A DNA stretch of 64,000 nucleotides from the NCBI RefSeq assembly GCF_002056295.1, contig NZ_CP020100.1:566001-630000 (forward strand). The letters run 5' to 3'. The notes below the pieces were generated by a model that was not told the DNA's origin, made no database searches, and saw nothing but the letters and a program-made list of their open reading frames with translations. Shown piece by piece: positions 1 to 64,000 of this stretch; within the stretch, counting starts at the first letter, position 1; the number at the start of each line of letters is the position of its first letter. A program made the position numbers and the translations under genes. The DNA comes from Halopseudomonas phragmitis (lineage in GTDB: Bacteria; Pseudomonadota; Gammaproteobacteria; Pseudomonadales; Pseudomonadaceae).

Positions 1-384
1 CACAACTCGACGGAAACTGCCATAGGCGCACTGCATGACCCGCCAACGTCCCTCACTGGACTCCTGTTCGAAACGCTTTTCGCCCTTGACCACCAGGCTA
101 TCACCCAGCACCTCGATCACCAGGTCATCCTTGTGCATACCCGGCACTTCCAGGCGCACCACCAAACGCTTCTCGTCCTCGAACAGATCGCCACCGAGCA
201 TCGACCAGCTCTGGGTTGGCAGGTAGTGTTCATCATCGACCGAGGCGGCGCTGGGCATATCGCTCTTGTCGCCGGGGTGAAACGTGGTCAGGGCGCTGCC
301 GGCCGAGCGGGTCAGATGGCGCCAACCCTCGGCCACCGAGTCCCACAGTGCCGAAGCGCTGTCTTTGATATATCGCATGTCCAT
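1..384 (-). CDS. Hsp20-family small heat-shock protein, C-terminus beyond window
   Basis: ATP-independent holdase chaperone of the alpha-crystallin family, expected in the cytoplasm. The gene enters at ATG 384-382 after a strong GGAGG that directly follows the TGA of the upstream Hsp20 gene (11-bp gap). 128 codons are visible; the reading frame is still open at base 1. The alpha-crystallin domain is recognisable: VRLEVPGMHKDDLVIEV, then LVVKGEKRFE, then YGSFRRVV, the conserved strand just before the C-terminal A-x-x-x-N-G-V-L region, which lies outside the window. The N-terminal half (DSASALWDSVAEGWRHLTRSA) is longer than in the two upstream paralogues and resembles the Hsp20 variants that sit in stress-resistance loci. 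It is the third gene of an apparent three-gene heat-shock operon. What is seen: frame, RBS, motifs; function is inferred from the family. Confidence 0.85.
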   Translation of the reverse strand, partial: MDMRYIKDSASALWDSVAEGWRHLTRSAGSALTTFHPGDKSDMPSAASVDDEHYLPTQSWSMLGGDLFEDEKRLVVRLEVPGMHKDDLVIEVLGDSLVVKGEKRFEQESSEGRWRVMQCAYGSFRRVV

Positions 385-395
385 GGAGCACCTCC

Positions 396-776
396 TCAGA
401 CCGGTTCGATGACAATTCGGCGTGGCTGGGCCTGGGCCAGCTTGGGAATGCGCAGATGCAAGACCCCCTGTTCCAACCGGGCACTGATAGCGTCACGATC
501 AAGTTCATGCGACAGGGTGAAAACCCGCCGGTAACGCGGCACCTGCCATTCAACATGGCTGGCTTCCATGGCCTCAGGGGTTTGCAGACTGATTTCGCCA
601 GCCAATGTCAGGGTGTCACCTTCAACATCGATTTGCAGTTGCTCTCGTCTAACGCCGGGCATATCGGCCAGCAAAGTGATGCCCTCACTGTCCTCAAGCA
701 CATCAACCGCCGGGCTGATAGCCGGCAAGCGCGCAGTTTCTACCCCTTGCAGCGCCTTATCTTTTGCGGAGTTCAT
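396..776 (-). CDS. Hsp20-family small heat-shock protein (126 aa)
   Basis: Second of three tandem small heat-shock chaperone genes. Start chosen at ATG 776-774 (MNSAKDKAL) because GGAGG lies 6 bp upstream and follows the stop codon of the preceding gene (TGAGGAGG arrangement), giving tight translational coupling; an in-frame start 15 bases earlier would overlap the previous gene and lacks a ribosome site. Core domain: SPAVDVLEDSEGITLLADMP, GDTLTLAGE, VPRYRRVFTLSHELD, then ARLEQGVLHLRIPK, the A-x-L-x-x-G-V-L signature of the alpha-crystallin fold. The C-terminus RRIVIEPV contains the I-x-I/V motif used for oligomer contacts. It differs substantially from its neighbours, so these are diverged paralogues, not recent copies. 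Confidence 0.9.
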   Translation of the reverse strand: MNSAKDKALQGVETARLPAISPAVDVLEDSEGITLLADMPGVRREQLQIDVEGDTLTLAGEISLQTPEAMEASHVEWQVPRYRRVFTLSHELDRDAISARLEQGVLHLRIPKLAQAQPRRIVIEPV

Positions 777-787
777 CACACACCTCC

Positions 788-1225
788 TCACTGAATACTG
801 ATACGCCGGGGCTGAACCTCCACCCGGCGCTGGATGCTGACATGCAGCACACCATCGCGGCAGCGGGCACTAACCCGTTCCGGATCGATATCGTCAGGCA
901 GGCTGATAACCCGCCGGAAACGTCCGCTGAAGCGCTCATCAAGATGGCTGTTACGTGATGTGTCGGCTGGATCGTGCACGCTGGGCCGCTCGCCGGAGAG
1001 GGTCAGAACTCCCTTTTCCAAGTGCAACTCCAGCGTCTCTGGCGCCAGGCCAGGCACAAAGGCAAAGATTTCTACAGACTGCGGGGTAACCCCGGTATTG
1101 ATAGCGGGAAACCCGCCGCGTCCCACACCGCGAATGGCCGGTGACCGCTCGAAGGCCTCCTGCATACTGCGCTGCAGGCGATCGAATTCGGCAAACAGGT
1201 CACGCGGAAACAGTGTCTTGTTCAT
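788..1225 (-). CDS. Hsp20-family small heat-shock protein (145 aa)
   Basis: First gene of the three-gene Hsp20 operon, binding unfolding proteins during heat or envelope stress. Start at ATG 1225-1223 (MNKTLFPRDLFAEFDRLQ) is preceded by AGGAGG 7 bp upstream; the frame is open 15 codons further but without an RBS. The N-terminus has the class A-like layout (LFAEFDRLQRSMQEAF), followed by PAINTGVTPQSVEIFAFVPGL, the GVLTLSGERP strand, FSGRFRRVISLPDDID and ARCRDGVLHVSIQ; it ends RRISIQ, an I-x-I type tail. A sigma32-like promoter about 75 bp upstream of the start codon (1300-1327) drives the set. The roughly 70-base leader between promoter and start may matter for temperature control. Confidence 0.9.
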   Translation of the reverse strand: MNKTLFPRDLFAEFDRLQRSMQEAFERSPAIRGVGRGGFPAINTGVTPQSVEIFAFVPGLAPETLELHLEKGVLTLSGERPSVHDPADTSRNSHLDERFSGRFRRVISLPDDIDPERVSARCRDGVLHVSIQRRVEVQPRRISIQ

Positions 1226-1299
1226 GACGACTCCTCCTGTGGCTGATAACCAAAACGACAGCAATGACATTCTCGGGATTATCGCGACACTCAGTATTG

Positions 1300-1327
1300 A
1301 TCTAGGGCAAAAGCCATGATTTTCAAG
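1300..1327 (-). promoter_or_regulatory. Candidate sigma32 (heat-shock) promoter for the Hsp20 operon
   Basis: On the minus strand CTTGAAA (1327-1321) is followed after 13 bases by CCCTAGAT (1307-1300), close to the sigma32 consensus CTTGAAA-N13-14-CCCCATNT. It lies about 75 bp upstream of the first Hsp20 start codon, where expected for a heat-shock gene. Confidence 0.65.
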
Positions 1328-1393
1328 CCCCCCTCTCGCACAATCACGCCGCGCCGCCTACCATGCGAACAATCTCCGCACACGGGCTCAATC

Positions 1394-2353
1394 ATGCTGT
1401 TCAAGGAAAAGCTGCTGCTTTCCAACTGCGACTCGGTACGCGGGCTGTCCGGCCCCGAGTGGCGCAAGCGTTTTCTCACCGGCCTGGCCTTTGCCGATGG
1501 AGTGGTGTTGTCACCCAACACGCTGATCGACAATGCCGAAGTGGTTCAAGCCCTGAGCCAGCAGAACGTGATCAAGTACCTCAACGAAGAAGGCAGCGGC
1601 AAACTGGTGATCCGTGGTTTCAACCTCAGCCAGTACACCAGCCTGCTCGATTACTACCAGGCACTGCCGGACAACTTCATTATTTCCAGCCTGCCCGGCG
1701 CACCGAGCAAGGGCCAGCTCAGCAGTCAACAGCAGCGCGAGTTGCTGCAGCGCCTGCAGCGCCTGCAGCAGGCCCTGGGCGAAGTAAAACCCCGACTGGA
1801 AACTCTAGTGCTGGCGCGCGAGAGCCTGCGCGATGAGATTTTTCGCCGGCTCGACAGCCCCGACGCGGTCGGCCAGGTCTTCGAGTCCGATGGCGAACGC
1901 ACACTGTTCATGCTGCGCGGCCAGCAATGCATTTCCCGCTCGGACTGGTACAGCCATGCCCAGGCGTTTTTCCATAGTCGCGGCCAGGACGCCTTCGCCC
2001 GGTTTCGCGCCGAGGTCATCGACCCGGCCTACAACGCGCTGTTCGCTGTCCCCAACGAGGGCTTTCTGCAGGACAACATCCGCTTTCTGCAGGGTGTGCC
2101 GGAAGCCGTGCTCGACTCGGGTATCGCCTTCAAGGCGTTGCGCCGCGAGATTGAACTGATTCAATACCCACTCAAGGTGTTCAACTTCATCTCCAGCCTG
2201 GGCGCTGGTGAAGTCGCCCGGTTCCTGACCGATGAAGCGCTGAACTACCTGGAGGACAAGATGACCGATGTCGGCGAAGGTTATCTGACCCGACGCAACT
2301 GGTTCGGCATGTACCCACGTCTGCGCCAGTTTATGGGCCTGGAGATCAAATGA
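1394..2353 (+). CDS. Conserved hypothetical protein (319 aa) coupled to a Nudix hydrolase
   Basis: I do not recognise a named family. Start chosen at ATG 1394 (MLFKEKLLLSNCD); an upstream in-frame ATG at 1316 would run through the sigma32 promoter region of the divergent Hsp20 operon. The protein is soluble: no signal peptide or membrane segment. Residues about 110-150 (QQQRELLQRLQRLQQALGEV) form a Gln/Leu-rich helix likely to be a coiled coil; the rest is mixed alpha/beta with aromatic-rich segments (SDWYSHAQAFFHS, YPLKVFNFISSL). The stop codon overlaps the ATG of the following Nudix gene (ATGA, 2350-2353), so the two are translationally coupled and may act together, for instance on a nucleotide derivative. 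Function unknown. Confidence 0.8.
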   Translation: MLFKEKLLLSNCDSVRGLSGPEWRKRFLTGLAFADGVVLSPNTLIDNAEVVQALSQQNVIKYLNEEGSGKLVIRGFNLSQYTSLLDYYQALPDNFIISSLPGAPSKGQLSSQQQRELLQRLQRLQQALGEVKPRLETLVLARESLRDEIFRRLDSPDAVGQVFESDGERTLFMLRGQQCISRSDWYSHAQAFFHSRGQDAFARFRAEVIDPAYNALFAVPNEGFLQDNIRFLQGVPEAVLDSGIAFKALRREIELIQYPLKVFNFISSLGAGEVARFLTDEALNYLEDKMTDVGEGYLTRRNWFGMYPRLRQFMGLEIK

Positions 2354-2847
2354 GCACGCAATACGAAAACCCCTGGTTCCGGGTAGTGCGCGAAGACGGC
2401 TTCCACTGGGTAGTCGAGGATGGCGCGCGCAACGGTGCCGCCGTACTGGCCATTGTCGATGAGCACGAGGTAGCGCTGGTGCAAACCCGGCGCCCGGCCC
2501 AGGGACATCGGGAAGCTCTGGAGATCCCGCGCGGCTATGGCGAGCCGGGCGAAACCAGCCTGGCCTGCGCCTGCCGCGAGCTGCGCGAAGAAACCGGCTA
2601 CCAGGCCCGCCCCGAGCAACTGACCCGACTTGGCCACTACCAGCCCAACAGCGCTATTCTGGCCTCCAGCGTCGAACTGTATCTGGCCCGCCTGAGCGCC
2701 AGCGACCGGGTCGGTGAGCATGACAGCGAAGTAACCGGTGTGATCCTGCTACCGCTTGAGACGTTACGCCAACGCCTGCTCGCCGGTGAACTGAGCGACG
2801 GCTTTACCCTGGCGGCGCTGGCCTACTACTACGCCGCTCAGCTCTGA
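2350..2847 (+). CDS. Nudix hydrolase (ADP-ribose pyrophosphatase-like)
   Basis: Hydrolase of nucleoside diphosphate linked to another moiety; overall layout (N-terminal beta domain, then box, 165 aa) is that of ADP-ribose/ADP-sugar pyrophosphatases. The Nudix box is complete: GYGEPGE, seven residues, then RELREETGY around residues 75-95, with the metal-binding Glu pair (REXXEE) intact. Immediately before it EIPRG matches the EXPAG strand of ADP-sugar pyrophosphatases. Start codon overlaps the stop of the upstream hypothetical gene by ATGA. The 3' end overlaps the 3' end of recD on the other strand by 10 bp (2838-2847), leaving no room for a terminator between the convergent units. Exact substrate cannot be read from sequence. 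Confidence 0.88.
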   Translation: MSTQYENPWFRVVREDGFHWVVEDGARNGAAVLAIVDEHEVALVQTRRPAQGHREALEIPRGYGEPGETSLACACRELREETGYQARPEQLTRLGHYQPNSAILASSVELYLARLSASDRVGEHDSEVTGVILLPLETLRQRLLAGELSDGFTLAALAYYYAAQL

Positions 2848-4907
2848 CCAGCCGGCTCCAGCGCCAGTCCGCTGATCCGTCGTACCCGGGTGCGCACCGC
2901 CTCCTCGAACACGCCCTCGCGGCTTTCCAGCAGGCTGAACTGGGCACTGGCGCGGGTGATTGCGGTATACACCAGCTCTTTGGTCAGCACCGGGTTACGC
3001 GCCGGCGGCAGCAGCAGTGCGGCATGGGCAAACTCCGAGCCCTGGGACTTGTGGACGGTCATGGCGAACACGCTTTCGACATCGGGCAAACGGCTGGGCA
3101 GGACAAAGCGAATGCCCCCGCTGCCATCGTTGCGCGGGAATGCCACCCGCAGTGCCTCACGCTCGGGCTCAGCGGGATTGAGCGCCGGCTCGCGGATGCG
3201 CAGGGCAATGCCGATATCGCCATTCATCAGCCCCAGGCTGTAGTCGTTGCGGGTCACCAACACCGGCCGGCCCTCGTACCAGCCATGCTCGCCGGCCAGC
3301 AAGCCGCGCCGGCACAATAGGCTGGCGACCCGCTGATTGACCGCCTCAACGCCCCAGTCGCCCTTGCGCACCGCGCACAGCAGCTGGAACCGATCAAAGG
3401 CCTGCAATACCGATCTGGCCCACTGTTCCCAGGCCGGATCACCACCGCCGACCTGCGCTCCCGGGCGCCCCTGGCGCAGTTGCTCAAGGTAGCCGGCATA
3501 GCCGGGCAGGCCGCCCTCGCCCAGCACCAACGCAGCAAAGGCCGGGTCACCCGGGCCTTTCAACGGTCGGCTGCGGATATCACTGAAGCCGCCGCGGCTC
3601 AGCAGTTGCCGGGCCTGTTCAGCGTCACAGTGATTGACCGCCCGGGCCAGCTCGCCAATCCCGCTGTCACGACCAAAACGGTGAGAGTGACGCAGCATCG
3701 CGGTCTGCTGCTCCAGTGCATGAGTATCGGCCTGCCCTTCGAGCAATCCGGCCTCGGCCAGCGACTGGCCACTGACCTGTTCCAGCCAGGCCCGGGTCTC
3801 AGCGCTGTACCAGCCGCCGTCGGCGCGCCGACACAGATCGCCCAGTACCGCACCGGCCTCGACCGAGGCCAGTTGGTCCTTGTCGCCCAGCAGAATCAGC
3901 CGTGCCTGCTCGGGCAAGGCGGTGAGCAGGCAGGCCATCATTTCCAGATCGATCATCGACGCCTCATCGACCACCAGCACATCCAGCGCCAGCGGGTTGC
4001 CGGCATGATGGCGGAAGTGACGGCTGTCCGGCAGACTGCCGAGCAGCCGGTGCAGGGTGCTGACCTCGGTCGGGATCGCCGCCTTGACCGCCTCATCCAG
4101 TGCCAGCGCACCGACCTGCTGACCAATCGATTCGGTCAGGCGCGCGGCAGCCTTGCCGGTCGGCGCGGCCAGGCGGATGCGCAGCGGCTGGCCGACCGCC
4201 ACCGCCGGGGTCTGGAGCAGACCGAGCAGGCGCACCACGGTAGTGGTCTTGCCGGTGCCAGGGCCGCCGGTGATGATGCTGAAGCGCCCACGCGCAGCCA
4301 GCGCGCAGGCCAGCAATTGCCAGTCCGGGCGTTGCTGGCTAGTGGCAAACAGCTGTTGCAGACGCGCCGGCAGGTCAGCCGTCTGGGGCAGCGGCTGGCC
4401 CAGGCGCCGGCCCAGACTGTCGACCACCTGGCGCTCGTAATGCCAGTAACGACGCAGGTACAACCGCTCGCCAACCAGCACCAGCGGCCGGTTGCCCTCG
4501 GCCGGCTGCCAGCTGTCGACCAGCGCACTGGCGGCCAGCGCCGAGCGCCAGTCGGCGACACTCAGCCCGCCGAGTACTTGCGAGGGCAGCAGAGTATCGC
4601 TGCCGGTCTCACCATCGGGTGGCAACGACAGGGCGAAGTCCGGCTCGCTCAGGGTCGCGGTCAGATCCAGGCAGACATGCCCATGGCCGAGTTGGTGACT
4701 GACCAGGGCGGCGGCCAGCAGCACCCTGGGGTCCGCCTCGGGCTGCTGTTCCAGCAGCAGCCCGACCAGCGCCCGGTCCAGCGCGCGCAACCAGCCATTG
4801 CTCTGCCAGCGATCAAGCAGCGCCAACAGGGCCTGGCTGTCATGCAGCGGCGCTGGGGTTGGCGGGGTGGCAAACAGGTCAGCCTGTTCGGATTGGCGCT
4901 CAACCAT
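2838..4907 (-). CDS. recD: RecBCD exodeoxyribonuclease V, alpha subunit RecD
   Basis: The fast 5'-3' SF1B helicase of RecBCD, which degrades and processes double-strand ends and hands over to RecA at Chi. 689 aa from ATG 4907, which follows GGAGG by 6 bp and overlaps the end of recB (stop at 4902-4900); an in-frame codon at 4934 is unlikely. Walker A SIITGGPGTGKTTT is near residue 215; Walker B VLVVDEASMIDLEMM follows; LILLGDKDQLASVEAGAVL is motif III; near the C-terminus VESVFAMTVHKSQGSEF and VYTAITRA are motifs V and VI. The N-terminal ~190 residues are the RecB-interface domain. Last gene of the recC-recB-recD operon. Long open frames on the opposite strand are shadows. Confidence 0.97.
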   Translation of the reverse strand: MVERQSEQADLFATPPTPAPLHDSQALLALLDRWQSNGWLRALDRALVGLLLEQQPEADPRVLLAAALVSHQLGHGHVCLDLTATLSEPDFALSLPPDGETGSDTLLPSQVLGGLSVADWRSALAASALVDSWQPAEGNRPLVLVGERLYLRRYWHYERQVVDSLGRRLGQPLPQTADLPARLQQLFATSQQRPDWQLLACALAARGRFSIITGGPGTGKTTTVVRLLGLLQTPAVAVGQPLRIRLAAPTGKAAARLTESIGQQVGALALDEAVKAAIPTEVSTLHRLLGSLPDSRHFRHHAGNPLALDVLVVDEASMIDLEMMACLLTALPEQARLILLGDKDQLASVEAGAVLGDLCRRADGGWYSAETRAWLEQVSGQSLAEAGLLEGQADTHALEQQTAMLRHSHRFGRDSGIGELARAVNHCDAEQARQLLSRGGFSDIRSRPLKGPGDPAFAALVLGEGGLPGYAGYLEQLRQGRPGAQVGGGDPAWEQWARSVLQAFDRFQLLCAVRKGDWGVEAVNQRVASLLCRRGLLAGEHGWYEGRPVLVTRNDYSLGLMNGDIGIALRIREPALNPAEPEREALRVAFPRNDGSGGIRFVLPSRLPDVESVFAMTVHKSQGSEFAHAALLLPPARNPVLTKELVYTAITRASAQFSLLESREGVFEEAVRTRVRRISGLALEPAGQS

Positions 4908-7900
4908 CGACAGCCTCCAGCGTCTGGCCGGCAAACAGCCGATCCAGGGTTTCGATCAGGGTACGTGGCGGCTTGGCCTGCCAGAGCCCGCCGCTGTCCG
5001 CCTCGACCCCACGCACAAACCAGTAAATGGCACCGCCGACATGGCGGTCATAGTCGTAATCCGGCAACCGGGCGCGCAACTGCCGGTGCAAGGCCAGCAG
5101 ATAGAATACGTACTGCAGGTCGTAGCGGTGCTCGAGAATGCTGCGCTGCATCGCTGCCGGGGTGTAGTCGGCCGGCCCCTGGCCGAGCCAGTTGGACTTG
5201 TAGTCGAGTACCCAGTAGCGGCCCTGATGTTCGAACACCAGATCGATAAAGCCCTTGAACAGGCCATTCAGGCGCTCGGCGGCCAGTTGCGGACGGGGCT
5301 GGGCATCCAGGGTCTCTGCGCAGACCAGGGCATCGATCTGCCGGGCATCGACCCGCTCGGCGCTGAACATGAACTCCAGCTCGCTCTGGTAGGTTCCCGG
5401 CAACAGATCGGCCAGCGCCAGTGGCTGATCCGGCAGCAGACCTGGATGGCGCAGCAGTTGCCCCAACCAGTCGCTCAGACAAGCACTCCACTCGCCCCAA
5501 CCACGGCGCTGACAACGCGCCGCCAACAGCTCATAGCCACGCGCGGGCTCGGCCAGACGGGCAAAACCCTCACGTCCGGCCAACTCCAGCAGCCCATGAA
5601 TAAAAGTGCCCGGCTGCGGGCCGCGCGGGAAGCGGTGGATGGTCGGCGTCTCACCCGGGCGCAGCGGCACAAAGCGGTTGCTGCGCTCGTCATCGCCCAG
5701 ATGCTCGGACAACGCACTATCAGGCGCCTCGCTACCGCTGACCAGGGCGCTGTAGGAGCCGATCCACCAGTTCTGAAAGCGCCGGTGCAGGGGCTGGCGC
5801 TCGCGTAGTTCAGTCTGCGCCGGCTGCGGCGGCTGGTACACCTGGGCTTGCGGCTCAGGCGCCGGTAGCACCTCGATCTCACCGGGCTGCTCCCAGGCGG
5901 CCAGCCAACGCGGCAGCGCCGCCGACTCCGGCAATGGCTGACCACCGGCGAGCAGCCAGGCAACCGCACTACGGTGCAAGGTCGAGGTCTTGCCCTGACC
6001 CTTTTTCAGGTCGGCCAGCCCCAGCCAGCAGGCGTGCCGGGCCCGGGTCAGGGCCACATACAGCAAGCGCAGATCCTCACCCAGGCGCTCATCGTCGGCC
6101 CGGCGCAGGGTCTCCTCATCCGGCTCGAGCACCAGTTGGCTGCGCACGCCATCGTGCACCCGCAGCGGCTGACGGCCATCGACCGGGCGGCAGTCGGCAA
6201 TGAACGGCAGGAACACCAGCGGATATTCCAGACCCTTGGACTTGTGGATGGTCACCACCTTGACCAGCTCGGCATCGCTTTCCAGTCGCAGCACCTGCTC
6301 GTCGGCGGCGCTGGCCCCGGGCTGCTGGATCTGCTCGGCCAGATGGCGGATCAGCGCCTGTTCACCGTCCAGCTCACGGGCGGCGCGTTGCAGCAGTTCG
6401 GCCAGGTGCAGCAGGTTAGTCAGCCGGCGCTCGCCATCACCCAGTTGCAGCAGCCGGGCCGGCAAGCCGAAGTCGTGCAGCAGCCGATGCAACATCGGCA
6501 GCACACCCTGGCGCAGCCACAGCCGACGGTAATCACGGAACTGGTCGACACGCTGCTCCCAGTAACGCTCATCCTGATTCAGCCGTTCCAGCTCGGCCCA
6601 GCTCAGATTCAGGGTCGGGCTGGCCAGCGCGGCGCGCAGCAAGCGATCATTGCCCGGCTCGCTGCAAGCGCGTAACCAGCGCAGCAGGTCACGGGCTTCG
6701 AGACTGTCGAGCACCGAGTCCTTGTCCGACAGATAGACACTGCGCACCCCGCGCTCGGCCAGCGCCTGACGGATGTACTGGGCCTCGCGGCCGGTACGCA
6801 CCAGCACCGCCATATCCGCCGGTTTGACCGGCACCAGCGTCTCGCCACGCCGGAAGCCAGCAACGCCGCGCTGGCCGGCCTGCAGCAGTTCGACCATGGC
6901 GCTGGCGCAGCGTTCGGCCATGCTCTGACGGTAGCTCTCGGCACTGATCGGCGTCTCGCCGGGCAGATACCAGGCCGTCAAAGCCGCTGCCGGGTGGCCC
7001 TCCAGGGTCCATTGCTCGCTCCGTCCCTGGGCCTGGACCGGCAAAAACGGCAGCGGGTTGTCAGCCGCCCGACGGAACAGGAAAGCCCCGCGCGGGTTGT
7101 TGGCTTCGGCCTGGCTAAACACCCGGTTGACCGCCGCCACCATGTTCTGGCTGGAGCGATAGTTGGTGTCGAGGTTTTCATGCCGGCCCGCGGTGGCGCT
7201 ACGGGCCTGCAGGTAGGTGAAGATGTCGGCACCACGAAAGGCGTAGATCGCCTGTTTCGGGTCGCCGATCAGCAGCAGGGCACTGTCCTGATCATTCTCG
7301 GCAACCCGGTAGATGGCGTCGAAGATCCGGTACTGCAACGGATCGGTATCCTGAAACTCGTCGATCAGGGCAACCGGGAACTGCTGGCGGATCACCTCGG
7401 CCAGACGCGCCCCGTTAGGGCCTTGCAGGGCAGCGTCCAGACGGCTCAGCATATCGTCAAAACCCATCTGCGCGCGGCGGCGCTTTTCCGCCTCGAAACG
7501 TACGGCGACCCAGGCCGCGGCATGGCGCAGGGCCGGTTGCTGGGGGCCGGGCAGCTGTGCCAGCGCCTGACGCAGCTGCGGCAATTGCCGCAGCGCCGGA
7601 TGGGTCGGTGGTGCGCCCTGTTTCCAGACCTCGTCCAGCCCCTCTTCACTGAGCCGGTTCCAGGCCGCCTCCGGCAAGGCTAGTTCGACCTGCTGCGGAT
7701 CGCTTGCCCACTGCCGCACCAGCTCAAACCAGGGTGCGTAGTAGCGCCGCTGGAGCTTGCGCCCATCGACCAGCTTCTGCGTCACACCCTGCTCGATTAA
7801 CTGTTCCAGCTCGTCAGCCCAGGCCAGCCAGGGCACCTTGAGTTCCGCCAGCTGTCGGGCCTGCTCAGTCAGGGCCTGATCGATCAGGCCCTGCAAGCCG

Positions 7901-8538
7901 GGCTCGGCGCCCGCTGTGACCTGCTCGCCGAGCAGCGGCCGCAGCGCCTGCAACAGTTGATCCGGATGCTGCCAGTGCTGCGCCACCCAGGCCAGGGCCT
8001 GAGCCTGCAACGGGTAACAGTGCAGCCGCCAGTAGTCCCGGGCCACCTCGGCCAGCAGCTCGCGCTGATCGGTTTCCAGACTCTGCTCGAACAGGCTGCC
8101 ACTGTCGAAGGCATGCTCACGCAGCATGCGCTGACACCAGCTGTGGATGGTCGAGACTGCCGCCTGATCCATCCACTGGGCCGCGATCTCGAGCTTGCGG
8201 GCGCAGCTGGGCCACTGCGCGTCCGGGATCTGTGCGCGCAGGCTGGTGATGATCGGGTCGGGCTCGGGCAACTCACCACGAAACGCCTGGGCGGCCTCGA
8301 CCAGACGCGCACGGATGCGGTCACGCAGCTCCTGGGTTGCCGCATCGGTGAAGGTCACCACCAGTATCTGGTAAGGCAACAGCTCGCGGGGAAAATCAGC
8401 CGCATTGCCCAACCCCAACACCAGACGCAGATACAGCGCCGAAATGGTGAAGGTCTTGCCGGTGCCGGCACTGGCCTCGATCAGGCGGCTGCCACGCAGC
8501 GGGCAGCGTAGCGCCAGCGGCAACTGTTCAGTACTCAT
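4900..8538 (-). CDS. recB: RecBCD exodeoxyribonuclease V, beta subunit RecB
   Basis: 3'-5' SF1A helicase plus the only nuclease of the RecBCD complex, in double-strand break repair. 1212 aa, full length. Walker A EASAGTGKTFTISALYLRL begins at residue 21; VALIDEFQDTDPLQYRIF is motif II; LLIGDPKQAIYAFRGADIF is motif III; LDTNYRSSQNMV motif IV; VKVVTIHKSKGLEYPLVFLP motif V; LLYVALTRARHACWLGL motif VI. The C-terminal nuclease domain has GTFIHGLLE, FKGFIDLVFEHQGRYWVLDY and DYKSNWLG, containing the conserved catalytic Asp/Asp/Lys set. Start ATG 8538 overlaps the recC stop (ATGA). Order recC-recB-recD without an intervening ptrA is the pseudomonad arrangement. Confidence 0.98.
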   Translation of the reverse strand: MSTEQLPLALRCPLRGSRLIEASAGTGKTFTISALYLRLVLGLGNAADFPRELLPYQILVVTFTDAATQELRDRIRARLVEAAQAFRGELPEPDPIITSLRAQIPDAQWPSCARKLEIAAQWMDQAAVSTIHSWCQRMLREHAFDSGSLFEQSLETDQRELLAEVARDYWRLHCYPLQAQALAWVAQHWQHPDQLLQALRPLLGEQVTAGAEPGLQGLIDQALTEQARQLAELKVPWLAWADELEQLIEQGVTQKLVDGRKLQRRYYAPWFELVRQWASDPQQVELALPEAAWNRLSEEGLDEVWKQGAPPTHPALRQLPQLRQALAQLPGPQQPALRHAAAWVAVRFEAEKRRRAQMGFDDMLSRLDAALQGPNGARLAEVIRQQFPVALIDEFQDTDPLQYRIFDAIYRVAENDQDSALLLIGDPKQAIYAFRGADIFTYLQARSATAGRHENLDTNYRSSQNMVAAVNRVFSQAEANNPRGAFLFRRAADNPLPFLPVQAQGRSEQWTLEGHPAAALTAWYLPGETPISAESYRQSMAERCASAMVELLQAGQRGVAGFRRGETLVPVKPADMAVLVRTGREAQYIRQALAERGVRSVYLSDKDSVLDSLEARDLLRWLRACSEPGNDRLLRAALASPTLNLSWAELERLNQDERYWEQRVDQFRDYRRLWLRQGVLPMLHRLLHDFGLPARLLQLGDGERRLTNLLHLAELLQRAARELDGEQALIRHLAEQIQQPGASAADEQVLRLESDAELVKVVTIHKSKGLEYPLVFLPFIADCRPVDGRQPLRVHDGVRSQLVLEPDEETLRRADDERLGEDLRLLYVALTRARHACWLGLADLKKGQGKTSTLHRSAVAWLLAGGQPLPESAALPRWLAAWEQPGEIEVLPAPEPQAQVYQPPQPAQTELRERQPLHRRFQNWWIGSYSALVSGSEAPDSALSEHLGDDERSNRFVPLRPGETPTIHRFPRGPQPGTFIHGLLELAGREGFARLAEPARGYELLAARCQRRGWGEWSACLSDWLGQLLRHPGLLPDQPLALADLLPGTYQSELEFMFSAERVDARQIDALVCAETLDAQPRPQLAAERLNGLFKGFIDLVFEHQGRYWVLDYKSNWLGQGPADYTPAAMQRSILEHRYDLQYVFYLLALHRQLRARLPDYDYDRHVGGAIYWFVRGVEADSGGLWQAKPPRTLIETLDRLFAGQTLEAVDG

Positions 8539-11500
8539 TGATCAGCCTCCCCGGTACTGCTGAACTCCAGCCAGCCATCCTGCTGCGCCAGTGCCAACGG
8601 CTGATACAGCGCCTGGGCCCAGCGCTCGAAGGCGCCGGTCTGCAGCAGGCTGGCAAAATCCGCATAACTGCGTTGCAACGCCACGCTGCGCTGCACCTCG
8701 CCCTGGCTGAACCCCGAGCCCTCGTAAGCCTCGCGCGCCTTGTCCAGCGCCTTGTGCTCGTCACGTTCGGTCAGCCAGGCAAACGCGCTGACCGGCGCCA
8801 CCGGCAGCGGCTGACGCAGGCCCTCAAGCCAGGCCCCGAGCCAGTCGCTGACGATCTCCCGGGCCCGCTGCGGCTCCAGCGCCAGCATCTGCACGCTGGC
8901 ATCCACACCAATCAGGCAGGTGGTCAATGGCTGGCCGCTGGCGTTGGCCACCACATGCAGACACAGCGCGTTGAGCAAGCGCCGCCAGCGCAGACTCGGA
9001 CGCTTGCCCTTGCCATCGAGCAGCCGCCCGGTTTCCAGTTGCAGGACCAGCAGGCCTTCCAGTTCGGATGAACGGCGCACCCCGCTGAGCCAGTCCTGCA
9101 GTACCAGGCCCGGCACCTCGACCTGCAGCGCCAACGGCTGTTCCTGAAGCTGATCCCACAGTTCCAGCTGCTGGCGATAGCGTTGCAACTGCTCGCCTAA
9201 CGGCTCGACCAGTTGCTGCCGGGCCAGTTCGCCAAAGCCGGCCAGGGGCAGTTGGCCACGCTCGGCAAGACGGGCGGAGCCCTGCTGCAGCAGGGCCTGC
9301 CAGTCGGCTTGCGGGCCACCGGCCAAGGCCTGTTCCAACAACCACTGACTGAGCTGATGCTGTTCCAGCGCATTGAGCCCGAAGGGTTCGTCATCGGCAT
9401 TGCCCAGCTCATCATCACGGAACCAGACCTTGAGCCGTTCGGCAAAGAAGTGTTCGACCGGCTGGCGCAACAGGCGTTGCAGGTCGGCCAGGCTGATCGG
9501 TGCCTGCGGCGTCAGCGGCGCCAGCGCCGCTTCGGCGCCTGCCGGCGCAACCTGGTCATGCAGCCGACACCAGTCACGCGCATAGCTGAACAGCGCCGGG
9601 TCGCTGCCATCGAAATAGCGGCGGCTGAATGGCTGCAATGGGTGTTCGGTGGTCAGTTGCGCCAGCAGATCGCCGCTGTCGCAAGCGGACCAGCCACTGG
9701 CCAGATGGTCACGCAACTGTCCGATCAGCACCGACGGCGGTCGCTCGCTGTTGTCACGGATACTACGCCCGACCCAACTGACGTGCAGGGCATCTCGTGC
9801 CGAGAGCAGCGCCTCGAGCAGCAGATAGCGGTCATCCTCACGGCGCGAACGATCACCCGGGCGGTAATCGTTGCCCATCAGGTCAAAGTCCAGCGGGGGC
9901 TGGGCGCGCGGGTAGTCGCCATCGTTCATGCCCAGCAGGCAGACCCGGCGAAACGGGATGGCGCGCATCGGCATCAGGGTGCAGACATTCACCGCGCCAG
10001 CGAGAAAGCGCTGGCCCAGTGCGCTCTGGCCGAGCGTCTGCAACCAGGCCTCGGCAACCACGTTGAGCGGCAACGGCTGCTCCAGGGCCACGCCGTCACA
10101 CAATTCCAGCCAGTGCGCCAGCCCTTCATGCAACTGCGCCAGCAGTAACTGGTCCCGGTCGCTGGCCGGACTGAAGAAGTCCTCCAGCAAGGCCCGCAGC
10201 CGCTCACCCCAGACAGCGGGAGCAGCCGGCGTGCGCAGCGCCTGCTCATGCCGGTCCAGGCATTGCAACAACTGGTCGAGCGGGCCAACCAGGGCGGCAT
10301 CCAGCCCAGCGACTTCGTCATAGGGTTCGATACCGGCCCAGGCCTGGCTGTCGCCCACGGCATAGCCGAGCAACATCCGACGCAGGCCAAAGCGCCAGCT
10401 GTTGGCTTCCAGCCCGGCCGGCATGCCCAGCGCTTCACGGCGCTGGCGATCCAGCCCCCAGCGAATTCCAGCGCCCTCGATCCAGCGTCGCAAAGTCGGC
10501 AGGTCAGCCTCGCTCAGCGCAAAGCGCTGGCGTAGCGCGGCGACATCCAGCAGGTCAAGCACTTCGCTGACCGGCAAGCGGCTGTCGGGCAGGCCCAGCA
10601 GGTGCTCCAGGGCGATCAGCAGCGGCTCGCGGCCACGCTGGCCCTGATCGGCCAGAGTGAAGGGAATGTGTCTGGGATCGTCCACGCCATATTGGCCGAA
10701 CACCGCCTGAATGTGCGGCGCATAGGCATCGACATCCGGCAGCATGACGATGACGTCGCGCGGCTTCAGGCTCGGATCGCGGCCAAAGGCATCGAGCAAC
10801 TGATCATGCAGGATTTCCACCTCGCGCTGGGCGCTGTGGGCGACATGAAAACGGATCGAGTCGTCTGCCTGGCTATCCACCGCTGGCCAGTAGCTGCGGG
10901 TTTCCGCCAACGGGCGCAAGTCGAGAATATCCAGCTGCAACTGCTGCAGCAGGCGCTCGCCGGACGGCGGTTCGAACAGGTCGACCCGCCCGCCGTTGAT
11001 GGCGGCAAAACGGGTCTCGTAACTGCCGCGCTCGTCGTGCTGATCGAGCAGGTTGATGTAGTCGCGCCCCTGTTTGCCCCAGGCCGCCAGCAGCGGGTGG
11101 GCATGCTGGTGTAGACTGGCATCGTCCAGTTGCAAGGGGGTGCCCGGACGGCGCTGCTGGCGCTGGTACTGATGGCGCAGCAGATCCTGGTCGGCAACGA
11201 TGTCGCCCCAGTAATGCTGGCAGGGGTTGAGTACCGCCAGCAGTACCTGACTGAAACGCCCTATGGCGGCCAGCGCCTCCAGGGTCTGGGCCGGCAGCGA
11301 GGAAATACCGAACACGATCACCCGGCGCGGCAGCGCGCTCGGACGCTCACCGGCGGCCAGCAACTGCTCGATGAAACGCGGATGAATACCGGCGCGGCTG
11401 TCGCGCAGCCGCTCGACCCCGACGTCAGCCAGCACCGCCCGCCACAGGGCCGGCTGCCAGCGCTCCTGGGCGCTCAGTTGGCGGTAGCCCTCGCGCGCCA

Positions 11501-12017
11501 GCGCTATCCGATCCTGGCCGCCAGCCCAGTCATTCAGCCAGTCGGCGCGGTACACCTGATACTGATCGAACAGGTCAGCCAGGCGCTGCGCCAGTTGGTA
11601 GCACTTGCGGCAGTCCTGGTCATCGGCGAGAAACTGCCGCAGCGGGGCGAAATCCGGCTGTTCGAGCAGGGCCGGGAGCAGGCGCATCAGCCGCCAGGTC
11701 AGTGGCTGTTTGTCCAACGGCGAGCTTTCTGGCACCGCTTCACGGCCAAGCACCCCGCGATAGGCCTGCCACAGAAACTGCGCCGGCAACTGCACCTCCA
11801 GCGCCGCGGCAATACCACAGCCGCCCTGCTCAGGATCGGCCGCCAGCGCCATCTGCAGCCACTGGGCAATGCCATTGCTCTGCACCAGCACTACTTCATT
11901 TTCCAGCGGTGCCAGCGGGTGCGCACGCAGCCAGTCGACCATCAACTGGCGCAGGCTTTCCAGGCGGTTGCCGTGGATGATCATCAGGCCGGGTGAAAGG
12001 CGGTCGGCGTCCTGCAT
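8535..12017 (-). CDS. recC: RecBCD exodeoxyribonuclease V, gamma subunit RecC
   Basis: Scaffold subunit that threads the two strands to RecB and RecD and reads Chi in the 3' strand. 1160 aa. The N-terminus carries a degenerate helicase fold (MIIHGNRLESLRQLMVDWL, VLVQSNGIAQWLQMALA) lacking Walker motifs, and HIPFTLADQG and VNVCTLMPMRAIPFRRVCLLGMNDGDYPR are family landmarks; the C-terminal part is a nuclease-like fold without catalytic residues. First gene of the recCBD operon; stop overlaps recB start. The 156 bp between recC and the divergent OmpA-family gene (12018-12173) must hold both promoters; no clear operator was seen there. Residues recognised by Chi cannot be assigned by eye. Confidence 0.97.
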   Translation of the reverse strand: MQDADRLSPGLMIIHGNRLESLRQLMVDWLRAHPLAPLENEVVLVQSNGIAQWLQMALAADPEQGGCGIAAALEVQLPAQFLWQAYRGVLGREAVPESSPLDKQPLTWRLMRLLPALLEQPDFAPLRQFLADDQDCRKCYQLAQRLADLFDQYQVYRADWLNDWAGGQDRIALAREGYRQLSAQERWQPALWRAVLADVGVERLRDSRAGIHPRFIEQLLAAGERPSALPRRVIVFGISSLPAQTLEALAAIGRFSQVLLAVLNPCQHYWGDIVADQDLLRHQYQRQQRRPGTPLQLDDASLHQHAHPLLAAWGKQGRDYINLLDQHDERGSYETRFAAINGGRVDLFEPPSGERLLQQLQLDILDLRPLAETRSYWPAVDSQADDSIRFHVAHSAQREVEILHDQLLDAFGRDPSLKPRDVIVMLPDVDAYAPHIQAVFGQYGVDDPRHIPFTLADQGQRGREPLLIALEHLLGLPDSRLPVSEVLDLLDVAALRQRFALSEADLPTLRRWIEGAGIRWGLDRQRREALGMPAGLEANSWRFGLRRMLLGYAVGDSQAWAGIEPYDEVAGLDAALVGPLDQLLQCLDRHEQALRTPAAPAVWGERLRALLEDFFSPASDRDQLLLAQLHEGLAHWLELCDGVALEQPLPLNVVAEAWLQTLGQSALGQRFLAGAVNVCTLMPMRAIPFRRVCLLGMNDGDYPRAQPPLDFDLMGNDYRPGDRSRREDDRYLLLEALLSARDALHVSWVGRSIRDNSERPPSVLIGQLRDHLASGWSACDSGDLLAQLTTEHPLQPFSRRYFDGSDPALFSYARDWCRLHDQVAPAGAEAALAPLTPQAPISLADLQRLLRQPVEHFFAERLKVWFRDDELGNADDEPFGLNALEQHQLSQWLLEQALAGGPQADWQALLQQGSARLAERGQLPLAGFGELARQQLVEPLGEQLQRYRQQLELWDQLQEQPLALQVEVPGLVLQDWLSGVRRSSELEGLLVLQLETGRLLDGKGKRPSLRWRRLLNALCLHVVANASGQPLTTCLIGVDASVQMLALEPQRAREIVSDWLGAWLEGLRQPLPVAPVSAFAWLTERDEHKALDKAREAYEGSGFSQGEVQRSVALQRSYADFASLLQTGAFERWAQALYQPLALAQQDGWLEFSSTGEADQ

Positions 12018-12173
12018 GGCGGATCCTGGTCGAATGCGGTTGTTGTCGGCGATAGTATCAGGCTGCCTGCGACAGGTCAGGTCGCAGTGCCCCGTCCGCT
12101 GCTGCGCAATCTGCGCCGATTCGGTTTATCCTTGGAGCCTGCAAGGGAATTCACTGTTACGCAAGGATATCGC

Positions 12174-13607
12174 ATGTTGCCCCGTTACCTGACACTCGCC
12201 CTGATCGCCAGCCTGGCCGCCACCGGTGCCAGCGCCGATGACCATCCACTACTCAGCCGCTTCCCGGGCGCGCAGCTCAAGGGGCACGAGTCCATCGCCT
12301 ATGAACACGTCGCTCTGCCACAGGCAGCGGCCGATGCACCCGACACCGAACCACTGGTGCTGGTCGGCGACCTCAGCCGGCATACCTACGAAATCGGCAA
12401 CGTCTCCACCCTCAAGGTCTGGGAAAACTATCAGGCGGCGCTACAGCGGGCCGGCTTCGAAATCCTGTTCCAGTGTGAGCGCGAGGCCTGTGGTCCGGGA
12501 CGTGACGTCAAACGCATGGCTGATCCGCTGGCGGTCAGTGGCAATGTTTACAATTTCTACCGCAACCCCTATTACCTGCTCACGCGCCAGGACAATATTC
12601 ACCTGGCCCTGTTCATCGGCGGCCATAACGACCGCGTGAGCGTGCAACAGGTGATTGTCGAAACCGTCGCGCGCGATACCGACCTGATCAGCCTGGATAG
12701 CGACTATCTCAACCAGGCCGACGACAGCGCCCTGCCCGAGATCAGTGCCGAGCAGCGGGCCGAAGACCATCCACTGCTGTCACGCTACCCCGGAGCCCGC
12801 GTGCGCAATCGCGAACGCCGCGACTATGAGCAGTTCATCCTCCCGGTCCCGCCCGGCAGTGCCGCCGAGCCGCTGCCACTGGTCGGCGACCTGACCCGGC
12901 ACTTCTACGAAGTGCGCAATGTCTCGACCCTGAAACTCTGGGACAACTATCAGGCCGCACTGGAGAGCGGCGGCTTCGAGCTGCTCTGGCAATGCCAGCG
13001 TGACGCCTGCGGCAATCAGCGCGAGCGCAAAGCGCTGGGTGACCGGCTATCGCTAGAGGGCAATGTCTACAACTACCACTCCGCCCCCTACTACGCGGTC
13101 TATCAGCGCGACGGCAGCCAGGGCCCGGTTCACGTAGCCCTTTACATTGGCGGGCATGCTGACCGGGCGGCGATCCAGCAGGTAGTGATCGAGGGACGCG
13201 GGCGCGCCGATGACCTGATTCAGGTGAACGCCGAAGGGCTGTACCGAGACCTGCAGGAAGCCGGCAAGGCGTTGATCTACGGCATCCACTTCGATACCGA
13301 CAGTGCCGCCATCAAGCCCGAATCGGCTCCTACGCTGCAAGCCATTGCCGAGTTGCTGGGCCAGCATCCAGCGCTGCGCCTGTATGTGGTCGGGCATACC
13401 GATGATACCGGTAGCGAACAGCACAACCTGCGCTTGTCTTCGGCCCGGGCCGAAGCGGTAGTCAAGGCTTTGAGTAGTGACTACGCAGTGGCCGCCAACC
13501 GGCTGCAGAGCGCGGGCGTCGGCCCCTATGCGCCGGCCGCCGGCAATCTGGATGAGGCTGGCCGTCAGCGCAACCGGCGGGTCGAACTGGTACAGCGCCT
13601 GCCCTGA
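12174..13607 (+). CDS. Exported OmpA-domain protein with duplicated DUF4892-like module
   Basis: Likely outer-membrane/periplasmic peptidoglycan-binding protein. Start at ATG 12174 with AAGGA 6 bp upstream; residues 1-21 (MLPRYLTLALIASLAATGASA) form a signal peptide. Two homologous modules follow: DDHPLLSRFPGAQL...EPLVLVGDLSRHTYE...NVSTLKVWENYQAAL (about 22-195) and EDHPLLSRYPGARV...EPLPLVGDLTRHFYE...NVSTLKLWDNYQAAL (about 200-370); each holds a Cys pair in QCEREACG/QCQRDACG, probably disulfide-bonded. The C-terminal ~120 residues are an OmpA-like domain (IHFDTDSAAIKPES, VVGHTDDTGSEQHNLRLSSARAEAVV) with the Asp/Arg residues that bind diaminopimelate. Family proteins usually show one N-terminal module; here it is duplicated. 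The assignment to DUF4892 is from memory of the pattern, not a search. Confidence 0.85.
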   Translation: MLPRYLTLALIASLAATGASADDHPLLSRFPGAQLKGHESIAYEHVALPQAAADAPDTEPLVLVGDLSRHTYEIGNVSTLKVWENYQAALQRAGFEILFQCEREACGPGRDVKRMADPLAVSGNVYNFYRNPYYLLTRQDNIHLALFIGGHNDRVSVQQVIVETVARDTDLISLDSDYLNQADDSALPEISAEQRAEDHPLLSRYPGARVRNRERRDYEQFILPVPPGSAAEPLPLVGDLTRHFYEVRNVSTLKLWDNYQAALESGGFELLWQCQRDACGNQRERKALGDRLSLEGNVYNYHSAPYYAVYQRDGSQGPVHVALYIGGHADRAAIQQVVIEGRGRADDLIQVNAEGLYRDLQEAGKALIYGIHFDTDSAAIKPESAPTLQAIAELLGQHPALRLYVVGHTDDTGSEQHNLRLSSARAEAVVKALSSDYAVAANRLQSAGVGPYAPAAGNLDEAGRQRNRRVELVQRLP

Positions 13608-13655
13608 ACAAGCGGGGCGGCGCGCTGGCCCTGGGCTCAACCAAGCACAGTGGTG

Positions 13656-15002
13656 CTATACCTGACTGCCCAGATAGCGCCGCTCCCAGGGCGTGATTTC
13701 GTCCATGAAACTGGCCAGCTCCAGACGCTTGGTGGCCAGGTAACCGTCGATGAACTCGTCACCGAACAACTGCCGCGCCAGTTGGCTGCGCTCAAGCCGA
13801 TGCATGGCCTCAGGCAGGGTATCGGGCAGGGTCAGCGCGTCCGGGGCCTGAAACACCCCCTGCACCGCCGCACTGGGCGTAAGCTGCTGGTCAATCCCGT
13901 GCAGGCCAGCGGCCAGGCTCACGGCAATCGCCAGATAGGGATTGGCGTCACCGCCCGGCAGGCGATTCTCAACCCGCCGCGCCGCTGGCTCACTGGCCGG
14001 AATCCGCAGTCCGGCCATGCGGTTGTCACTCGACCAGCACAGGTTGTTGGGTGAGGCGTAGGTGTTGCAGAACCGCTGATAGGAGTTGATGTGCGGCGCC
14101 ATCAGCAGAGTCAGCTCACCGAGGCAGGTCTGCAACCCGCCCAGGTAATGCTCAAACTGGGCTGTGGGCCCGGCATTGCCAAGATCGGTAAAGATATTGC
14201 GCCCGGTCTGATCCACCACACTCTGATGCACATGCATCGAACAGCCCGGCACACGCGGCAACGGCTTGGCCATGCAGACGGCAATCAGACCATGCTTGAG
14301 CGCTACCTCATGCAGCAGATGCTTGAACAGGAAGGTCTGGTCGGCCAGCAGCAGCGCATCGCCATGCACGAAATTGATCTCGAACTGGCTGATACCCATC
14401 TCGTTCATGAAGGTATCGCGCGGGATGCCGAGCGCGGCCATGCCGGCCTTGAGTTCCTCGAAGAACGGCCGCAGACCGTTGGCCGAGCTGACGCTGAAGG
14501 CCGAAATACCCGGCTCACGCCGGCCATCCAGACCAACCGGGGCCCGGAATGGCTGGTACTCGTCGGCCTGGCGCTCGAACAGAAAGAACTCCAGCTCGGT
14601 GGCTACCACCGGTTGCCAGCCTCGCTCGGCATAGCGCTTAAGCACTCGTGCCAGCAGCGCCCGGGTCGACAGCCCTGAGGGCCGGCCGTCCAGCTCCACT
14701 GCCTCACAGACCGCCAGCGCGCGCGGCACCTCAGCCCAAGGCAGCACATGCACCTGCTCGGGCAGGGCCTGCAATACCAGGTCACCATCGTCGTGACCAT
14801 AGAACTCCGGTTCCGGGTAGCCGCCCATCACCGCTTGCAGCAGCACGCCCCGGGCCAGTTGCAGCCGACGCCCGGCCAGAAAGCCCTCAACGGTCATTAC
14901 CTTGCCCCGCGGGATGCCATTCAGATCGGGGGTCACACACTCGATATCGGCTACCCCAGCCAGGCGCTGGGACAGAGGGACAATCAACTGCGGGGAATTC
15001 AT
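13656..15002 (-). CDS. Glutamine synthetase family protein, glutamate-polyamine ligase type (SpuI/PuuA-like)
   Basis: Likely ATP-dependent gamma-glutamylation of a polyamine or related amine, first step of the gamma-glutamyl pathway of polyamine breakdown. 448 aa from ATG 15002 (MNSPQLIVPLSQ); a weak AAGG is the only ribosome site. GS landmarks: TPDLNGIPRGKVM at the N-terminal beta-grasp domain; ATELEFFLFE (metal-binding Glu); NEMGISQFEINF; PGCSMHVHQSV (ATP/metal His); LRIPASEPAARRVENRLPGGDANPYLAIA near the C-terminus. The absence of the adenylylation Tyr loop region of GlnA and the short length fit the polyamine branch. It is divergent from the VOC lipoprotein gene, separated by 172 bp that include a TetR-like palindrome. 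Exact amine is not predictable. Confidence 0.85.
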   Translation of the reverse strand: MNSPQLIVPLSQRLAGVADIECVTPDLNGIPRGKVMTVEGFLAGRRLQLARGVLLQAVMGGYPEPEFYGHDDGDLVLQALPEQVHVLPWAEVPRALAVCEAVELDGRPSGLSTRALLARVLKRYAERGWQPVVATELEFFLFERQADEYQPFRAPVGLDGRREPGISAFSVSSANGLRPFFEELKAGMAALGIPRDTFMNEMGISQFEINFVHGDALLLADQTFLFKHLLHEVALKHGLIAVCMAKPLPRVPGCSMHVHQSVVDQTGRNIFTDLGNAGPTAQFEHYLGGLQTCLGELTLLMAPHINSYQRFCNTYASPNNLCWSSDNRMAGLRIPASEPAARRVENRLPGGDANPYLAIAVSLAAGLHGIDQQLTPSAAVQGVFQAPDALTLPDTLPEAMHRLERSQLARQLFGDEFIDGYLATKRLELASFMDEITPWERRYLGSQV

Positions 15003-15134
15003 CAATGCTTGCCTTATGCTGCATGCCGAGTTGGCAACCAAACGATGATACCCCAAGCCCGCCGACTACGTCGCCTGCCCCCTCTGTGCAGAACATTCTC
15101 GACAAAACGCAGGAGCTGCCTTACTCTCAGCACC

Positions 15135-15154
15135 ATGAACGAACGTTCATTCAT
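15135..15154. promoter_or_regulatory. 20-bp palindrome, candidate TetR-family operator
   Basis: ATGAACGAACGTTCATTCAT: 9 of 10 base pairs are symmetric around 15144/15145, the only mismatch being 15140 with 15149. It ends 20 bp before the ATG of the VOC lipoprotein, in the divergent region with the glutamate-polyamine ligase-like gene. Size and GAACG/CGTTC half-sites are typical of TetR-family sites; the regulator is unknown. Confidence 0.5.
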
Positions 15155-15174
15155 AAAAATAACAGGACATCACC

Positions 15175-16854
15175 ATGCGTCATACCGGCAAACACCTGAC
15201 CTTCCTGCTGCCCGCAGTGCTGCTGCTCAGCGCCTGCCTGAGTGGGGGTGGCAGCAGCAATCGCGCCCCCAGCCCTACCCCTCCACCGAACAATGACCCA
15301 ATACCTACGGTCAACTATCTGAGCGCCATCGGCATTGGCGTCAGCGATCTGGACGCCGCAGTCAAACTCTATACCCAGGGCCTGGGCATGCGCGAACTCA
15401 AGCGCCTGCAACGCGACAACCGCCACGAGGTCATCCTTGAGTCGGCCGATGGCCGGGGCTCGCTGGTAGCTCTGATGAGTTTTACCGACGGCATTGGCCG
15501 TAACGTCCAGCAAAATCCGGGCAAGCTGGTGTTCTACGCCCGCGACCCCAACACCTTCGCGGCACAGTTCAACGCGGCTGGCGGGCGCATTACCCTGCCG
15601 CCGATGCCGCAAGCCGCCTTTGGCGGTGTGCTGGTCGGCTTCGGCCGGGATCAGGACAACAACCTGATCGAAATTGTCGGTGACGACAGCGCCAATCACT
15701 CCTATTTTGGCGCCTTTGGCCTTGGCGTCAGTGATCTGGAAGCGGCGCGGGATTTCTACACCGAGGTGCTGGGACTGGAGCAGAGTTTGTTTCTGGAAAT
15801 TCCCGGTCAATACGATGAATACATCCTTCAGTCTCCGGTGCCCGGCGGCTCGGCCCTGGTGCTGATGCACTGGACCAACGACAGCGTGCGCAACTACAGC
15901 GACAACCCGATCAAGCTGGAATTCGCCTCATCCGACCCGCAGGCTCTGGCTGGCGCACTGGAGCGCAGCGGCATGGCCATCGAACGCCCCCTCGCGCCCA
16001 GTGCCGAACCCGGCCTTGAGAACCAACTGGTGGGCTACAGCAGCGATGCCGACGGCAACTTGCTGGAACTGCGCCAAGGCATCCGTGGTTATCTGGGCGG
16101 CGCCGGCATCGGCACCGACGACCTTGATGCCGCCCTGCGCTTTTACACTGAAGGCCTGGGCATGCATGAAGTCACTCGTCGCAGCCGCACCGACCGCGAC
16201 GAAGTAGTACTGGAGTCAGCCGACGCACGGGGCTCGCAACTGGTACTGATGCAGTTCACCGATGGCGAGCCGCGCAGCATGCGGCGTAACCCCGGCAAGC
16301 TGGTGTTCTATGTCAGTGACCCCGAGCAGACGGCGCTGGACCTGATCGCCGCTGGCGGCCTGGTGACGCTGCCGCCAAGCTTCCAGCCCGGCCTGAATGT
16401 GGTGGTTGGCTTTGGTCGCGACCCGGACAACAACCTGATCGAGCTCGTCGGTAGCCCGGCAGCCGTACAGAGTTACTTCGGTGCCTTCGGCATCGGGGTC
16501 AGCGATCTGCAGGCGGCCCGCGACTTCTACGTCGACACCCTGGGTCTGCGTCAGGTGCTGTTCCTGCCGATTCCCGGCCAGTATGACGAATACATTCTGC
16601 AAGGTCAGGGCGGCTCGGCATTGGTACTGATGCACTGGACCAACGCAGTCCCACGCAACTACACCGACAACCCGGTTAAGCTGGAATGGCGCAGCATGTC
16701 GCCGGATGGACTGATCAGCGGAATCGAACAGGCGGGAGAGCGGGTGGTTCAGACCCCGAACTCCGACGACACCCGCGACGATGAGCAGGTGGCCTATGCC
16801 AAGGATGCCGATGGCACCTTGCTGGAGATCTTGCCGGCGCCCTGGGGGCGCTAG
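15175..16854 (+). CDS. Lipoprotein with four VOC (glyoxalase-fold) domains
   Basis: 559 aa. Start ATG 15175 with AGGA 7 bp upstream. Residues 1-22 are a lipoprotein signal with lipobox LLLSAC; Ser/Gly and a Pro-rich linker follow. Four VOC domains of about 125 residues: 1 (from YLSAIGIGVSDLDAAVKLY), 2 (SYFGAFGLGVSDLEAARDFY), 3 (GYLGGAGIGTDDLDAALRFY), 4 (SYFGAFGIGVSDLQAARDFY). Domains 1 and 3 match each other (LGMxE, LESADxRGS, NPGKLVFY) and 2 and 4 match (PGQYDEYILQ, GGSALVLMHWTN), so a two-domain unit was duplicated. In all four the first metal-ligand His of the family (HxxLxVxDLxxA) is Ala or Gly, while the final Glu (NLIEIVG type) is kept. An enzymatic role is therefore doubtful; ligand binding at the envelope is possible. 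Function unknown. Confidence 0.85.
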   Translation: MRHTGKHLTFLLPAVLLLSACLSGGGSSNRAPSPTPPPNNDPIPTVNYLSAIGIGVSDLDAAVKLYTQGLGMRELKRLQRDNRHEVILESADGRGSLVALMSFTDGIGRNVQQNPGKLVFYARDPNTFAAQFNAAGGRITLPPMPQAAFGGVLVGFGRDQDNNLIEIVGDDSANHSYFGAFGLGVSDLEAARDFYTEVLGLEQSLFLEIPGQYDEYILQSPVPGGSALVLMHWTNDSVRNYSDNPIKLEFASSDPQALAGALERSGMAIERPLAPSAEPGLENQLVGYSSDADGNLLELRQGIRGYLGGAGIGTDDLDAALRFYTEGLGMHEVTRRSRTDRDEVVLESADARGSQLVLMQFTDGEPRSMRRNPGKLVFYVSDPEQTALDLIAAGGLVTLPPSFQPGLNVVVGFGRDPDNNLIELVGSPAAVQSYFGAFGIGVSDLQAARDFYVDTLGLRQVLFLPIPGQYDEYILQGQGGSALVLMHWTNAVPRNYTDNPVKLEWRSMSPDGLISGIEQAGERVVQTPNSDDTRDDEQVAYAKDADGTLLEILPAPWGR

Positions 16855-16861
16855 CGCTGTG

Positions 16862-16899
16862 CATCAGCCACTCAAGCCAAAGCGCTTGAGTGGCTGATG
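16862..16899. terminator. Hairpin between convergent genes, candidate bidirectional terminator
   Basis: Perfect 15-bp stem (16862-16876 with 16885-16899) and 8-base loop, placed between the stop of the VOC lipoprotein and the stop of the carboxyspermidine dehydrogenase gene. No T-tract follows on either strand, so it may act as a 3'-end stabiliser rather than a strong terminator. Confidence 0.6.
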
Positions 16900-16909
16900 A
16901 AGTAGCGTT

Positions 16910-18148
16910 TCAGAAACTCAGAGCCCGGTCACCCTGCTCGTCCTTGATCCGGGTCGGCAGACCCATCTCATTGAGCAGGTTGATAAACGGCTTGGGATCG
17001 AGTTCTTCAACGTTGACCATCTTCTGCACATCCCAACTGCCATTGGCAATCAGGATCGCCGCAGCGACTGGCGGCACGCCGGCGGTGTAGGAGATACCCT
17101 GACTACCGACTTCCTGGTAGGCCTCGGCATGATCGGCAACATTGTAGATGAACACTTCCTTATCCACCCCGTCCTTCTTGCCCTTGACCACGTCGCCAAT
17201 GCAGGTCTTGCCGCTGTAGTTCGGTGCCAGTGAAGACGGATCAGGCAATACGGCCTTGACCACCTTAAGCGGCACCACTTCCAGCCCTTCGGCGGTCTTG
17301 ACCGGCTGTTCGGACAACAGTCCGAGGTTCTTCAGCACGGTGAACACATTGATATAGTGTTCGCCAAAGCCCATCCAGAACCGGATGTTGGGCACATTCA
17401 GATTCTGCGACAGTGAGTGCAGTTCGTCATGCCCGGTCATGTAACTGGTCTGCGAGCCAACCACCGGCAGGTCGTCGGTACGCTTGATCTCGAACATGCT
17501 GTTCTGAGTCCACTGGCTGTTCTGCCAGGACCAGACCCGCCCGGTAAACTCGCGGAAGTTGATTTCCGGGTCGAAGTTGGTGGCGAAGTACTTGCCGTGG
17601 CTACCGGCGTTGATATCGATGATATCGATCTCATCGACACTGTCGAAGTACTCGTTGACCGCCAGCGCCGCATAGGCATTGACCACACCCGGGTCGAAGC
17701 CGACGCCGAGAATCGCGGTGATGCCCTTCTCTTCGCAGATCGCCTTGCGCTTCCATTCGTAGTTGGCGTACCACGGCGGGTTTTCACAGATCTTGTCCGG
17801 CTCTTCGTGAATGGCGGTATCGAGGTAGGCGGCACCGGTTTCGATGCAGGCCTGAAGTACCGACATATTGATGAAAGCCGATCCGACATTGATCACCAGT
17901 TGCGACTGTGTCTTGTCAATCAACGCCTTGGTGGCCTCGACATCGAGCGCATCCAGAGCATGGGCTTGCAATTCACCGGCAACCTTGAGGCTGCCCTTTT
18001 CCCTAACGCTGTCGACGATCTGCTGGCATTTCTCCAGCGTGCGCGAAGCGATATGGATATTGCCCAGCACATCGTTGTGCTGGGCGCACTTGTGTGCGAC
18101 CACCTGGGCCACACCACCGGCACCAATAATCAGAACGTTTTTCTTCAT
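16910..18148 (-). CDS. Carboxyspermidine/carboxynorspermidine dehydrogenase (saccharopine dehydrogenase family)
   Basis: Condenses L-aspartate semialdehyde with putrescine (or 1,3-diaminopropane) and reduces the imine with NADPH, giving carboxyspermidine (or carboxynorspermidine); cytoplasmic. 412 aa from ATG 18148, preceded by GAGGAAG. The N-terminal Rossmann fold begins at residue 5 with VLIIGAGGVAQVVAHKCAQ; LVINVGSAFINMSVLQACIETGAAYLDT and ILGVGFDPGVVNAYAALA are family landmarks; the C-terminus (GISYTAGVPPVAAAILIANGSW) matches the Lys1-like fold. It lies 55 bp downstream of nspC in the same direction, so the two steps of the alternative spermidine route form one operon. Preference for putrescine or diaminopropane cannot be read from sequence. 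Confidence 0.93.
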   Translation of the reverse strand: MKKNVLIIGAGGVAQVVAHKCAQHNDVLGNIHIASRTLEKCQQIVDSVREKGSLKVAGELQAHALDALDVEATKALIDKTQSQLVINVGSAFINMSVLQACIETGAAYLDTAIHEEPDKICENPPWYANYEWKRKAICEEKGITAILGVGFDPGVVNAYAALAVNEYFDSVDEIDIIDINAGSHGKYFATNFDPEINFREFTGRVWSWQNSQWTQNSMFEIKRTDDLPVVGSQTSYMTGHDELHSLSQNLNVPNIRFWMGFGEHYINVFTVLKNLGLLSEQPVKTAEGLEVVPLKVVKAVLPDPSSLAPNYSGKTCIGDVVKGKKDGVDKEVFIYNVADHAEAYQEVGSQGISYTAGVPPVAAAILIANGSWDVQKMVNVEELDPKPFINLLNEMGLPTRIKDEQGDRALSF

Positions 18149-18203
18149 TTCTCTTCCTCGAAACGCCTCCTTGGACGGGCTGGGAGCGAGTAGTGGGATA
18201 GCC

Positions 18204-19301
18204 TCAGGAGAGGCTGCTGACAAAGTCTTCGAAACCGAATTCCCTGACCAGTTCGATGCTGCCATCCAGTTGGCGCACCGCAATCGCCGGCATTTGCACG
18301 CCGTTGAACCAGTTCTTCTTGACCATGGTGTAGCCAGCAGCGTCGATAAACGACAAGCGGTCGCCGACCTTCAGTTCACGATCAAAATTGAACTCACCGA
18401 AGATGTCTCCGGCCAGGCACGACTTGCCGCACACCATGTACGGGTACGGGCCATCGCAGGGCTCCATCTTCGCCGGTTGACGATAGATCAGCAGGTCAAG
18501 CATGTGCGCTTCGATCGAGCTGTCGACGATCGCCAGCTGCTTGCCATTGAACAGGGTATCGAGCACCGTGACTTCCAGTGAGGTGCTCTGGGTGATAGCA
18601 GCCTCGCCGGGCTCCAGATAGACCTGCACGCCGTAACGCTGGGAAAACGCCTTGAGTCGGGCACAGAAGGCATCGACCGGGTAACCCTCACCGGTAAAGT
18701 GGATGCCGCCCCCCAGACTAACCCACTCGACTTGCTCCAGCAGCGCGCCGAAACGCTCTTCGATCTGATTGAGCATCTGGTCGAACAGGGCAAAGTCACT
18801 GTTCTCGCAGTTGTTGTGGATCATGAAGCCGGAGATCTTGTCGATCACCTTCAGCACCTTGTCAGCATCCCACTCGCCCAGGCGGCTGAACGGCCGCGAC
18901 GGGTCGGCGATGATGAATTCGGAACTGGAAACCCCGGGGTTCAGGCGCAGGCCGCGCACATGGCTGGCCGAAGCCTGCTCGAAGCGTTCGAGCTGACCGA
19001 TCGAGTTGAAGATGATCTTGTCCGAATGCGCCAGCACCTCTTCGATCTCATGATCGGCATAGGCGACGCTGTAGGCGTGGGTTTCACCACCGAATTTGAG
19101 CTTGCCCAGCTTGACCTCGTTGAGCGAGGAAGAGGTGGTGCCGTCCATGTACTGGCTCATCAGGTCGAATACCGACCAGGTGGCGAAGCACTTTAGGGCC
19201 AGCAGGGCCTTGGCTCCGGACTGCTCGCGCACGTACTGGATGATGTCCATGTTGCGCTTGAGCTTGCTCTTGTCGATCAGGTAGTAGGGCGTCTGGATCA
19301 A
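18204..19301 (-). CDS. nspC: Carboxynorspermidine/carboxyspermidine decarboxylase
   Basis: PLP-dependent fold-III decarboxylase making spermidine or norspermidine from the product of the neighbouring dehydrogenase. 365 aa. The start appears to be TTG (19301-19299), reading MIQTPYYLIDKSKLKRN as in NspC proteins, with AGGAGG 10 bp upstream; no ATG fits the conserved N-terminus. Motifs: LALKCFATWSVFDL with the PLP Lys (LKCF), VRGLRLNPGVS, MIHNNCENSDF, WVSLGGGIHFTGEGYP (phosphate-binding Gly loop), VYLEPGEAAITQSTSL, and MVCGKSCLAGDIFGEF with the active-site Cys. The TTG start combined with long spacing suggests modest translation. The 267-bp region upstream (19302-19568) also carries the promoter of the divergent alkyl sulfatase gene. 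Confidence 0.94.
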   Translation of the reverse strand: MIQTPYYLIDKSKLKRNMDIIQYVREQSGAKALLALKCFATWSVFDLMSQYMDGTTSSSLNEVKLGKLKFGGETHAYSVAYADHEIEEVLAHSDKIIFNSIGQLERFEQASASHVRGLRLNPGVSSSEFIIADPSRPFSRLGEWDADKVLKVIDKISGFMIHNNCENSDFALFDQMLNQIEERFGALLEQVEWVSLGGGIHFTGEGYPVDAFCARLKAFSQRYGVQVYLEPGEAAITQSTSLEVTVLDTLFNGKQLAIVDSSIEAHMLDLLIYRQPAKMEPCDGPYPYMVCGKSCLAGDIFGEFNFDRELKVGDRLSFIDAAGYTMVKKNWFNGVQMPAIAVRQLDGSIELVREFGFEDFVSSLS

Positions 19302-19568
19302 TTCGGTGTTACCTCCTGCGGTTCCAGGCTCCGGGTACCCCCGGTTTTTCGAGAAAGCGCGCGATTATAGAGTAAAGGTCGCCACGCTTCGAGTAAAAAT
19401 ACCCCGTCATCTCTCAAGATCCGTCAGCCTAACGCGCATTCAAGTCAGTTTAAAGACAGACACCCTTGCGAAATACCAAAAACGCATTAAATCAGCAACA
19501 TGAATGCATTAGACCTATTCAGTTATACACCTATAGTAGATCTGACACCCCCTCAACGGAGAACAACA

Positions 19569-21536
19569 ATGTCCAACTCCCTGCCCCGCCAACTGGGCCT
19601 GGGCCTGCTCGGGCTGGCCCTGAGCGGTGCCAGCCTGGCCGCGCCGAAACCAGCCGAACCAACCACCGCCACTGCCAACAGCGCCGTGCTTGAGCAACTG
19701 CCGTTTGCCGACACCCGGGCCTTTGACGACGCCCGACGGGGCTTCATTGCCGCGCTACCGGATGGTCTGGTGGTCGATGGCAGTGGCCGTACCGCCTGGA
19801 ACATGGCCGCCTATGCCTTCCTCGACAAGGAACAGGCCCCAGCCACGGTCAACCCCAGCCTCTGGCGCCAGGCCCGGTTGAATGCCATTCACGGTCTGTT
19901 CGAAGTGGTTGAAGGCATGTACCAGATTCGCGGCATGGATCTGGCCAACATGACCATCATCGAGGGCGAGACAGGGCTGATCATCATCGATCCGCTGCTG
20001 ACCCCAGCCACCGCCAAGGCCGGTCTTGAGCTGTACTACCAGCACCGGCCGCAGAAGCCGGTTGTAGCCGTACTCTACACTCACAACCACGCCGACCACT
20101 TTGGCGGGGTCAAGGGTGTGATCGACGAGGCTGACGTTCGCGCCGGCAAGGTCAAGGTCTACGCCCCCTATGGCTTTATGGAGCATGCCGTTTCGGAAAA
20201 CGTAATTGCCGGCAATGCCATGGCCCGGCGCGCCACTTACCAGTTCGGCGCCGGGCTGCCGGCTGGCGAGCGTGGGCACGTCGATACCGGCCTGGGCAAG
20301 GCGCTGGCCAGCGGCCCGCTGTCGCTGATCGCTCCGACCAATACCGTGCCGGATGATGCGACCCTGACCATCGACGGCATCGAGATCGAATTCCAGATGG
20401 CCCACGGCACTGAAGCCGAAGCGGAAATGATGATGTACTTCCCGCAGTTCAAGGTGCTCAACACCGCTGAAATCACCAGCCAGCACCTGCACAATATCTA
20501 CACCATCCGCGGCGCCGCGATCCGCGATGCCAGCGCCTGGTCGCACTATATCGACAGAGCTCTGGAGCGTTTTGGTGACCGTGCCGACATCTTGATTGCC
20601 CAGCACCACTGGCCGATCTGGGAGCGCGAGCGGGCTCAGCACTTCCTCGCCGTGCAGCGCGACCTGTACAAGTTCATCCATGACCAGACCGTGCGGATGA
20701 TGAACAAAGGCCAGTTGCCCGGTGACATCGCCGAAAATATCAAGCTGCCGGCCAGCCTCGATCAGGAGTGGTACGCCCGCGGTTACTACGGCACCCTCAA
20801 GCACAACGCCCGGGGCGTTTACCAACGCTACATGGGCTGGTATGACGCTAACCCGGCCAACCTCGACCCGCTGCCGCCACGCCAGAACGCCGCCAAGACC
20901 ATCGAGTACATGGGCGGTGCTGACAAGGTGCTCGAGCAGGCTCGCCAGGACTTTGCCAACGGCGAGTACCGCTGGGTCGCCTGGGTTATGAGCCAGGCCG
21001 TATTTGCCGACCCGGACAACCGCGCCGCTCGCGAACTGGGGGCAGATGCGCTGGAACAACTGGGTTATCAGGCTGAGGCCGGTACCTGGCGCGGTGCCTA
21101 TCTGATGGGCGCACAGGAGCTGCGCAACGGTGTCGGTGAGGCGCGACGCGGAAGCGGACTCGATCCTGATCTGTTGCAGGCGCTGGAGGCTGGCATGTTC
21201 TTCGATTTGCTGGCGGTGCGCCTGAACCCGGAGAAAGCCGACGGCAAGCATCTGGTGATCAACTGGTCACTGACCGACCTGGACGAGCACTACCGGCTCA
21301 ACCTACAGAACGCCACCCTCACCTACCGTTCAGGTGCGCTGGCTGAGCAGGCCCATGCCAGTGTCAGCATGACCCGCGAGACGTTGGACCAGATCCTGCT
21401 GCGCCGCACCACCTTCCCCGAGGCGGTGCAAGGTGGCCAGATCAAGGTTGAAGGCGAGCCCAAGGCGTTCTTCGCCCTGCTGCAAATGCTCGACGAGCCA
21501 TCCGGCAACTTCCCGATTGTCGAACCGGTACGCTAA
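19569..21536 (+). CDS. SdsA1-type metallo-beta-lactamase-fold alkyl sulfatase, exported
   Basis: Hydrolyses primary alkyl sulfates such as dodecyl sulfate to the alcohol and sulfate. 655 aa from ATG 19569 (RBS CGGAG); signal peptide MSNSLPRQLGLGLLGLALSGASLAA. Metal site THNHADHFGG at residues 171-180 (the THxHxDH motif of binuclear zinc hydrolases), with APYGFMEHAVSENVIAGNAM and the downstream EITSQHLHNIYTIRGAAIRD and IAQHHWPIWER segments characteristic of SdsA1/YjcS. A dimerisation domain follows (about 400-520: ARGYYGTLKHNARGVYQRYMGWYD) and an SCP2-like C-terminal domain (AVRLNPEKADGKHLVINWSLTD) that recruits the aliphatic chain. Released sulfate would feed the sulfur pathways; the sulfate ABC operon is 10 kb away. 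No dedicated regulator is adjacent. Confidence 0.94.
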   Translation: MSNSLPRQLGLGLLGLALSGASLAAPKPAEPTTATANSAVLEQLPFADTRAFDDARRGFIAALPDGLVVDGSGRTAWNMAAYAFLDKEQAPATVNPSLWRQARLNAIHGLFEVVEGMYQIRGMDLANMTIIEGETGLIIIDPLLTPATAKAGLELYYQHRPQKPVVAVLYTHNHADHFGGVKGVIDEADVRAGKVKVYAPYGFMEHAVSENVIAGNAMARRATYQFGAGLPAGERGHVDTGLGKALASGPLSLIAPTNTVPDDATLTIDGIEIEFQMAHGTEAEAEMMMYFPQFKVLNTAEITSQHLHNIYTIRGAAIRDASAWSHYIDRALERFGDRADILIAQHHWPIWERERAQHFLAVQRDLYKFIHDQTVRMMNKGQLPGDIAENIKLPASLDQEWYARGYYGTLKHNARGVYQRYMGWYDANPANLDPLPPRQNAAKTIEYMGGADKVLEQARQDFANGEYRWVAWVMSQAVFADPDNRAARELGADALEQLGYQAEAGTWRGAYLMGAQELRNGVGEARRGSGLDPDLLQALEAGMFFDLLAVRLNPEKADGKHLVINWSLTDLDEHYRLNLQNATLTYRSGALAEQAHASVSMTRETLDQILLRRTTFPEAVQGGQIKVEGEPKAFFALLQMLDEPSGNFPIVEPVR

Positions 21537-22001
21537 ACCACCGGCGCAGGAGCCTGGCTTCGTGGTGATCCAGCAATACTTCTGGATGGCCACGTCGCTA
21601 CGCTCCTCGCCATGACCCCGAGGGTGGCACCACCGCCCTCGACTACCCGCTCTCACTACCCCATCACCCTCACCGCCGTCATCACCAGGCGCAAAGCGCC
21701 GTGGTGATCCATACGCCCTCTGGATGGCCGCGTCGCTACGCGACTCGCCATGACACCAAGGGGAACACCCCCGCCCTCGACTCCCCCTCACCACCCCTTC
21801 ACTCTCCCTCCCGTCATCACGAGGCGCAAAGCGCCGTGGTGATCCACACGCCCTCTGGATGGCCGCGTCGCTACGCGACTCGCCATGACACCAAGGGGAA
21901 CGCTGTGGTGACCCAAAGCGGCGACACATTTCCACATACCTCTAAAAGCAATGGCACCCGACCAGGGCTACCCTGAAAAGGATTGCCGTCTGGGAGGCCC
22001 A
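21537..22001. repeat. Gene-free region with three tandem REP-like hairpin units
   Basis: The 465 bp between the alkyl sulfatase and the transporter hold no credible gene. Two 77-bp units (21678-21754 and 21813-21889) are almost identical and each ends with the same ACCAAGGGGAAC; a third, partial unit is at 21561-21616. Spacing between copies is about 135 bp. Each full unit begins GTCATCACGAG/CAG and ends with its inverse (CTCGCCATGAC), and contains two hairpins, GGCGC-AAA-GCGCC and GTCGC-TAC-GCGAC, so it looks like a pair of inverted REP modules. Related units occur at 50414-50577. An open minus-strand frame of 201 codons here is made of these repeats. Confidence 0.8.
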
Positions 22002-23318
22002 ATGAGCGAGGCATTGCAACGCCTGTTCAATCTGCGCCGTGAAGAGCTGCTGCCGGTTAGTCTGGCGATGGCTTTCTTCTTCTGCGTGTTGACCGCACTG
22101 ATGGTCCTGCGCCCGGCGCGTGAGGCTTTGGGCATGCAGGGCGGGATCGATGCGGTGCGCTGGCTGTTCATCGGTACCGCGCTGATCACCCTGCTGGTCA
22201 ATCCACTGTTCGGTCTGCTGGTCAGCCGCCTGCGCCGACTGACGTTCATCACCCTGACCTACCTGTTCTTCATCGTCAGCCTGCTGTTGTTCCATGCCAT
22301 ATTACGGCTCTCGCCGCAGGTGATCGGCATCACTACCGGCCAGGTGTTCTATGTCTGGTTCAGTGTCTTCAACCTGTTCACCACCATGGTGTTCTGGGCC
22401 TTAATGGCCGACCGTTTCAGTCTCGAACAGAGCAAACGGTTCTTCGGTCTGATCGCGGTTGGCGGCACCTGCGGGGCGATTTTCGGGCCCTGGCTGGCTA
22501 CTCGCCTGGCTGAGCCGCTGGGCACTGCGCAACTGTTGCTGGTGTCCTGCGGTTTTCTGCTGCTGGCCCTGGCCGCCGCCTGGGGCATCGCCCGCCTGCA
22601 ACCAGAGCGCCCACCCGGCCAGCCACCGACAGCCGAACCCGAGCGTATCGGTGGCAGCGCCTGGGAAGGTCTGCGTGCACTGTTGAGTTCACGCTACCTG
22701 CTGGGGATCGCCAGCTACGTGGTGATTCTGGCGATCATGGCCACCTTCATCTATTTCACCCGGCTGCAGATGGTCGCCGCCCAGGGCGAGGAACTGGACC
22801 TGCGCACCGCGCTGTTCGCCCGTATCGACCTGATCACCCAACTGACCACGCTGGTATTGCAGATCCTGGTGGCTGGTCATCTGATGAAACGCCTTGGCGT
22901 GCACATCACTCTGGCTCTGCTACCGCTGACCGCCGCACTGGGTTTCATCGGCCTGGCGCTGGCCGGCTCGCTGGCGGCCCTGATCGTGTTCGAAGCCTGT
23001 TTCCGCGCGGTACAACGCGCTCTGATGCGTCCGGCCCGGGAAACCCTGTTTACCGTGGTCAGCCGTGAGGACAAGTACAAAGCCAAAGCCTTTATCGATA
23101 CCTTCATCTACCGTGCCGGCGATGTGGTCGGCGCCCAGACCGAAGGTTTACTGGGGCGCCTGGGCATGGGACTGGCGGCCGTCGCCAGTGTCGCCGTGCC
23201 GTTGGCACTGGTCTGGGCAGCACTGGGCCTATGGCTCGGTCGCGCCCAACAGCGTCAGGCCGACACCCCGACTTTCACACCAGAACCTGGAGGAACCCGC
23301 CATGATCTCCCGTCGTGA
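22002..23318 (+). CDS. MFS-like 12-TM transporter (nucleotide-translocase-like superfamily)
   Basis: Integral inner-membrane protein, 438 aa, about 12 hydrophobic helices. Start ATG 22002 is placed 4 bp after GGGAGG; an upstream in-frame ATG at 21951 lacks a site. The segment RREELLPVSLAMAFFFCVLTALMVLRPAREALGM at residues 12-45 and the later ERFSL/FFGLIAVGGTCGAIFGPWLA resemble the bacterial group of MFS proteins related to ATP/ADP translocases, in which substrates are mostly unknown. The loop between the two six-helix halves holds the Pro-rich stretch ERPPGQPPTAEPERI. Its 3' end overlaps the aldo/keto reductase gene by 17 bp, so both are probably co-transcribed. No substrate is proposed. Confidence 0.8.
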   Translation: MSEALQRLFNLRREELLPVSLAMAFFFCVLTALMVLRPAREALGMQGGIDAVRWLFIGTALITLLVNPLFGLLVSRLRRLTFITLTYLFFIVSLLLFHAILRLSPQVIGITTGQVFYVWFSVFNLFTTMVFWALMADRFSLEQSKRFFGLIAVGGTCGAIFGPWLATRLAEPLGTAQLLLVSCGFLLLALAAAWGIARLQPERPPGQPPTAEPERIGGSAWEGLRALLSSRYLLGIASYVVILAIMATFIYFTRLQMVAAQGEELDLRTALFARIDLITQLTTLVLQILVAGHLMKRLGVHITLALLPLTAALGFIGLALAGSLAALIVFEACFRAVQRALMRPARETLFTVVSREDKYKAKAFIDTFIYRAGDVVGAQTEGLLGRLGMGLAAVASVAVPLALVWAALGLWLGRAQQRQADTPTFTPEPGGTRHDLPS

Positions 23319-24246
23319 CTATTTGAAACTGGCGCTGCTCAGCGGCGCCGCCCTGAGTCTCAAGCCAAGCCTGCTATGGGCCAGTGATCAGGCCCTGCCG
23401 CTGCTCACCCGTCAGGTACCGTCTTCAGGCCAGACTCTGCCGGCAGTGGGGCTGGGCAGTTCGGCAACCTTCTCCCGGGTGGCCGGCAGCGATGATGTCG
23501 AGGCTCTGCGTGCAGTACTGCAGGCCATGCTGGAACACGGTGGCAGCGTGTTCGATACCGCTCCCAGCTATGGCGCCTCCGAGCAGGTGGCCGGACGTAT
23601 CGCCAACCAGGAGGGCATTGCCGAACGGCTGTTCTGGGCCACCAAGCTGAATGTGGCCGGACGCGGCGCCGGCCAGGCCGACCCGCAGGCGGCCCAGGCG
23701 CAACTGGATGCCTCGTTCGCCCGGATCAACAAACCGGTGATCGACCTGATTCAGGTCCACAACCTGGGGGATGTGCCAACGCAACTGGGACTGCTCAAGG
23801 ATTTGCGCGAACAGGGCCGGGTACGGCATATCGGCGTCACCACCACCTTCGCCCAGCAGTACGAGTATCTCGAGCAGGTAATGCAGCGTGAGCCGCTGGA
23901 TTTTATCGGCATCGATTACGCCATCGACAACCTGACCATGGAGCAACGGATTTTGCCGCTGGCCCAGGAGAAAGGTATTGCCGTACTGGTCTATGCACCG
24001 TTCGGCCGGACCCGCCTGTGGGACCGGGTCCGCGGCCATGAAGTGCCGGACTGGGCGAGCGAGTTCAACGCCCACTCCTGGGCCCAGTTCTTCCTCAAGT
24101 TCGTGCTCGCCCATCCGGCGGTGACCTGCGCCACCCCGGCCACCAGCCGCCCGCATCATATGATCGACAATATGGGCGCGGCGCTCGGCGCACTACCGGA
24201 TGCCGACATGCGCCAGCGAATGATTGCTCACCTGGAAAGTCTGTAA
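23302..24246 (+). CDS. Aldo/keto reductase with Tat signal
   Basis: NADPH-dependent oxidoreductase of the (beta/alpha)8 AKR superfamily, probably periplasmic. Start ATG 23302 (RBS TGGAGGAAC) lies inside the end of the transporter gene. Residues 3-5 plus following, SRRDYLKLALLSGAALSL, match the twin-arginine export signal. VFDTAPSYGASEQVAG holds the catalytic Asp and Tyr (DTAxxYG), LFWATKLNV supplies the Lys, and DLIQVHNL the His of the AKR tetrad; the C-terminal CATPATSRPHHMIDNMGA is the NADPH phosphate-binding loop in modified form. 314 aa is usual for the family. Export of a cofactor-dependent enzyme by Tat after folding is consistent. Coupled to the upstream transporter; substrate unknown. 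Confidence 0.88.
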   Translation: MISRRDYLKLALLSGAALSLKPSLLWASDQALPLLTRQVPSSGQTLPAVGLGSSATFSRVAGSDDVEALRAVLQAMLEHGGSVFDTAPSYGASEQVAGRIANQEGIAERLFWATKLNVAGRGAGQADPQAAQAQLDASFARINKPVIDLIQVHNLGDVPTQLGLLKDLREQGRVRHIGVTTTFAQQYEYLEQVMQREPLDFIGIDYAIDNLTMEQRILPLAQEKGIAVLVYAPFGRTRLWDRVRGHEVPDWASEFNAHSWAQFFLKFVLAHPAVTCATPATSRPHHMIDNMGAALGALPDADMRQRMIAHLESL

Positions 24247-24256
24247 GCCAGAAACG

Positions 24257-24286
24257 ACAAAGGCGATGCCGAGGCACCGCCTTTGT
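24257..24286. terminator. Bidirectional hairpin between convergent genes
   Basis: ACAAAGGCG (24257-24265) pairs with CGCCTTTGT (24278-24286), and an inner TGCC/GGCA pairing extends the stem. It sits between the stops of the aldo/keto reductase and the outer-membrane protein. The T/A runs are inside the stem rather than after it. Confidence 0.55.
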
Positions 24287-24304
24287 GATGAGCACCGCAG
24301 ACGA

Positions 24305-24919
24305 TCAGAAGTTGTAACGCAGACCCGCGGAGACAAAATCCACATCGTAGGTATCGGCGACATCGCGGTAGCGCTCATACTCGGCCACCAGGCTGAAGCT
24401 TTGGGTCAGCATCAGGCTGGCACCAACGCCCCAGGACCAGACCCACTCCTTGTCCGAGTAGCTTTCGCTATCAGTGATGCCAAATACCGTGAACTTGTCC
24501 TTGGCCTTGGTACGCAGCTGATGATAGCCAACCTTGCCGAACAGGCTCAGGCGATCCAGCGGCAGGGTCCCTACGGCGTTAAGACCCAGACCCTGGGTTT
24601 CAGCGGTCGTTCTGGCAACCGCGACCCCATCAGTGGCCTTGTAGCTGAGTTCGCCCAGGTCAATGTACTGGAACTCCACGCCCACGTAAGGGTTTAGCTG
24701 AATACCGGCACCGATCTTGAAGGCCGTGTCCTTGGTATCGAGGGAGGAGCTGACGCCCGGTACAACCCCCCAATAGTTGTCGAGAGCGCTTTTGGAAATA
24801 TCCGCATCAGACTGACCGACACTGGCAAACAGGTAGCCGTTGACCTGTTCGGCCTGGGCAACGCCAGTCAGGCTGGCCAGGCTGATTACGGCGGCAGAAA
24901 GCAGGGTTTTCTTGAACAT
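24305..24919 (-). CDS. Small outer-membrane beta-barrel protein (OmpA/OmpW-like)
   Basis: 204 aa with a clear signal peptide (MFKKTLLSAAVISLASLTGVAQA) and an eight-strand barrel pattern of alternating hydrophobic residues: YLFASVGQSDAD, FKIGAGIQLNPYVGVEFQYIDLGE, LSLFGKVGYHQLRTKA, WGVGASLMLTQSFSLVAEYERYRD, and the terminal strand VDFVSAGLRYNF ending in Phe, the BAM recognition signal. Matches the OmpA-like/outer membrane protein beta-barrel families; a transport or adhesion role cannot be chosen. Start ATG 24919. It stands alone between a bidirectional hairpin and the tail of the TetR gene; the 146 bp upstream include its promoter, not resolved. Confidence 0.85.
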   Translation of the reverse strand: MFKKTLLSAAVISLASLTGVAQAEQVNGYLFASVGQSDADISKSALDNYWGVVPGVSSSLDTKDTAFKIGAGIQLNPYVGVEFQYIDLGELSYKATDGVAVARTTAETQGLGLNAVGTLPLDRLSLFGKVGYHQLRTKAKDKFTVFGITDSESYSDKEWVWSWGVGASLMLTQSFSLVAEYERYRDVADTYDVDFVSAGLRYNF

Positions 24920-25065
24920 TATTGTGACATCTCCATCTGACTTGTCATAACCGCCTTCATGGCGGTGGTTCCGTTACTCGGCCTCTCCCGGCCCGAGTGG
25001 GGCAATCATACGACCAGATAAAGGCATTGCGCCATAGCCTGACAAAACAAAAAAGCGCCTCAGCC

Positions 25066-25674
25066 TCAAGGCAGTGACAGCAGAGTTTGCAAACGCTCAA
25101 CGAAGAACGACCGCTGCTGTTTCAGACTGAACAGCCGGGGAGCGAACAGCCAGCTTTGGGTGACACCCATCAGTTGGGTGTATATCAGCAAAGCCAGACT
25201 TTCCGGGCTCTGCGCCGCAGGCAGCAATGACTGACGCTGGGCCTCGGCCACCAGCGCGCTGAGCGCATCGATGATGCGCCGGGTCAGCTTGCGCTCGCGC
25301 TTGAGCGTGGGCGCAAGCGCCTCAGTCAGTTCAGTCTTGTTCAGCAGAATCTCGAACGACTGACGAAACCAGGCATCCTCGACCAGCAGCTCCAGCCAAC
25401 GACTGGCGAACCTTTCGATAGCCTGCAGCGGCTGCTGATGACTGGCCGCCTCGGCTACCAAAGCCTCCAGCGGCTCCTGCGAATAGGCCAATACCGCCTG
25501 GTACAGGTCATCCTTGTTCTTGAAGTGCCAGTAGATCGGCCCGCGGCTGTAGCCAGCTTCCTTGGCGATCATCGCCAGAGTGGTGTTGGAGTAGCCGTTG
25601 CGGCTGAACAGCGTCAGCGCGGCTTCGATGACTTTCAGGCGGGTTTTTTCCGCTTCTTCCTTGGTTCGACGCAT
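25066..25674 (-). CDS. TetR/AcrR-family transcriptional regulator
   Basis: 202 aa, ligand-responsive repressor. ATG 25674 (MRRTKEEAEKTRLKVIEAA) matches the N-terminus of AcrR/TtgR proteins; GGA is the only upstream ribosome site. HTH at residues about 30-52: NTTLAMIAKEAGYSRGPIYWHFKNK, with the DNA-contact YWHF conserved. The C-terminal domain (LEALVAEAASHQQPLQAIERFASRWLELL...SWLFAPRLFSLKQQRSFFVERLQTLL) resembles the AcrR ligand pocket. It follows the substrate-binding protein gene by 52 bp in the same direction, so it probably belongs to the GS-transporter unit. A palindrome with ACATACAT half-sites at 28315-28338, upstream of that unit, is the likely target, by analogy with AcrR operators (inference). 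Confidence 0.9.
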   Translation of the reverse strand: MRRTKEEAEKTRLKVIEAALTLFSRNGYSNTTLAMIAKEAGYSRGPIYWHFKNKDDLYQAVLAYSQEPLEALVAEAASHQQPLQAIERFASRWLELLVEDAWFRQSFEILLNKTELTEALAPTLKRERKLTRRIIDALSALVAEAQRQSLLPAAQSPESLALLIYTQLMGVTQSWLFAPRLFSLKQQRSFFVERLQTLLSLP

Positions 25675-25726
25675 GGGTGTTCCGGGTAAACCGCCACCAC
25701 CGGGTGATGGTGACGGTGAATGGGTA

Positions 25727-26821
25727 TCAGAGCGCGCCGTCGGCCGCCATCTGCATGTAGCTGGGGTCAAAACGCAGCCTGATGTTAGCGCTATCGCCCA
25801 GGGTCACGCCATTGGGGAAGCTGATGCCAACGAAATCGGCACTGGGAGCCCCCTCGCCAAGCAAGCCCTTGTCGAAGGAGAACTCACGCACGCTGTCCAT
25901 CGCCTCGACCGCCTCCGGGCTGGCAATGAAGGCCAGCGCATCGGCAGCCTGCCAGAACATCTGCATCCCCGCCAGTTGCGCCTCGTAGCCTGCCTGATCA
26001 GTGCCCGACGCCTCGCCCAAAAAGGCACGGGCCTTCTGCCCTTCTTCACTGTCAGTGCCGAGCACCGCCATCAGCTCGAACCAGGCGCCGGTCAGTGCCT
26101 TGCCCAGCGCCGGATTGGCTGCAAGCGTAGCCGTGTTGACAATGGTCAGGTCCTTGATATGCCCGGGAATCATGCTCGAATCAAACACCCGGTTGGCGCC
26201 CGGTACGCTGGCCACATCATCAAGCAGCGGGTTCCAGGTCACCACGTTGCGCACTCCCGAAGTATTGAACGCGGCCACGATATCAGCATCACCGGTATTG
26301 ACCACGGTCACATCACGCTCACGCAGGCCAACACTGTCCAGTGCCCGCGCCAGCAGATAGTGCGACACCGAAAGCTCCACCAGATTGACCTGCTGGCCCT
26401 TGAGGTCGGCAACATTGGTGCTGTCCTTCATCACCAGCCCGTCGTTGCCATTGGAGTAGTCACCAACGATCAGCGCAGTGGTATCGACACCACCGGCAGC
26501 CGGGATCGACAGCGCATCCATGCTGGTCGCCACCACCCCGTCAAACTGACCTGCGGTGTACTGGTTGATCGACTCGATGTAATCGTTGATCTGCACGATC
26601 TCGACCTCAATGTCGTACTTGTCGGCCCATTTCTTCATGATCCCCGACTCGTCGATATACAGCCACGGAATCCAGCCGGCATAGATGCTCCAGGCCAGCT
26701 TGAAGCTGTCGCGCTCCTGGGCCGAGACCACCGGGGCCGCCAGTGTCGAGGCGGCCAACGCTAACACCGCGCCCTTGGCCAAACGGCTCACACGGCGAGT
26801 AAAGGGGGTTGGCTTTTTCAT
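25727..26821 (-). CDS. ABC transporter substrate-binding protein, urea-carboxylase-associated (urea/guanidine) type
   Basis: Periplasmic binding protein of the SsuA/TauA/NMT1 fold, 364 aa. Signal peptide MKKPTPFTRRVSRLAKGAVLALAASTLAAPVVSA. The mature chain closely follows the binding protein found next to urea (now guanidine) carboxylases: LAWSIYAGWIPWLYIDESGI, IEVEIVQINDYIESINQYTAGQFDGVV, PAAGGVDTTALIVGDYSNGNDG, LVELSVSHYLLARAL, VTVVNTGDADIVAAF. No permease or ATPase lies nearby, so partners must be elsewhere in the genome. Same strand as the type III GS, but an intrinsic terminator (26869-26894) separates them; SD AGGAG precedes ATG 26821. Ligand by family memory is a urea-like cation; not proven. 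Confidence 0.85.
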   Translation of the reverse strand: MKKPTPFTRRVSRLAKGAVLALAASTLAAPVVSAQERDSFKLAWSIYAGWIPWLYIDESGIMKKWADKYDIEVEIVQINDYIESINQYTAGQFDGVVATSMDALSIPAAGGVDTTALIVGDYSNGNDGLVMKDSTNVADLKGQQVNLVELSVSHYLLARALDSVGLRERDVTVVNTGDADIVAAFNTSGVRNVVTWNPLLDDVASVPGANRVFDSSMIPGHIKDLTIVNTATLAANPALGKALTGAWFELMAVLGTDSEEGQKARAFLGEASGTDQAGYEAQLAGMQMFWQAADALAFIASPEAVEAMDSVREFSFDKGLLGEGAPSADFVGISFPNGVTLGDSANIRLRFDPSYMQMAADGAL

Positions 26822-26868
26822 GATTCAACTCCTGAATGGATTTGGGTGTTGCCTCCGGTACAGCAAAA

Positions 26869-26894
26869 GCCGCGCCAGCTTTGCCTGGCGCGGC
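26869..26894 (-). terminator. Intrinsic terminator between GS-like gene and binding-protein gene
   Basis: Perfect 10-bp GC-rich stem (GCCGCGCCAG / CTGGCGCGGC, 6-base loop) followed in the minus direction by TTTTGCTG. It starts 6 bp after the GS-like stop and lies 48 bp before the binding-protein ATG, so it should limit read-through into the downstream genes. Confidence 0.8.
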
Positions 26895-26899
26895 CGTGA

Positions 26900-28255
26900 T
26901 CAGAAAAACTTCAGATAGCGGTTCAGTTCCCAGTCCGAGACATGGGTGTGGTATTCGCTCCACTCGCGGCGCTTGAAGGTAACGAAGCTGTCGAACATCG
27001 CCGGGCCGAATACGGCTTTTGACAGGGGGTCGGCGGCAAACGCCTCAATCGCCTCGCCCAGCGTCTGCGGCAGCATCTCGATACCCAGCTCACGGACCTC
27101 GGCATCGCTGTAGTTGTACATGTTCTCGCGGTGTGGCTGGCCTGGATCGATGCCCTCGCGGATCCCTTCCAGACCCGCCGCCAGAATCAGCGCCGCGCCC
27201 AGGTAAGGGTTGCAGGCAATGTCGGCGGCGCGGCATTCGACCCGGGCACCCTGCGACGGAATGCGCAACATATTGGTGCGGTTGTTGTTGCCGTAACAGA
27301 CAAATACCGGCGCCCAGGTCGAGCCGGACATCGCCCCCTTGCGCACCAGGCGCTTGTAGCTGTTGACCGTCGGTGCAATCACCGCACTGATGGCCTTGGC
27401 ATGCTTCATGACCCCACCGATAAAGTGATAGGCCATCTGCGTCACCCCACAGCCATAGGGATCCTCGCCGGCGGCCGGATCGAACAGGTTGCGCCCGCTC
27501 TCGCGGTCGGCCAGCGACATGTTGTAGTGCGCACCACTGCCGGTCCGGTTGGCCGATGGCTTGGGCATGAAGCTGGCAAAGCCGCCGTGCTTGCGCGCAA
27601 TTTCGTTGGCCATCAGGCGGAAGAACACCAGCCGGTCGGCCATGTGCAGGGCATTGGTGTAGGTGAAATCAGTCTCGAACTGACCGTTGGCATCCTCGTG
27701 ATCGAAGGAATAGACATCCCAGCCCATGGCGTTCATGGCTTCCACCAGTTCGCCGACAATCGGCAGGTTGTCCATCAGGGTGCGCGGGTCATAGCACGGC
27801 TTGGCCAGGGTATCGCGGGCGCTGAGCGGCTCGAAGCCGCCATCTTCGGTATCACGAAACAGGAAGAACTCGGTCTCGATCCCCAGATTGAAGGTCAGCC
27901 CCATGTCGGCGGCCGCCGCCACCTGACGTTTGAGGATATTGCGTGAGCAGGCCTCGAACGGCGCCCCGTCCAGGTGCAGATCACTGGCGAACCAGGCCAG
28001 CTCCGGATTCCACGGACAGACAGTCACGGTATCGGTGTCCGGCATCGCTGCCACCTCGTTGTCGCTAATGTCCTGCGGCACTCCATCCAGCGCTGCCCCG
28101 GTGAACAGCTCAGAGCCCTTGAGCATACGCCCCAGGTGATCCAGCGGCACGAACTTGCCCTTGATCACACCATGCAGATCAACATAACCGGCCAGCGCGT
28201 ACTTCACACCTTTGGTCTGCAACGATTGCTTGAGTGCTTCAGTGGATGCGGACAT
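26900..28255 (-). CDS. glnT: Type III glutamine synthetase / gamma-glutamylmethylamide synthetase-like
   Basis: ATP-dependent ligase joining glutamate with ammonia or a small amine. 451 aa from ATG 28255 ([26 protein letters not shown]), GGAG 7-8 bp upstream. Motifs: [12 protein letters not shown] at the N-terminal domain, [19 protein letters not shown] (catalytic Glu), [30 protein letters not shown] (His/ATP), [43 protein letters not shown]. The long similarity in phrases such as [11 protein letters not shown] and [14 protein letters not shown] is to the GlnT/GmaS group (methylamine use). With an amine-type binding protein downstream and a TetR regulator, it suggests uptake and assimilation of a small nitrogen compound. 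Whether ammonia or methylamine is the substrate needs an assay. Confidence 0.88.
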
Positions 28256-28314
28256 GACATGACTCCAACGGTTGAACGGCGCACCCGTGGCGCCTGGTAC
28301 GAATCTTTCATTCA

Positions 28315-28338
28315 ACATACATGCCAGCATGCATGTAT
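28315..28338. promoter_or_regulatory. Palindrome in divergent promoter, candidate TetR/AcrR-type operator
   Basis: Two nested symmetries: ATACATGC (28317-28324) with GCATGTAT (28331-28338), perfect 8-bp arms; and ACATACATG (28315-28323) with CATGCATGT (28328-28336), one mismatch. The ACATACAT half-site is that of AcrR-type operators. It lies between the type III GS gene (60 bp) and the divergent hydrolase (about 70 bp), in the likely promoter for both. Confidence 0.6.
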
Positions 28339-28405
28339 AGATATTAACCAGGCACTTCGCGACCAGCCGCCGCCGCTCTCACTACGCTTTCGGGAGAAAT
28401 GGAAA

Positions 28406-29428
28406 ATGAAAGAAAATCAGCCGCTTGTGCAGACATATCGACTCGGCAACCTGACCCTGCAGAATGGCCAGACTCTGTATGACGGCCAACTTAGCTACTT
28501 GAAATTGGGTGAACTGAATGCCGCTGGCGACAACTTGATCGTACTGCCGACGTACTATGGTGGAACACACTTGGGCAATTTGCCCCTTGTTGGTGCGCAC
28601 AGCCCGCTGGACCCAGCCCGCTACTGCATCCTGATTCCCAACCTGCTCGGCAACGGTCAGTCCAGCTCACCCAGCAACAGCCCGACGCCCCAACACGCCG
28701 CACACTTTCCGGCCATCAGCCTGGCCGATAACGTGCGGGCACAGAAGCAACTGATTGAAGCACGCTTTGCCGATGCCGCCCCAGCGCTGGTGCTCGGCTG
28801 GTCGATGGGGGGCATGCAGGCGCTGCAATGGGGTTGCCTGTATCCCGAGCGGGTCAGCCGAATTCTCAGCATCTGCGCCACTGCCCGCTGCTGGCCGCAC
28901 AACCGGGTGTTTCTCGATGGCGTTGAGGCCGCCCTGACCTGCGACCCGCAATGGCAGAACGGTCACTACCAGAGCCCGCCCCGCGCCGGCCTCAAGGCCT
29001 TCGCCCGGGTCTACGCCGGCTGGGCCTACAGCCAGGCCTTCTACCGTGATGCGCTGTACCGGCAATTGGGGTTCGACAACATCGACGCTCTGCTCGCCTA
29101 CTGGGAACAGGACCACCTGGCTCAGGACGCCAACGACCTGCTGTGCATGCTGGATACCTGGCGCCGTGGCGATATCAGCGCCAACCCGCAGTTCAACACC
29201 GACTTCACCGCCGCCCTAGGCGCCATCCGGGCCAAAACCCTGATCATGCCGTGCAGCACCGACCTCTACTTCACCGCCGAGGATGCCGCCTGGGAAGCAC
29301 GGCGCATGCCTGATGCCGAACTACGAGTGCTGCACTCGGACTGGGGCCACTGCGCCGGTGCCCCGGGCCGGCACCCAGCCGACACCCGGCAAATATTGCG
29401 CGCCTGCGCCGAACTGCTGAACGCCTGA
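28406..29428 (+). CDS. Alpha/beta hydrolase, homoserine O-acetyltransferase (MetX)-like
   Basis: 340 aa from ATG 28406 with GGGAG about 10 bp upstream. Nucleophile elbow [15 protein letters not shown] (Ser at about residue 133) is the MetX-type motif; [15 protein letters not shown] is the oxyanion-hole region and [19 protein letters not shown] matches the MetX fold before the elbow. Near the C-terminus [16 protein letters not shown] carries the catalytic Asp and [12 protein letters not shown] the His. It lacks the diagnostic C-terminal extension of true MetX, so it is more likely one of the MetX-like hydrolases/acyltransferases of unknown substrate. Divergent from the GS-like gene and probably under the same operator. 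Cytoplasmic; no signal peptide. Confidence 0.85.
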
Positions 29429-29433
29429 GCCCC

Positions 29434-29850
29434 CTACTCCCCCGGCCGCTCATCCCAGAACGGTCGCTGACTTTCACGCAGGGCGTCGGCCCGGCTCAGG
29501 CCAATGTCCTTGAGCGCACCGTGGTCCATCGACGCAAGCAAACGCCGTTCATAGGCCACCCGGCGCCAACGTTGAATGCGTTGCCAGAGACGCGTGAACC
29601 AGACCTGCGGTTTGAACTGGACCTGGCAACCCACGTCAGCAGGCCGGGAACGCTGATTCAACACACCGGAGTCCACTGACGGCATTGGCGCTCGACGGTT
29701 TTGGACCGTCGATGCCCTGGACGGGCATCGTCGAGCGGCCAGGGACGGCTTCACAGCGTGTCCAGAACCGTCGAGCGTCAATGCCGTAAACACCGCACGC
29801 TCTTTGATCAGCGTTCCCCATGCACGGGGCAATAACCTTTCACCTTTCAT
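29434..29850 (-). CDS. DUF1127-containing protein with repeat-encoded insertion
   Basis: 138 aa; ATG 29850 has AGGAGG 7 bp upstream. The C-terminal 45 residues, RLWQRIQRWRRVAYERRLLASMDHGALKDIGLSRADALRE, are a DUF1127 domain (Arg-rich helix followed by L-x-D-I-G-L-S-R), a short family linked in other bacteria to RNA- and phosphate/stress-related regulation. Residues about 22-57 (LTLDGSGHAVKPSLAARRCPS...) are encoded by a 109-bp inverted-repeat element (29679-29787) and have unusual Arg/Ser composition, so the original protein was probably about 100 aa. It is divergent from a LysR gene, a pairing common for DUF1127. If the start at 29685 is used instead, the product is 83 aa, starting within the repeat. 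Confidence 0.7.
   Translation of the reverse strand: MKGERLLPRAWGTLIKERAVFTALTLDGSGHAVKPSLAARRCPSRASTVQNRRAPMPSVDSGVLNQRSRPADVGCQVQFKPQVWFTRLWQRIQRWRRVAYERRLLASMDHGALKDIGLSRADALRESQRPFWDERPGE
29679..29787. mobile_element. 109-bp inverted-repeat (MITE-like) element inside the DUF1127 gene
   Basis: Terminal arms 29679-29704 and 29762-29787 are 26-bp inverted repeats with two mismatches; an internal hairpin (29710-29730) has perfect 8-bp arms CGATGCCC/GGGCATCG. The element keeps the reading frame open through its full length. No transposase; a non-autonomous palindromic element is the best reading. Target duplication not clear. Confidence 0.7.
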
Positions 29851-29946
29851 CAGCCATCCTCCTATTCAGGATGGCGTCAGTGTCGCGCCGGGTTTAACAT
29901 CAATCCAACGAATGTTTTTTATGCAACCCATCTTAGGATTTGATGC

Positions 29947-30801
29947 ATGGCCCACTACCCCGTTATCGACAGCGAACTGCTGCGCAGCTTCGTCGCCATT
30001 GCCGACCATGGCGGCTTCACCCGCGCCGCCGAAGCCCTGAACCGTACCCAATCGGCGATAAGCATGCAGATGAAGCGCCTGGAAGATGATGTGCTGGAAC
30101 GCCCGTTGTTCCAGAAAGATGGTCGCCAGCTCAGCCTGACCGCCGAAGGTCAGTTGCTACTCGGCTATGCCCGTAGAATTCTCAAATTGCAGGGTGAAGT
30201 GCTCAACAGTCTGCGCGCGCCACACATGGTCGGCAGCGTCCGGGTCGGCACTCCTGACGACTACGTCATGCGCTTTCTGCCTGAGGTGCTGTCGCGCTTC
30301 GCCCAGGCCTACCCCATGGTCCAGGTGGAAATGCACTGTGAACCCTCGTACCAGTTGCTGCAGCGCAAGGATCTGGACCTGACCATCGTCACCCGCCAGC
30401 CGGGCCAGGAAATTGGCCAGTTGCTGCGTCAGGAGCAGATCGTCTGGGCCCAGGCCGCCGGCTTTGACCTGCACCGCAGCGACGTCTTGCCGCTGGCCAT
30501 GTTCAACGCCGACTGCTTTTGCCGCGAATGGGCCTGCAACGCCCTCGACACCATGGGCCGTGACTACCGGGTGGCCTACACCAGCCCCAGCCTCTCGGCG
30601 ATCATGGCCGTGGTTGGCGCCGGTCTGGCCTTGACCGCGCAGTTGCAGAGCCTGATACCCGCCCATATGCGGATCGTTGGCAAAGAGGAAGGATTACCCG
30701 ACATGCCCTCGGCCAGCATCGTGCTGCTGCGCAATCCACAGACCCGTTCACCCATCACCGAATGCCTGGCCGAGCATATCGCCGAAGGCTTCCGGCTCTG
30801 A
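29947..30801 (+). CDS. LysR-family transcriptional regulator
   Basis: 284 aa with the usual winged-helix at the N-terminus: LLRSFVAIADHGGFTRAAEALNRTQSAISMQMKRLEDDVLERPLFQKDGR (residues about 10-60) and a periplasmic-binding-like effector domain (VRVGTPDDYVMRFLPEVLSRFAQAYPMVQVEMHCEP, DLTIVTRQPGQEI). Start ATG 29947; another ATG at 29943 is out of frame. It is divergent from the DUF1127 gene, with 96 bp between the start codons, so it most likely controls that gene and itself. Effector unknown. Its stop (30801) abuts the stop of cysA on the opposite strand without any intergenic base. Confidence 0.92.
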   Translation: MAHYPVIDSELLRSFVAIADHGGFTRAAEALNRTQSAISMQMKRLEDDVLERPLFQKDGRQLSLTAEGQLLLGYARRILKLQGEVLNSLRAPHMVGSVRVGTPDDYVMRFLPEVLSRFAQAYPMVQVEMHCEPSYQLLQRKDLDLTIVTRQPGQEIGQLLRQEQIVWAQAAGFDLHRSDVLPLAMFNADCFCREWACNALDTMGRDYRVAYTSPSLSAIMAVVGAGLALTAQLQSLIPAHMRIVGKEEGLPDMPSASIVLLRNPQTRSPITECLAEHIAEGFRL

Positions 30802-31896
30802 TCAGCCCCAGTACAGCGTGCGCGGCTGGCCGCCCCGGGCCTCAAACAGATGACCTACATCCGGCACCGCATAGCAGCGGTCACCACGCTGTGGCTGCCA
30901 GGCATTGTATTCGGCGTGGGTAATGCCGATCTCCCACAACTCATCGGCCTGCCAACCGCACGGCCTGAGTTCCAGACGCACCTCGGCACCAATCAGATTG
31001 ATCGCCTCGACCTGTAGCGGCAGGTGGGCATGCTCAACCGCATGCAACTGCAGGCGCACCTCATGCGGGCGCAGATACAACTGCACCTCGCCCCCGGCGC
31101 CAGCCGGCTCCGGCAGACGCACCCAGCCTTCGCCCTGGCGCACTTCGCGCCCATCCAACGCCCCGGCGAACACATTCACATGCCCCAGAAAATCGAACAC
31201 GAAGCGACTGTCCGGCTTGGCATAGAGTGCCTGCGGCCGATCGACCTGTTCGATACGCCCGGCACTCATCACCACCACCTGATCGGACAGCTCCAGCGCT
31301 TCCTCCTGATCGTGGGTGACGAACACGCTGGTGAAATTCAGTTCATCGTGCAGGTTGCGTAGCCAGCGCCGCAGATCCTTGCGCACCTTGGCATCCAGCG
31401 CCCCGAACGGCTCGTCCAGCAGCAGAATGCGCGGTTGCATGGCCAGTGCCCGGGCCAGGGCGATGCGCTGCTTTTGCCCGCCCGACAGTTGCGACGGATA
31501 GCGCTCAGCCAGATGCGCCAGTTGTACCATTTCCAGCAGCTCGCCAACCCGCCGGCGAATCTCGGCCGCCGCCGGGCGCTGCTTGCGCGGCAGCACATCC
31601 AGACCAAAGGCAATGTTCTGGGCCACCGTCATGTGGCGGAACAGCGCATAGTGCTGAAACACGAAGCCGACGCGCCGCTCACGCACATGCTGGCCGGTGA
31701 CATCCTCGCCCTGAAACAGAATGCGGCCACCGTCGGCACTCTCCAGCCCGGCAATGATCCGCAGCAGAGTGGTCTTGCCCGAACCGGAGGGCCCCAGCAG
31801 CCCAACCAGCTGGCCGTCACCGATCTCCAGCGAGATGTCGTTGAGCGCCTGGAAATTGCCGAACGACTTGTTGATCCGTTCGAGGGAAATACTCAT
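30802..31896 (-). CDS. cysA: Sulfate/thiosulfate ABC transporter ATP-binding protein
   Basis: ATPase of the sulfate/thiosulfate importer. 364 aa. Walker [15 protein letters not shown] (about 33-46), Q-loop [18 protein letters not shown], signature [17 protein letters not shown], Walker [18 protein letters not shown]-loop [16 protein letters not shown]; the C-terminal regulatory TOBE-like domain ([25 protein letters not shown]) matches CysA. ATG 31896 with AGGATC upstream. It is the last gene of the sbp-cysT-cysW-cysA operon, but a 263-bp MITE now separates it from cysW; before insertion the gap would have been about 23 bp. Regulation of the whole operon by CysB is expected from the family; no site was proven. 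Confidence 0.95.
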
Positions 31897-31920
31897 CAGC
31901 GAAGATCCTGTTGTTCATGC

Positions 31921-32187
31921 TAGGGTCTGTTGACGTTTCATCGCAAACCACGTTGCTGCGAAAAATGTCGCCAGGCTAGGCGTGGGACGCAGGTAATGGT
32001 CGCTCCCTTGCCAAGTCCCACAACAACGCATGGCGACATTTTACGCGCAACCCGAAGGGCCGGGCCTGTTTTTGCGCGATGCTGCGTTGCTCAATGCTTA
32101 TTTGGCCCACCAAACCTCGCATCTCGCGCCTTGCCTCGCGCAAAAACAGGCGCCGGCGCGGTTGCGATGAAACGTCAACAGACCCTA
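31921..32187. mobile_element. MITE with perfect 24-bp terminal inverted repeats and TA flanks
   Basis: Element 31923-32185 (263 bp) begins GGGTCTGTTGACGTTTCATC and ends with its exact inverse (32162-32185), 24 bp without mismatch, and is flanked by TA on both sides (31921-31922 and 32186-32187), the target duplication expected of IS630/Tc1-mariner-type transposition. Inside are further inverted pairs (GGCCTGTTTTTGCGCGA with its near inverse, AAAATGTCGCCA with TGGCGACATTTT). No transposase frame. It lies between cysW and cysA. Confidence 0.85.
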
Positions 32188-33024
32188 GGGCACCCGCTGG
32201 CGGGCCTGGCGCCATTCGACGAAACTCTTGACCAGCAGGGTCAGCAGCGCGATCCCGGCCAGCAGCGAGGCGCTGGTAAAAGCCCCGACCGCGTTGTAAT
32301 CCTGGTACAGCAGCTCGACATGCAGCGGCAAGGTATTGGTTTCGCCGCGGATATTGCCGGACACCACCGACACCGCACCGAACTCGCCGACCGCCCGGGC
32401 ATTGGTCAATACCACCCCGTAGAGCAGCGCCCACTGGATATTCGGCAGCGTTACCCGGCGAAACAGCTGCCAGCCACTGGCGCCCAGCACCACCCCGGCC
32501 TCTTCTTCCTCACGCCCCTGCTGCTGCATCAGGGGGATCAGCTCGCGGGCCACGAACGGACAAGTGACGAACACCGTGACCATGACAATGCCCGGCCAGG
32601 CGAACATCAACTGCACATCGCGCTCCATCAGCCAGCCACCGAGCCAGCCATTGCTGCCGTACAACAGCAGATAAAGCAGGCCAGCCACCACCGGCGATAC
32701 CGCGAAGGGAATGTCGATCAGGGTAATCAGCAGCTTGCGCCCAGGAAACTCGAAGCGCGTCACCAGCCAGGCCAGAAACACCCCGAACACCAGATTGATC
32801 GGCACCGTCAGCGCCGCGACGAACAGCGTCAGACTGATGGCGCGCAGGGTGTACTGGTCAGTCAGGTTGGCCCAGTAGGTCTGCACGCCACCGGAAAAGG
32901 CCTGAACGAAAATGATCACCAGCGGCATCACCAGCAACAACACGGTCAGGCTGACGGCCAGGCCGATCAGGCTCCATTTGACCCAGGGCTGGTCACCAAC
33001 CCGCATACCACCGAGTTTTTTCAT
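32185..33024 (-). CDS. cysW: Sulfate/thiosulfate ABC transporter permease CysW
   Basis: Inner-membrane permease subunit, 279 aa, six predicted helices with the cytoplasmic coupling loop EEEEAGVVLGASGWQLFRRVTLPNIQWALLYG (EAA motif). FGVFLAWLVTRFEFPGRKLLITLIDIPFAVSPVVAGLLY is typical of CysW. ATG 33024 with GAGGG upstream, 9 bp after the stop of cysT. Its TAG stop is the exact insertion point of the MITE: TA is the duplicated target and the G comes from the element, so the protein end (RQARQRVP) is unchanged. With CysT it forms the transport channel; ATP is provided by CysA. Confidence 0.95.
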   Translation of the reverse strand: MKKLGGMRVGDQPWVKWSLIGLAVSLTVLLLVMPLVIIFVQAFSGGVQTYWANLTDQYTLRAISLTLFVAALTVPINLVFGVFLAWLVTRFEFPGRKLLITLIDIPFAVSPVVAGLLYLLLYGSNGWLGGWLMERDVQLMFAWPGIVMVTVFVTCPFVARELIPLMQQQGREEEEAGVVLGASGWQLFRRVTLPNIQWALLYGVVLTNARAVGEFGAVSVVSGNIRGETNTLPLHVELLYQDYNAVGAFTSASLLAGIALLTLLVKSFVEWRQARQRVP

Positions 33025-33033
33025 CTGCAGCCC

Positions 33034-33900
33034 TCAGCGTCCATGCAGGCGGCGCAGGTAACGCGCCTGCCACAGGTTGATCGCCAGCAGCAGGAGCAGC
33101 GAGGCCAGCAGCACCACCGAGGCAATCGCGCTGGCGGCGGCATGATCAAACTCCTGCAACCGGATGAAGATCATCAGACTGGTGACTTCACTGATGTAGG
33201 GCATGTTGCCGGCGATAAAGATGATCGCGCCGAACTCGCCCAGACTGCGGGTAAACGACAACGCGATACCGGTCATCAGCGCCGGCCACAGGGCCGGAAA
33301 CAGAATGCGCCGAAACACCGTCCAGTCCGAGGCGCCCATGCTCACCGCCGCTTCTTCGTCCTCGGTCGGCAGATCCTCCAGCACCGGCTGCACAGTTCTG
33401 ACCACGAACGGCAGGCTGGTGAAAGACATGGCGATAATGATACCGATCGGAGTAAAGGCCACTTTGATGCCGAACAACGCAAACAGCTGGCCGTACCAGC
33501 CGTTTTCGGCAAACAGCGCGGCCAGGGTGATACCGGCCACCGCGGTGGGCAGGGCGAAAGGCAGATCCATGATCGCATCAACCAGGCGCTTGCCGGGGAA
33601 CTCGTAGCGCACCAGTACCCAGGCCAGCAACAGCCCGATCAAACCATTGACCAGCGAGGCGATCAGCGCCGCCCACAGGGTCACCCGGTAGGAGGCCACG
33701 ACCCGTTCGTCACTGATCACCGCCCAATACTCGGCCCAGCTCATGCCGGCACTTTCGACGATCAGACCGGTAACCGGCAGCAGCAGAACCAGGCTGATAA
33801 ACAGCAGCGAGATCCCCATACTCAAGGCAAATCCCGGCAAGACGCGCTTGCCGGGATTACTGGAGAACAACGAGGAAACGCCGCGGGGCGCTGAACTCAT
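33034..33900 (-). CDS. cysT: Sulfate/thiosulfate ABC transporter permease CysT (CysU)
   Basis: Inner-membrane permease, 288 aa, six helices. Motifs: VLPGFALSMGISLLFISLVLLLPVTGLI as the first helix, LLAWVLVRYEFPGKRLVDAIMDLPFALPTAVAGITLAALF, and the EAA loop EDEEAAVSMGASDWTVFRRILFPALWPALMTGIALSFTRSLGEFGA. The pair CysT/CysW shares this pattern but CysT carries the extra N-terminal cytoplasmic segment (about 20 residues) seen here. Located 12 bp downstream of the sulfate-binding protein gene in a single operon. Assignment CysT versus CysW rests on order and N-terminus. Confidence 0.94.
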   Translation of the reverse strand: MSSAPRGVSSLFSSNPGKRVLPGFALSMGISLLFISLVLLLPVTGLIVESAGMSWAEYWAVISDERVVASYRVTLWAALIASLVNGLIGLLLAWVLVRYEFPGKRLVDAIMDLPFALPTAVAGITLAALFAENGWYGQLFALFGIKVAFTPIGIIIAMSFTSLPFVVRTVQPVLEDLPTEDEEAAVSMGASDWTVFRRILFPALWPALMTGIALSFTRSLGEFGAIIFIAGNMPYISEVTSLMIFIRLQEFDHAAASAIASVVLLASLLLLLAINLWQARYLRRLHGR

Positions 33901-33912
33901 GCAAGACCCCGC

Positions 33913-34932
33913 TTAACGGCGCTGCAACTGGTCAAGTTTGGCCCCGTTGGCAAAATGCTCACGCATGGCGGTTTCCCAGTCACCGGTAATGGCCTCGATC
34001 GGCAGCAGTTCCAGCTCGGGGAAGCGCTCGGCGAACTCGGCCTGGACCTTTTCATCATGCACCCGGTAATTGAACCCGGCAATCAGGCGTTGGGCCGGTT
34101 CGCTATAGAGGTATTCCAGGTAAGCCTTGGCCAGTTCTTCAGTGCCGTTGCGCTGGACATTACGGTCAATCCAGGCGACCGGAAACTCAGCCAGGAAGCT
34201 GACCTTGGGTACCACCACTTGATAACCGCCATCCGGGTACTCGGCAATGATGTTGTTGACCTCGGACTCGAAGGTCAGCAGGACGTCACCGATACCACGC
34301 TCGACGAAGGTGGTGGTGGCGCCGCGACCACCGGTGTCGTACACCGCAACATTGCCGAGAAAGGTGCGCAGGTAGTTATCAATCGCCTGTTGATCATCAC
34401 CGTGAGCTTTTTGCGCATAGCCGAGTGCCGCCAGATAGGTATAACGGCCATTGCCCGAGGTCTTGGGATTAGGCAGCACCGAGCTGACGTCAGCCCGGGC
34501 CAGATCGTCCCAGTTATGGATATTCTTCGGGTTGCCCTGGCGCACCAGGAACGCCATGGTCGAATAGTAGGGCGAGCTGGCATTGGGTAGTCGGTCACGC
34601 CAGTCGGCCGGGATCAGCTTGCCACGCTCATGCAGCATATCGACATCGGTCACCTGGTTGTAGGTCACCACATCGGCACGCAGGCCCTGGATGATCGCCT
34701 GAGCCTGGCGTGAGGAGCCACCATGCGATTGCTTGATTTCGACCGACTTGCCGGTTTCGGCCTGCCAGTGCTCGGCAAACAGTTCGTTATAGGCTGAAAA
34801 CAGTTCGCGGGCGATGTCGTAGGACGAGTTCAGCAGTTCCTGGTCGGCAGCCTGAGCCGGACCGGCCGTCAAGCCGGCCGTCAGCGCCAGGGCACCGGCC
34901 ACACGGGTAATCCAACGGGGTTTGTTCAACAT
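33913..34932 (-). CDS. sbp: Sulfate/thiosulfate-binding periplasmic protein
   Basis: Binding protein of the sulfate importer, 339 aa. Signal peptide [28 protein letters not shown]. Family signatures: [41 protein letters not shown] (oxyanion-binding Ser/Gly loop), [70 protein letters not shown]. CysP and Sbp cannot be told apart reliably by eye; Sbp is chosen by the overall layout. First gene of the operon. The upstream region (34933-35152) contains a REP hairpin and an AT-rich stretch around 35080-35135 that would suit a CysB-type promoter. Confidence 0.93.
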
Positions 34933-34995
34933 GACAGCCTCCGGCTGAAAGTTCAGGTAAGAACGCCCCGCAGGTGCGATGGCAGATGCTCGTCC

Positions 34996-35021
34996 GCTTC
35001 GCGCCCGCAGGGCACTCCTAC
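34996..35021 (-). repeat. Pseudomonad-type REP element (GTAG head plus hairpin)
   Basis: Read on the minus strand: GTAGGAGTGCCCTGCGGGCG followed by CGAAGC. GTAG head, then GCCC-TGC-GGGC hairpin, as in REP sequences of Pseudomonas associated with REP-tyrosine transposases. It sits 64 bp upstream of the sbp start, an unusual place for a REP (usually between convergent ends). Confidence 0.65.
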
Positions 35022-35152
35022 AAGCTTGTTCAGGATGTTTCTTAAAGGAGATTCAGACTACCTAAGCCCGGCCTTTAGAACAATAAGCTTGTTATACGGA
35101 TTTGCTTATTACTCCAAACACTAAGACATAAGTATTTGTTGCGCAGCAACGC

Positions 35153-35500
35153 TCAGTGCTTTTGTGGTTTACCGAGCCGCTCGTTGATCTCGCTACTAAG
35201 CCCTTCCAGCTCGGCACGCGCCAGCGCCCGCTCATCCAGCTTGTTACGGGCCGCTTCGGGCAGGTCGGTAAAACTGATCACACCACGTTCGACCAGCACG
35301 ATGACCACATCCTCAAGTACCCGAATCAGGTCAAGGTCGGTCTGCTTCAGGCTGGCCAGCCGGGAATGTACTTCTTCGCGGGTCTTGAGCCAGCTTTCCA
35401 GCTCCTCGCTTTCGACCGCCAGGGTGTCGGTCATCCCTTCGAACGGTTCACTTTCAACACGCAACAGCAGGCCTTCCGCGTCGCGCTGTACATACACCAT
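35153..35500 (-). CDS. Small conserved hypothetical protein (115 aa)
   Basis: Start taken at ATG 35500 (MVYVQRDAEGLLLRVESEPFEGM) because GGAGG lies 5 bp upstream; a longer in-frame start at 35611 has no ribosome site. The sequence (ETLAVES-like SEELESWL, LKQTDLDLIRVLEDVVIVLVERGVISFTDLPEAARNKLDERALARAEL) matches a small pseudomonad family often mislabelled tryptophan synthase beta-like; it has no relation to TrpB catalytic sequence. No signal peptide or membrane segment; the middle is a helical repeat-like region (residues 50-100). It lies between the sulfate operon and the flagellar cluster, on the same strand as both. Function unknown. Confidence 0.8.
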   Translation of the reverse strand: MVYVQRDAEGLLLRVESEPFEGMTDTLAVESEELESWLKTREEVHSRLASLKQTDLDLIRVLEDVVIVLVERGVISFTDLPEAARNKLDERALARAELEGLSSEINERLGKPQKH

Positions 35501-35725
35501 GGATACCTCCGGCCAGACCTGATTGCGCCGAGTCGACAATTTAGCCTCGAAGGATGTACCGGCAGACGCCTTGTGTCCAGGGTATTCGTTTTTATCTGTA
35601 GAGTCAGCCATCGTCTTTTATCAGGAGTATCAGCGCCGTAGGGCATCTTTGTTTGCCATTGGACCCGGATTCCATGGATCATCGGCGCTACCGTCAGGTT
35701 CCCCCGAAGGCGCCGCACCGGGCGC

Positions 35726-36766
35726 TCAAGACAGCAGGCTGACCACGGCAAAGCGGTTCAGGTTAGCCTGGGCAACCACTGCCTGGGTCACCGCTGCGTA
35801 GCTGGAGGCGGCCTTGTGCATCAGGCCGAAAACCGAACGGGCGTACTCCTGAGCCCACTCCTGTTCATCCTGATCGCTCTGCTGAGCCAGAAACTCGCGA
35901 ATTTCTTGCTGCCGCTGGGCCAGCTGGTCACGCAGCAGGGCAATCCGATCCAGGGCCTGGACCACCTCATCAAGCATCTGCCGCTGGGACTGAAAGTTGT
36001 CCAGCCGACTATTGCCATCCAGATTCAGCAAGCGCTCTTCGCGGGGGTGCAGCTGGGTAAACTGTCCGCCCTCGAACAGCCGGCCTTCCCCCTGTACCTG
36101 GATCCCACCCTGGAGTCGCTTCCAGTCCGCTTCACGGCTACTGAAGCGCAGGTCACCCTCGGCGTTCAATTCGGCGCGGATACCCACTGGCATCAGGGCA
36201 TTATTGAAGCGGCGCAGGAGCTGCTCGGCATTGAGCCCTTCCTCAAGGGCCACCACCCGGGGCTCGGACTGCTGGCGCCCGGCCTTGATGATCAGGGTTT
36301 CTCGCCCGGCCACTTGCAGTGCCTCAAGCGACTCCAGCCCGGGCAGGCTGAAGCGACTGCGGGCCGGCTCGTTCAGGCTCAGGCGCAAATTGGCATCCAG
36401 ACTACCGGCCGAGCGCTCGGAGCGCTGCTCAAGCAGACGGTTGAGATTGTCGATTGTCTGACGCAGCACCTGACGCTCTTCACCCTTGCTGCTGGTCAGT
36501 TGCCGGCTCAACGACAGTTTCAACTGGTCGAGCCGGCCAGTCAGATCGGCCAGATAGCTGTCGGCTGACTGCATGGCGCTGAGCTGGCGATTCAGTTGCA
36601 GGCCGTAGCCGGAGCTGCGGCTGTTCTTGCGCGCCCGTGCAGCCGGCTGCTCGGCAACCACCGCCGGTTGCCGGCTGGGCTCCAGCGGGCGCTCCCTGAC
36701 CACCGTCTGACGCCGCCCCTGCGGGTCAACCGGGGTCACTACAGGTAATTGCTTGTCGATCTTCAT
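35726..36766 (-). CDS. lafW: Flagellar cluster protein downstream of flgL, LafW-like candidate
   Basis: 346 aa, no signal peptide. Last gene of the flgB-L operon, 13 bp after flgL. By position it corresponds to lafW of lateral/Flag-2 loci (a putative hook-associated protein between flgL and lafZ/lafA), but I assign it by context, not by recognised sequence. Visible features: a Pro/Arg-rich flexible N-terminus (about 1-50), a coiled-coil region about 60-110 (ADSYLADLTGRLDQLKLSLSRQL, RQVLRQTIDNLNRLLEQRSE), a beta-rich middle (LSLNEPARSRFSLPGLES, RVVALEEGLNAEQLLRRFN), and a helical C-terminus (LDEVVQALDRIALLRDQLAQRQQEIREF, then ASSYAAVTQAVVAQANLNRFAVVSLL) that resembles the terminal helices of axial proteins. 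Coiled ends with a central domain suit an axial or cap-like role. Confidence 0.6.
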   Translation of the reverse strand: MKIDKQLPVVTPVDPQGRRQTVVRERPLEPSRQPAVVAEQPAARARKNSRSSGYGLQLNRQLSAMQSADSYLADLTGRLDQLKLSLSRQLTSSKGEERQVLRQTIDNLNRLLEQRSERSAGSLDANLRLSLNEPARSRFSLPGLESLEALQVAGRETLIIKAGRQQSEPRVVALEEGLNAEQLLRRFNNALMPVGIRAELNAEGDLRFSSREADWKRLQGGIQVQGEGRLFEGGQFTQLHPREERLLNLDGNSRLDNFQSQRQMLDEVVQALDRIALLRDQLAQRQQEIREFLAQQSDQDEQEWAQEYARSVFGLMHKAASSYAAVTQAVVAQANLNRFAVVSLLS

Positions 36767-36779
36767 GCGTACCAGCCTC

Positions 36780-37700
36780 TTACAGCAGACTGAACAAGGT
36801 TAGCTGATTCAGCTTCAAATAGGTCTGCTGCGTTGCCTGCAGGGCCAGCATGTACTGGTTCAGATCAATACTCGCGCCAGCGTAATCGAGCTGCGACAGC
36901 TCGCCCTCGATCTTCTGATTGACCAACGACACCTCAGTATTGCTGTCATCTAGCAGAGTCAGGGTATTTTGCCGCCCACCCAGTTCGGAGACCTGCCCCA
37001 GCAGGTTGACATGAGTACGGTCCAACTCGTTCAGAGTGTCGGTCAACTGCTGCTTGAGCAGCGGATCAGAGGCGTCCAGCAGCGGGTCCTGCAGCATGCC
37101 GACCAGTTCATGCAGACGATTGAGGAAATCCAGGTCAGTGCCGAAGATTTCCATCACGGTAACGTTTTCGTCAATCAGCACGCCGTTGGCCACCGCGGCC
37201 TGGCGATGCTTGTCATTGCCGCTGGCCTGATAGCTGCCAGTGAGCGGATCGAAGGTCACCGCCGGGTTATTGCTGAGAGTGCCGGAAAACAGGAAGCGAC
37301 CTTCCTCGTCACGCACATTCAGAAAGCTCACGAGCGTCTGCTCGATGTTGGCCATTTCCCCGGCGATCGCTCGCAGGTCGTCATCGCCATTGGTGTCGTT
37401 GGCCGCCCACAGCAACAGGTCGCGCAGGCTGAGCATGGTATCGGAGGCCGCCGTGAGATTGGTCTCCTGGGTCGCCAGGCTGCCGGACAAAGTGCCGATG
37501 TTGCTCCGGTACTGGGCCAGACTGGCCTCCTCGCGCTGGATGCGCAGCAGGCGCACGCTGGCTACCGGGTCATCGGAAGGCTGCAATAGCCGCTGGCCGG
37601 TCGCCATCTGCTGCATCAGCTTGCCCAACTGTGCCGAATTGGCATTCATTGAGCCCTGCATCATGGCGGTAATCTGGGCGTTGGTGATGCGCATGCTCAT
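36780..37700 (-). CDS. flgL: Flagellar hook-filament junction protein FlgL (HAP3)
   Basis: 306 aa. Connects hook-associated FlgK to the filament. N-terminus MRITNAQITAMMQGSMNANSAQLGKLMQQMATGQRLLQPSDDPVASVRLLRIQRE matches flagellin-like HAP3 helices; the C-terminus (EGELSQLDYAGASIDLNQYMLALQATQQTYLKLNQLTLFSLL) is the paired terminal helix. The central domain (about 130-230) is short. Start taken as ATG 37700 (MSMRITNAQ); the internal Met gives MRITN as in other FlgL. Downstream of flgK by 32 bp and followed by the LafW-like gene. Exported unfolded by the type III apparatus, with FlgN as the likely chaperone. Confidence 0.93.
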   Translation of the reverse strand: MSMRITNAQITAMMQGSMNANSAQLGKLMQQMATGQRLLQPSDDPVASVRLLRIQREEASLAQYRSNIGTLSGSLATQETNLTAASDTMLSLRDLLLWAANDTNGDDDLRAIAGEMANIEQTLVSFLNVRDEEGRFLFSGTLSNNPAVTFDPLTGSYQASGNDKHRQAAVANGVLIDENVTVMEIFGTDLDFLNRLHELVGMLQDPLLDASDPLLKQQLTDTLNELDRTHVNLLGQVSELGGRQNTLTLLDDSNTEVSLVNQKIEGELSQLDYAGASIDLNQYMLALQATQQTYLKLNQLTLFSLL

Positions 37701-37732
37701 GCGGCCTTGTCACTCCGGATTTATCGTTGTTG

Positions 37733-39097
37733 TCAGAACGCGGCCAACAGGTCGTCGAACAGTTGGCTGGCCGTGGTAATCACCTTCATGTTGGCCTGAT
37801 AGGCCTGCATGTAACTCATCAGGTTGACCGCCTCCTCATCCAGGTTGACCGCGCTGATGCTGTCACGCTGGGCCTGGGCCTGCTCCAGCACAGCGGTCGC
37901 CGAACGCAGGTCGGCCTGGTTCTGCCGACTGTCGCTGGCCACCTGGCCGAGCAGCCCGGCATAGGCATCGTTGAGGGTGACCTGATTACCATTGAGCGTG
38001 ATCGGTGCCTGACGCAGCTCCAGCAAGGCCAGCAACGCCTGGTTGTTACCCACCTCGCCAGGCTCACCTGACAGCGCCAGCTCCGAAGCACTGAGAGGGT
38101 TGACGGTCAGCATTGCGGTGATGCTGGTGGGGTCGTAACTGAACAGCGGCTGCCCCGGGTTGCCCTGCAGATCATAACCACCAGCCAGCACCGCATTGAC
38201 TGCCTGGCTCAACTCGCTGGCCATGCCATGCAGGGCCTGCTGGGTCGGGCGCAGCGATTGGTATTCGACCTTGTACAGGCCACCCAACGCACCACCCAGG
38301 CTGTCCTGGGTCAGCGGAAAACTGGAGGTGGCAAAGCTCAGAGCCAGTTGCTGCTCGCCGCTGGGTAACTGATTGACCTCAAGCCGGCCGGCGGTACTGC
38401 CGGCTACCAATGGCTGGCCGTTGCTCAGCGATACGGTCAGCGAACCATCATCGACTTCGTTGACCCGGATACCGGCGAACTGGCTGAGCTCCTTGACCAG
38501 AATTTCCCGGTGGTCGCGCAGTGCTTTGCTGTCGCCACCCACCGACTCGGTAGCGACGATCTGCCGGTTGAGTTCGGCGATATTGCCGAGCAGCCCGTTG
38601 ACCTCCACGCTCATGCTCTGACGTTGCTCATGCAGTGCACGCAACTGGGCGTCGATATTGCCATTCAGGCCATTGAAGCGCTGAGCCAGGTTGCCAGCCT
38701 CGCTGATCGCCTGCTGACGCAGGGCCGGCGACTCGGGGCTGACGGTCAGCTCGCTGAGCGCGGCGAAGAACTGGTCAAGGCCGATGCTGATACTGGAGCC
38801 ATCGCCACTCATCAGGCTTTCCAGCGCGCCAAGATACTGCTGGGCACTGGTATGGGCGTGCATTTCGGTATTGGCCCGCCACAACTGCTGATTCTGAAAC
38901 TCGCTGGTCATACGCCGGATACTGGTGACCTGCACCCCGCCACCGGCGGTCAGTCCGGCCTGGCCGGACAGCGAGCTCATTACCGAAGTCAGCCGGCTGA
39001 AACCCGGAGTATGCACGTTGGCAATATTTTGACCGGTCGCGGTCAGCGCCAACTGTGTCGCGTGCAGACCGGTGTAGGCAATCTGGCTCAGGCTCAT
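37733..39097 (-). CDS. flgK: Flagellar hook-filament junction protein FlgK (HAP1)
   Basis: 454 aa. First junction protein on the hook. N-terminal helix MSLSQIAYTGLHATQLALTATGQNIANVHTPGFSR contains the rod/hook consensus NIANVxTPGFSR; the C-terminal helix is DEEAVNLMSYMQAYQANMKVITTASQLFDDLL, with the ANxxVI pattern shared with hook proteins. The central part is shorter than in the polar FlgK of pseudomonads (often above 600 aa). ATG 39097 overlaps the flgJ stop (ATGA), so translation is coupled. FlgN is its probable chaperone. Confidence 0.94.
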   Translation of the reverse strand: MSLSQIAYTGLHATQLALTATGQNIANVHTPGFSRLTSVMSSLSGQAGLTAGGGVQVTSIRRMTSEFQNQQLWRANTEMHAHTSAQQYLGALESLMSGDGSSISIGLDQFFAALSELTVSPESPALRQQAISEAGNLAQRFNGLNGNIDAQLRALHEQRQSMSVEVNGLLGNIAELNRQIVATESVGGDSKALRDHREILVKELSQFAGIRVNEVDDGSLTVSLSNGQPLVAGSTAGRLEVNQLPSGEQQLALSFATSSFPLTQDSLGGALGGLYKVEYQSLRPTQQALHGMASELSQAVNAVLAGGYDLQGNPGQPLFSYDPTSITAMLTVNPLSASELALSGEPGEVGNNQALLALLELRQAPITLNGNQVTLNDAYAGLLGQVASDSRQNQADLRSATAVLEQAQAQRDSISAVNLDEEAVNLMSYMQAYQANMKVITTASQLFDDLLAAF

Positions 39098-40149
39098 GCG
39101 GCAGGCTCCTTGGTGGCAGGCCGGATCGTCGGGGCAAAGGCGGGCGAGCGCAGCGCCAGCTCGCCAGTGCTGCGTTGCCCTTGATCATCCAAGGCGACCG
39201 TCGCCGACTGCGGCTTAAATGTCTCACTCGCGGACTCGCTGCCGACTCGACTCAGCGATGGCCGCAGACTGGGCGGCAAGCTTTCCTGGGCGGTGCTCTG
39301 GCGGATATCGCGCAAAATGTTGCGGGTGTAATTGCGGGTCTCGGCAAACGGAATCCGCTCCACCCACTCAGCCTCACTGACAGAGGGCTGACGCGGGTCG
39401 CCAAAACGTTGCAGCCACTGATCGACCCGACCAGGCCCGGCGTTATAGGCCGCCAGCGCCAGCACTTCGCTGCCGCTATAGCGATCCAGCATCTTGTTCA
39501 GGTAGGCACTGCCCAGGCGCTTGTTGTAATCACCATCCTGCAGCAACCGGGCCTCGTTGTAGGGCACTCCCAGTTCACCGGCCATTTCCCGTGCGGTATC
39601 AGGCATCAGCTGCATCAATCCCAGCGCGCCGACCGGCGACACCGCATCGACCCGCCCACCGGACTCGTGCTTGACCACACTATCGACCAGGCGCTGGAAC
39701 GCTACACTGCCCCGCTCCCAGACCCGCTCCAGTTGTCCGACCCCACGCCGCCAGGTATCGGCCAGCGGCTGAAAACTGCTGGCACTGGCCGTGCTGCGCG
39801 GCAGCGGCTGCTGGTCCATGGCCGCCAGTCGCTGGGCCTGGTCACTGGCGTCCTGATCACCCGCCAGTTGCTGCACCAGCAGATCACTGATGCCGGTCTG
39901 GCGCCGGGTGGCCAGGCTGTCGGCCAGGGTTTCATCATAGAAATCGCGCAGCGTGTCGAGGTCGCGGCTACGCATCGGGTTATCGGCACTGAGCACGTCC
40001 CCGGCCTTGCGCATCTGCTTGAGGATCTGTTGCAGGAACATGGCCTCGAACTGCTCGGCGGCGGCCTCCAGTTGCTGGCGACGGGCGTCGACTGCGCCAC
40101 CGTGGGCGCTCAGGCGTTGCTGCGGATGGGTTAGCGATAGAATATTCAT
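39094..40149 (-). CDS. flgJ: FlgJ: rod-binding protein fused to an Slt-type lytic transglycosylase
   Basis: About 351 aa. Start taken as ATG 40149 (MNILSL); GTG 40155, which overlaps the flgI stop, is equally possible. Residues about 25-95 are the rod-cap domain (LEAAAEQFEAMFLQQILKQMRKAGD, DLDTLRDFYDETLADSL). A linker of about 50 residues follows. The C-terminal enzyme is not the expected glucosaminidase (GH73): VVKHESGGRVDAVSPVGALGLMQLMPDTAREMA, with catalytic Glu in HESGG near residue 162, and LALAAYNAGPGRVDQWL and IPFAETRNYTRNIL are the motifs of Slt70-like lytic transglycosylases (GH23). It would open peptidoglycan for the rod. The last 50 residues have no known domain. Confidence 0.92.
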   Translation of the reverse strand: MNILSLTHPQQRLSAHGGAVDARRQQLEAAAEQFEAMFLQQILKQMRKAGDVLSADNPMRSRDLDTLRDFYDETLADSLATRRQTGISDLLVQQLAGDQDASDQAQRLAAMDQQPLPRSTASASSFQPLADTWRRGVGQLERVWERGSVAFQRLVDSVVKHESGGRVDAVSPVGALGLMQLMPDTAREMAGELGVPYNEARLLQDGDYNKRLGSAYLNKMLDRYSGSEVLALAAYNAGPGRVDQWLQRFGDPRQPSVSEAEWVERIPFAETRNYTRNILRDIRQSTAQESLPPSLRPSLSRVGSESASETFKPQSATVALDDQGQRSTGELALRSPAFAPTIRPATKEPAA

Positions 40150-40151
40150 GG

Positions 40152-41255
40152 TCACATTACGATCAATTCGGCGTTCAGGGCCCCGGCCCGTTCCAGCGAC
40201 TGGAGGATGCTCATCACATCATCCGGGGTCGCGCCCAGGCTGTTGACGGTACTGATGATACTTTGCAGGCTGGCGCCCTCGGGCCACTCGAACATAGGCT
40301 TGACCTGCTGCGCCACCTCAATGCCGGTACGCGGCACAACTGCGGTCTCTCCGCCGGAGAAGGGCCCAGGCTGGCTGACTTCCGGGTTCTCGCTGATGGT
40401 CACGGTCAGGGTGCCGTGGGCCACGGCTGCAGCCCGGACCCGCACGCCTTCGCCGACCACCACGGTACCGGTGCGGCTGTTGAACACCACCTTGGGCCGG
40501 GTCCTGCCCTGCTCGATCTGCAACCCTTCCAGCATGGCCATGAAACTCATGCGCTGGGTACTGGACACCGGGGCACGGACCGAAACCTTGGTGGCGTTCA
40601 GGGCCTTGGCGGTCCCCGGGCCGAAAATGTCGTCGATACGCTCAACAATCCGGGTTACGGTCTGGAAACTGGGCTGACGGACATTGAGCATCACCTCGGG
40701 GCGTTCGGCGAAATCACTCGGAATCATGCGTTCGACGGTCGCCCCATTGGGAATCAGCCCGGTATTGGCGCTATTGACCGCCACGCTCGAGCCACTGGCA
40801 CCGGAGGCATTCAGTCCGCCCACAACCAGATCACCCTGAGCCAGGGCGTAAACCTCACCATCGATACCGCGCAGCGGGGTCATCAGCAGCAAGCCGCCGC
40901 GCAGACTCTTGGCATCGCCCAGCGACGATACGGTGACATCGATGCTCTGGCCCGGACTGAAGGAGGGCGGCACCTCGGCAGTCACCATCACCGCCGCAGC
41001 ATTTTTCAGGTTCGGGTTGACGTTCTGCGGCAGGCTGACGCCGAATTCCTGCAGCAGGTTGGCCACCGACTGGCCGGTAAAACGCACCTGACTACGGTCA
41101 CCGGTACCGTCCAGGCCGACCACCAGGCCGTAGCCGATCAACTGGTTGCCACGAATACCCTCGACATCCACCAGATCCATCAGCGCGACCTGAGCCCGGA
41201 CCGGTGCGGCCAGCAGGCTCGCCAACAGTATCAACAGGGTGATAACGACACGCAT
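40152..41255 (-). CDS. flgI: Flagellar P-ring protein FlgI
   Basis: 367 aa, periplasmic. Signal peptide MRVVITLLILLASLLAAPVRA; mature start QVALMDLVDVEGIRGNQLIGYGLVVGLDGTGDRS is highly conserved in FlgI. Further landmarks: LPQNVNPNLKNAAAVMVTAEVPPS, SLGDAKSLRGGLLLMTPLRGIDGEVYALAQGDLVVGG, NGATVERMIPSDF, and LQSIISTVNSLGATPDDVMSILQSLERAGALNAELIVM at the C-terminus. It polymerises into the P-ring around the rod, helped by the FlgA chaperone encoded at the divergent side of the locus. Gene 13 bp after flgH; the stop overlaps a GTG of flgJ. Confidence 0.96.
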   Translation of the reverse strand: MRVVITLLILLASLLAAPVRAQVALMDLVDVEGIRGNQLIGYGLVVGLDGTGDRSQVRFTGQSVANLLQEFGVSLPQNVNPNLKNAAAVMVTAEVPPSFSPGQSIDVTVSSLGDAKSLRGGLLLMTPLRGIDGEVYALAQGDLVVGGLNASGASGSSVAVNSANTGLIPNGATVERMIPSDFAERPEVMLNVRQPSFQTVTRIVERIDDIFGPGTAKALNATKVSVRAPVSSTQRMSFMAMLEGLQIEQGRTRPKVVFNSRTGTVVVGEGVRVRAAAVAHGTLTVTISENPEVSQPGPFSGGETAVVPRTGIEVAQQVKPMFEWPEGASLQSIISTVNSLGATPDDVMSILQSLERAGALNAELIVM

Positions 41256-41268
41256 CAGCAGCTCCGGA

Positions 41269-41928
41269 TCAAAGAGGGAACAAAGGACTGGTGAAGAACC
41301 GGGTCAACCAGCCGGGGCTGTTGCTGTCGGCCAGCACCCCACGTCCGGCGTAGGAAATACGCGCATTGGCGATATTCTGCGACGACACCTGATTGAAGCG
41401 GTTGATATCGTCGGCGCGCACCAGCCCGGTCAGCCGAATGACCTCGTCACCCTGGTTCAGGCGCAGGGCTTTCTCACCCTTGACCACCAGAGTGCCGCCC
41501 GGCAGCACCTGATGCACAGTCACCGCGATCGAGCCGCGCAGGGTGTTCTGCTGCGAGCTACGCGCCGAGCCGCTGAAGTCGCGCTCGGCTGAGGCCGAGC
41601 TTTCCAGCCGGTCGATATCACGCCCGAACAGGGTCGGCACCCCGACCCCCATGCTGGTGGACTTGCCGAAGCTGGTGCCGGCGCTCTTGCTCGACTGGGT
41701 CGACTCTTCCAGCACCACGGTGATGATGTCGCCGACCCGGGTGGCACGCCGATCGCCGACCAGCGAGCCGCTGTAGCCGCTACGGAACAGCCCACCCGCC
41801 TGGGCTTCGGGCAGGATGTAGTCGGGCTCGGCCGGGGCATAGAGTTCGGCGTCGTCGGCATACAACCCGCCGTAACTCTGACAGCCACCCAGCAGCAGCA
41901 ACCCCAGCAGACAAAGAGCGCGCTTCAT
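41269..41928 (-). CDS. flgH: Flagellar L-ring lipoprotein FlgH
   Basis: 219 aa from ATG 41928 (MKRALCLLGLLLLGGCQS), 4 bp after the flgG stop; an upstream start in the flgG coding region is rejected because the lipoprotein signal must be N-terminal. Lipobox LLGGC places the acylated Cys at residue 17. Mature motifs: GSLVGDRRATRVGDIITVVLEESTQSSKSAGTSFGKS, LPGGTLVVKGEKALRLNQGDEVIRLTGLVRADDIN, NQVSSQNIANARISYAGRG, all typical of FlgH. It forms the outer-membrane ring of the basal body. Its presence fits a Gram-negative, non-sheath-specific motor. Confidence 0.95.
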   Translation of the reverse strand: MKRALCLLGLLLLGGCQSYGGLYADDAELYAPAEPDYILPEAQAGGLFRSGYSGSLVGDRRATRVGDIITVVLEESTQSSKSAGTSFGKSTSMGVGVPTLFGRDIDRLESSASAERDFSGSARSSQQNTLRGSIAVTVHQVLPGGTLVVKGEKALRLNQGDEVIRLTGLVRADDINRFNQVSSQNIANARISYAGRGVLADSNSPGWLTRFFTSPLFPL

Positions 41929-41932
41929 CGGC

Positions 41933-42718
41933 TTATACCGTCTGATTGAGGAACTGCTGCATGCCCGAGGCCGCATCCAGTACCTTGGCATTGGCTTCGT
42001 AGGCGCGCTGGATCGCGATCATCGACACCATGGCCTCGACCACCTGGACATTCGAGCCTTCCAGCACGCCCTGTTTGAGCTGACCCAGGCCATCGGCCCC
42101 CGGCTCGCCCTCGACCGGCTCACCGCTGGCGATAGTCTCGCGATACAGGTTGCCGCCCAGCGCCTCAAGACCCGCCGGATTGGCGAAGTTGGCCAGGGTA
42201 ATCTGCCCCAGCTCAACCGGCAGCGCCTCTCCGGCCAGCACCGCGGTGACAATGCCATCGCTGCTGACGGTAAAGCGGCTGCTACCGGCCGGCACTTCGA
42301 TCGCCGGCACCAGCGGCAGGCCCTGTGCATTGACCATCAGGCCCTCGGCATTGAGCTGGAACTGACCATTTTCGGTGTAGAACACCTCGCCGGCCGGCGA
42401 TTCGACCTGAAAGAAACCGTTACCGACAATCGCCAGATCCATCGGCTGACCGGTGGTCTGCATGCTGCCTTCGGTAAACACCTTCTGGGTCCCAGCTACC
42501 CGCACGCCACTGCCAAGCTGGATTCCCGAGGGCACGGTGTTGACCTGATCAGCCTGGGCCCCAGGCTGCTTTTCGATGGTGTAGAACAGATCCTCGAACA
42601 CCACCCGATCGCTCTTGAAGCCGTTGGTGTTGACGTTGGCCAGGTTGTTGGCCACCGCTGACAGCGCCTTGTCCTGCGCGGCCAGACCGGTTTTGCTCAC
42701 CCACAATGCTGAACTCAT
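41933..42718 (-). CDS. flgG: Distal rod protein FlgG
   Basis: 261 aa, the family's usual length. N-terminus MSSALWVSKTGLAAQDKALSAVANNLANVNTNGFKSDRVVFEDLFYT contains the rod signature and the FlgG-specific segment after it; FTEGSMQTTGQPMDLAIVGNGFFQV is the shared rod/hook core; the C-terminus VQVVEAMVSMIAIQRAYEANAKVLDAASGMQQFLNQTV is the paired helix. Exported by the type III apparatus and assembled on FlgB/C/F. The gene follows flgF by 13 bp and flgH follows it by 4 bp. Confidence 0.96.
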   Translation of the reverse strand: MSSALWVSKTGLAAQDKALSAVANNLANVNTNGFKSDRVVFEDLFYTIEKQPGAQADQVNTVPSGIQLGSGVRVAGTQKVFTEGSMQTTGQPMDLAIVGNGFFQVESPAGEVFYTENGQFQLNAEGLMVNAQGLPLVPAIEVPAGSSRFTVSSDGIVTAVLAGEALPVELGQITLANFANPAGLEALGGNLYRETIASGEPVEGEPGADGLGQLKQGVLEGSNVQVVEAMVSMIAIQRAYEANAKVLDAASGMQQFLNQTV

Positions 42719-42731
42719 TTCATCTCTCCCC

Positions 42732-43463
42732 TCAGCTGCCGCGCATCATGCGGTTGCCGACCGTTGACAGATCGTCGGCGGCTTTCATCATTTTTACCTG
42801 GGTCTCGAACAGCCGGTTCAGGCTCATGGTCGATACCAGTTGCTCAATCGCCGACACGTTGCTCGACTCCAGATGACCGGAGACCAGCACCACGCCATCA
42901 TTCAGTTCTGCCGGCTGGCCGTCCTGGCTGGCGAGCAGCCCATCGAGCCGCTTGCTCAGGGCTTCGGCCGGCAGATCGACCAGCTTGATCCGCCCCGCTT
43001 CCAGGGTCAGGAAGTCGCCACGCGGCATGACCGAAATCACCCCGTCGCTGCCGATGTTGATACTGTCGTATTCGGGCAGCACGATCGGCCCGTCCTCGCC
43101 CAGCACCGGCCGGCCATTGACGGTCAGGCGCATCTCGGCGTCGACCTGCAAGCTGCCATGGCGGGTATAGGCCTCGCTGCCGTCGGCGGCTTCCACGGCG
43201 ATCAGGCCATGGCCCTGAATCGCCACGTCCAGCGGTCGACCGGTCGCCATCAACGTGCCCGGGCGCAGATCGACACCGGAGTTTCTGACCACCGCCAGAT
43301 GCCGGCTGTCATAGCCATAGCCTTGCACTGCAACAGCCTGCGCGGCCTCCAGGTCAGCCCGAAAACCCGGGGTGTTGACGTTGGCCAGGTTGTTGGCCTG
43401 CACCTGCAGCGACAGCATGCTGCGGCTGGCGGCGGTCATTGCGGTATAACCCAAACGGTCCAT
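42732..43463 (-). CDS. flgF: Proximal rod protein FlgF
   Basis: 243 aa. N-terminus MDRLGYTAMTAASRSMLSLQVQANNLANVNTPGFRADLEAAQ shows the NNLANVNTPGFRAD motif; MATGRPLDVAIQGHGLIAVEAADGSEAYTRHGSLQV is the core D1 segment of FlgF; the C-terminal helix is SNVSAIEQLVSTMSLNRLFETQVKMMKAADDLSTVGNRMMRGS. Rod subunit between FlgC and FlgG. ATG 43463, 9 bp after the flgE stop. Order flgE-flgF-flgG is the universal rod/hook order. Confidence 0.95.
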   Translation of the reverse strand: MDRLGYTAMTAASRSMLSLQVQANNLANVNTPGFRADLEAAQAVAVQGYGYDSRHLAVVRNSGVDLRPGTLMATGRPLDVAIQGHGLIAVEAADGSEAYTRHGSLQVDAEMRLTVNGRPVLGEDGPIVLPEYDSINIGSDGVISVMPRGDFLTLEAGRIKLVDLPAEALSKRLDGLLASQDGQPAELNDGVVLVSGHLESSNVSAIEQLVSTMSLNRLFETQVKMMKAADDLSTVGNRMMRGS

Positions 43464-43472
43464 GACTCAGCC

Positions 43473-44660
43473 TCAGATCGCGTTGAACAGCACCTGGGTG
43501 AGTTCCTTGTCGGTACTCAACACCTTGGAGTTGGCCTGGTAGTTGCGCTGACTTTCCATCAGCCCGACCAGTTGCTGGGTCAGATCGACGTTGGAGTTTT
43601 CCAGCGAGCCGGAGGCGATCTGGCCGTTCTGGCCGACGCCAGGAATACCGATCAACGGATCGCCAGACTCGTCGCTGGCGCTCCACTGGGTGCCGCTCTC
43701 ATTCTTCAGCCCCTGCGGATTGACGAAGTTGGCCAGCACCAACTGGCCCTGCAACATGCGCTGGCCGTTGCTATAGGTGGCGTAGATCCGGCCGTCCTTC
43801 TCGACCGCCAGCCCGGTCTGCTCACCGGCGCTGTAACCGGTGGCCCGGTTGCTGGTCACCACGAAATCGGAGCCGTACTGACTGGTGCCGCTGTAGTCGA
43901 CCTCAATGGCGATCGGGTTGGCACCCGGCACCGGGAAACCGACCGCGACGGTGCCGACCGGCCCGGTCAGGGCGCCATCGGTACCAAAGGTGATCGCCTG
44001 CGGGCCAGCAACAGCGGCGCCATCGGCGTAGTAATGGGCTTCCCAGGTATTGTCCGCGGTCTTGACGAAATACTGGGTCAGGGTGTGCTCACGGCCCAGC
44101 GAGTCGTAGATCTTGGTGGTGTAGGTTGAGTTGAAAGTGTCGGCGTTGTCCGGGTCGAACGGCGCCAGCGCCGGTACATCCTGGTTGGCGTTGAGGTTGG
44201 CGACGAAGTTCAGACTGTCGGTGGCCCGCGCCGGCAGGTTGGTGGTCTGCAACTGGATATCACCGATCCCGCCCATCTGCAGGTTGCCAGCGGCATCGAC
44301 CGGATAGCCCTGCAACCGGCTGCCGGTGGCGCTGACCACATAATTCTGGTTGTCGGTATTGAATACCCCGGCACGGGTAAACATCTGCTCGCCGCTGGTG
44401 CTGCGAGTGACGAAGAATCCGCCGCCGGAAATCCCCAGATCCAGGGTCCGCCCGGTAGCCACCAGCGTACCGTTCTGGGAAATGCTCTGGGTCTTGCCCA
44501 GCACCTCGACCCCCAGTGCCTGCGACTCGGCATAGACGCTGCCGAAGTCGGCACGCGAGGATTTAAAGCCGGTGGTGCCGGCGTTGGCAATGTTGTGGCT
44601 GATGGTCCCGAGCTGTTCGGAGACGGCGTTCAGGCCAGACAGGGCGATATTGAAACTCAT
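43473..44660 (-). CDS. flgE: Flagellar hook protein FlgE
   Basis: 395 aa, in the size range of Salmonella hook protein. N-terminus MSFNIALSGLNAVSEQLGTISHNIANAGTTGFKSSRADFGSVYA; GTLVATGRTLDLGISGGGFFVTRSTSGEQMFTRAGVFNTDNQNYVV is the D0/D1 core; TYTTKIYDSLGREHTLTQYFVKT marks the central D2 region; C-terminus GSLENSNVDLTQQLVGLMESQRNYQANSKVLSTDKELTQVLFNAI. Polymerises into the hook under control of the FliK ruler. Follows flgD by 36 bp. Confidence 0.96.
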   Translation of the reverse strand: MSFNIALSGLNAVSEQLGTISHNIANAGTTGFKSSRADFGSVYAESQALGVEVLGKTQSISQNGTLVATGRTLDLGISGGGFFVTRSTSGEQMFTRAGVFNTDNQNYVVSATGSRLQGYPVDAAGNLQMGGIGDIQLQTTNLPARATDSLNFVANLNANQDVPALAPFDPDNADTFNSTYTTKIYDSLGREHTLTQYFVKTADNTWEAHYYADGAAVAGPQAITFGTDGALTGPVGTVAVGFPVPGANPIAIEVDYSGTSQYGSDFVVTSNRATGYSAGEQTGLAVEKDGRIYATYSNGQRMLQGQLVLANFVNPQGLKNESGTQWSASDESGDPLIGIPGVGQNGQIASGSLENSNVDLTQQLVGLMESQRNYQANSKVLSTDKELTQVLFNAI

Positions 44661-44696
44661 GGGGTACTGCCTCCCGAAAAAGGTGCTTGCAAAGGA

Positions 44697-45377
44697 TTAC
44701 ATCAGCCCGGTCAGCGGCTGCCGACCAAACTCGGTGATCAAATAGAACGGCACGCTGCCGACTCCGGCGATTTCCAGTACCGGCCCTTCATCGCTGACCC
44801 GTACCTGAGCCACCGTGCCAGCCACTTCAACCTGTGGATACTCGCCGGTATCGGTCTCGACCTCGATCAGATAATGGCCGGGGCTGAGCCCCAGGGCCTG
44901 CGGATCAATCTCGAAGTTGACCGCGCCGGCAGCCTGCCCGCCCAGGCGGATCTCATGGGTCTGGCCAGTGCCATCGGTCAAGCGCACCAGGGTCTGGCCC
45001 GAAGCGTGCTGCTGGTTGATCCGGCCACTGACCACCTGATCGCTCAGTTGCAGCCGCTCGACCTGCACCTTGACCTCCTGCCCGACCAGACCGGCTGCAG
45101 TCAGGGTTTGCAGGTTGTCCATCAGGATCAGGTTGTTGCGGCTCAGCGCCGCCATGTTCTCCAGACTCTTGACCTGGGACATGGCCGAGAACTGATTAAG
45201 GAACTCGGTACCATCGAGCGGATTGGTCGGATCCTGGTTCTGGATCTGGGCGGTCATCAGGGTGATGAAGGTGTTCTCCATCTGCGCCGCATCACTGAGA
45301 TTGACCGCCTGGCGCGGTGACTCATTGCCGGCTGCCGAACTGCTGCCCGAGCCATATTGCGTATTAACCGTAGTCAT
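44697..45377 (-). CDS. flgD: Hook assembly scaffold FlgD
   Basis: 226 aa. Forms the transient cap for hook growth. The N-terminal export/cap segment MENTFITLMTAQIQNQDPTNPLDGTEFLNQFSAMSQVKSLENM is the FlgD hallmark; the following FLGD/Ig and tudor-like domain begins near LVGQEVKVQVERLQLSDQVVSGRI and continues EIRLGGQAAGAVNFEIDPQALGLSPGHYLIEVETDTG. ATG 45377 shares its A with the TGA of flgC (TGATG), so expression is coupled. Confidence 0.94.
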   Translation of the reverse strand: MTTVNTQYGSGSSSAAGNESPRQAVNLSDAAQMENTFITLMTAQIQNQDPTNPLDGTEFLNQFSAMSQVKSLENMAALSRNNLILMDNLQTLTAAGLVGQEVKVQVERLQLSDQVVSGRINQQHASGQTLVRLTDGTGQTHEIRLGGQAAGAVNFEIDPQALGLSPGHYLIEVETDTGEYPQVEVAGTVAQVRVSDEGPVLEIAGVGSVPFYLITEFGRQPLTGLM

Positions 45378-45805
45378 CAGACTTCCCCCAGTCGCAGCAG
45401 GCCCTGCTGCATGCTCTTGATCCGGTTCAACACCTCGACACTGGTCTCGAAGCTGCGCGAGGCCGACATCATGTCGGTCATTTCCTCGATACTGTTGACG
45501 TCGGGGTAATAGACATAACCCTCGGCATTGGCTAACGGGTTGCCCGGCTCATAGCGGCGCTGCGGATCACGCCCGGTGGTCACCACATCCAGCACCTGCA
45601 CATGGGCGCCGCCCATGCCGACCGGTCGGGTCAGTTCGCCGTTCTCGTAGACGGCGGCGAACACCGGCTTGCGCGCCTTGTAGACGGCATCTTCACTGCT
45701 GGCCGCCGACTCGGCGTTAGCCAGGTTGCTGGCCACGGTATTGAGTCGCACGGTCTGGGCATTCATGGCCGAGCCGGCAATGCGATAAATCGAATCGAAC
45801 GACAT
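45377..45805 (-). CDS. flgC: Proximal rod protein FlgC
   Basis: 142 aa, normal size. N-terminus MSFDSIYRIAGSAMNAQTVRLNTVASNLANAESAASSEDAVYKARKPVFAAVY has the rod motif in a slightly altered form (SNLANAESA); the C-terminus is VNSIEEMTDMMSASRSFETSVEVLNRIKSMQQGLLRLG, the FlgC tail with DVNSIEEM. Rod subunit above the MS ring. It starts 2 bp after the flgB stop and its stop overlaps flgD. Confidence 0.95.
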   Translation of the reverse strand: MSFDSIYRIAGSAMNAQTVRLNTVASNLANAESAASSEDAVYKARKPVFAAVYENGELTRPVGMGGAHVQVLDVVTTGRDPQRRYEPGNPLANAEGYVYYPDVNSIEEMTDMMSASRSFETSVEVLNRIKSMQQGLLRLGEV

Positions 45806-45807
45806 GC

Positions 45808-46173
45808 TTACTGTCCTTCTATGGCTTTTTTCAGCCCGCTGAATTTCATGGTCAGGAAGGTCAGGCTGGTCTGGAAATCCATGGCGTTACGGGAAAACTC
45901 GGCCTGCTCGACGCCCAGCTCCACGGTATTGCCATCCTGCGAGGCCTGGTGCGGCACCCGGTACTTCAGCTCCTGGGCTGACAGTCCAGCGTTCAGAGAC
46001 ATGCCCGCACCCTGCTCAAGGCGACGCATGGCGGAAGCGAAATCGATATCCCGGGCCTGAAATCCCGGCGTGCTTTCGTTGGCCAGGTTGGCCGCCAGAA
46101 TCTCGCTGCGCTGCATCCGCAGCTCCAGCGCCTGGACATGCACCCCCAATGCCTTGTCGATCTGTATACTCAC
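45808..46173 (-). CDS. flgB: Proximal rod protein FlgB (GTG start)
   Basis: 121 aa starting at GTG 46173-46171 (MSIQIDKALGVHVQALELRMQRSEILAANLANESTPGFQARDIDF), with AGGG 6-7 bp upstream; no ATG fits the conserved N-terminus. The rod motif ANLANESTPGFQARD and the C-terminal helix NTVELGVEQAEFSRNAMDFQTSLTFLTMKFSGLKKAIEG are typical. First gene of the rod/hook operon that runs to 35726. A divergent region of 109 bp separates it from flgA and holds a possible sigma54 promoter. Confidence 0.93.
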   Translation of the reverse strand: MSIQIDKALGVHVQALELRMQRSEILAANLANESTPGFQARDIDFASAMRRLEQGAGMSLNAGLSAQELKYRVPHQASQDGNTVELGVEQAEFSRNAMDFQTSLTFLTMKFSGLKKAIEGQ

Positions 46174-46222
46174 TGTCGGGCCCTGTTCAAAAGTCGTGAC
46201 GGCACACTTCCATGCGCACAAT

Positions 46223-46236
46223 GCAGGAACCATGCC
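46223..46236 (-). promoter_or_regulatory. Weak sigma54-like promoter before flgB
   Basis: Minus strand: GGCATGGTTCCTGC, GG and GC separated by 10 bases (-24/-12 spacing), -24 box CGGCAT and -12 box CTGCA versus consensus TGGCAC/TTGCA. It ends about 50 bp before the flgB GTG. Confidence 0.35.
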
Positions 46237-46282
46237 GACATCAAAATGAACAGTTAAGCAATTGAAATAAAAGGTTGTTTTA

Positions 46283-47059
46283 ATGAGTAGCAAGCCCCAC
46301 AAAGCCGCCTTTTTTCCGCTTTGCCAAACCGGCGGACAACGGTGGGGAAAAACCCTTTCCGCCTGCCTGGCGCTCCTCCTGCTGCCGATCACATCAGCCC
46401 TGGCCAACAGCGCCAGCGAGCAGATCGAGCAGGCGGTCAGCCAGTACCTGGAAGCACTGATCGAACTGGAAGCCCAGCGCCAGGGTTGGCAGGATCTCAA
46501 CCACAACCTCAACATTACGCCGCTGACCGACAGCAGCGGCTTCCCCCCCTGCTCCCAGCCCGTGCGCGTGACCCAGACCAGCGGCCAGCCGAGCCCACTC
46601 GAACGCCTGCGCCTGGAAGTCCGCTGCCCGGACAGCCCCGGCTGGAGCTTGCTGGTCAGTACCCAGCAGAACCTGTTCCTGCCGGTGCTGGTCACCGCCA
46701 CTACGGTGGATCGCGGTCAGCCCCTGGAAGCCGGACACCTGAAGTGGCAGCGCATCAACATCTCCCGCGCCCAGCGCGGTTTCATGGTCAGGGAGGATGA
46801 AGTGATCGGTTTGAGCGCCCGTCGTCGCCTGCGCACCGATCAGGTACTCAACCCCAGCTTGCTCAGCGAAGCCGCCGCAGTACGTCGTGGCCAGCAGGTA
46901 CGCATCCTAGCCCGCCAGCACGGCATTGAAGCCTCAACCCTGGGCGAAGCCCTGGCCGACGGCCAGCCCGGCGACATCATCCGGGTCCGCAACCTCAGCA
47001 GCGACAAGGTAATTCAGGCCCAGGTGCTGGGCCCGGCACTGGTGACCAGTACCTGGTAG
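46283..47059 (+). CDS. flgA: Flagellar P-ring assembly chaperone FlgA
   Basis: 258 aa. Signal peptide within residues 20-42 (GKTLSACLALLLLPITSALAN) after a 20-residue N-terminal extension. The C-terminal SAF-type domain is clear: LPVLVTATTVDRGQPLEAGHLKWQRINISRAQRGFMV, EVIGLSARRRLRTDQVLNPSLLSEAAAVRRGQQVRIL, and ALADGQPGDIIRVRNLSSDKVIQAQVLGP, as in FlgA. It assists FlgI polymerisation in the periplasm. It is divergent from flgB; the anti-sigma flgM and chaperone flgN, normally beside flgA in lateral loci, are at 57 kb instead. Confidence 0.93.
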   Translation: MSSKPHKAAFFPLCQTGGQRWGKTLSACLALLLLPITSALANSASEQIEQAVSQYLEALIELEAQRQGWQDLNHNLNITPLTDSSGFPPCSQPVRVTQTSGQPSPLERLRLEVRCPDSPGWSLLVSTQQNLFLPVLVTATTVDRGQPLEAGHLKWQRINISRAQRGFMVREDEVIGLSARRRLRTDQVLNPSLLSEAAAVRRGQQVRILARQHGIEASTLGEALADGQPGDIIRVRNLSSDKVIQAQVLGPALVTSTW

Positions 47060-47116
47060 CCCCCGGCCTGCGCGATGCTGGAATTATCTGATGGCACTGT
47101 GTTGCCGGTTGGCTCT

Positions 47117-47200
47117 GTGTCGCGCGGGCGCGCGACACTCCCAGGCGGCTGCACGGAGATGGGGGGCTGACCTGGGGAGCGTCGCGCGCCCGCGCGATGC
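47117..47200. repeat. GC-rich inverted hairpin pair in the flgA-fliC gap
   Basis: Two hairpins, 47117-47138 (perfect 10-bp arms around GG) and 47179-47200 (same sequence inverted, one mismatch), are also inverse copies of each other over about 28 bp (GTCGCGCGGGCGCGCGAC followed by CTCCCAGG-like). A BIME-like pair that may stop transcription from flgA. The rest of the 290-bp gap (47060-47349) holds the flagellin leader; no gene seen. Confidence 0.6.
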
Positions 47201-47295
47201 TGAAACCCTCCGCAGCCACGGTGTTGCCGGCCAGCCCAGGCAGTTTTCAAAACAATTTAATTAGCCACCCATCACGGTCGTCTTCCCCTCATAGC

Positions 47296-47304
47296 GGGCG
47301 ATAC
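47296..47304 (+). promoter_or_regulatory. Sigma28-like -10 element upstream of flagellin 1 (copy at 48388-48396)
   Basis: GGCGATAC (GGCGATAT upstream of the second gene) matches 6 of 8 bases of the sigma28 -10 GCCGATAA and lies in a block conserved between both flagellin genes. No TAAA -35 is found at 15 bp, so the promoter is tentative. Confidence 0.3.
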
Positions 47305-47349
47305 TTCAGCCAGCTTCCAACTCTCACTTTGCAGAAAAGGATGACCAAC

Positions 47350-48180
47350 ATGGCTCTGTCCATTCATACCAACTACTCGGCGCTGATCACTCAGTCCAGC
47401 CTGAGCAAAACCAACAGCGCCCTGGGCACCAACCAGCAGCGCCTGAGCACCGGTTTCCGCATCAACAGCGCCGCTGACGATGCCGCCGGCCTGCAGATCG
47501 CCACCCGCCTGAACGCCCAGTCGCGCGGCATGGACGTGGCCATGCGCAACACCAGCGATGCCATCTCGCTGCTGCAGACTGCCGAAGGCGCGTTCAATGA
47601 AATGACTGACATTGTTCAGCGCATGAAGGATCTGGCCACCCAGGCAGCCAACGATACCAACAGCGACGAAGACCGCACCGCTCTGGCCGCCGAGTACAAC
47701 GAGCTGGCCGATGAGCTGAACAACATCTTCGACAACACCAAGTACGCGGGTGAAAACCTGTTCGGCACCGGCAACAAGTTCGATGGTGCGGTCAATTTCC
47801 AGATTGGCGCCAGCTCCGATGAAACCCTGGCTCTGACCATCAACTTCGGCACCTTCGATCCGTCCGCCTACGATGGCAGCGAAACCCTCGCCGACGCCAC
47901 GGTTGCTGCCGCCGCAATGGATGCCCTGGAAACTACCCTGGACGACATTGGCGCGGTACGCGCTCAGTTCGGCGCCAACATCAACCGCCTGAACCACACC
48001 GCCAACAACCTGGCCAACATGCGTGACAACACCGAGATGGCCAAGGGTCGGATCATGGATGCCGACTTCGCTCGCGAAAGCGCCAACATGACCAAGAACA
48101 GCATGCTGATGCAGTCGGGCATCTCCATGCTGCGCCAGGCCGGCCAGATGCCGGGCATGGTTATGTCGTTGCTGGGCTAA
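47350..48180 (+). CDS. fliC: Lateral-type flagellin 1 (LafA-like)
   Basis: 276 aa filament protein. ATG 47350 ([36 protein letters not shown]) with AAAGGA 8 bp upstream. N- and C-terminal D0/D1 helices are complete ([68 protein letters not shown]); the variable centre (about 140-200, [41 protein letters not shown]) is very short. MALSIHTNY and MVMSLLG are the ends of lateral flagellins. It is 80-90% like its tandem neighbour, with identical N-terminal helix. Exported through the flagellar type III apparatus with FliS as chaperone. Confidence 0.93.
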
Positions 48181-48204
48181 TCAGCCGCGACAGCAGTTGC
48201 CAGC

Positions 48205-48230
48205 AACGCCCCCGCCTCGCCGGGGGCGTT
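48205..48230 (+). terminator. Intrinsic terminator after flagellin 1
   Basis: AACGCCCCCG / CGGGGGCGTT, 10-bp stem with a 6-base loop, followed by GTCCTTT. A near-identical hairpin follows flagellin 2. Confidence 0.8.
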
Positions 48231-48441
48231 GTCCTTTCCGCGTCCCGAAAAGTCTCGAGCATAAGACCCTGACAGGTGCCGCTCATCAGCTCCTAGCATA
48301 AACATATAGCGCCGCATCACAGTCAACGCTTTGTCCGCTTAAAACCATTTAATAGCCTGCCGGCGGCGGTCGCCTTCCCTTCATAGCGGGCGATATTTCA
48401 GCCAGCTTCCGTCTCTCACTTTGCAGAAAAGGATGACCAAC

Positions 48442-49281
48442 ATGGCTCTGTCCATTCATACCAACTACTCAGCGCTGATCACTCAGTCCAGCCTGAGCAA
48501 AACCAACAGCGCCCTGGGCACCAACCAGCAGCGCCTGAGCACCGGTTTCCGCATCAACAGCGCCGCTGACGATGCCGCCGGCCTGCAGATCGCTACCCGT
48601 CTGAACGCCCAGTCCCGCGGTATGGACGTGGCCATGCGCAACACCAGCGATGCCGTATCGCTGCTGCAGACCGCCGAAGGCGCGTTCAATGAAATGACTG
48701 ACATTGTTCAGCGCATGAAGGATCTGGCCACCCAGGCGGCCAACGATACCAACAGCGACGAAGACCGCACCGCTCTGCAGGCTGAGTTCGATGAACTGCA
48801 AGCCGAGCTGGTCAATATCCGCGACAACACCAAATACGCCGGTGAAAACCTGTTTGCCGCTGGCGGCAAGTTCCTCGCCCCCATGACCTTCCAGATCGGT
48901 GCCAGCAGCACTGAGCAACTGAGCCTGGATGTCAGCACCGAAGTCGGCGATCTGACCACCGCCATCACTGGCCTGGCTGCCGAAACGCTGGACGACGCCG
49001 CCAACTCAGCCACCGCCATGGACAGTCTGGAAGATGCCCTTGACGACATCGGCGCTCTGCGTGCCCAGTTCGGCGCCAACATCAACCGCCTGAACCACAC
49101 CGCCAACAACCTGGCTAACATGCGCGACAACACCGAGATGGCCAAGGGCCGGATCATGGATGCCGACTTCGCTCGCGAAAGCGCCAACATGACCAAGAAC
49201 AGCATGCTGATGCAGTCGGGCATCTCCATGCTGCGCCAGGCCGGCCAGATGCCAGGCATGGTCATGTCGCTGCTGGGCTAA
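48442..49281 (+). CDS. fliC: Lateral-type flagellin 2 (LafA-like)
   Basis: 279 aa. Tandem paralogue of flagellin 1: the first 130 residues are identical apart from one Ile/Val change (DAV/DAI at about residue 74) and the last 70 are identical; the central section differs ([78 protein letters not shown]), the usual pattern of domain-swap divergence. The copied segment also includes about 70 bp upstream (TTCAGCCAGCTTCC...TTTGCAGAAAAGGATGACCAAC) and the downstream terminator. ATG 48442 by RBS AAAGGA. Both genes thus have their own promoter region. Confidence 0.93.
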   Translation: MALSIHTNYSALITQSSLSKTNSALGTNQQRLSTGFRINSAADDAAGLQIATRLNAQSRGMDVAMRNTSDAVSLLQTAEGAFNEMTDIVQRMKDLATQAANDTNSDEDRTALQAEFDELQAELVNIRDNTKYAGENLFAAGGKFLAPMTFQIGASSTEQLSLDVSTEVGDLTTAITGLAAETLDDAANSATAMDSLEDALDDIGALRAQFGANINRLNHTANNLANMRDNTEMAKGRIMDADFARESANMTKNSMLMQSGISMLRQAGQMPGMVMSLLG

Positions 49282-49305
49282 TCAGCCACGACAGCCGTTG
49301 CCAGC

Positions 49306-49331
49306 AACGCCCCCGCCTCGTCGGGGGCGTT
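49306..49331 (+). terminator. Intrinsic terminator after flagellin 2
   Basis: Same AACGCCCCCG / CGGGGGCGTT hairpin as after flagellin 1, 24 bp after the stop. It separates the flagellins from the downstream regulator gene. Confidence 0.8.
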
Positions 49332-49531
49332 GTCGTATTCCCCTAGTCATAAATTTCCGCTATACCTGTAAACAGCCGCTCTGGCGTTCAAGCAGGATTA
49401 CCCCAGGGCTGAGCCGCTTGCCCAAAGGCCCGTGCCCGGGCTTGCATACCGCCCCCGGCAGACGCCACAATGCCGACCAATAATCAAAGTATCTGCCAAA
49501 TCAAGATCTTGAGGGCCAGATAATCCTGCCC

Positions 49532-50389
49532 ATGAATGCGCCACAAACATCTTCGACCTCACAAGAGTCGATTACACCGCTGGGCCAGTTGCTGCTGCGT
49601 ACCGGGCGCGAAGGTCGCTGCGTGTGCTTCTGCCCATCGCTGTTCCAGGTAGTGATTCGCCAGTCAGAAGTACCCGAAGAGCGAATCGAGCTTGGTTACG
49701 CCGGTAGCCGCCTGCTCGAACGTCTGCTCAAGATACCGGGAGAGGTAGTCACGCGTGAGGAGTTAATGGCCTACGCCTGGCCGGATCGGGTCGTCGGCCA
49801 GGGCAGTCTGAATCAGCAGATTTACTCGCTGCGCCAACTGTTTTGTGACGAAAAGGGCCGCGAAATCATCCAGACCCTGCCGCGCCGAGGGTACCAGTTC
49901 AACCCGCAATACATCATTCAGCAATCAACTATCGCGCCAGCACCGCCCCAACCACCGAAGCCAGGATCGGAGTTGGCACCAGGACCAACGCAGTCCTCAG
50001 CCATCACACCGCGCCGCCCCCAGCGTTACTGGCTTGCCGGCGCCCTGCTCGGCCTGGCGCTTATCGGTCTGATATTCAACTTGTGGCCCCATAGTGCGCA
50101 GCAGATTCAGGCCCAGGAGCTGAGCATTCGCGAACTGCAACATGGTCCGATACAGATTCGTCTGTTTGCCATCGACCATGCCAGTCTGGATGCGCTCGAA
50201 CCTTTGGCCAGCACACTGGCCCAGCGCCTGCCGCAGGACCACACCAGCCCGAGGCTACTGACCCTGGATTTACACGGAAGTTATTACCGGGTGCTCTGCG
50301 AGCATGGGGGAAACGCCAGTGCCCTGATGGTTCACCGCGGGCAATTTGAGCAGCTCGATATCGGCCAGCTACGCTGGTGCCAGCCTTGA
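49532..50389 (+). CDS. lafZ: Membrane-anchored winged-helix regulator, LafZ/ToxR-like
   Basis: 285 aa. N-terminal OmpR/PhoB-type winged helix, residues about 50-125: YAGSRLLERLLKIPGEVVTREELMAYAWPDRVVGQGSLNQQIYSLRQLFCDEKGREIIQTLPRRGYQF. A Pro-rich linker (about 132-160) is followed by one membrane helix (YWLAGALLGLALIGLIFNLW, about 169-188) and a periplasmic domain of about 95 residues with two Cys (YRVLCEHGG and RWCQP) that could form a disulfide. The architecture is that of ToxR/CadC, sensing outside and binding promoter DNA directly. It follows the flagellins in the same direction; in Flag-2 loci lafZ occupies this place. ATG 49532; no strong RBS (GAGGG is 16 bp upstream). Confidence 0.82.
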   Translation: MNAPQTSSTSQESITPLGQLLLRTGREGRCVCFCPSLFQVVIRQSEVPEERIELGYAGSRLLERLLKIPGEVVTREELMAYAWPDRVVGQGSLNQQIYSLRQLFCDEKGREIIQTLPRRGYQFNPQYIIQQSTIAPAPPQPPKPGSELAPGPTQSSAITPRRPQRYWLAGALLGLALIGLIFNLWPHSAQQIQAQELSIRELQHGPIQIRLFAIDHASLDALEPLASTLAQRLPQDHTSPRLLTLDLHGSYYRVLCEHGGNASALMVHRGQFEQLDIGQLRWCQP

Positions 50390-50413
50390 GCTAGGTAAGC
50401 CCTCGCGCAGCAC

Positions 50414-50577
50414 CCCATACGCCCTCATGGATGGCCACGTCGCTGCGCTCCTCGCCATGACGAGACAGTGGCAACCATCCCGCTGTGCCGATGCCACCAC
50501 ACCACTCAAATCGTCATCACGAGGCACGTAGTGCCGTGGTGATCCATACGGCCCTGTGGGCAGCTACGCGCCATGAC
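50414..50577. repeat. REP-like hairpin units between lafZ and motB
   Basis: Two units of the family seen at 21561-21889: CATACGCCCTCATGGATGGC...CTCGCCATGAC (50414-50460) and GTCATCACGAGGCACGTAGT...CGCCATGAC (50513-50577). They lie between convergent genes. The 220-bp gap (50390-50609) contains nothing else recognisable. Confidence 0.7.
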
Positions 50578-50609
50578 GCGGGTGGAGGTTGATAGCGGCT
50601 GCGTACTAT

Positions 50610-51533
50610 TTAGAGCGACTCCGTACCTTCACGGTACTCGGCACCCTGTTCAGAGTAATCGACCCGCGCAGTACGCTCGCCGAACAACTCCTGATACAGG
50701 GTTTCAGCCTGGATAGTCAGCAGCAATAGCTCAATACGCCGGTTGGCGCCACTTTCCGGCTCATCCGGGCGTAGCAACATGCCGTCGGCCTGGGCGGTAA
50801 CCTGCAGAATATGCGCCCCCGGCAGACCGGCCTCGACCAGCACATTGCGGGCTCGCAGGGCCCGATCGCCAGACAGGTTCCAGTTGTTGTAGCCAGCACC
50901 ACCACGATAAGGCGTGGCATCGGTATGACCGCTGATGATCAGCTTGTTGTCGACCCGCCCCAACACGGCAGCCAGACGCCCGAGCAAGGCATGAAAGTGT
51001 GGATTAAGTACGGCGCTGCCGCGCTGGAACATGAACCGCTGCTGATCGTCCTTGACCAGAATCCGCAAGCCCTGGGGCACCACCTCCACCTCCAGATTGG
51101 CCTCGGCGTTAACCGCCTCGGCCATCTCGCGCATCAGTTCAGCCAGACTCTGCAGCTCTTCAATCCCGGCCAGCCCCAGATGCTCCCGGCTATCCAACTC
51201 AAGCTGGCGTGAGCGTGCTGGTGCTGGCGGCTCATCACCGACGGAGACCGTCGCACTGTCACCCAGGCTCTCGATCAACAGTGGGCTGGTGCCATCAAAA
51301 ATACCGGCACCGCCTTCCCAAACCGGGCTGGCCAGCGCTTCACTGCTGTGCTTGGCCGCTTCCTCGTTCTTCATCGCTTGAACCAGCCAAAGCACCATGA
51401 ACAGCGCCATCATGGCCATGGTGAAGTCGGCGAAGGCAACCTTCCAGGCACCACTATGTTCGTCGTCGTGATCCTTTTTGGCCTTGCGCTTGACGATGGT
51501 TATCTCGTCATGGTTCGCGCCACGCTTTTTCAT
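50610..51533 (-). CDS. motB: Flagellar stator protein MotB/LafU
   Basis: 307 aa. Stator subunit that anchors the ion channel to peptidoglycan. Single TM helix about 33-55 (WKVAFADFTMAMMALFMVLWLVQAM); FADF holds the essential ion-binding Asp (residue 36). The C-terminal OmpA-like domain has FMFQRGSAVLNPHFHALLGRL, IISGHTDATPY and NNWNLSGDRALRARNVLVEAG, the peptidoglycan-binding motif. The plug/linker (about 60-150) is relatively long. ATG 51533 overlaps the motA stop (ATGA). In lateral systems this pair is LafT/LafU and uses protons; ion preference cannot be read here. Confidence 0.94.
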   Translation of the reverse strand: MKKRGANHDEITIVKRKAKKDHDDEHSGAWKVAFADFTMAMMALFMVLWLVQAMKNEEAAKHSSEALASPVWEGGAGIFDGTSPLLIESLGDSATVSVGDEPPAPARSRQLELDSREHLGLAGIEELQSLAELMREMAEAVNAEANLEVEVVPQGLRILVKDDQQRFMFQRGSAVLNPHFHALLGRLAAVLGRVDNKLIISGHTDATPYRGGAGYNNWNLSGDRALRARNVLVEAGLPGAHILQVTAQADGMLLRPDEPESGANRRIELLLLTIQAETLYQELFGERTARVDYSEQGAEYREGTESL

Positions 51534-52402
51534 GCCGCGTCCCTTTGCTCTTCAAAGTCGTTGACCCAGACCTCCAGCTCCTTGAACGCCGGCTTGACGT
51601 CCTGCTCGATCAACTTGCGCCCGGCATCCACCGCCAGCAACGTCGGCTTGCCGGCCAGATGCGCAACCAGGGTGGTACGCACACACTCCAGCGCCGACAG
51701 CTCGGTCTTGATCCGCAAGCCCATGGCGTTGCTGAGCGGTCCCATCAGGCAGTAGCACAGAAAGATCCCGAAGAAGGTTCCTACCAGCGCCGCCGCCACA
51801 TGGTTACCGATCTCGGCCACCGAGCCATCGATATGGCCCATGGTAATGACGATCCCCATGATCGCCGCCAAAATGCCGAAACCCGGCATGGCCTCGCCGG
51901 TCTTGTGCAGCGAGCGTGAGGGCTGCATCAAGGCCGCCTCCATGGCATCCAGCTCCTGCTCCAGGAAGCCTTCAAGCTCATGGGCGCTGATCTTGCCCAT
52001 GGCCATCAGCCGGAAGTTGTCGGCGATGAAGGCCATCAGGTTGCGCTCCTGACTGATCAACGGGTACTTGTTGAACAGCTCGCTTTCCTCCGGCTCTTCG
52101 ATATGCTGATCCAGCGCCTTGAGTCCACCGACCTCGACCGTTTCCAGCAATTCATACAGCAGCATCAGCAACTGACGCTGAAACTCTTCACCCCGGCGCC
52201 GGTAGATGAACACCCCCTTGGCCTGGGTCAGCATTTCACCCAGCACTTCCTTGGGATTACCAACAATCAGGCTGCCGATCCCGGCGCCGAGGATGATGAC
52301 CATTTCCGCCGGCTGCCAGAGCATGGCCATGTCACCGTTGGCCATGGCATAGCCACCCAGAACACCGGCAATGATGATGAAGGATCCAAGTACTTTCAGC
52401 AT
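51530..52402 (-). CDS. motA: Flagellar stator protein MotA/LafT
   Basis: 290 aa, four TM helices: MLKVLGSFIIIAGVLGGYAMANGD; MVIILGAGIGSLIVG; and the pair PGFGILAAIMGIVITMGHIDGS and AALVGTFFGIFLCYCLMGPLSNAM, which line the channel. The cytoplasmic loop carries RQLLMLLYELLETVEVGGLKAL and NFRLMAMGKISAHELEGFLEQELDAME, the region that touches FliG through Arg/Glu. Sequence style is of the MotA/LafT type of proton-driven stators. ATG 52402 follows the fliA stop by 6 bp. Confidence 0.95.
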   Translation of the reverse strand: MLKVLGSFIIIAGVLGGYAMANGDMAMLWQPAEMVIILGAGIGSLIVGNPKEVLGEMLTQAKGVFIYRRRGEEFQRQLLMLLYELLETVEVGGLKALDQHIEEPEESELFNKYPLISQERNLMAFIADNFRLMAMGKISAHELEGFLEQELDAMEAALMQPSRSLHKTGEAMPGFGILAAIMGIVITMGHIDGSVAEIGNHVAAALVGTFFGIFLCYCLMGPLSNAMGLRIKTELSALECVRTTLVAHLAGKPTLLAVDAGRKLIEQDVKPAFKELEVWVNDFEEQRDAA

Positions 52403-52408
52403 GATGGT

Positions 52409-53149
52409 TCAGGACTCTGCATGTGCGGTTAGAAAGGCGCAGGCTTTGCTCAGGGCCTGCTTGCTCAGTTGACAGACCCGGGCATCGCTCAGATCGAGGA
52501 CCAGGGCGATTTCCTTGAGACTCAGTTCCTGCTGGTAATAAAGGGTCAGAATCAGCCGCTCGCGCTCCGTCAACCGGCTCAGTGCCTGGGTCAGCAGCCG
52601 CTGCTGGAGCAAACGCTCCTCAAAGCCGTTACTCTGTTCCGCGCCAGGCTCCAGCCCCTTCTGCAGCAAGTCGTCGAGGCTTTCCACCGCCTCGACGGCA
52701 TCGGCCTGGAGAAAGTCGAGATAGCCCTGCTGGTCGAGCCCGGTATGTGCGAGAATTTCCTCATCGCAGGGCTCACGCCCCAGGCTCCGCCCCAATGCAC
52801 GAATCGCATCACGAACTTTATGCACCTGCTGGCGCACCTGGCGCGGTCGCCAGTCCTGGCGCCGCAGTTCATCGAGAATGGCACCGCGAATACGCAGAGC
52901 GGCAAAGCGTCCAAAGTGCTCGTCGGGGGCCCCGTAACGACGCAGACCTTCGAGCAGTCCCATCAGTCCAATCTGCTCCATGTCCTCGCGATCAAGCACC
53001 TGATTGGCCTGCAACGACAACTGGTTGACGATACGCCGTACCAGCGGCAGGTACTGACGCACCCAGCGCTGCTCCTCAGCCGCCGACAGCAGCACTGACG
53101 CTCCCTGGGGCGAACCGTAATCGTGATCGATGGCACAGTTGGCGTTCAT
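52409..53149 (-). CDS. fliA: Flagellar sigma factor FliA/LafS (sigma28)
   Basis: 246 aa, sigma28 group. Region 2: RWVRQYLPLVRRIVNQLSLQANQVLDREDMEQIGLMGLLEGLRRYGAPDEHFGRFAALRIRGAILDELRRQDW. Region 3: RQVRQQVHKVRDAIRALGRSLGREPCDEEILAHTGLD. Region 4: LTQALSRLTERERLILTLYYQQELSLKEIALVLDLSDARVCQLSKQALSKACAFL. It should direct late genes (flagellins, motors) and is held back by FlgM. Sitting next to motA and motB matches lafSTU and indicates that this system has its own sigma28, separate from a polar FliA elsewhere. Confidence 0.94.
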   Translation of the reverse strand: MNANCAIDHDYGSPQGASVLLSAAEEQRWVRQYLPLVRRIVNQLSLQANQVLDREDMEQIGLMGLLEGLRRYGAPDEHFGRFAALRIRGAILDELRRQDWRPRQVRQQVHKVRDAIRALGRSLGREPCDEEILAHTGLDQQGYLDFLQADAVEAVESLDDLLQKGLEPGAEQSNGFEERLLQQRLLTQALSRLTERERLILTLYYQQELSLKEIALVLDLSDARVCQLSKQALSKACAFLTAHAES

Positions 53150-53160
53150 CTGGGCACCTG

Positions 53161-53631
53161 TTACTGGACGATCATCTTGCTGACCAGCACATGGGCGAAC
53201 GGCTGGCTTAGATTGCGTGCGGCCAGATCGGCGACCAGCACCGACTCCAGACGCCCTTGCAGTTCACCGATCGACATGGCGCGCAACTCCTGAAAATCCA
53301 GACCGGACAAATGAGCCACTACCGAGTTGCGCACAATCGGATCGATCTGCTCCAGGCGCCGCTGATCAACTTCCAGTTCGGCCTGCAACACCAGATCAAG
53401 CACGAAATAATGCTCGCGGTTCTGCCCACGCAGATTGACGATCACCTTTTCGATCGGAAAGAACTGGAACTCCCGGGTAAGACTTTCTTTTGGCGGCTCG
53501 GCTGCCTGGAAAAGTCCGACAGGCCCAGCCGCCGAAATGTTGTTCAGCAGATGCAGGTTCAGCCCCACACTGCCCAGCAGTACAAGGGTATTGATGATCA
53601 GAACAATCAGGATAATGCGTGGCAACGCCAT
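53161..53631 (-). CDS. fliL: Flagellar basal-body protein FliL/LafF
   Basis: 156 aa. One N-terminal TM helix (LPRIILIVLIINTLVLLGSVGLNLHLL, about 3-28) and a periplasmic stomatin-like domain: FFPIEKVIVNLRGQNREHYFVLDLVLQAELEVDQRRLEQIDPIVRNSVVAHLSGLDFQEL and the C-terminal VADLAARNLSQPFAHVLVSKMIVQ. FliL stabilises stators around the basal body and is needed for swarming in some species. ATG 53631; the 11-bp gap to fliA and 45-bp gap to the FliK-like gene keep it inside the operon. Confidence 0.93.
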   Translation of the reverse strand: MALPRIILIVLIINTLVLLGSVGLNLHLLNNISAAGPVGLFQAAEPPKESLTREFQFFPIEKVIVNLRGQNREHYFVLDLVLQAELEVDQRRLEQIDPIVRNSVVAHLSGLDFQELRAMSIGELQGRLESVLVADLAARNLSQPFAHVLVSKMIVQ

Positions 53632-53676
53632 GATTCATACTCGCTTGCGATTGGGAAACCGTCGGAGCCCGCAGGC

Positions 53677-54807
53677 TCAGACACTGATCAACACATCATC
53701 CGGCTGGCCACTGCCATGGCGACCTGCCGTCTCGTTTGGCAGCTCTTGGGCTTGGCGCACCAGCTCTTGCTCTGGCAGTTGCTGGCGACCTTGACGGCCC
53801 TGCTCAGCGTCGGCACCAACCTGCACCTCAACCTGGGTGAAGTGCAGCCCCATCAGTTCGTTGCGCAGGCGCTCACTGAGCAAATTCAGCAGGCGCGCGA
53901 CATCCGCCTGGGCGGCATTGATCTGCACACTGAGCTTGCCCTGCTCGTGCTGAATCTGGATGTCCAGACTGCCCAGCTCTGGCGGGTCCAGGCGGATGGT
54001 TGCCTGCTGCGAACGCTGCTGCACCTGCATTTCCACCTGTTCGCGCAGAGCTGCCAACATCTGCTCACCCCAGCGTGCCTCGGCTGCGACAGGCCGCACC
54101 TCGACCGCCAGGCCCGGATTGATCACGGGGCCCGCCTGAGGTTGAATGGCCGGACTCAGCAGGGCCGGCTCGCCACTGCGCAGCGAGCTGCTCTCAGGTG
54201 CCAGTGCCAACCCTAACGCCTCCGCCAGCATTGGCATTTTCAGCGCCGGGCCTGAGACTTCGGCCCTTGGCTCAAACACACGCACCTGCTCATCCAGACC
54301 CGTTTCTTGAGCCGGCGGCATCAACGTTTGCAGCTGTGGCTGTGGCTGTGGCTGTGGCTGCGGCGTCTGCACCCGCAGATCAGGCTGACGCCCAGCCGGC
54401 TCATGTTCAGCAGCCTGTCGCGCCCTTAGCTGTACAGCCAGCGGCAGATCGACAACGTCCGATTCGGGCACCCCGGGCAGCGATTCACGCGCGCCCAGTT
54501 GCAGACCCTGCAGCTCCTGTTGCTGCTGTAGCCAACCTTCGAGCTGCTCCAGACTCGGCGGCGCCGAGTGCAGCCCCTGTGTAGCCCCATGACTATCCAG
54601 CGGCTCGCGCTCAACTGGCGCCACAACAGCCCCTGACTGCGCCTGATCAGTTGTCGCCTCGGCCAGCAACGCTAGCAGCGTCTGCATGTCTGCAGTTGGC
54701 ACCTCAGCCTGCTCACCTGTCGCGAGGCTCACTACGCTCAGTAGCGCCTCGCGTACAGCCTCGACAGACTCGGCCCGGGCGCCATGGCTGTTACCGATCA
54801 GTTCCAT
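53677..54807 (-). CDS. fliK: Hook-length control protein FliK/LafE
   Basis: 376 aa. Molecular ruler that switches export specificity. The C-terminal domain is the recognisable part: MLAALREQVEMQVQQRSQQATIRLDPPELGSLDIQIQHEQGKLSVQINAAQADVARLLNLLSERLRNELMGLHFTQVEVQV, the Flg_hook domain with PPELGSLDI. The N-terminal 220 residues are low-complexity Gln/Pro-rich, as usual for rulers, and include a PQPQPQPQPQ run made by a GGCTGT hexanucleotide repeat (54333-54362). ATG 54807 shares its A with the TGA of the fliT-like gene. Length would fit a hook of standard size. Confidence 0.88.
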   Translation of the reverse strand: MELIGNSHGARAESVEAVREALLSVVSLATGEQAEVPTADMQTLLALLAEATTDQAQSGAVVAPVEREPLDSHGATQGLHSAPPSLEQLEGWLQQQQELQGLQLGARESLPGVPESDVVDLPLAVQLRARQAAEHEPAGRQPDLRVQTPQPQPQPQPQLQTLMPPAQETGLDEQVRVFEPRAEVSGPALKMPMLAEALGLALAPESSSLRSGEPALLSPAIQPQAGPVINPGLAVEVRPVAAEARWGEQMLAALREQVEMQVQQRSQQATIRLDPPELGSLDIQIQHEQGKLSVQINAAQADVARLLNLLSERLRNELMGLHFTQVEVQVGADAEQGRQGRQQLPEQELVRQAQELPNETAGRHGSGQPDDVLISV

Positions 54808-55130
54808 CACAATCCGTCTCCCCCCAGGCTCTCGGTCTGCAGGTAGGCCGAGCGGCCCTCCCCGTATTCAATATGGCGCTGCAAAACCTGACGCAGGCGC
54901 TCGCATTCAGCCGCACAAGCCTTGACGCCATGGGCGTGCAGGCGTTGCAGGCGTTGGCGCAGCTGACCACTGGCCGGCTCCAGCTCGGCCTCATCCGGCA
55001 AGCTCTGCAACAGTTCACGCACGGCCAGATCGGCCTCGGCGACCGCCTCCCAGTCCGCCGCCTCAAGAGCTTGACGCAACTGGCCGTAGACCCGGGCAAT
55101 GCGCTGGCTCTCAGGGCTGACGGGTGCCAT
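54807..55130 (-). CDS. fliT: FliT-like flagellar export chaperone (LafD position)
   Basis: 107 aa, helical and rich in Gln/Leu/Glu: RIARVYGQLRQALEAADWEAVAEADLAVRELLQSLPD and QLRQRLQRLHAHGVKACAAECERLRQVLQRHIEYGEG. Size and position between fliS and fliK match LafD of lateral loci and FliT, which escorts FliD; sequence similarity is too weak to be sure. ATG 55130 (AAGG upstream) overlaps the fliS 3' end by 20 bp; the stop overlaps the fliK start. Confidence 0.7.
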   Translation of the reverse strand: MAPVSPESQRIARVYGQLRQALEAADWEAVAEADLAVRELLQSLPDEAELEPASGQLRQRLQRLHAHGVKACAAECERLRQVLQRHIEYGEGRSAYLQTESLGGDGL

Positions 55131-55512
55131 TCACACCTTCCCAGCCTTCACGCAGAATGCCGACCAGCTCGATCACCTCGTCCATGCCTTCGAGCGACAG
55201 GCTGACGCTGACATCGGAAAGTCGGTAGATGCAGTAGTCGTACAACCGGGCCAGGCCTGCCACAACCTCACCGCCGTTGTCGAAATCCAGAGCGCTGTTA
55301 AGGCCGTTGAGGATGCTCATGCACTTTTCCAGTGACACGCCCTTTTGCTGGTAGCGCCGGCCTTCGATATGACCGCGAGCCCGGGCCAGCTCATCAAGCA
55401 GGCCATCGAACAGAACCAGCACCAGTTCATAGGGCGAGGCCGCTGCAGCCTTGGCTTCCAGATCTACCGAGCGGTATTGCTGGTAGCTGTCATTGAGGTA
55501 GTAATCGTTCAT
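55111..55512 (-). CDS. fliS: Flagellin export chaperone FliS/LafC
   Basis: 133 aa. MNDYYLNDSYQQYRSVDLEAKAAAASPYELVLVLFDGLLDELARARGHIEG matches FliS, including YxxxxVxxASPxELxxMLxxG; the next helix KGVSLEKCMSILNGLNSALDFDNGGEVVAGLARLYDYCIYRLSDVSVSLSLEGMDEVIELVGILREGWEGV completes the four-helix fold. It keeps the flagellins monomeric before export. ATG 55512 shares its A with the fliD TGA. The 20-bp overlap with the fliT-like gene points to translational coupling. Confidence 0.94.
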   Translation of the reverse strand: MNDYYLNDSYQQYRSVDLEAKAAAASPYELVLVLFDGLLDELARARGHIEGRRYQQKGVSLEKCMSILNGLNSALDFDNGGEVVAGLARLYDYCIYRLSDVSVSLSLEGMDEVIELVGILREGWEGVNGTRQP

Positions 55513-56843
55513 CAAAACATACCCTGGGTTTGCTGCATCGCCGCCATCATCTGCATCATGTTGGTGTACTGCTTCAAATAGCGGTTGTAGTAACGGTCGT
55601 ACTGCTGTTCCAGCGTCGACATCTGCTGATCGGTGCGGCGCAGCATCAGGTTGATGCTTTCCTTGCGGTTCTTCAGCACGCCAGTGGTGACGTTGGTATA
55701 CAGGTGCAGGCTCTTGTCGAGACTGTCGATCAGGTTGTCCTTGCCACTGAACAGCTTGTTCAAACCCTCAGGGTTGGCCGCCACCGCTGCGTCGAAACGG
55801 CTGGAGTCCAGGCTCAGGCGACCATTGCGATCAGCGCTGATGCCAAAGTCCATCAGCCGCATGCCATCAAACTCGTTACGCAGCGTCCGGTTCAGCATTT
55901 CCTGGATCGCCCGCACACTGGAATCGCCAGCCAGCGGGCCACGCGTGCTGTTCTCGCCGCCACTGGCGGTCAGGCCCTTAAGACTGGCCACCAGGCTGTT
56001 ATAGGCATCGATAAAGGTCTTGACCTGAGCCTGGGTCGCCTCACTATCCTGACCAACCTCGACCGTCAGCGGGGTATCCCCTGCGCTGTGAGTACGATTG
56101 AAGGTCAGGCTGACTCCATCGATCAGTTCATCAAATGTGTTGCTGGAACTGGTCAGCAGCAAGCCAGTCTCGCCGCCCAAACGTACTCGGGCATCCCGCG
56201 CAGCCGACAGCTCCAGCGGGTTGGCCACCGCATCGGCGAAGTTCGCACTACCCGGCCCAGCCCCGCTCAAGCTCAGGCCGATTGCGTTGGAGGCGCCGCT
56301 GTTTTCGCTGGTCAGTACCAGGCTGACCTCACCATTGCTGCGCACCAGCGTGGCCTGCACACCGGCATTGTCCGAGGCGCCATTGATCGCCGCCGACAGT
56401 TCGGCAAGGCTCACCACGCCATCACCGCTGCTGTCGGCCGCGCTCAGGTCAATGCTGAAACTTTCCCCGCCAAGATCGATCTGCAGACTACCGGTTGCCT
56501 CGATATCACCGTCCTGCAACCCCTGCAGAGCAATCTGGTGCTGACTGGCCAGTTGCTCGACAAAGAACTGGTAGTTGCCCGGCACGGCATTGGCCTTGAC
56601 GTTGGCCGTGGCGTAGCCTTCCTGACTGAAACTCGCCGAGTTGACCAGCATGGTCTTGCCGCCGCTTTTGAGCCCAGTCACAGCACTGCGGAACGTGCGC
56701 AAGGCACTTTCCAGCTTGGTCACTGCGTCCAGCTGAGCACGGTAATTGGCTTCGTTGCGCCGCACCCTGGCCAGGCCGGGCTGCACATCGTAGCTGGCCA
56801 GTTGTTCAGCCATGGATCTTGCGTAATCAGAGTCGATATTCAT
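55512..56843 (-). CDS. fliD: Filament cap protein FliD/LafB
   Basis: 443 aa from ATG 56843 (MNIDSDYARSMAEQLASYDVQPGLARVRRNEANYRAQLDAVTKLESAL), RBS AAGGA; an upstream in-frame start has no site. The N-terminal D0-like coil and C-terminal helix (LRRTDQQMSTLEQQYDRYYNRYLKQYTNMMQMMAAMQQTQGMF) are FliD features; the core contains KANAVPGNYQFFVEQLASQHQIAL and DGVSLTFNRTHSAGDTPLTVEVGQDSEATQAQVKTFIDAYNSLVASLKGL. The N-terminus is shorter than in polar FliD. First gene of the seven-gene lafB-type block; a sigma54 promoter lies just upstream. Its position as lafB, separated from the flagellins, is a lateral-locus trait but here split by inversion. Confidence 0.92.
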   Translation of the reverse strand: MNIDSDYARSMAEQLASYDVQPGLARVRRNEANYRAQLDAVTKLESALRTFRSAVTGLKSGGKTMLVNSASFSQEGYATANVKANAVPGNYQFFVEQLASQHQIALQGLQDGDIEATGSLQIDLGGESFSIDLSAADSSGDGVVSLAELSAAINGASDNAGVQATLVRSNGEVSLVLTSENSGASNAIGLSLSGAGPGSANFADAVANPLELSAARDARVRLGGETGLLLTSSSNTFDELIDGVSLTFNRTHSAGDTPLTVEVGQDSEATQAQVKTFIDAYNSLVASLKGLTASGGENSTRGPLAGDSSVRAIQEMLNRTLRNEFDGMRLMDFGISADRNGRLSLDSSRFDAAVAANPEGLNKLFSGKDNLIDSLDKSLHLYTNVTTGVLKNRKESINLMLRRTDQQMSTLEQQYDRYYNRYLKQYTNMMQMMAAMQQTQGMF

Positions 56844-56868
56844 CGTCGGGTATCCTTTGACAGCCTTC

Positions 56869-56887
56869 AAGCAATAACAATGCCAAG
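56869..56887 (-). promoter_or_regulatory. Candidate sigma54 promoter of the fliD-motB operon
   Basis: Minus strand TTGGCATTGTTATTGCTT: GG (56884-56883) and GC (56872-56871) are separated by exactly 10 bases and both boxes fit (-24 TTGGCA, -12 TTGCTT). Transcription would start near 56860, about 17 bases before the fliD ATG with its RBS. LafK-type activators work with sigma54, and one is encoded at 63.4 kb. The remaining 220 bp to flgN (56888-57109) show no gene. Confidence 0.7.
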
Positions 56888-57109
56888 ACATCAAGCCATT
56901 GATTTAAATGGCTTTAAGCCAGATAACAGGTGAAAAACGTCTTCCGCTTGAGCGACCTTATGCAGCCAGCGGAAATGCTCCTTCCCCTCGGCAAGAATCA
57001 ACGCGGATCAGGGAAAACCGCACAGCGTGACAAACAACACAGGCGACAGCTGAGCTGCACCGCTTAAGCCTGAGCGACGATCAACAAGCCCAAAGGCTCA
57101 AGGAATTAC

Positions 57110-57550
57110 TCAGTAGTACTGGGGGGAATAGAGACTGGACTGGGCAGACTGACCCAGCAGTTGATTGAGGATATCGTGCTGCATGGCCAGCAGGCGGCCA
57201 TTGCGTTCGTTCTGACGCTGACAGGCCTGCGCCAGATGACCAAGCGCCTCCCAGCCGGCACTCAGGCGCTGACGCTGGGCTGGCGGGCAACCGGCGAACA
57301 GGCGCTGCATGCCATCGGCATCGGCGTGCAGGGAAAATGCCGCCAGAATGCGGCTGCGTCGCGCGGCGCGATGGGCCGCCGCCGCTGAGAGACTGCTGAT
57401 GTCCTGATTGAGACGCTCGATCTGCTGCGCGTCACGCTGCAGCAGGTGCGCATGCAGTGCTTCGGTCAGATCCAGCAGGCGCTGATAGTCAGCCTGATCG
57501 CGCTGCAGGTCCTCATCGAGCGCAGCCAGCAGGCGCTCGCGCGAACTCAC
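57110..57550 (-). CDS. flgN: Flagellar FlgN-like chaperone
   Basis: 146 aa, all-helical: MSSRERLLAALDEDLQRDQADYQRLLDLTEALHAHLLQRDAQQIERLNQDISSLSAAAAHRA, then the hydrophobic middle and HLAQACQRQNERNGRLLAMQHDILNQLL, the amphipathic region typical of FlgN. It should escort FlgK and FlgL. The start is GTG 57550, which overlaps the flgM stop (GTGA). In most lateral loci flgN and flgM lie next to flgA; here both follow fliJ. Confidence 0.82.
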   Translation of the reverse strand: MSSRERLLAALDEDLQRDQADYQRLLDLTEALHAHLLQRDAQQIERLNQDISSLSAAAAHRAARRSRILAAFSLHADADGMQRLFAGCPPAQRQRLSAGWEALGHLAQACQRQNERNGRLLAMQHDILNQLLGQSAQSSLYSPQYY

Positions 57551-57825
57551 TGATCGCTGCCCCGATGGTAGGCCAGCATGTCAGCCGCCAAACCTTCGGC
57601 ACTGGTATCCAGGCGCCCTTCGCTCAGCGCCTGACGCACCGCCGCCACCCGATCAAGATCGACCGATGGCAAGGCTTGCAGCGCCGCCTGCAAAGCTTCA
57701 AGTGGCAGCTCGGCGGGCGGTAAGCTGGGGGCACTATTAGTCGCCTGCGGGCGCTCGCCGGGAGTACCGGTGGAAAGTTCGGTCACCGGACGGAAACCGT
57801 TGCTGCTGGGCCGAGAAATATCCAT
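57547..57825 (-). CDS. flgM: Anti-sigma28 factor FlgM
   Basis: 92 aa from ATG 57825 (MDISRPSSNGFRPVTELSTGTPG), with GGAT 6 bp upstream; a TTG 12 bases earlier is possible. The intrinsically disordered N-terminus and the sigma28-binding C-terminal half (VDLDRVAAVRQALSEGRLDTSAEGLAADMLAY) match FlgM, with the conserved pattern VDxxRVxxIRxAI...GxYxVdxxxIAxxml. It inhibits FliA until exported through the finished hook-basal body. The 71-bp gap to fliJ has TAAG and GTCGCCATAA-like elements (57857-57887) that may be a weak sigma28 promoter. Confidence 0.9.
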   Translation of the reverse strand: MDISRPSSNGFRPVTELSTGTPGERPQATNSAPSLPPAELPLEALQAALQALPSVDLDRVAAVRQALSEGRLDTSAEGLAADMLAYHRGSDQ

Positions 57826-57896
57826 GCTGACATCCAAAAATGAGCGGGTTACAGACTTATGGCGACCGACTGCGACCTGCGCTTAAATCTTTTTTC

Positions 57897-58322
57897 CTAT
57901 AGTGCTTGGGCTCGCCACCAAGCCTGAGCCGCCAGACCGTCCTGTATCTTCTGCTCCTGACTGGCCAGCAGATGCTGCCATTCGCGCAGCTTGCCGTCCA
58001 GCACCTGACTAATGACCTTTTCATTACGCATGGCGCTGGTCAACTCGCCTCGAATCCGGTTCAGCGCCTGCTCCGCCACCGCCAGTTCGCGGCGCTGCAA
58101 CTCGATCATCCGATGCAGCGTCAACTTGTAGCGCTGCTGATTGTCACGCTGCAGCGGAGTGGTCATCGGTGCGGTATAGCCGCACAGGCGACTGAGCCCC
58201 TCGATATTGTTGCGATAGCGCTGGCACAGGTTCTGCTGGTAGTTGACCCGCCCCATCAGCTCCTGCACCTTGTTGCCGCGCAGCAACGCCAACCGCGACA
58301 GGGTGTTTATCTGTTCCTTCAT
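57897..58322 (-). CDS. fliJ: Flagellar export protein FliJ
   Basis: 141 aa, coiled-coil protein like the gamma subunit of F1-ATPase. LSRLALLRGNKVQELMGRVNYQQNLCQRYRNNIEGLSRLC and LTLHRMIELQRRELAVAEQALNRIRGELTSAMRNEKVISQVLDGKLREW are typical FliJ helices. It regulates FliI and links the ATPase ring to the export gate. ATG 58322 overlaps the fliI stop (ATGA). Sequence conservation in this family is low; position gives the name. Confidence 0.88.
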   Translation of the reverse strand: MKEQINTLSRLALLRGNKVQELMGRVNYQQNLCQRYRNNIEGLSRLCGYTAPMTTPLQRDNQQRYKLTLHRMIELQRRELAVAEQALNRIRGELTSAMRNEKVISQVLDGKLREWQHLLASQEQKIQDGLAAQAWWRAQAL

Positions 58323-59653
58323 GACGGCCTCTTGACCAGCTTGAGCAAGGTAGCAACGCAGTCTTCCAGTTCGGCTCCCACCCCAACCTCCTGACGCAAA
58401 AAGCGCTCGATGTGCGGCGCCAGCTGCACCGCCCGGTCGGTCTTGGCGTCCATGCCTGGGCTGTAGCCACCCAGCGGAATCAACTCACGAATCTTTTCAA
58501 AGCTGCTGTACAGCTCCTTGAGTTGGCGTGCCGCGCCCTGATGCTCCGGCGCACTGACTTGACTCATGCAACGACTGACCGAGGCGGCAATATCGATAGC
58601 CGGGTAATGGCCAACATCAGCCAGCCGCCGCGACAATACAATATGCCCGTCGAGAATCGCCCGGGCACAGTCAACGATAGGGTCCTGGTGGTCATCACCC
58701 TCGGCCAGCACGGTATACAGGGCGCTGAGGCTGCCGGTAGTGCTGGCACCGTTGCCGGCGCTTTCCACCAACTCGGGCAGCAGGCCAAATACCGACGGCG
58801 GGTACCCCTTGGTTGCCGGCGGCTCGCCCAGCGCCAGGGCGATTTCGCGCTGGGCCATGGCATAGCGGGTCAGGGAGTCGACCAGCAGCAGCACATCCTG
58901 ACCCTGGTCGCGGAAATAGGCGGCGATGCTGTGACACAGCTCGGTAGCCTTGAGCCGCATCAGCGGCGACTCGTTGGCCGGAGCGACCACCACCACGGCC
59001 TTTTTCAGGCCTTCAGGCCCCAGTGAGTGCAGCAGAAACTCCTGCACCTCGCGGCCACGCTCGCCAATCAGCCCGACCACGACCACATCGGCCTTGGTCT
59101 GCCGGGTGATCATGCCAAGCAACACGCTCTTGCCCACGCCACTACCGGCAAACAGGCCAACCCGCTGGCCCTTGCCCAGGGTCAGCAGGGCATTGATCGC
59201 GCGCACGCCGACATCCAGCGGCTCGCATACCGGACGACGGCGCAGCGGATTGACACTGGGCAACTCGGCCGGCAAGGGGTTACGTCCAGACAGTTTCCCC
59301 TGGTCATCCAGGGGCTCGCCCAGACCATTGACCACCCGCCCCAGCCAGGACTCGTCGATGTGCAACAAGCCTTCTTCACGGGCCGGAAAAACCCGCGAGC
59401 CGGCCGTCAGCCCGACCGGCTTCTTGAACGGCATCAGGTAGGTGATGTCGCGATTGAAGCCCACTACCTGGGCTTCGAGCATGCTGCCGTCGGCCTGCTC
59501 GACATAGCAGCGCTGGCCGGTCATGCGCCGGCAGCCAAGGCTTTCCAGCAGCAGCCCGGACACCCGCACCAGACGCCCGCTGACCTTGGCCAACTGCACG
59601 CCCTCAAGCGAGCGCAGCGCCTCGTCCAGACTGAACGCCTCGCGTACGCTCAT
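58319..59653 (-). CDS. fliI: Flagellar export ATPase FliI
   Basis: 444 aa. Walker A LFAGSGVGKSVLLGMI (about 168-183), Walker B DVLLLVDSLTRYAMAQREIALALGEPPATKGYPPSVF, and TDRAVQLAPHIERFL near the C-terminus, as in F-type-like secretion ATPases. Energises export through FlhA/B, which are absent from the window. N-terminal oligomerisation domain about 1-95. ATG 59653 overlaps the fliH stop (ATGA); coupled to fliH and fliJ. Confidence 0.96.
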   Translation of the reverse strand: MSVREAFSLDEALRSLEGVQLAKVSGRLVRVSGLLLESLGCRRMTGQRCYVEQADGSMLEAQVVGFNRDITYLMPFKKPVGLTAGSRVFPAREEGLLHIDESWLGRVVNGLGEPLDDQGKLSGRNPLPAELPSVNPLRRRPVCEPLDVGVRAINALLTLGKGQRVGLFAGSGVGKSVLLGMITRQTKADVVVVGLIGERGREVQEFLLHSLGPEGLKKAVVVVAPANESPLMRLKATELCHSIAAYFRDQGQDVLLLVDSLTRYAMAQREIALALGEPPATKGYPPSVFGLLPELVESAGNGASTTGSLSALYTVLAEGDDHQDPIVDCARAILDGHIVLSRRLADVGHYPAIDIAASVSRCMSQVSAPEHQGAARQLKELYSSFEKIRELIPLGGYSPGMDAKTDRAVQLAPHIERFLRQEVGVGAELEDCVATLLKLVKRPS

Positions 59654-60354
59654 GATTCATTGACCTGCAGGTGCCCGGCCAGTGTCTCCATGCAGGAGTC
59701 CAAGCGCTGTTGGCAGCCGATATCCGCCTCGGCCTGCTCGGTCACGACCCGACACTCACCCAGCGCCAGTCGCTCATCCGGAACCAGGCGCCACTCCTCG
59801 GCCCGCTCCGGGGCAATATCGCGGATGCGCGCATATTCTTCCGGGTTAAGCAGAATCCGCACATCGGTCACATCGCCCGGCAAGCTGGTCAGCGCTTCTT
59901 CAGCCAGCGCCAGCAGTTGCGTCGGGTTGATCGTCAGCTCACAGCGAATCACCTGACGGGCCACCTTGCGCACCAGTTCGAGCAGTTCCTGACGACGTTT
60001 GAGCTCATACTGGTCCAGATACCCGCGCAACTCACCACGCATCCGTGCCAGCGGCGCACTGGCCTGTTCGAATACCTGCAGGCCCTGATGTCGCCCTTCC
60101 TCCAGGCCACGTTGACGGCCCTGCTCGCACCCTTCGTCAAAGCCCTGCCTGCGCCCGGCTTCCAGACCTTGCTGCAAACCTTCCTGATAGCCCTTTTCCA
60201 TGCCCTCGCGAAAGCCGTCGCTGACCGCCTGCTGGACACTGGCCTGGCCTCCGCCACCAACCTCACCGATCAGCGCCCTTGGTCCAGAACACAGCGGCGG
60301 AAAACGGAAGACCCGCCACGCCCGGCCACTGGCCTTGATCACCCTGACTGTCAT
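59650..60354 (-). CDS. fliH: Flagellar assembly protein FliH
   Basis: 234 aa. Negative regulator of FliI and stalk of the ATPase ring. A long run of GxxxG repeats (GFREGMEKGYQEGLQQGLEAGRRQGFDEGCEQGRQRGLEEGRHQG, about 47-92) is the signature of FliH. The C-terminal domain (LELVRKVARQVIRCELTINPTQLLALAEEALTSLPGDVTDVRILLNPEEYARI, RLALGECRVVTEQAEADIGCQQRLDSCME) has the V-ATPase subunit-E-like fold. ATG 60354; 11 bp after the fliG stop. Confidence 0.93.
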   Translation of the reverse strand: MTVRVIKASGRAWRVFRFPPLCSGPRALIGEVGGGGQASVQQAVSDGFREGMEKGYQEGLQQGLEAGRRQGFDEGCEQGRQRGLEEGRHQGLQVFEQASAPLARMRGELRGYLDQYELKRRQELLELVRKVARQVIRCELTINPTQLLALAEEALTSLPGDVTDVRILLNPEEYARIRDIAPERAEEWRLVPDERLALGECRVVTEQAEADIGCQQRLDSCMETLAGHLQVNES

Positions 60355-60365
60355 GCTGCCTCCGG

Positions 60366-61382
60366 TTACTCGATGGTCTGCTCACGGAACAATTGCAATT
60401 GCAGCTCACCATTGCCGGCCATTTCCCGCACCACCGCCATGATGTCCTTGCGTACCTGCTCGACCCGGCTCATGGGCACCGGCCCCTGACGCCGGCTGAT
60501 CGACTCCATCTGCTGGCGCTGGCGCTTGGGCATGGCATTCTGAATCGCTCGCACCAGCTCCGGCTCGGCCCCCTTGAGCGCCACTACCCACTCTTCCATA
60601 GGCACGGCCTCAAGCAGCAACTGCAGCACTTCTTCGGTCTGCCGCGAGAGGATGAAGAAGTCGTACATTTCATCCTCAATCCGGTTGACCAGTTCATCGC
60701 TGTGCGCCCGCAACAACTCGAACATCTGTTCGCGGTTGCCCTTGAAGCGATTCATAATGTCGGCAGCCTGCTTGATCCCGCGCACTTGCGAGCCCTGGTT
60801 GGTCAACACGCTGATGCTGCGCTCGATCAACTGCTCCAGCTCGCGAATCACGTCACTGTTGACCTCACTCAGATTGGCAATCCGATACAGCAGCTCATCC
60901 TGACGCTCGGCCGGCATCTGTTCGAGCACCTCCGCGGCCATCGCCGGCGGCAGGAAGGCCAGAAAAACGGCCTGCATCTGGGCATGTTCCTTGGCGATCA
61001 AGGCGGCAAACTGCTTGGGATCAATCCACTCCATCTTGGCCATCTTGGCGCGAATTTCCTCGCCATAGATGCTGTCCAGCAAGCTGCGGGTAATATCGCT
61101 GCCCAGCGCCTTGCCGAGCATGCCGCTGAGGTAGCCGCGCGAGGCACCCTTGATGCTGCTCTGCTCGCGGTAATCCTCGAAGAACCGCCCAACCACTTCC
61201 GAGACCATAGGCTGCTTGACGTTGCTCAGCCGGGCCATGGCCTGGCTGATACTGATGATCTCCTCACGGGAGAAGTGCTTGAGCACGCCTGCCGAAGTCG
61301 CATCATCCATGCTCAGCATCAGGATCGCGGCCTGCTCCAGGGAACTGAGCTGCCGAACATTACGCACATTGGATTCCTTCAT
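60366..61382 (-). CDS. fliG: Flagellar motor switch protein FliG
   Basis: 338 aa. Rotor protein that binds FliF (N), FliM (middle) and MotA (C). LSSLEQAAILMLSMDDATSAGVLKHFSREEIISISQAMARL is the N-domain; FAALIAKEHAQMQAVFLAFLPPAMAAEVLEQMPAERQDELLYRIANLSEVNSDVIRELEQLI includes the EHPQ-like segment (here EHAQ); GIKQAADIMNRF and MYDFFILSRQTEEVLQLLLEAVPMEEWVVALKGAEPELVRAIQNAMPKRQRQQMES form the torque helix with charged residues. EHAQ rather than EHPQ is a mild variant of the FliM contact motif. Follows fliF by 11 bp. Confidence 0.95.
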   Translation of the reverse strand: MKESNVRNVRQLSSLEQAAILMLSMDDATSAGVLKHFSREEIISISQAMARLSNVKQPMVSEVVGRFFEDYREQSSIKGASRGYLSGMLGKALGSDITRSLLDSIYGEEIRAKMAKMEWIDPKQFAALIAKEHAQMQAVFLAFLPPAMAAEVLEQMPAERQDELLYRIANLSEVNSDVIRELEQLIERSISVLTNQGSQVRGIKQAADIMNRFKGNREQMFELLRAHSDELVNRIEDEMYDFFILSRQTEEVLQLLLEAVPMEEWVVALKGAEPELVRAIQNAMPKRQRQQMESISRRQGPVPMSRVEQVRKDIMAVVREMAGNGELQLQLFREQTIE

Positions 61383-61393
61383 TGCCAGGCCCC

Positions 61394-63046
61394 TCAGGTA
61401 GACGACAGGTCACGATCATTGCGACCGATCCAGTGCTTGAGCACCTCAGAAACCCGCTCAGGATCATTGCGCGCCAACATCTGCAAGTGCTCAATCTGTA
61501 GTTCAAGACCTGAATTGGGTGCCGGCAGGCGAATCTCCGACAGCGGGCTCAACTCGCTGAGGATGCTCAGGCCCGGACGCTCTTGCTGCAACGGCAAGGC
61601 GCGCTCAGGTGCGGGCGGATCAAGCTCGACCAATTCCTCAGTGAGCACCGGCTGCTCCGGACGGCTGACAATACGCATTGCCGGGCGTACCACCAACAAC
61701 AGGATCAACAGGGCCAGGAACCCTAAGAGACCGAGGCGCGCCAGTGCGTGCATCTGTTCGCTCTCCCACCAGGCCAGCTCTGCCAACAGCGGCTCGACCG
61801 TACTGAAGGGCAGCACGCTCAGCGTCAGTTGATCACCGCGGGCGGCATTGAACCCGGCGGCGCTGCGAATCATCGCTTCCAGCTCAGCCCGGGCCTGTTC
61901 GCTCCAGCCGCCCTCGGGAGCGCTGGCCGCATTCAACACCACGGCAATGCTCTGTTGGCGCAAGGCAAAGGGCGCATGCTTGACATGAGTTACCGACTGG
62001 TCGTAATCGAGCTGGCGATTGGACTCCTGGCGCAGCGAGGTCGCGGCCTGGTTGCCGTCATTACCTTGCGCACCGTCCTCACCGGCATCCACCGCCGGCG
62101 CAGGCAACTGCAACGGCAGATTGCTCAGCGAACCTGGTACCCCTAGCGCCAACTGATCGATCGCGCTTTCACTGCGCAGCTGCTCGTTACGCACTCGCGG
62201 CGCTTCGCCATAGGTCTGTACGGTTTCTTCGCGCTGGCTGAAGTCAACATCGGCTGCCACGCTGATCCGGAAGTTGCCCGCGCCCAGTACCGGAGCCAGC
62301 ACCTGCTCGATATTGCCTACCGCCTTGTGCTGATAGTCCTCGACCACCTGCCAGTTGCGCGCCGGCCCACCCCAGCCATCCAGACCGCGCGACAGCAGGG
62401 TACCGTGCTGATCGACCACACTGACATCGGCCACCTCGAGCTGCGGCACACTGTTGGCAACCAGATTGACGATCGCACTGACCTGATCCGGTTGCAGCCG
62501 GGTGCCTGGAGCCAACTGCAGCATTACCGAGGCTTTGGCCGGCAGACGGCGCCCCACCACAAACGAACGATTCTCTTCACGGGCCAGATGCACCCGGGCC
62601 TGCTCGACCCCTTTGAGGCTCATGACCGTGCGCGCCAATTCACCTTCCAGACTGCGCTTGAGCCGCACATCCTGAACAAACTGGCTGGTGCCCAGCGGCT
62701 CGTCCCGATCAAACAGTTCATAGCCCGGCGGCACCGCGACACTGACCCCCCGGGCCGAAAGTTGCAGGCGCGCCCGGGCCAGATGATCTTCACGCACCAG
62801 CACCTGGCCGCTCTGCCCATGCAGGCGGTAGCGAATACCCTCGGCCTCGAGGACCTGCATGACCTCAGCCGCCGGATAACTTTCTCCAGCGCCGTACAGT
62901 GGTCGATAGGAGGCTGGCTCGCGCCAGAGATACAGTGCGATCCCGATAGCCACCAGGCCGGCGGCCAGGGCCATGCCGAATAGGGTCATCCGTGGGTCGA
63001 GCTTGAACCCGCTCACGGGCAGTCTGCTTTTGATGGTCTGCAACAC
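61394..63046 (-). CDS. fliF: Flagellar MS-ring protein FliF
   Basis: 550 aa. Two TM helices: MTLFGMALAAGLVAIGIALYLW (about 19-42) and LARLGLLGFLALLILLLVVRPAMRIV (about 435-460). Periplasmic ring-building motifs: YRPLYGAGESYPAAEVMQVLEAEGIRYRL, FDRDEPLGTSQFVQDVRLKRSLEGELARTVMSLKGVEQARVHLAREENRSFV, KASVMLQLAPGTRLQPDQVSAIVNLVANSVPQLEVADVSVVDQHGTLLSRG. The C-terminal cytoplasmic tail (about 500-550, LEHLQ...RNDPERVSEVLKHWIG) binds FliG. ATG 63046; 20 bp after the fliE stop. Confidence 0.96.
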   Translation of the reverse strand: MLQTIKSRLPVSGFKLDPRMTLFGMALAAGLVAIGIALYLWREPASYRPLYGAGESYPAAEVMQVLEAEGIRYRLHGQSGQVLVREDHLARARLQLSARGVSVAVPPGYELFDRDEPLGTSQFVQDVRLKRSLEGELARTVMSLKGVEQARVHLAREENRSFVVGRRLPAKASVMLQLAPGTRLQPDQVSAIVNLVANSVPQLEVADVSVVDQHGTLLSRGLDGWGGPARNWQVVEDYQHKAVGNIEQVLAPVLGAGNFRISVAADVDFSQREETVQTYGEAPRVRNEQLRSESAIDQLALGVPGSLSNLPLQLPAPAVDAGEDGAQGNDGNQAATSLRQESNRQLDYDQSVTHVKHAPFALRQQSIAVVLNAASAPEGGWSEQARAELEAMIRSAAGFNAARGDQLTLSVLPFSTVEPLLAELAWWESEQMHALARLGLLGFLALLILLLVVRPAMRIVSRPEQPVLTEELVELDPPAPERALPLQQERPGLSILSELSPLSEIRLPAPNSGLELQIEHLQMLARNDPERVSEVLKHWIGRNDRDLSST

Positions 63047-63066
63047 GGCTGTGTACTCGCGCCTGG

Positions 63067-63393
63067 TTAAACCGGCATTCTCATGATTTCATCGAAGGCG
63101 CTGCTCATCTTATTGCGCACCTGCACCAGCGCTGCGAACGACAGACTGGCTTTCTGACTCTGGATCATCGCCCCGACCAGATCCTTGCTCTTGCCACTAT
63201 CGACATCGGCCAGCGCTTGACTGGCCAGATGCTGCTCGCTATCAATCGTGCGCAGCACATCCGTAAAGGCCTGCCCCACCCCGCCAACCGGCGGCTTGTC
63301 CAGCGCTGCACGCACCACCGCGCCCGAAGACGCCGCCTGCATCTGGCTCATGCGCTCGAGCATCTGCTGCTGTACCTGGGTAATCGAATTCAT
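63067..63393 (-). CDS. fliE: Flagellar hook-basal body protein FliE
   Basis: 108 aa. MS-ring/rod adaptor. C-terminal segment GQAFTDVLRTIDSEQHLASQALADVDSGKSKDLVGAMIQSQKASLSFAALVQVRNKMSSAFDEIMRMPV is the FliE hallmark (ending M-x-M-P-V). ATG 63393 with GGAGAAAGGGCAGG overlapping the upstream lafK stop region (gap 14 bp). First basal-body gene of the lafK-fliEFGHIJ unit. Confidence 0.95.
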   Translation of the reverse strand: MNSITQVQQQMLERMSQMQAASSGAVVRAALDKPPVGGVGQAFTDVLRTIDSEQHLASQALADVDSGKSKDLVGAMIQSQKASLSFAALVQVRNKMSSAFDEIMRMPV

Positions 63394-63407
63394 CCTGCCC
63401 TTTCTCC

Positions 63408-64000
63408 TTACACGGGAATCTGCACGCCCTGCTCACGCATGGCGTTCAACCGGTAGCGCAAAGCGCGCGGGGTCATCCCCAGACGCTCGGCAGCCTTGGC
63501 CTTGTGCCCGCCGCACTGGCGGATGGTGTCAATCACATGCTGATACTCGGCCCATTTGCCGCTGGCCTTGAGCGCGGCCTTGCCGGTCTCACTGACCGGA
63601 GCCAATTGCCGGGCTTCAGTGCCGGACAGCTCCTGGACAGCCAGACCCAGATCACAGGGCTGGATGAAAAGCCCATTGCGCAGAACCAGCGCTCGCTGCA
63701 GGGTGTTTTCCAGCTCCCGGACATTACCCGGCCAGTCATGCTGCATCAGCGCCTGACAGGCTGCCTGGGTGAGCAGTTCCTGATGTGCTTCATGGGGGGC
63801 ATACTTACGAATGAACTGGCGCGCCAAGGGGATCACATCTTCCTTGCGCTCACGCAGCGGCATCAATTGCAGCGGCAGTACATCCAGGCGGAACATCAAA
63901 TCAGCACGGAACCGTCCGGCCTCAACCTCGGCCTGCAGATCACGGTTGGTGGCCGCGATGATACGCACGTCCAGATGGATTTCCCGCTGACCGCCCAGAC
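63408..64000 (-). CDS. lafK: Sigma54-dependent flagellar activator LafK-like, N-terminus beyond window
   Basis: C-terminal about 197 residues of an NtrC-family regulator; the frame is open to base 64000. Seen: GGQREIHLDVRIIAATNRDLQAEVEAGRFRADLMFRLDVLPLQLMPLRERKEDVIPLARQFI (end of AAA+ domain with sensor I and the arginine finger region), LMQHDWPGNVRELENTLQRALVL (sensor II, WPGNVREL), and a C-terminal Fis-type HTH (HVIDTIRQCGGHKAKAAERLGMTPRALRYRLNAMRE). It ends 14 bp before fliE, so it is co-transcribed with the basal-body genes as lafK is. Its GAFTGA loop and receiver domain lie outside. Expected to activate the sigma54 promoters noted at 46.2 and 56.9 kb. FlrC/FleR identity is the alternative. 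Confidence 0.93.
   Translation of the reverse strand, partial: LGGQREIHLDVRIIAATNRDLQAEVEAGRFRADLMFRLDVLPLQLMPLRERKEDVIPLARQFIRKYAPHEAHQELLTQAACQALMQHDWPGNVRELENTLQRALVLRNGLFIQPCDLGLAVQELSGTEARQLAPVSETGKAALKASGKWAEYQHVIDTIRQCGGHKAKAAERLGMTPRALRYRLNAMREQGVQIPV

Follow-up and report, generated by a model that had tools for sequence, protein, structure and literature searches.

A lateral-type flagellar FlgJ with a predicted GH23 lytic transglycosylase domain in Halopseudomonas phragmitis and related pseudomonads

In the Salmonella-type FlgJ the rod is capped by the N-terminal domain and the wall is cut by the C-terminal domain of the same protein (PMC8517470; this and the other sources are cited from excerpts). 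Borrelia has a single-domain FlgJ that interacts with the transglycosylase BB0259 (PMC8517470), and in Rhodobacter sphaeroides the Sec-exported SltF also interacts with a single-domain FlgJ, SltF being stimulated by FlgB and inhibited by FlgC and FlgJ (PMC7277832). Lateral flagella have been treated as a separate clade (PMC8042155) and the second flagellum of P. fluorescens F113 has been described as related to Azotobacter (PMC5031763); neither paper mentions FlgJ by name. No description of an SLT-FlgJ fusion was recognised in the open-access literature searched, which was judged mostly from listings. A 2006 paper reportedly dealt with the plasticity of FlgJ domains and may bear on such a fusion.

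The lateral flgJ gene and its domains

The window analysed here is a stretch of 64,000 nucleotides of the Halopseudomonas phragmitis genome (contig NZ_CP020100.1, positions 566,001 to 630,000 of the forward strand), and its flagellar features are listed in Table 1. The first-pass annotation had reported a FlgJ with a transglycosylase domain; its coordinates are right and the gene reads on the minus strand. The frame starts with the ATG at 40149, with a GTG at 40155 as a possible alternative, and stops at 39094; the start position, MSI or MNI, is common to most relatives. The gene occupies the slot of the flg operon between flgI and flgK, as fits a member of the FlgJ family. Within this operon FlgH and FlgK were named by Pfam and the others by their translations and homology, and the flgB start at approximately 46200 is our choice inside a longer frame. 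The flgA gene is divergent from flgBCDEFGHIJKL and is adjoined by two flagellin genes.

Table 1. Flagellar features of the window and of the lateral flgJ gene
Feature	Position	Strand	Basis or remark
flg operon, flgB to flgL	36780..46200	minus	gene order common to related loci
flgK	37733..39097	minus	directly downstream of flgJ; 4-base overlap with flgJ
lateral flgJ, Rod-binding and SLT fusion	39094..40149	minus	351 aa; ORF and Pfam
conserved C-terminal tail, residues 335-351	39097..39147	minus	consensus SAAFAQPIRxExKE
AAGGAG within the KE codons, probably the flgK Shine-Dalgarno sequence	39106..39111	minus	sequence
SLT/GH23 lytic transglycosylase domain, approximately residues 153-283	39301..39693	minus	Pfam PF01464 at 153-251
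E162 codon, predicted catalytic glutamate	39664..39666	minus	counterpart of Slt 5ohu position 503 in the alignment
linker, residues 95-152, variable	39694..39867	minus	conservation; nearly invariant W133
Rod-binding domain PF10135, residues 44-94	39868..40020	minus	Pfam E=2.5e-9
flgI	40152..41255	minus	directly upstream of flgJ, same operon
motB, motA, FliA-type sigma factor, fliL, fliK, fliD, flgN, fliJ, fliI, fliH, fliG, fliF, partial sigma-54 activator	50610..63968	minus	Pfam names

The set of Pfam matches from MotB to FliF spans 50610-63046 and, judged by gene content, these genes and the flg operon form a second flagellar system. The genes fliM, fliN, fliP-R, flhA and flhB are outside those listed and may lie beyond the window. 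The system is labelled lateral because of its FlgI, for which the best matches in the plasmid collection are those of V. campbellii (58.7%) and E. coli (57%), with P. aeruginosa at 53.6%, and because a tree from the concatenation of seven Flg proteins places the V. campbellii and E. coli types with the window operon at 100/100, apart from the polar rows. We take the E. coli operon in this comparison to be Flag-2. The window's genome has two places matching PF10135, as does each of nine other genomes with the fusion; the scan of the second place for an enzyme domain covered the window's genome, where the other FlgJ (L001) has a Rod-binding and a GH73 domain (PF01832, E=9.4e-37).

The Rod-binding domain of the lateral FlgJ scores 38 bits against a curated cut-off of 25.1, and PF10135 matches all 40 members of alignment A4. 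The first-pass annotation had recognised an Slt-type enzyme from HESGG, GLMQLMPDTA and AAYNAGPGRV, and had suggested setting PF01464 against PF01832. All three motifs are present in the translation, together with ETRNY; the match to PF01464 (E=1.8e-23, 82.7 bits, cut-off 21.3) bears out the SLT identity, and the GH73 family PF01832 is absent from the Pfam listing of this protein up to E=1. Motifs of SLT domains include ES with the catalytic Glu, GLMQ and AYNAG (PMC8517470). Each of these is found in the lateral FlgJ. It also contains ETR-Y, which we take to be a further motif of the GH23 SLT lytic transglycosylases. The equivalog model for dual-domain FlgJ with GH73, TIGR02541, gives 58.5 bits against a threshold of 193, and NF047373, for the BB0259-type transglycosylase, gives 124.6 against a whole-protein threshold of 234, with a match that covers the catalytic domain only. 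No Sec signal peptide is visible by eye in the translation.

Structural comparison agrees with the Pfam assignment. In a phmmer search against solved structures, residues 155-280 align to the catalytic domain of P. aeruginosa Slt (6fbt/5ohu, E ~1e-26), and E162 stands opposite position 503 of 5ohu in a gap-free alignment; structure 6fc4 bears the title 'inactive mutant E503Q'. A structure prediction had also been proposed in the first-pass annotation, and a Foldseek search with the AF2 model returned P. aeruginosa Slt as the nearest solved fold. The SLT part of this model is confident, with pLDDT mostly >90, much of the linker and tail is poor, and the model of the whole FlgJ is only moderate (pLDDT 72.6, pTM 0.50).

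The end of the protein had been described as an extra tail of 50 residues, which needs correcting on two points, as the region after the SLT domain has approximately 68 residues and its end is conserved, being present also in three homologs without a fused SLT domain. The string AFA (searched as [AS]FA) is found near the C-terminus in 68 of 69 copies, L191 being the exception, and is followed directly by Q in 63/68 and, three places on, by R in 67/68; A337, F338, A339 and R343 are nearly invariant in A4. The AFA codons vary, Ala being encoded by four codons and Phe by two, which indicates that the protein is conserved here and not the DNA alone. The KE codons, mostly AAGGAG or AAGGAA, directly precede the flgK start, the ATG of which overlaps the flgJ stop (ATGA), and so the DNA of this part probably matters. 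A tail profile built without the three unfused homologs (L126-L128) scores them at 43-55 bits. As the tail is present in these proteins, it probably serves the cap or its export rather than the enzyme. No FlgJ tested from outside the clade exceeded 2 bits with the profile. The end of the V. campbellii FlgJ, TTAFTQPLIRKMEL, was considered as an AFAQPIR-like tail and set aside, with an ancient tail not claimed, as it scored -0.1 bits with a profile and 75/2000 shuffles scored as high.

Occurrence and conservation of the fusion

A scan of the genome collection was seeded by two rod-domain peptide patterns of this subfamily, which remote fusions could escape, and returned 67 related loci, 64 with an SLT domain in the same frame and three without. 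By record title nearly all of the 64 fused loci are Pseudomonas or Stutzerimonas, the others being Pseudomonadaceae and a single MAG labelled Lysobacteraceae (L121), and identity over both domains is 47-96% in the best segment. Because homologs of both domains occur in 64 loci, the fusion is not a chance event, and going by these sequences it is general in the pseudomonad lateral FlgJ found here. In alignment-based genome searches, where the best few candidates were scored per genome, the full-length fusion was found (window counted) in 4/58 relatives, all of the same genus, in 7/390 order genomes, of which one belongs to another family, in 1/369 class genomes and in 4/299 phylum genomes. The Rod-binding and SLT architecture was seen in 37 of the 40 family members scanned, the other three being Rod-binding only, and the plasmid collection held no record covering 80% of the lateral FlgJ.

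Conservation was compared over 66 fused copies, namely those of the 64 loci together with the window and L191. All 66 contain the ES, AAYNAGP, ETR.Y and GDPR motifs, and 65 contain GLMQLMP or GVMQLMP. For the SLT part, dN is 0.007-0.144 and dS 0.15-1.04 over 11 chosen pairs (dN/dS approximately 0.01-0.30), and the dN of the linker exceeds that of both domains; by this measure both domains are under purifying selection. That selection, and the fact that the fusion is a single open frame at 64 loci from separate genome records, leave a negligible chance that two genes were joined by an artefact of gene calling or assembly.

In the three loci without a fused SLT domain, BLAST found no frame matching the window's SLT domain at E<=1e-8. 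The P. flexibilis locus among them encodes a separate SLT protein of another type approximately 5.6 kb downstream of flgJ (PF01464, 2.2e-24). By eye this protein is MltC-like; it was missed by BLAST at E<=1e-8 and appeared as a weak FlgJ match in the locus comparison. Its gene adjoins one for an LPP20-type lipoprotein.

A GH73 domain had been named in the first-pass annotation as the usual partner of the rod-cap domain, and this holds for 37 of 40 FlgJ frames from the class search, a census that drew on the better-scoring class loci rather than on a random draw. These 37 match PF01832, none of the 40 is listed with PF01464, and three have neither, L143 being cut by a contig end and L134 and L146 being single-domain. 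Lateral-type FlgJ with the Rod-binding domain only are found in the second system of E. coli (99 aa), in V. campbellii (182 aa), on a V. breoganii plasmid (154 aa) and in G697 (121 aa). The first-pass annotation had allowed that GH23 might be common to all lateral FlgJ; it is general in the pseudomonad lateral FlgJ and absent from these four.

Origin of the SLT domain and history of the fusion

The source of the SLT domain was examined in two trees. The first (100 rows by 144 columns, with a bootstrap that had not fully converged) contained 25 FlgJ-SLT domains picked for diversity, 25 non-gamma Slt and 50 gammaproteobacterial Slt. The FlgJ-SLT domains form one clade at 100/100, and together with the non-gamma rows they are split from the 50 gammaproteobacterial Slt at 100/99. 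The GDPR loop is distributed in the same way, being present in 25/25 FlgJ-SLT, 24/25 non-gamma Slt and 0/50 gammaproteobacterial Slt. The non-gamma rows come from another class of the phylum and are presumably alphaproteobacterial; because they were chosen as the best matches to the FlgJ-SLT profile, the comparison leans towards likeness. A phylum search with the SLT part at E<=1e-40 returned 55 such non-gamma genomes versus one Slt of the window's class, and the class search gave one.

The second tree adds Slt of Aeromonas, Comamonas and Sphingobium and two SLT proteins of enterobacterial plasmids. Here FlgJ-SLT is again apart from the gammaproteobacterial Slt, at 100/100, and the two plasmid proteins, joined by a long branch, are nested within the FlgJ-SLT clade. 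A single clade of the alphaproteobacterial rows was not rejected (AU p=0.455), and the Aeromonas Slt has 53% identity, level with the best non-gamma row (53.5%). Derivation from the host's own Slt70 is rejected on the strength of both trees and the GDPR loop. Derivation from an alphaproteobacterial Slt was favoured at first and is kept as one possibility only, in view of the AU result, the plasmid rows, the Aeromonas identity and the lean in the choice of rows.

In the rooted tree of the seven concatenated Flg proteins the lateral clade has support of 100/100, and the rows that diverge beneath its pseudomonad part, two from Vibrio together with E. coli and G697, each have a single-domain FlgJ. 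Long branches lead to V. breoganii and Klebsiella in this comparison, and the states of Klebsiella and Aeromonas were taken from annotation and by eye. Since the basal lateral FlgJ are single-domain, the addition would have taken place where no GH73 existed, and the most likely recipient of the SLT domain is a single-domain lateral FlgJ, which took it up between its rod domain and its C-terminal tail. The first-pass annotation had instead called the fusion a domain swap. It was right in that GH23 is found here where the polar gammaproteobacterial FlgJ has GH73, but the swap itself was dropped as first choice on account of the single-domain proteins at the lateral base. Replacement of an ancestral GH73 of the lateral FlgJ by GH23 would suit the predominance of GH73 in the class-search census and its presence in the polar FlgJ of the window's genome. 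It is nevertheless unlikely, as all four lateral-type rows below the pseudomonad lateral clade are Rod-binding only and three members inside that clade are without a second domain. The lateral FlgJ of Plesiomonas (FlgJL), listed as 328 aa (PMC4481668), could bear on this question.

The number of additions is a separate matter. In the seven-protein tree L121, which has the SLT domain, pairs with Alkalilimnicola, which does not, at 100/100, and Serpens and P. flexibilis, also without it, nest inside the pseudomonads at 99/97; an earlier, larger and quicker tree gave no resolved position for these two. On the seven-protein tree one gain with two losses and three gains both require three changes. 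This equal cost, and the sister relationship of L121 (SLT) and L128 (no SLT), give some standing to several independent fusions, or to a spread of the SLT domain between flgJ genes by recombination. Such a history is possible but is considered the weaker account, as all 25 FlgJ-SLT domains fall into a single clade, where L121 is outermost and the rest are united at 85/96, this clade is in line with the flg trees, and the same tail follows fused and unfused copies. In the history preferred here, an SLT domain unlike the hosts' Slt70 would have been added once and then lost at least twice, in Alkalilimnicola and in Serpens/P. flexibilis.

Proposed function and comparison with known systems

Our main reading, to which we give a probability of about four in five, is that the lateral FlgJ is an active-looking FlgJ-GH23 rod cap, exported by the type III route and cutting the wall, the SLT domain of which was added once and lost twice or more. 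As far as sequences can tell, the fusion is conserved and functional-looking, and is a variation on a known theme. The protein would pass in unfolded form through the type III apparatus of the lateral flagellum, a route suggested by its identity as FlgJ and by the lack of a visible signal peptide. Its N-domain would then cap the growing rod, and the SLT domain, held at the rod tip, would cut glycan strands by transglycosylation, leaving 1,6-anhydro ends and letting the rod pass. Once hook assembly begins, the cap would leave. By analogy, the covalent link may do here what binding does for SltF or BB0259 and their FlgJ.

The enzyme domain is not indispensable, since lateral FlgJ without one exist. 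Such proteins, found among others in V. campbellii, Serpens and the second system of E. coli, would be expected if the SLT domain were a relic or a non-catalytic regulator, the wall being cut by other lytic enzymes or by the polar FlgJ. We regard this as improbable, however, given that the motif of the catalytic glutamate is unbroken in 66/66 copies and that dN/dS in the SLT part is low.

Building on the reading of an active, cap-borne enzyme, a more far-reaching proposal is made tentatively, with chances a little short of even. An SLT domain of foreign origin, resembling the SLT of alphaproteobacteria or conjugative plasmids and not the host Slt70, may have been inserted between the rod domain and the tail, turning a two-protein module of cap FlgJ and recruited transglycosylase into one type III-exported, cap-tethered enzyme. 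The idea of FlgJ and transglycosylase as one unit is supported by the fact that two interacting proteins in Rhodobacter and Borrelia correspond to one protein here. One cell would then build its two flagella with chemically different wall cutters, a glucosaminidase for one and a transglycosylase for the other, and therefore an inhibitor of transglycosylases, for example bulgecin, could disable just one of the two. The fusion shows that rod caps can exchange their wall-cutting part, which different flagella have recruited separately, and the cell offers a natural experiment in which a GH73 cap and a GH23 cap could be separated by an inhibitor specific to one enzyme class or by mutating a single Glu.

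Among the known systems, the lateral FlgJ resembles the Salmonella-type FlgJ in that a rod-cap N-domain is fused to a peptidoglycan-cutting domain in one protein, encoded in the flg slot after flgI; it differs in having GH23 and not GH73, in scoring below the TIGR02541 cut-off and in its conserved C-terminal tail. With SltF of Rhodobacter sphaeroides and BB0259 of Borrelia it shares the principle of a rod-cap FlgJ working with an SLT-type transglycosylase, although the two are in one frame here and are separate proteins there, and SltF is Sec-routed whereas the lateral FlgJ has no Sec signal visible by eye. The catalytic domain has all the motifs of Slt70/Slt, which are its nearest solved structures, but the long part that precedes this domain in those enzymes is missing from FlgJ (the PDB match begins at approximately residue 457-496), and FlgJ-SLT branches apart from gammaproteobacterial Slt and has the GDPR loop. 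The single-domain lateral FlgJ of the E. coli second system and of Vibrio belong to the same lateral lineage and have the same operon order, and it is the enzyme domain that sets the protein described here apart from them.

C-terminal ends of FlgJ and other SLT proteins

The fused FlgJ of genome G341, which belongs to another family, does not carry the AFAQPIR end found in the window and terminates after the VAL motif. The end of the lateral FlgJ of V. campbellii was considered as a tail of the AFAQPIR type on the basis of a resemblance seen by eye, and was rejected as its match to the tail profile was not significant.

The SLT domains of two plasmid proteins (L198 and L199) are close to the SLT domain of the fused FlgJ. 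These are short SLT-domain proteins carried by enterobacterial plasmids with MPF_F typing, where they are encoded beside genes for an H-NS-like protein and a restriction endonuclease. A separate SLT-domain protein is located downstream of the lateral cluster of P. flexibilis, the FlgJ of which is without SLT.

Coordinates of the features discussed
Feature	Locus	Position	Strand	Remarks
Smaller gene after flgL	window	35153-35611	minus	
Larger gene after flgL	window	35726-36766	minus	
Flagellin	window	47197-48180		adjacent to next
Flagellin	window	48421-49281		
Regulator	window	49532-50389		N-terminal Trans_reg_C winged-helix domain (Pfam match)
Separate SLT protein	P. flexibilis (L127)	16084-17289		PF01464, 2.2e-24; MltC-like by eye
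FlgJ-SLT	G341 (L191)	2519-3469		
Lateral FlgJ	V. campbellii (L196)	7052-7600		C-terminal end TTAFTQPLIRKMEL
flgK, second flagellar system	E. coli E2863 (L195)	8124-9500		annotated pseudogene, internal stop

Flagellins and the neighbouring regulator

The two window flagellins are alike, with 235 of 275 aligned residues identical, and a flagellin was present in 34 of the 67 related loci within the stretch of each locus examined. The adjoining regulator gene, whose product has a hydrophobic stretch as judged by eye, has a similar gene in 29/67.

Genes 3' of flgL

Homologs of the larger gene after flgL were found in all 67 related loci, and of the smaller in 17. A Pfam scan of both window genes gave no match. 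In E. coli, too, flgL of the second flagellar system is followed by a hypothetical gene.
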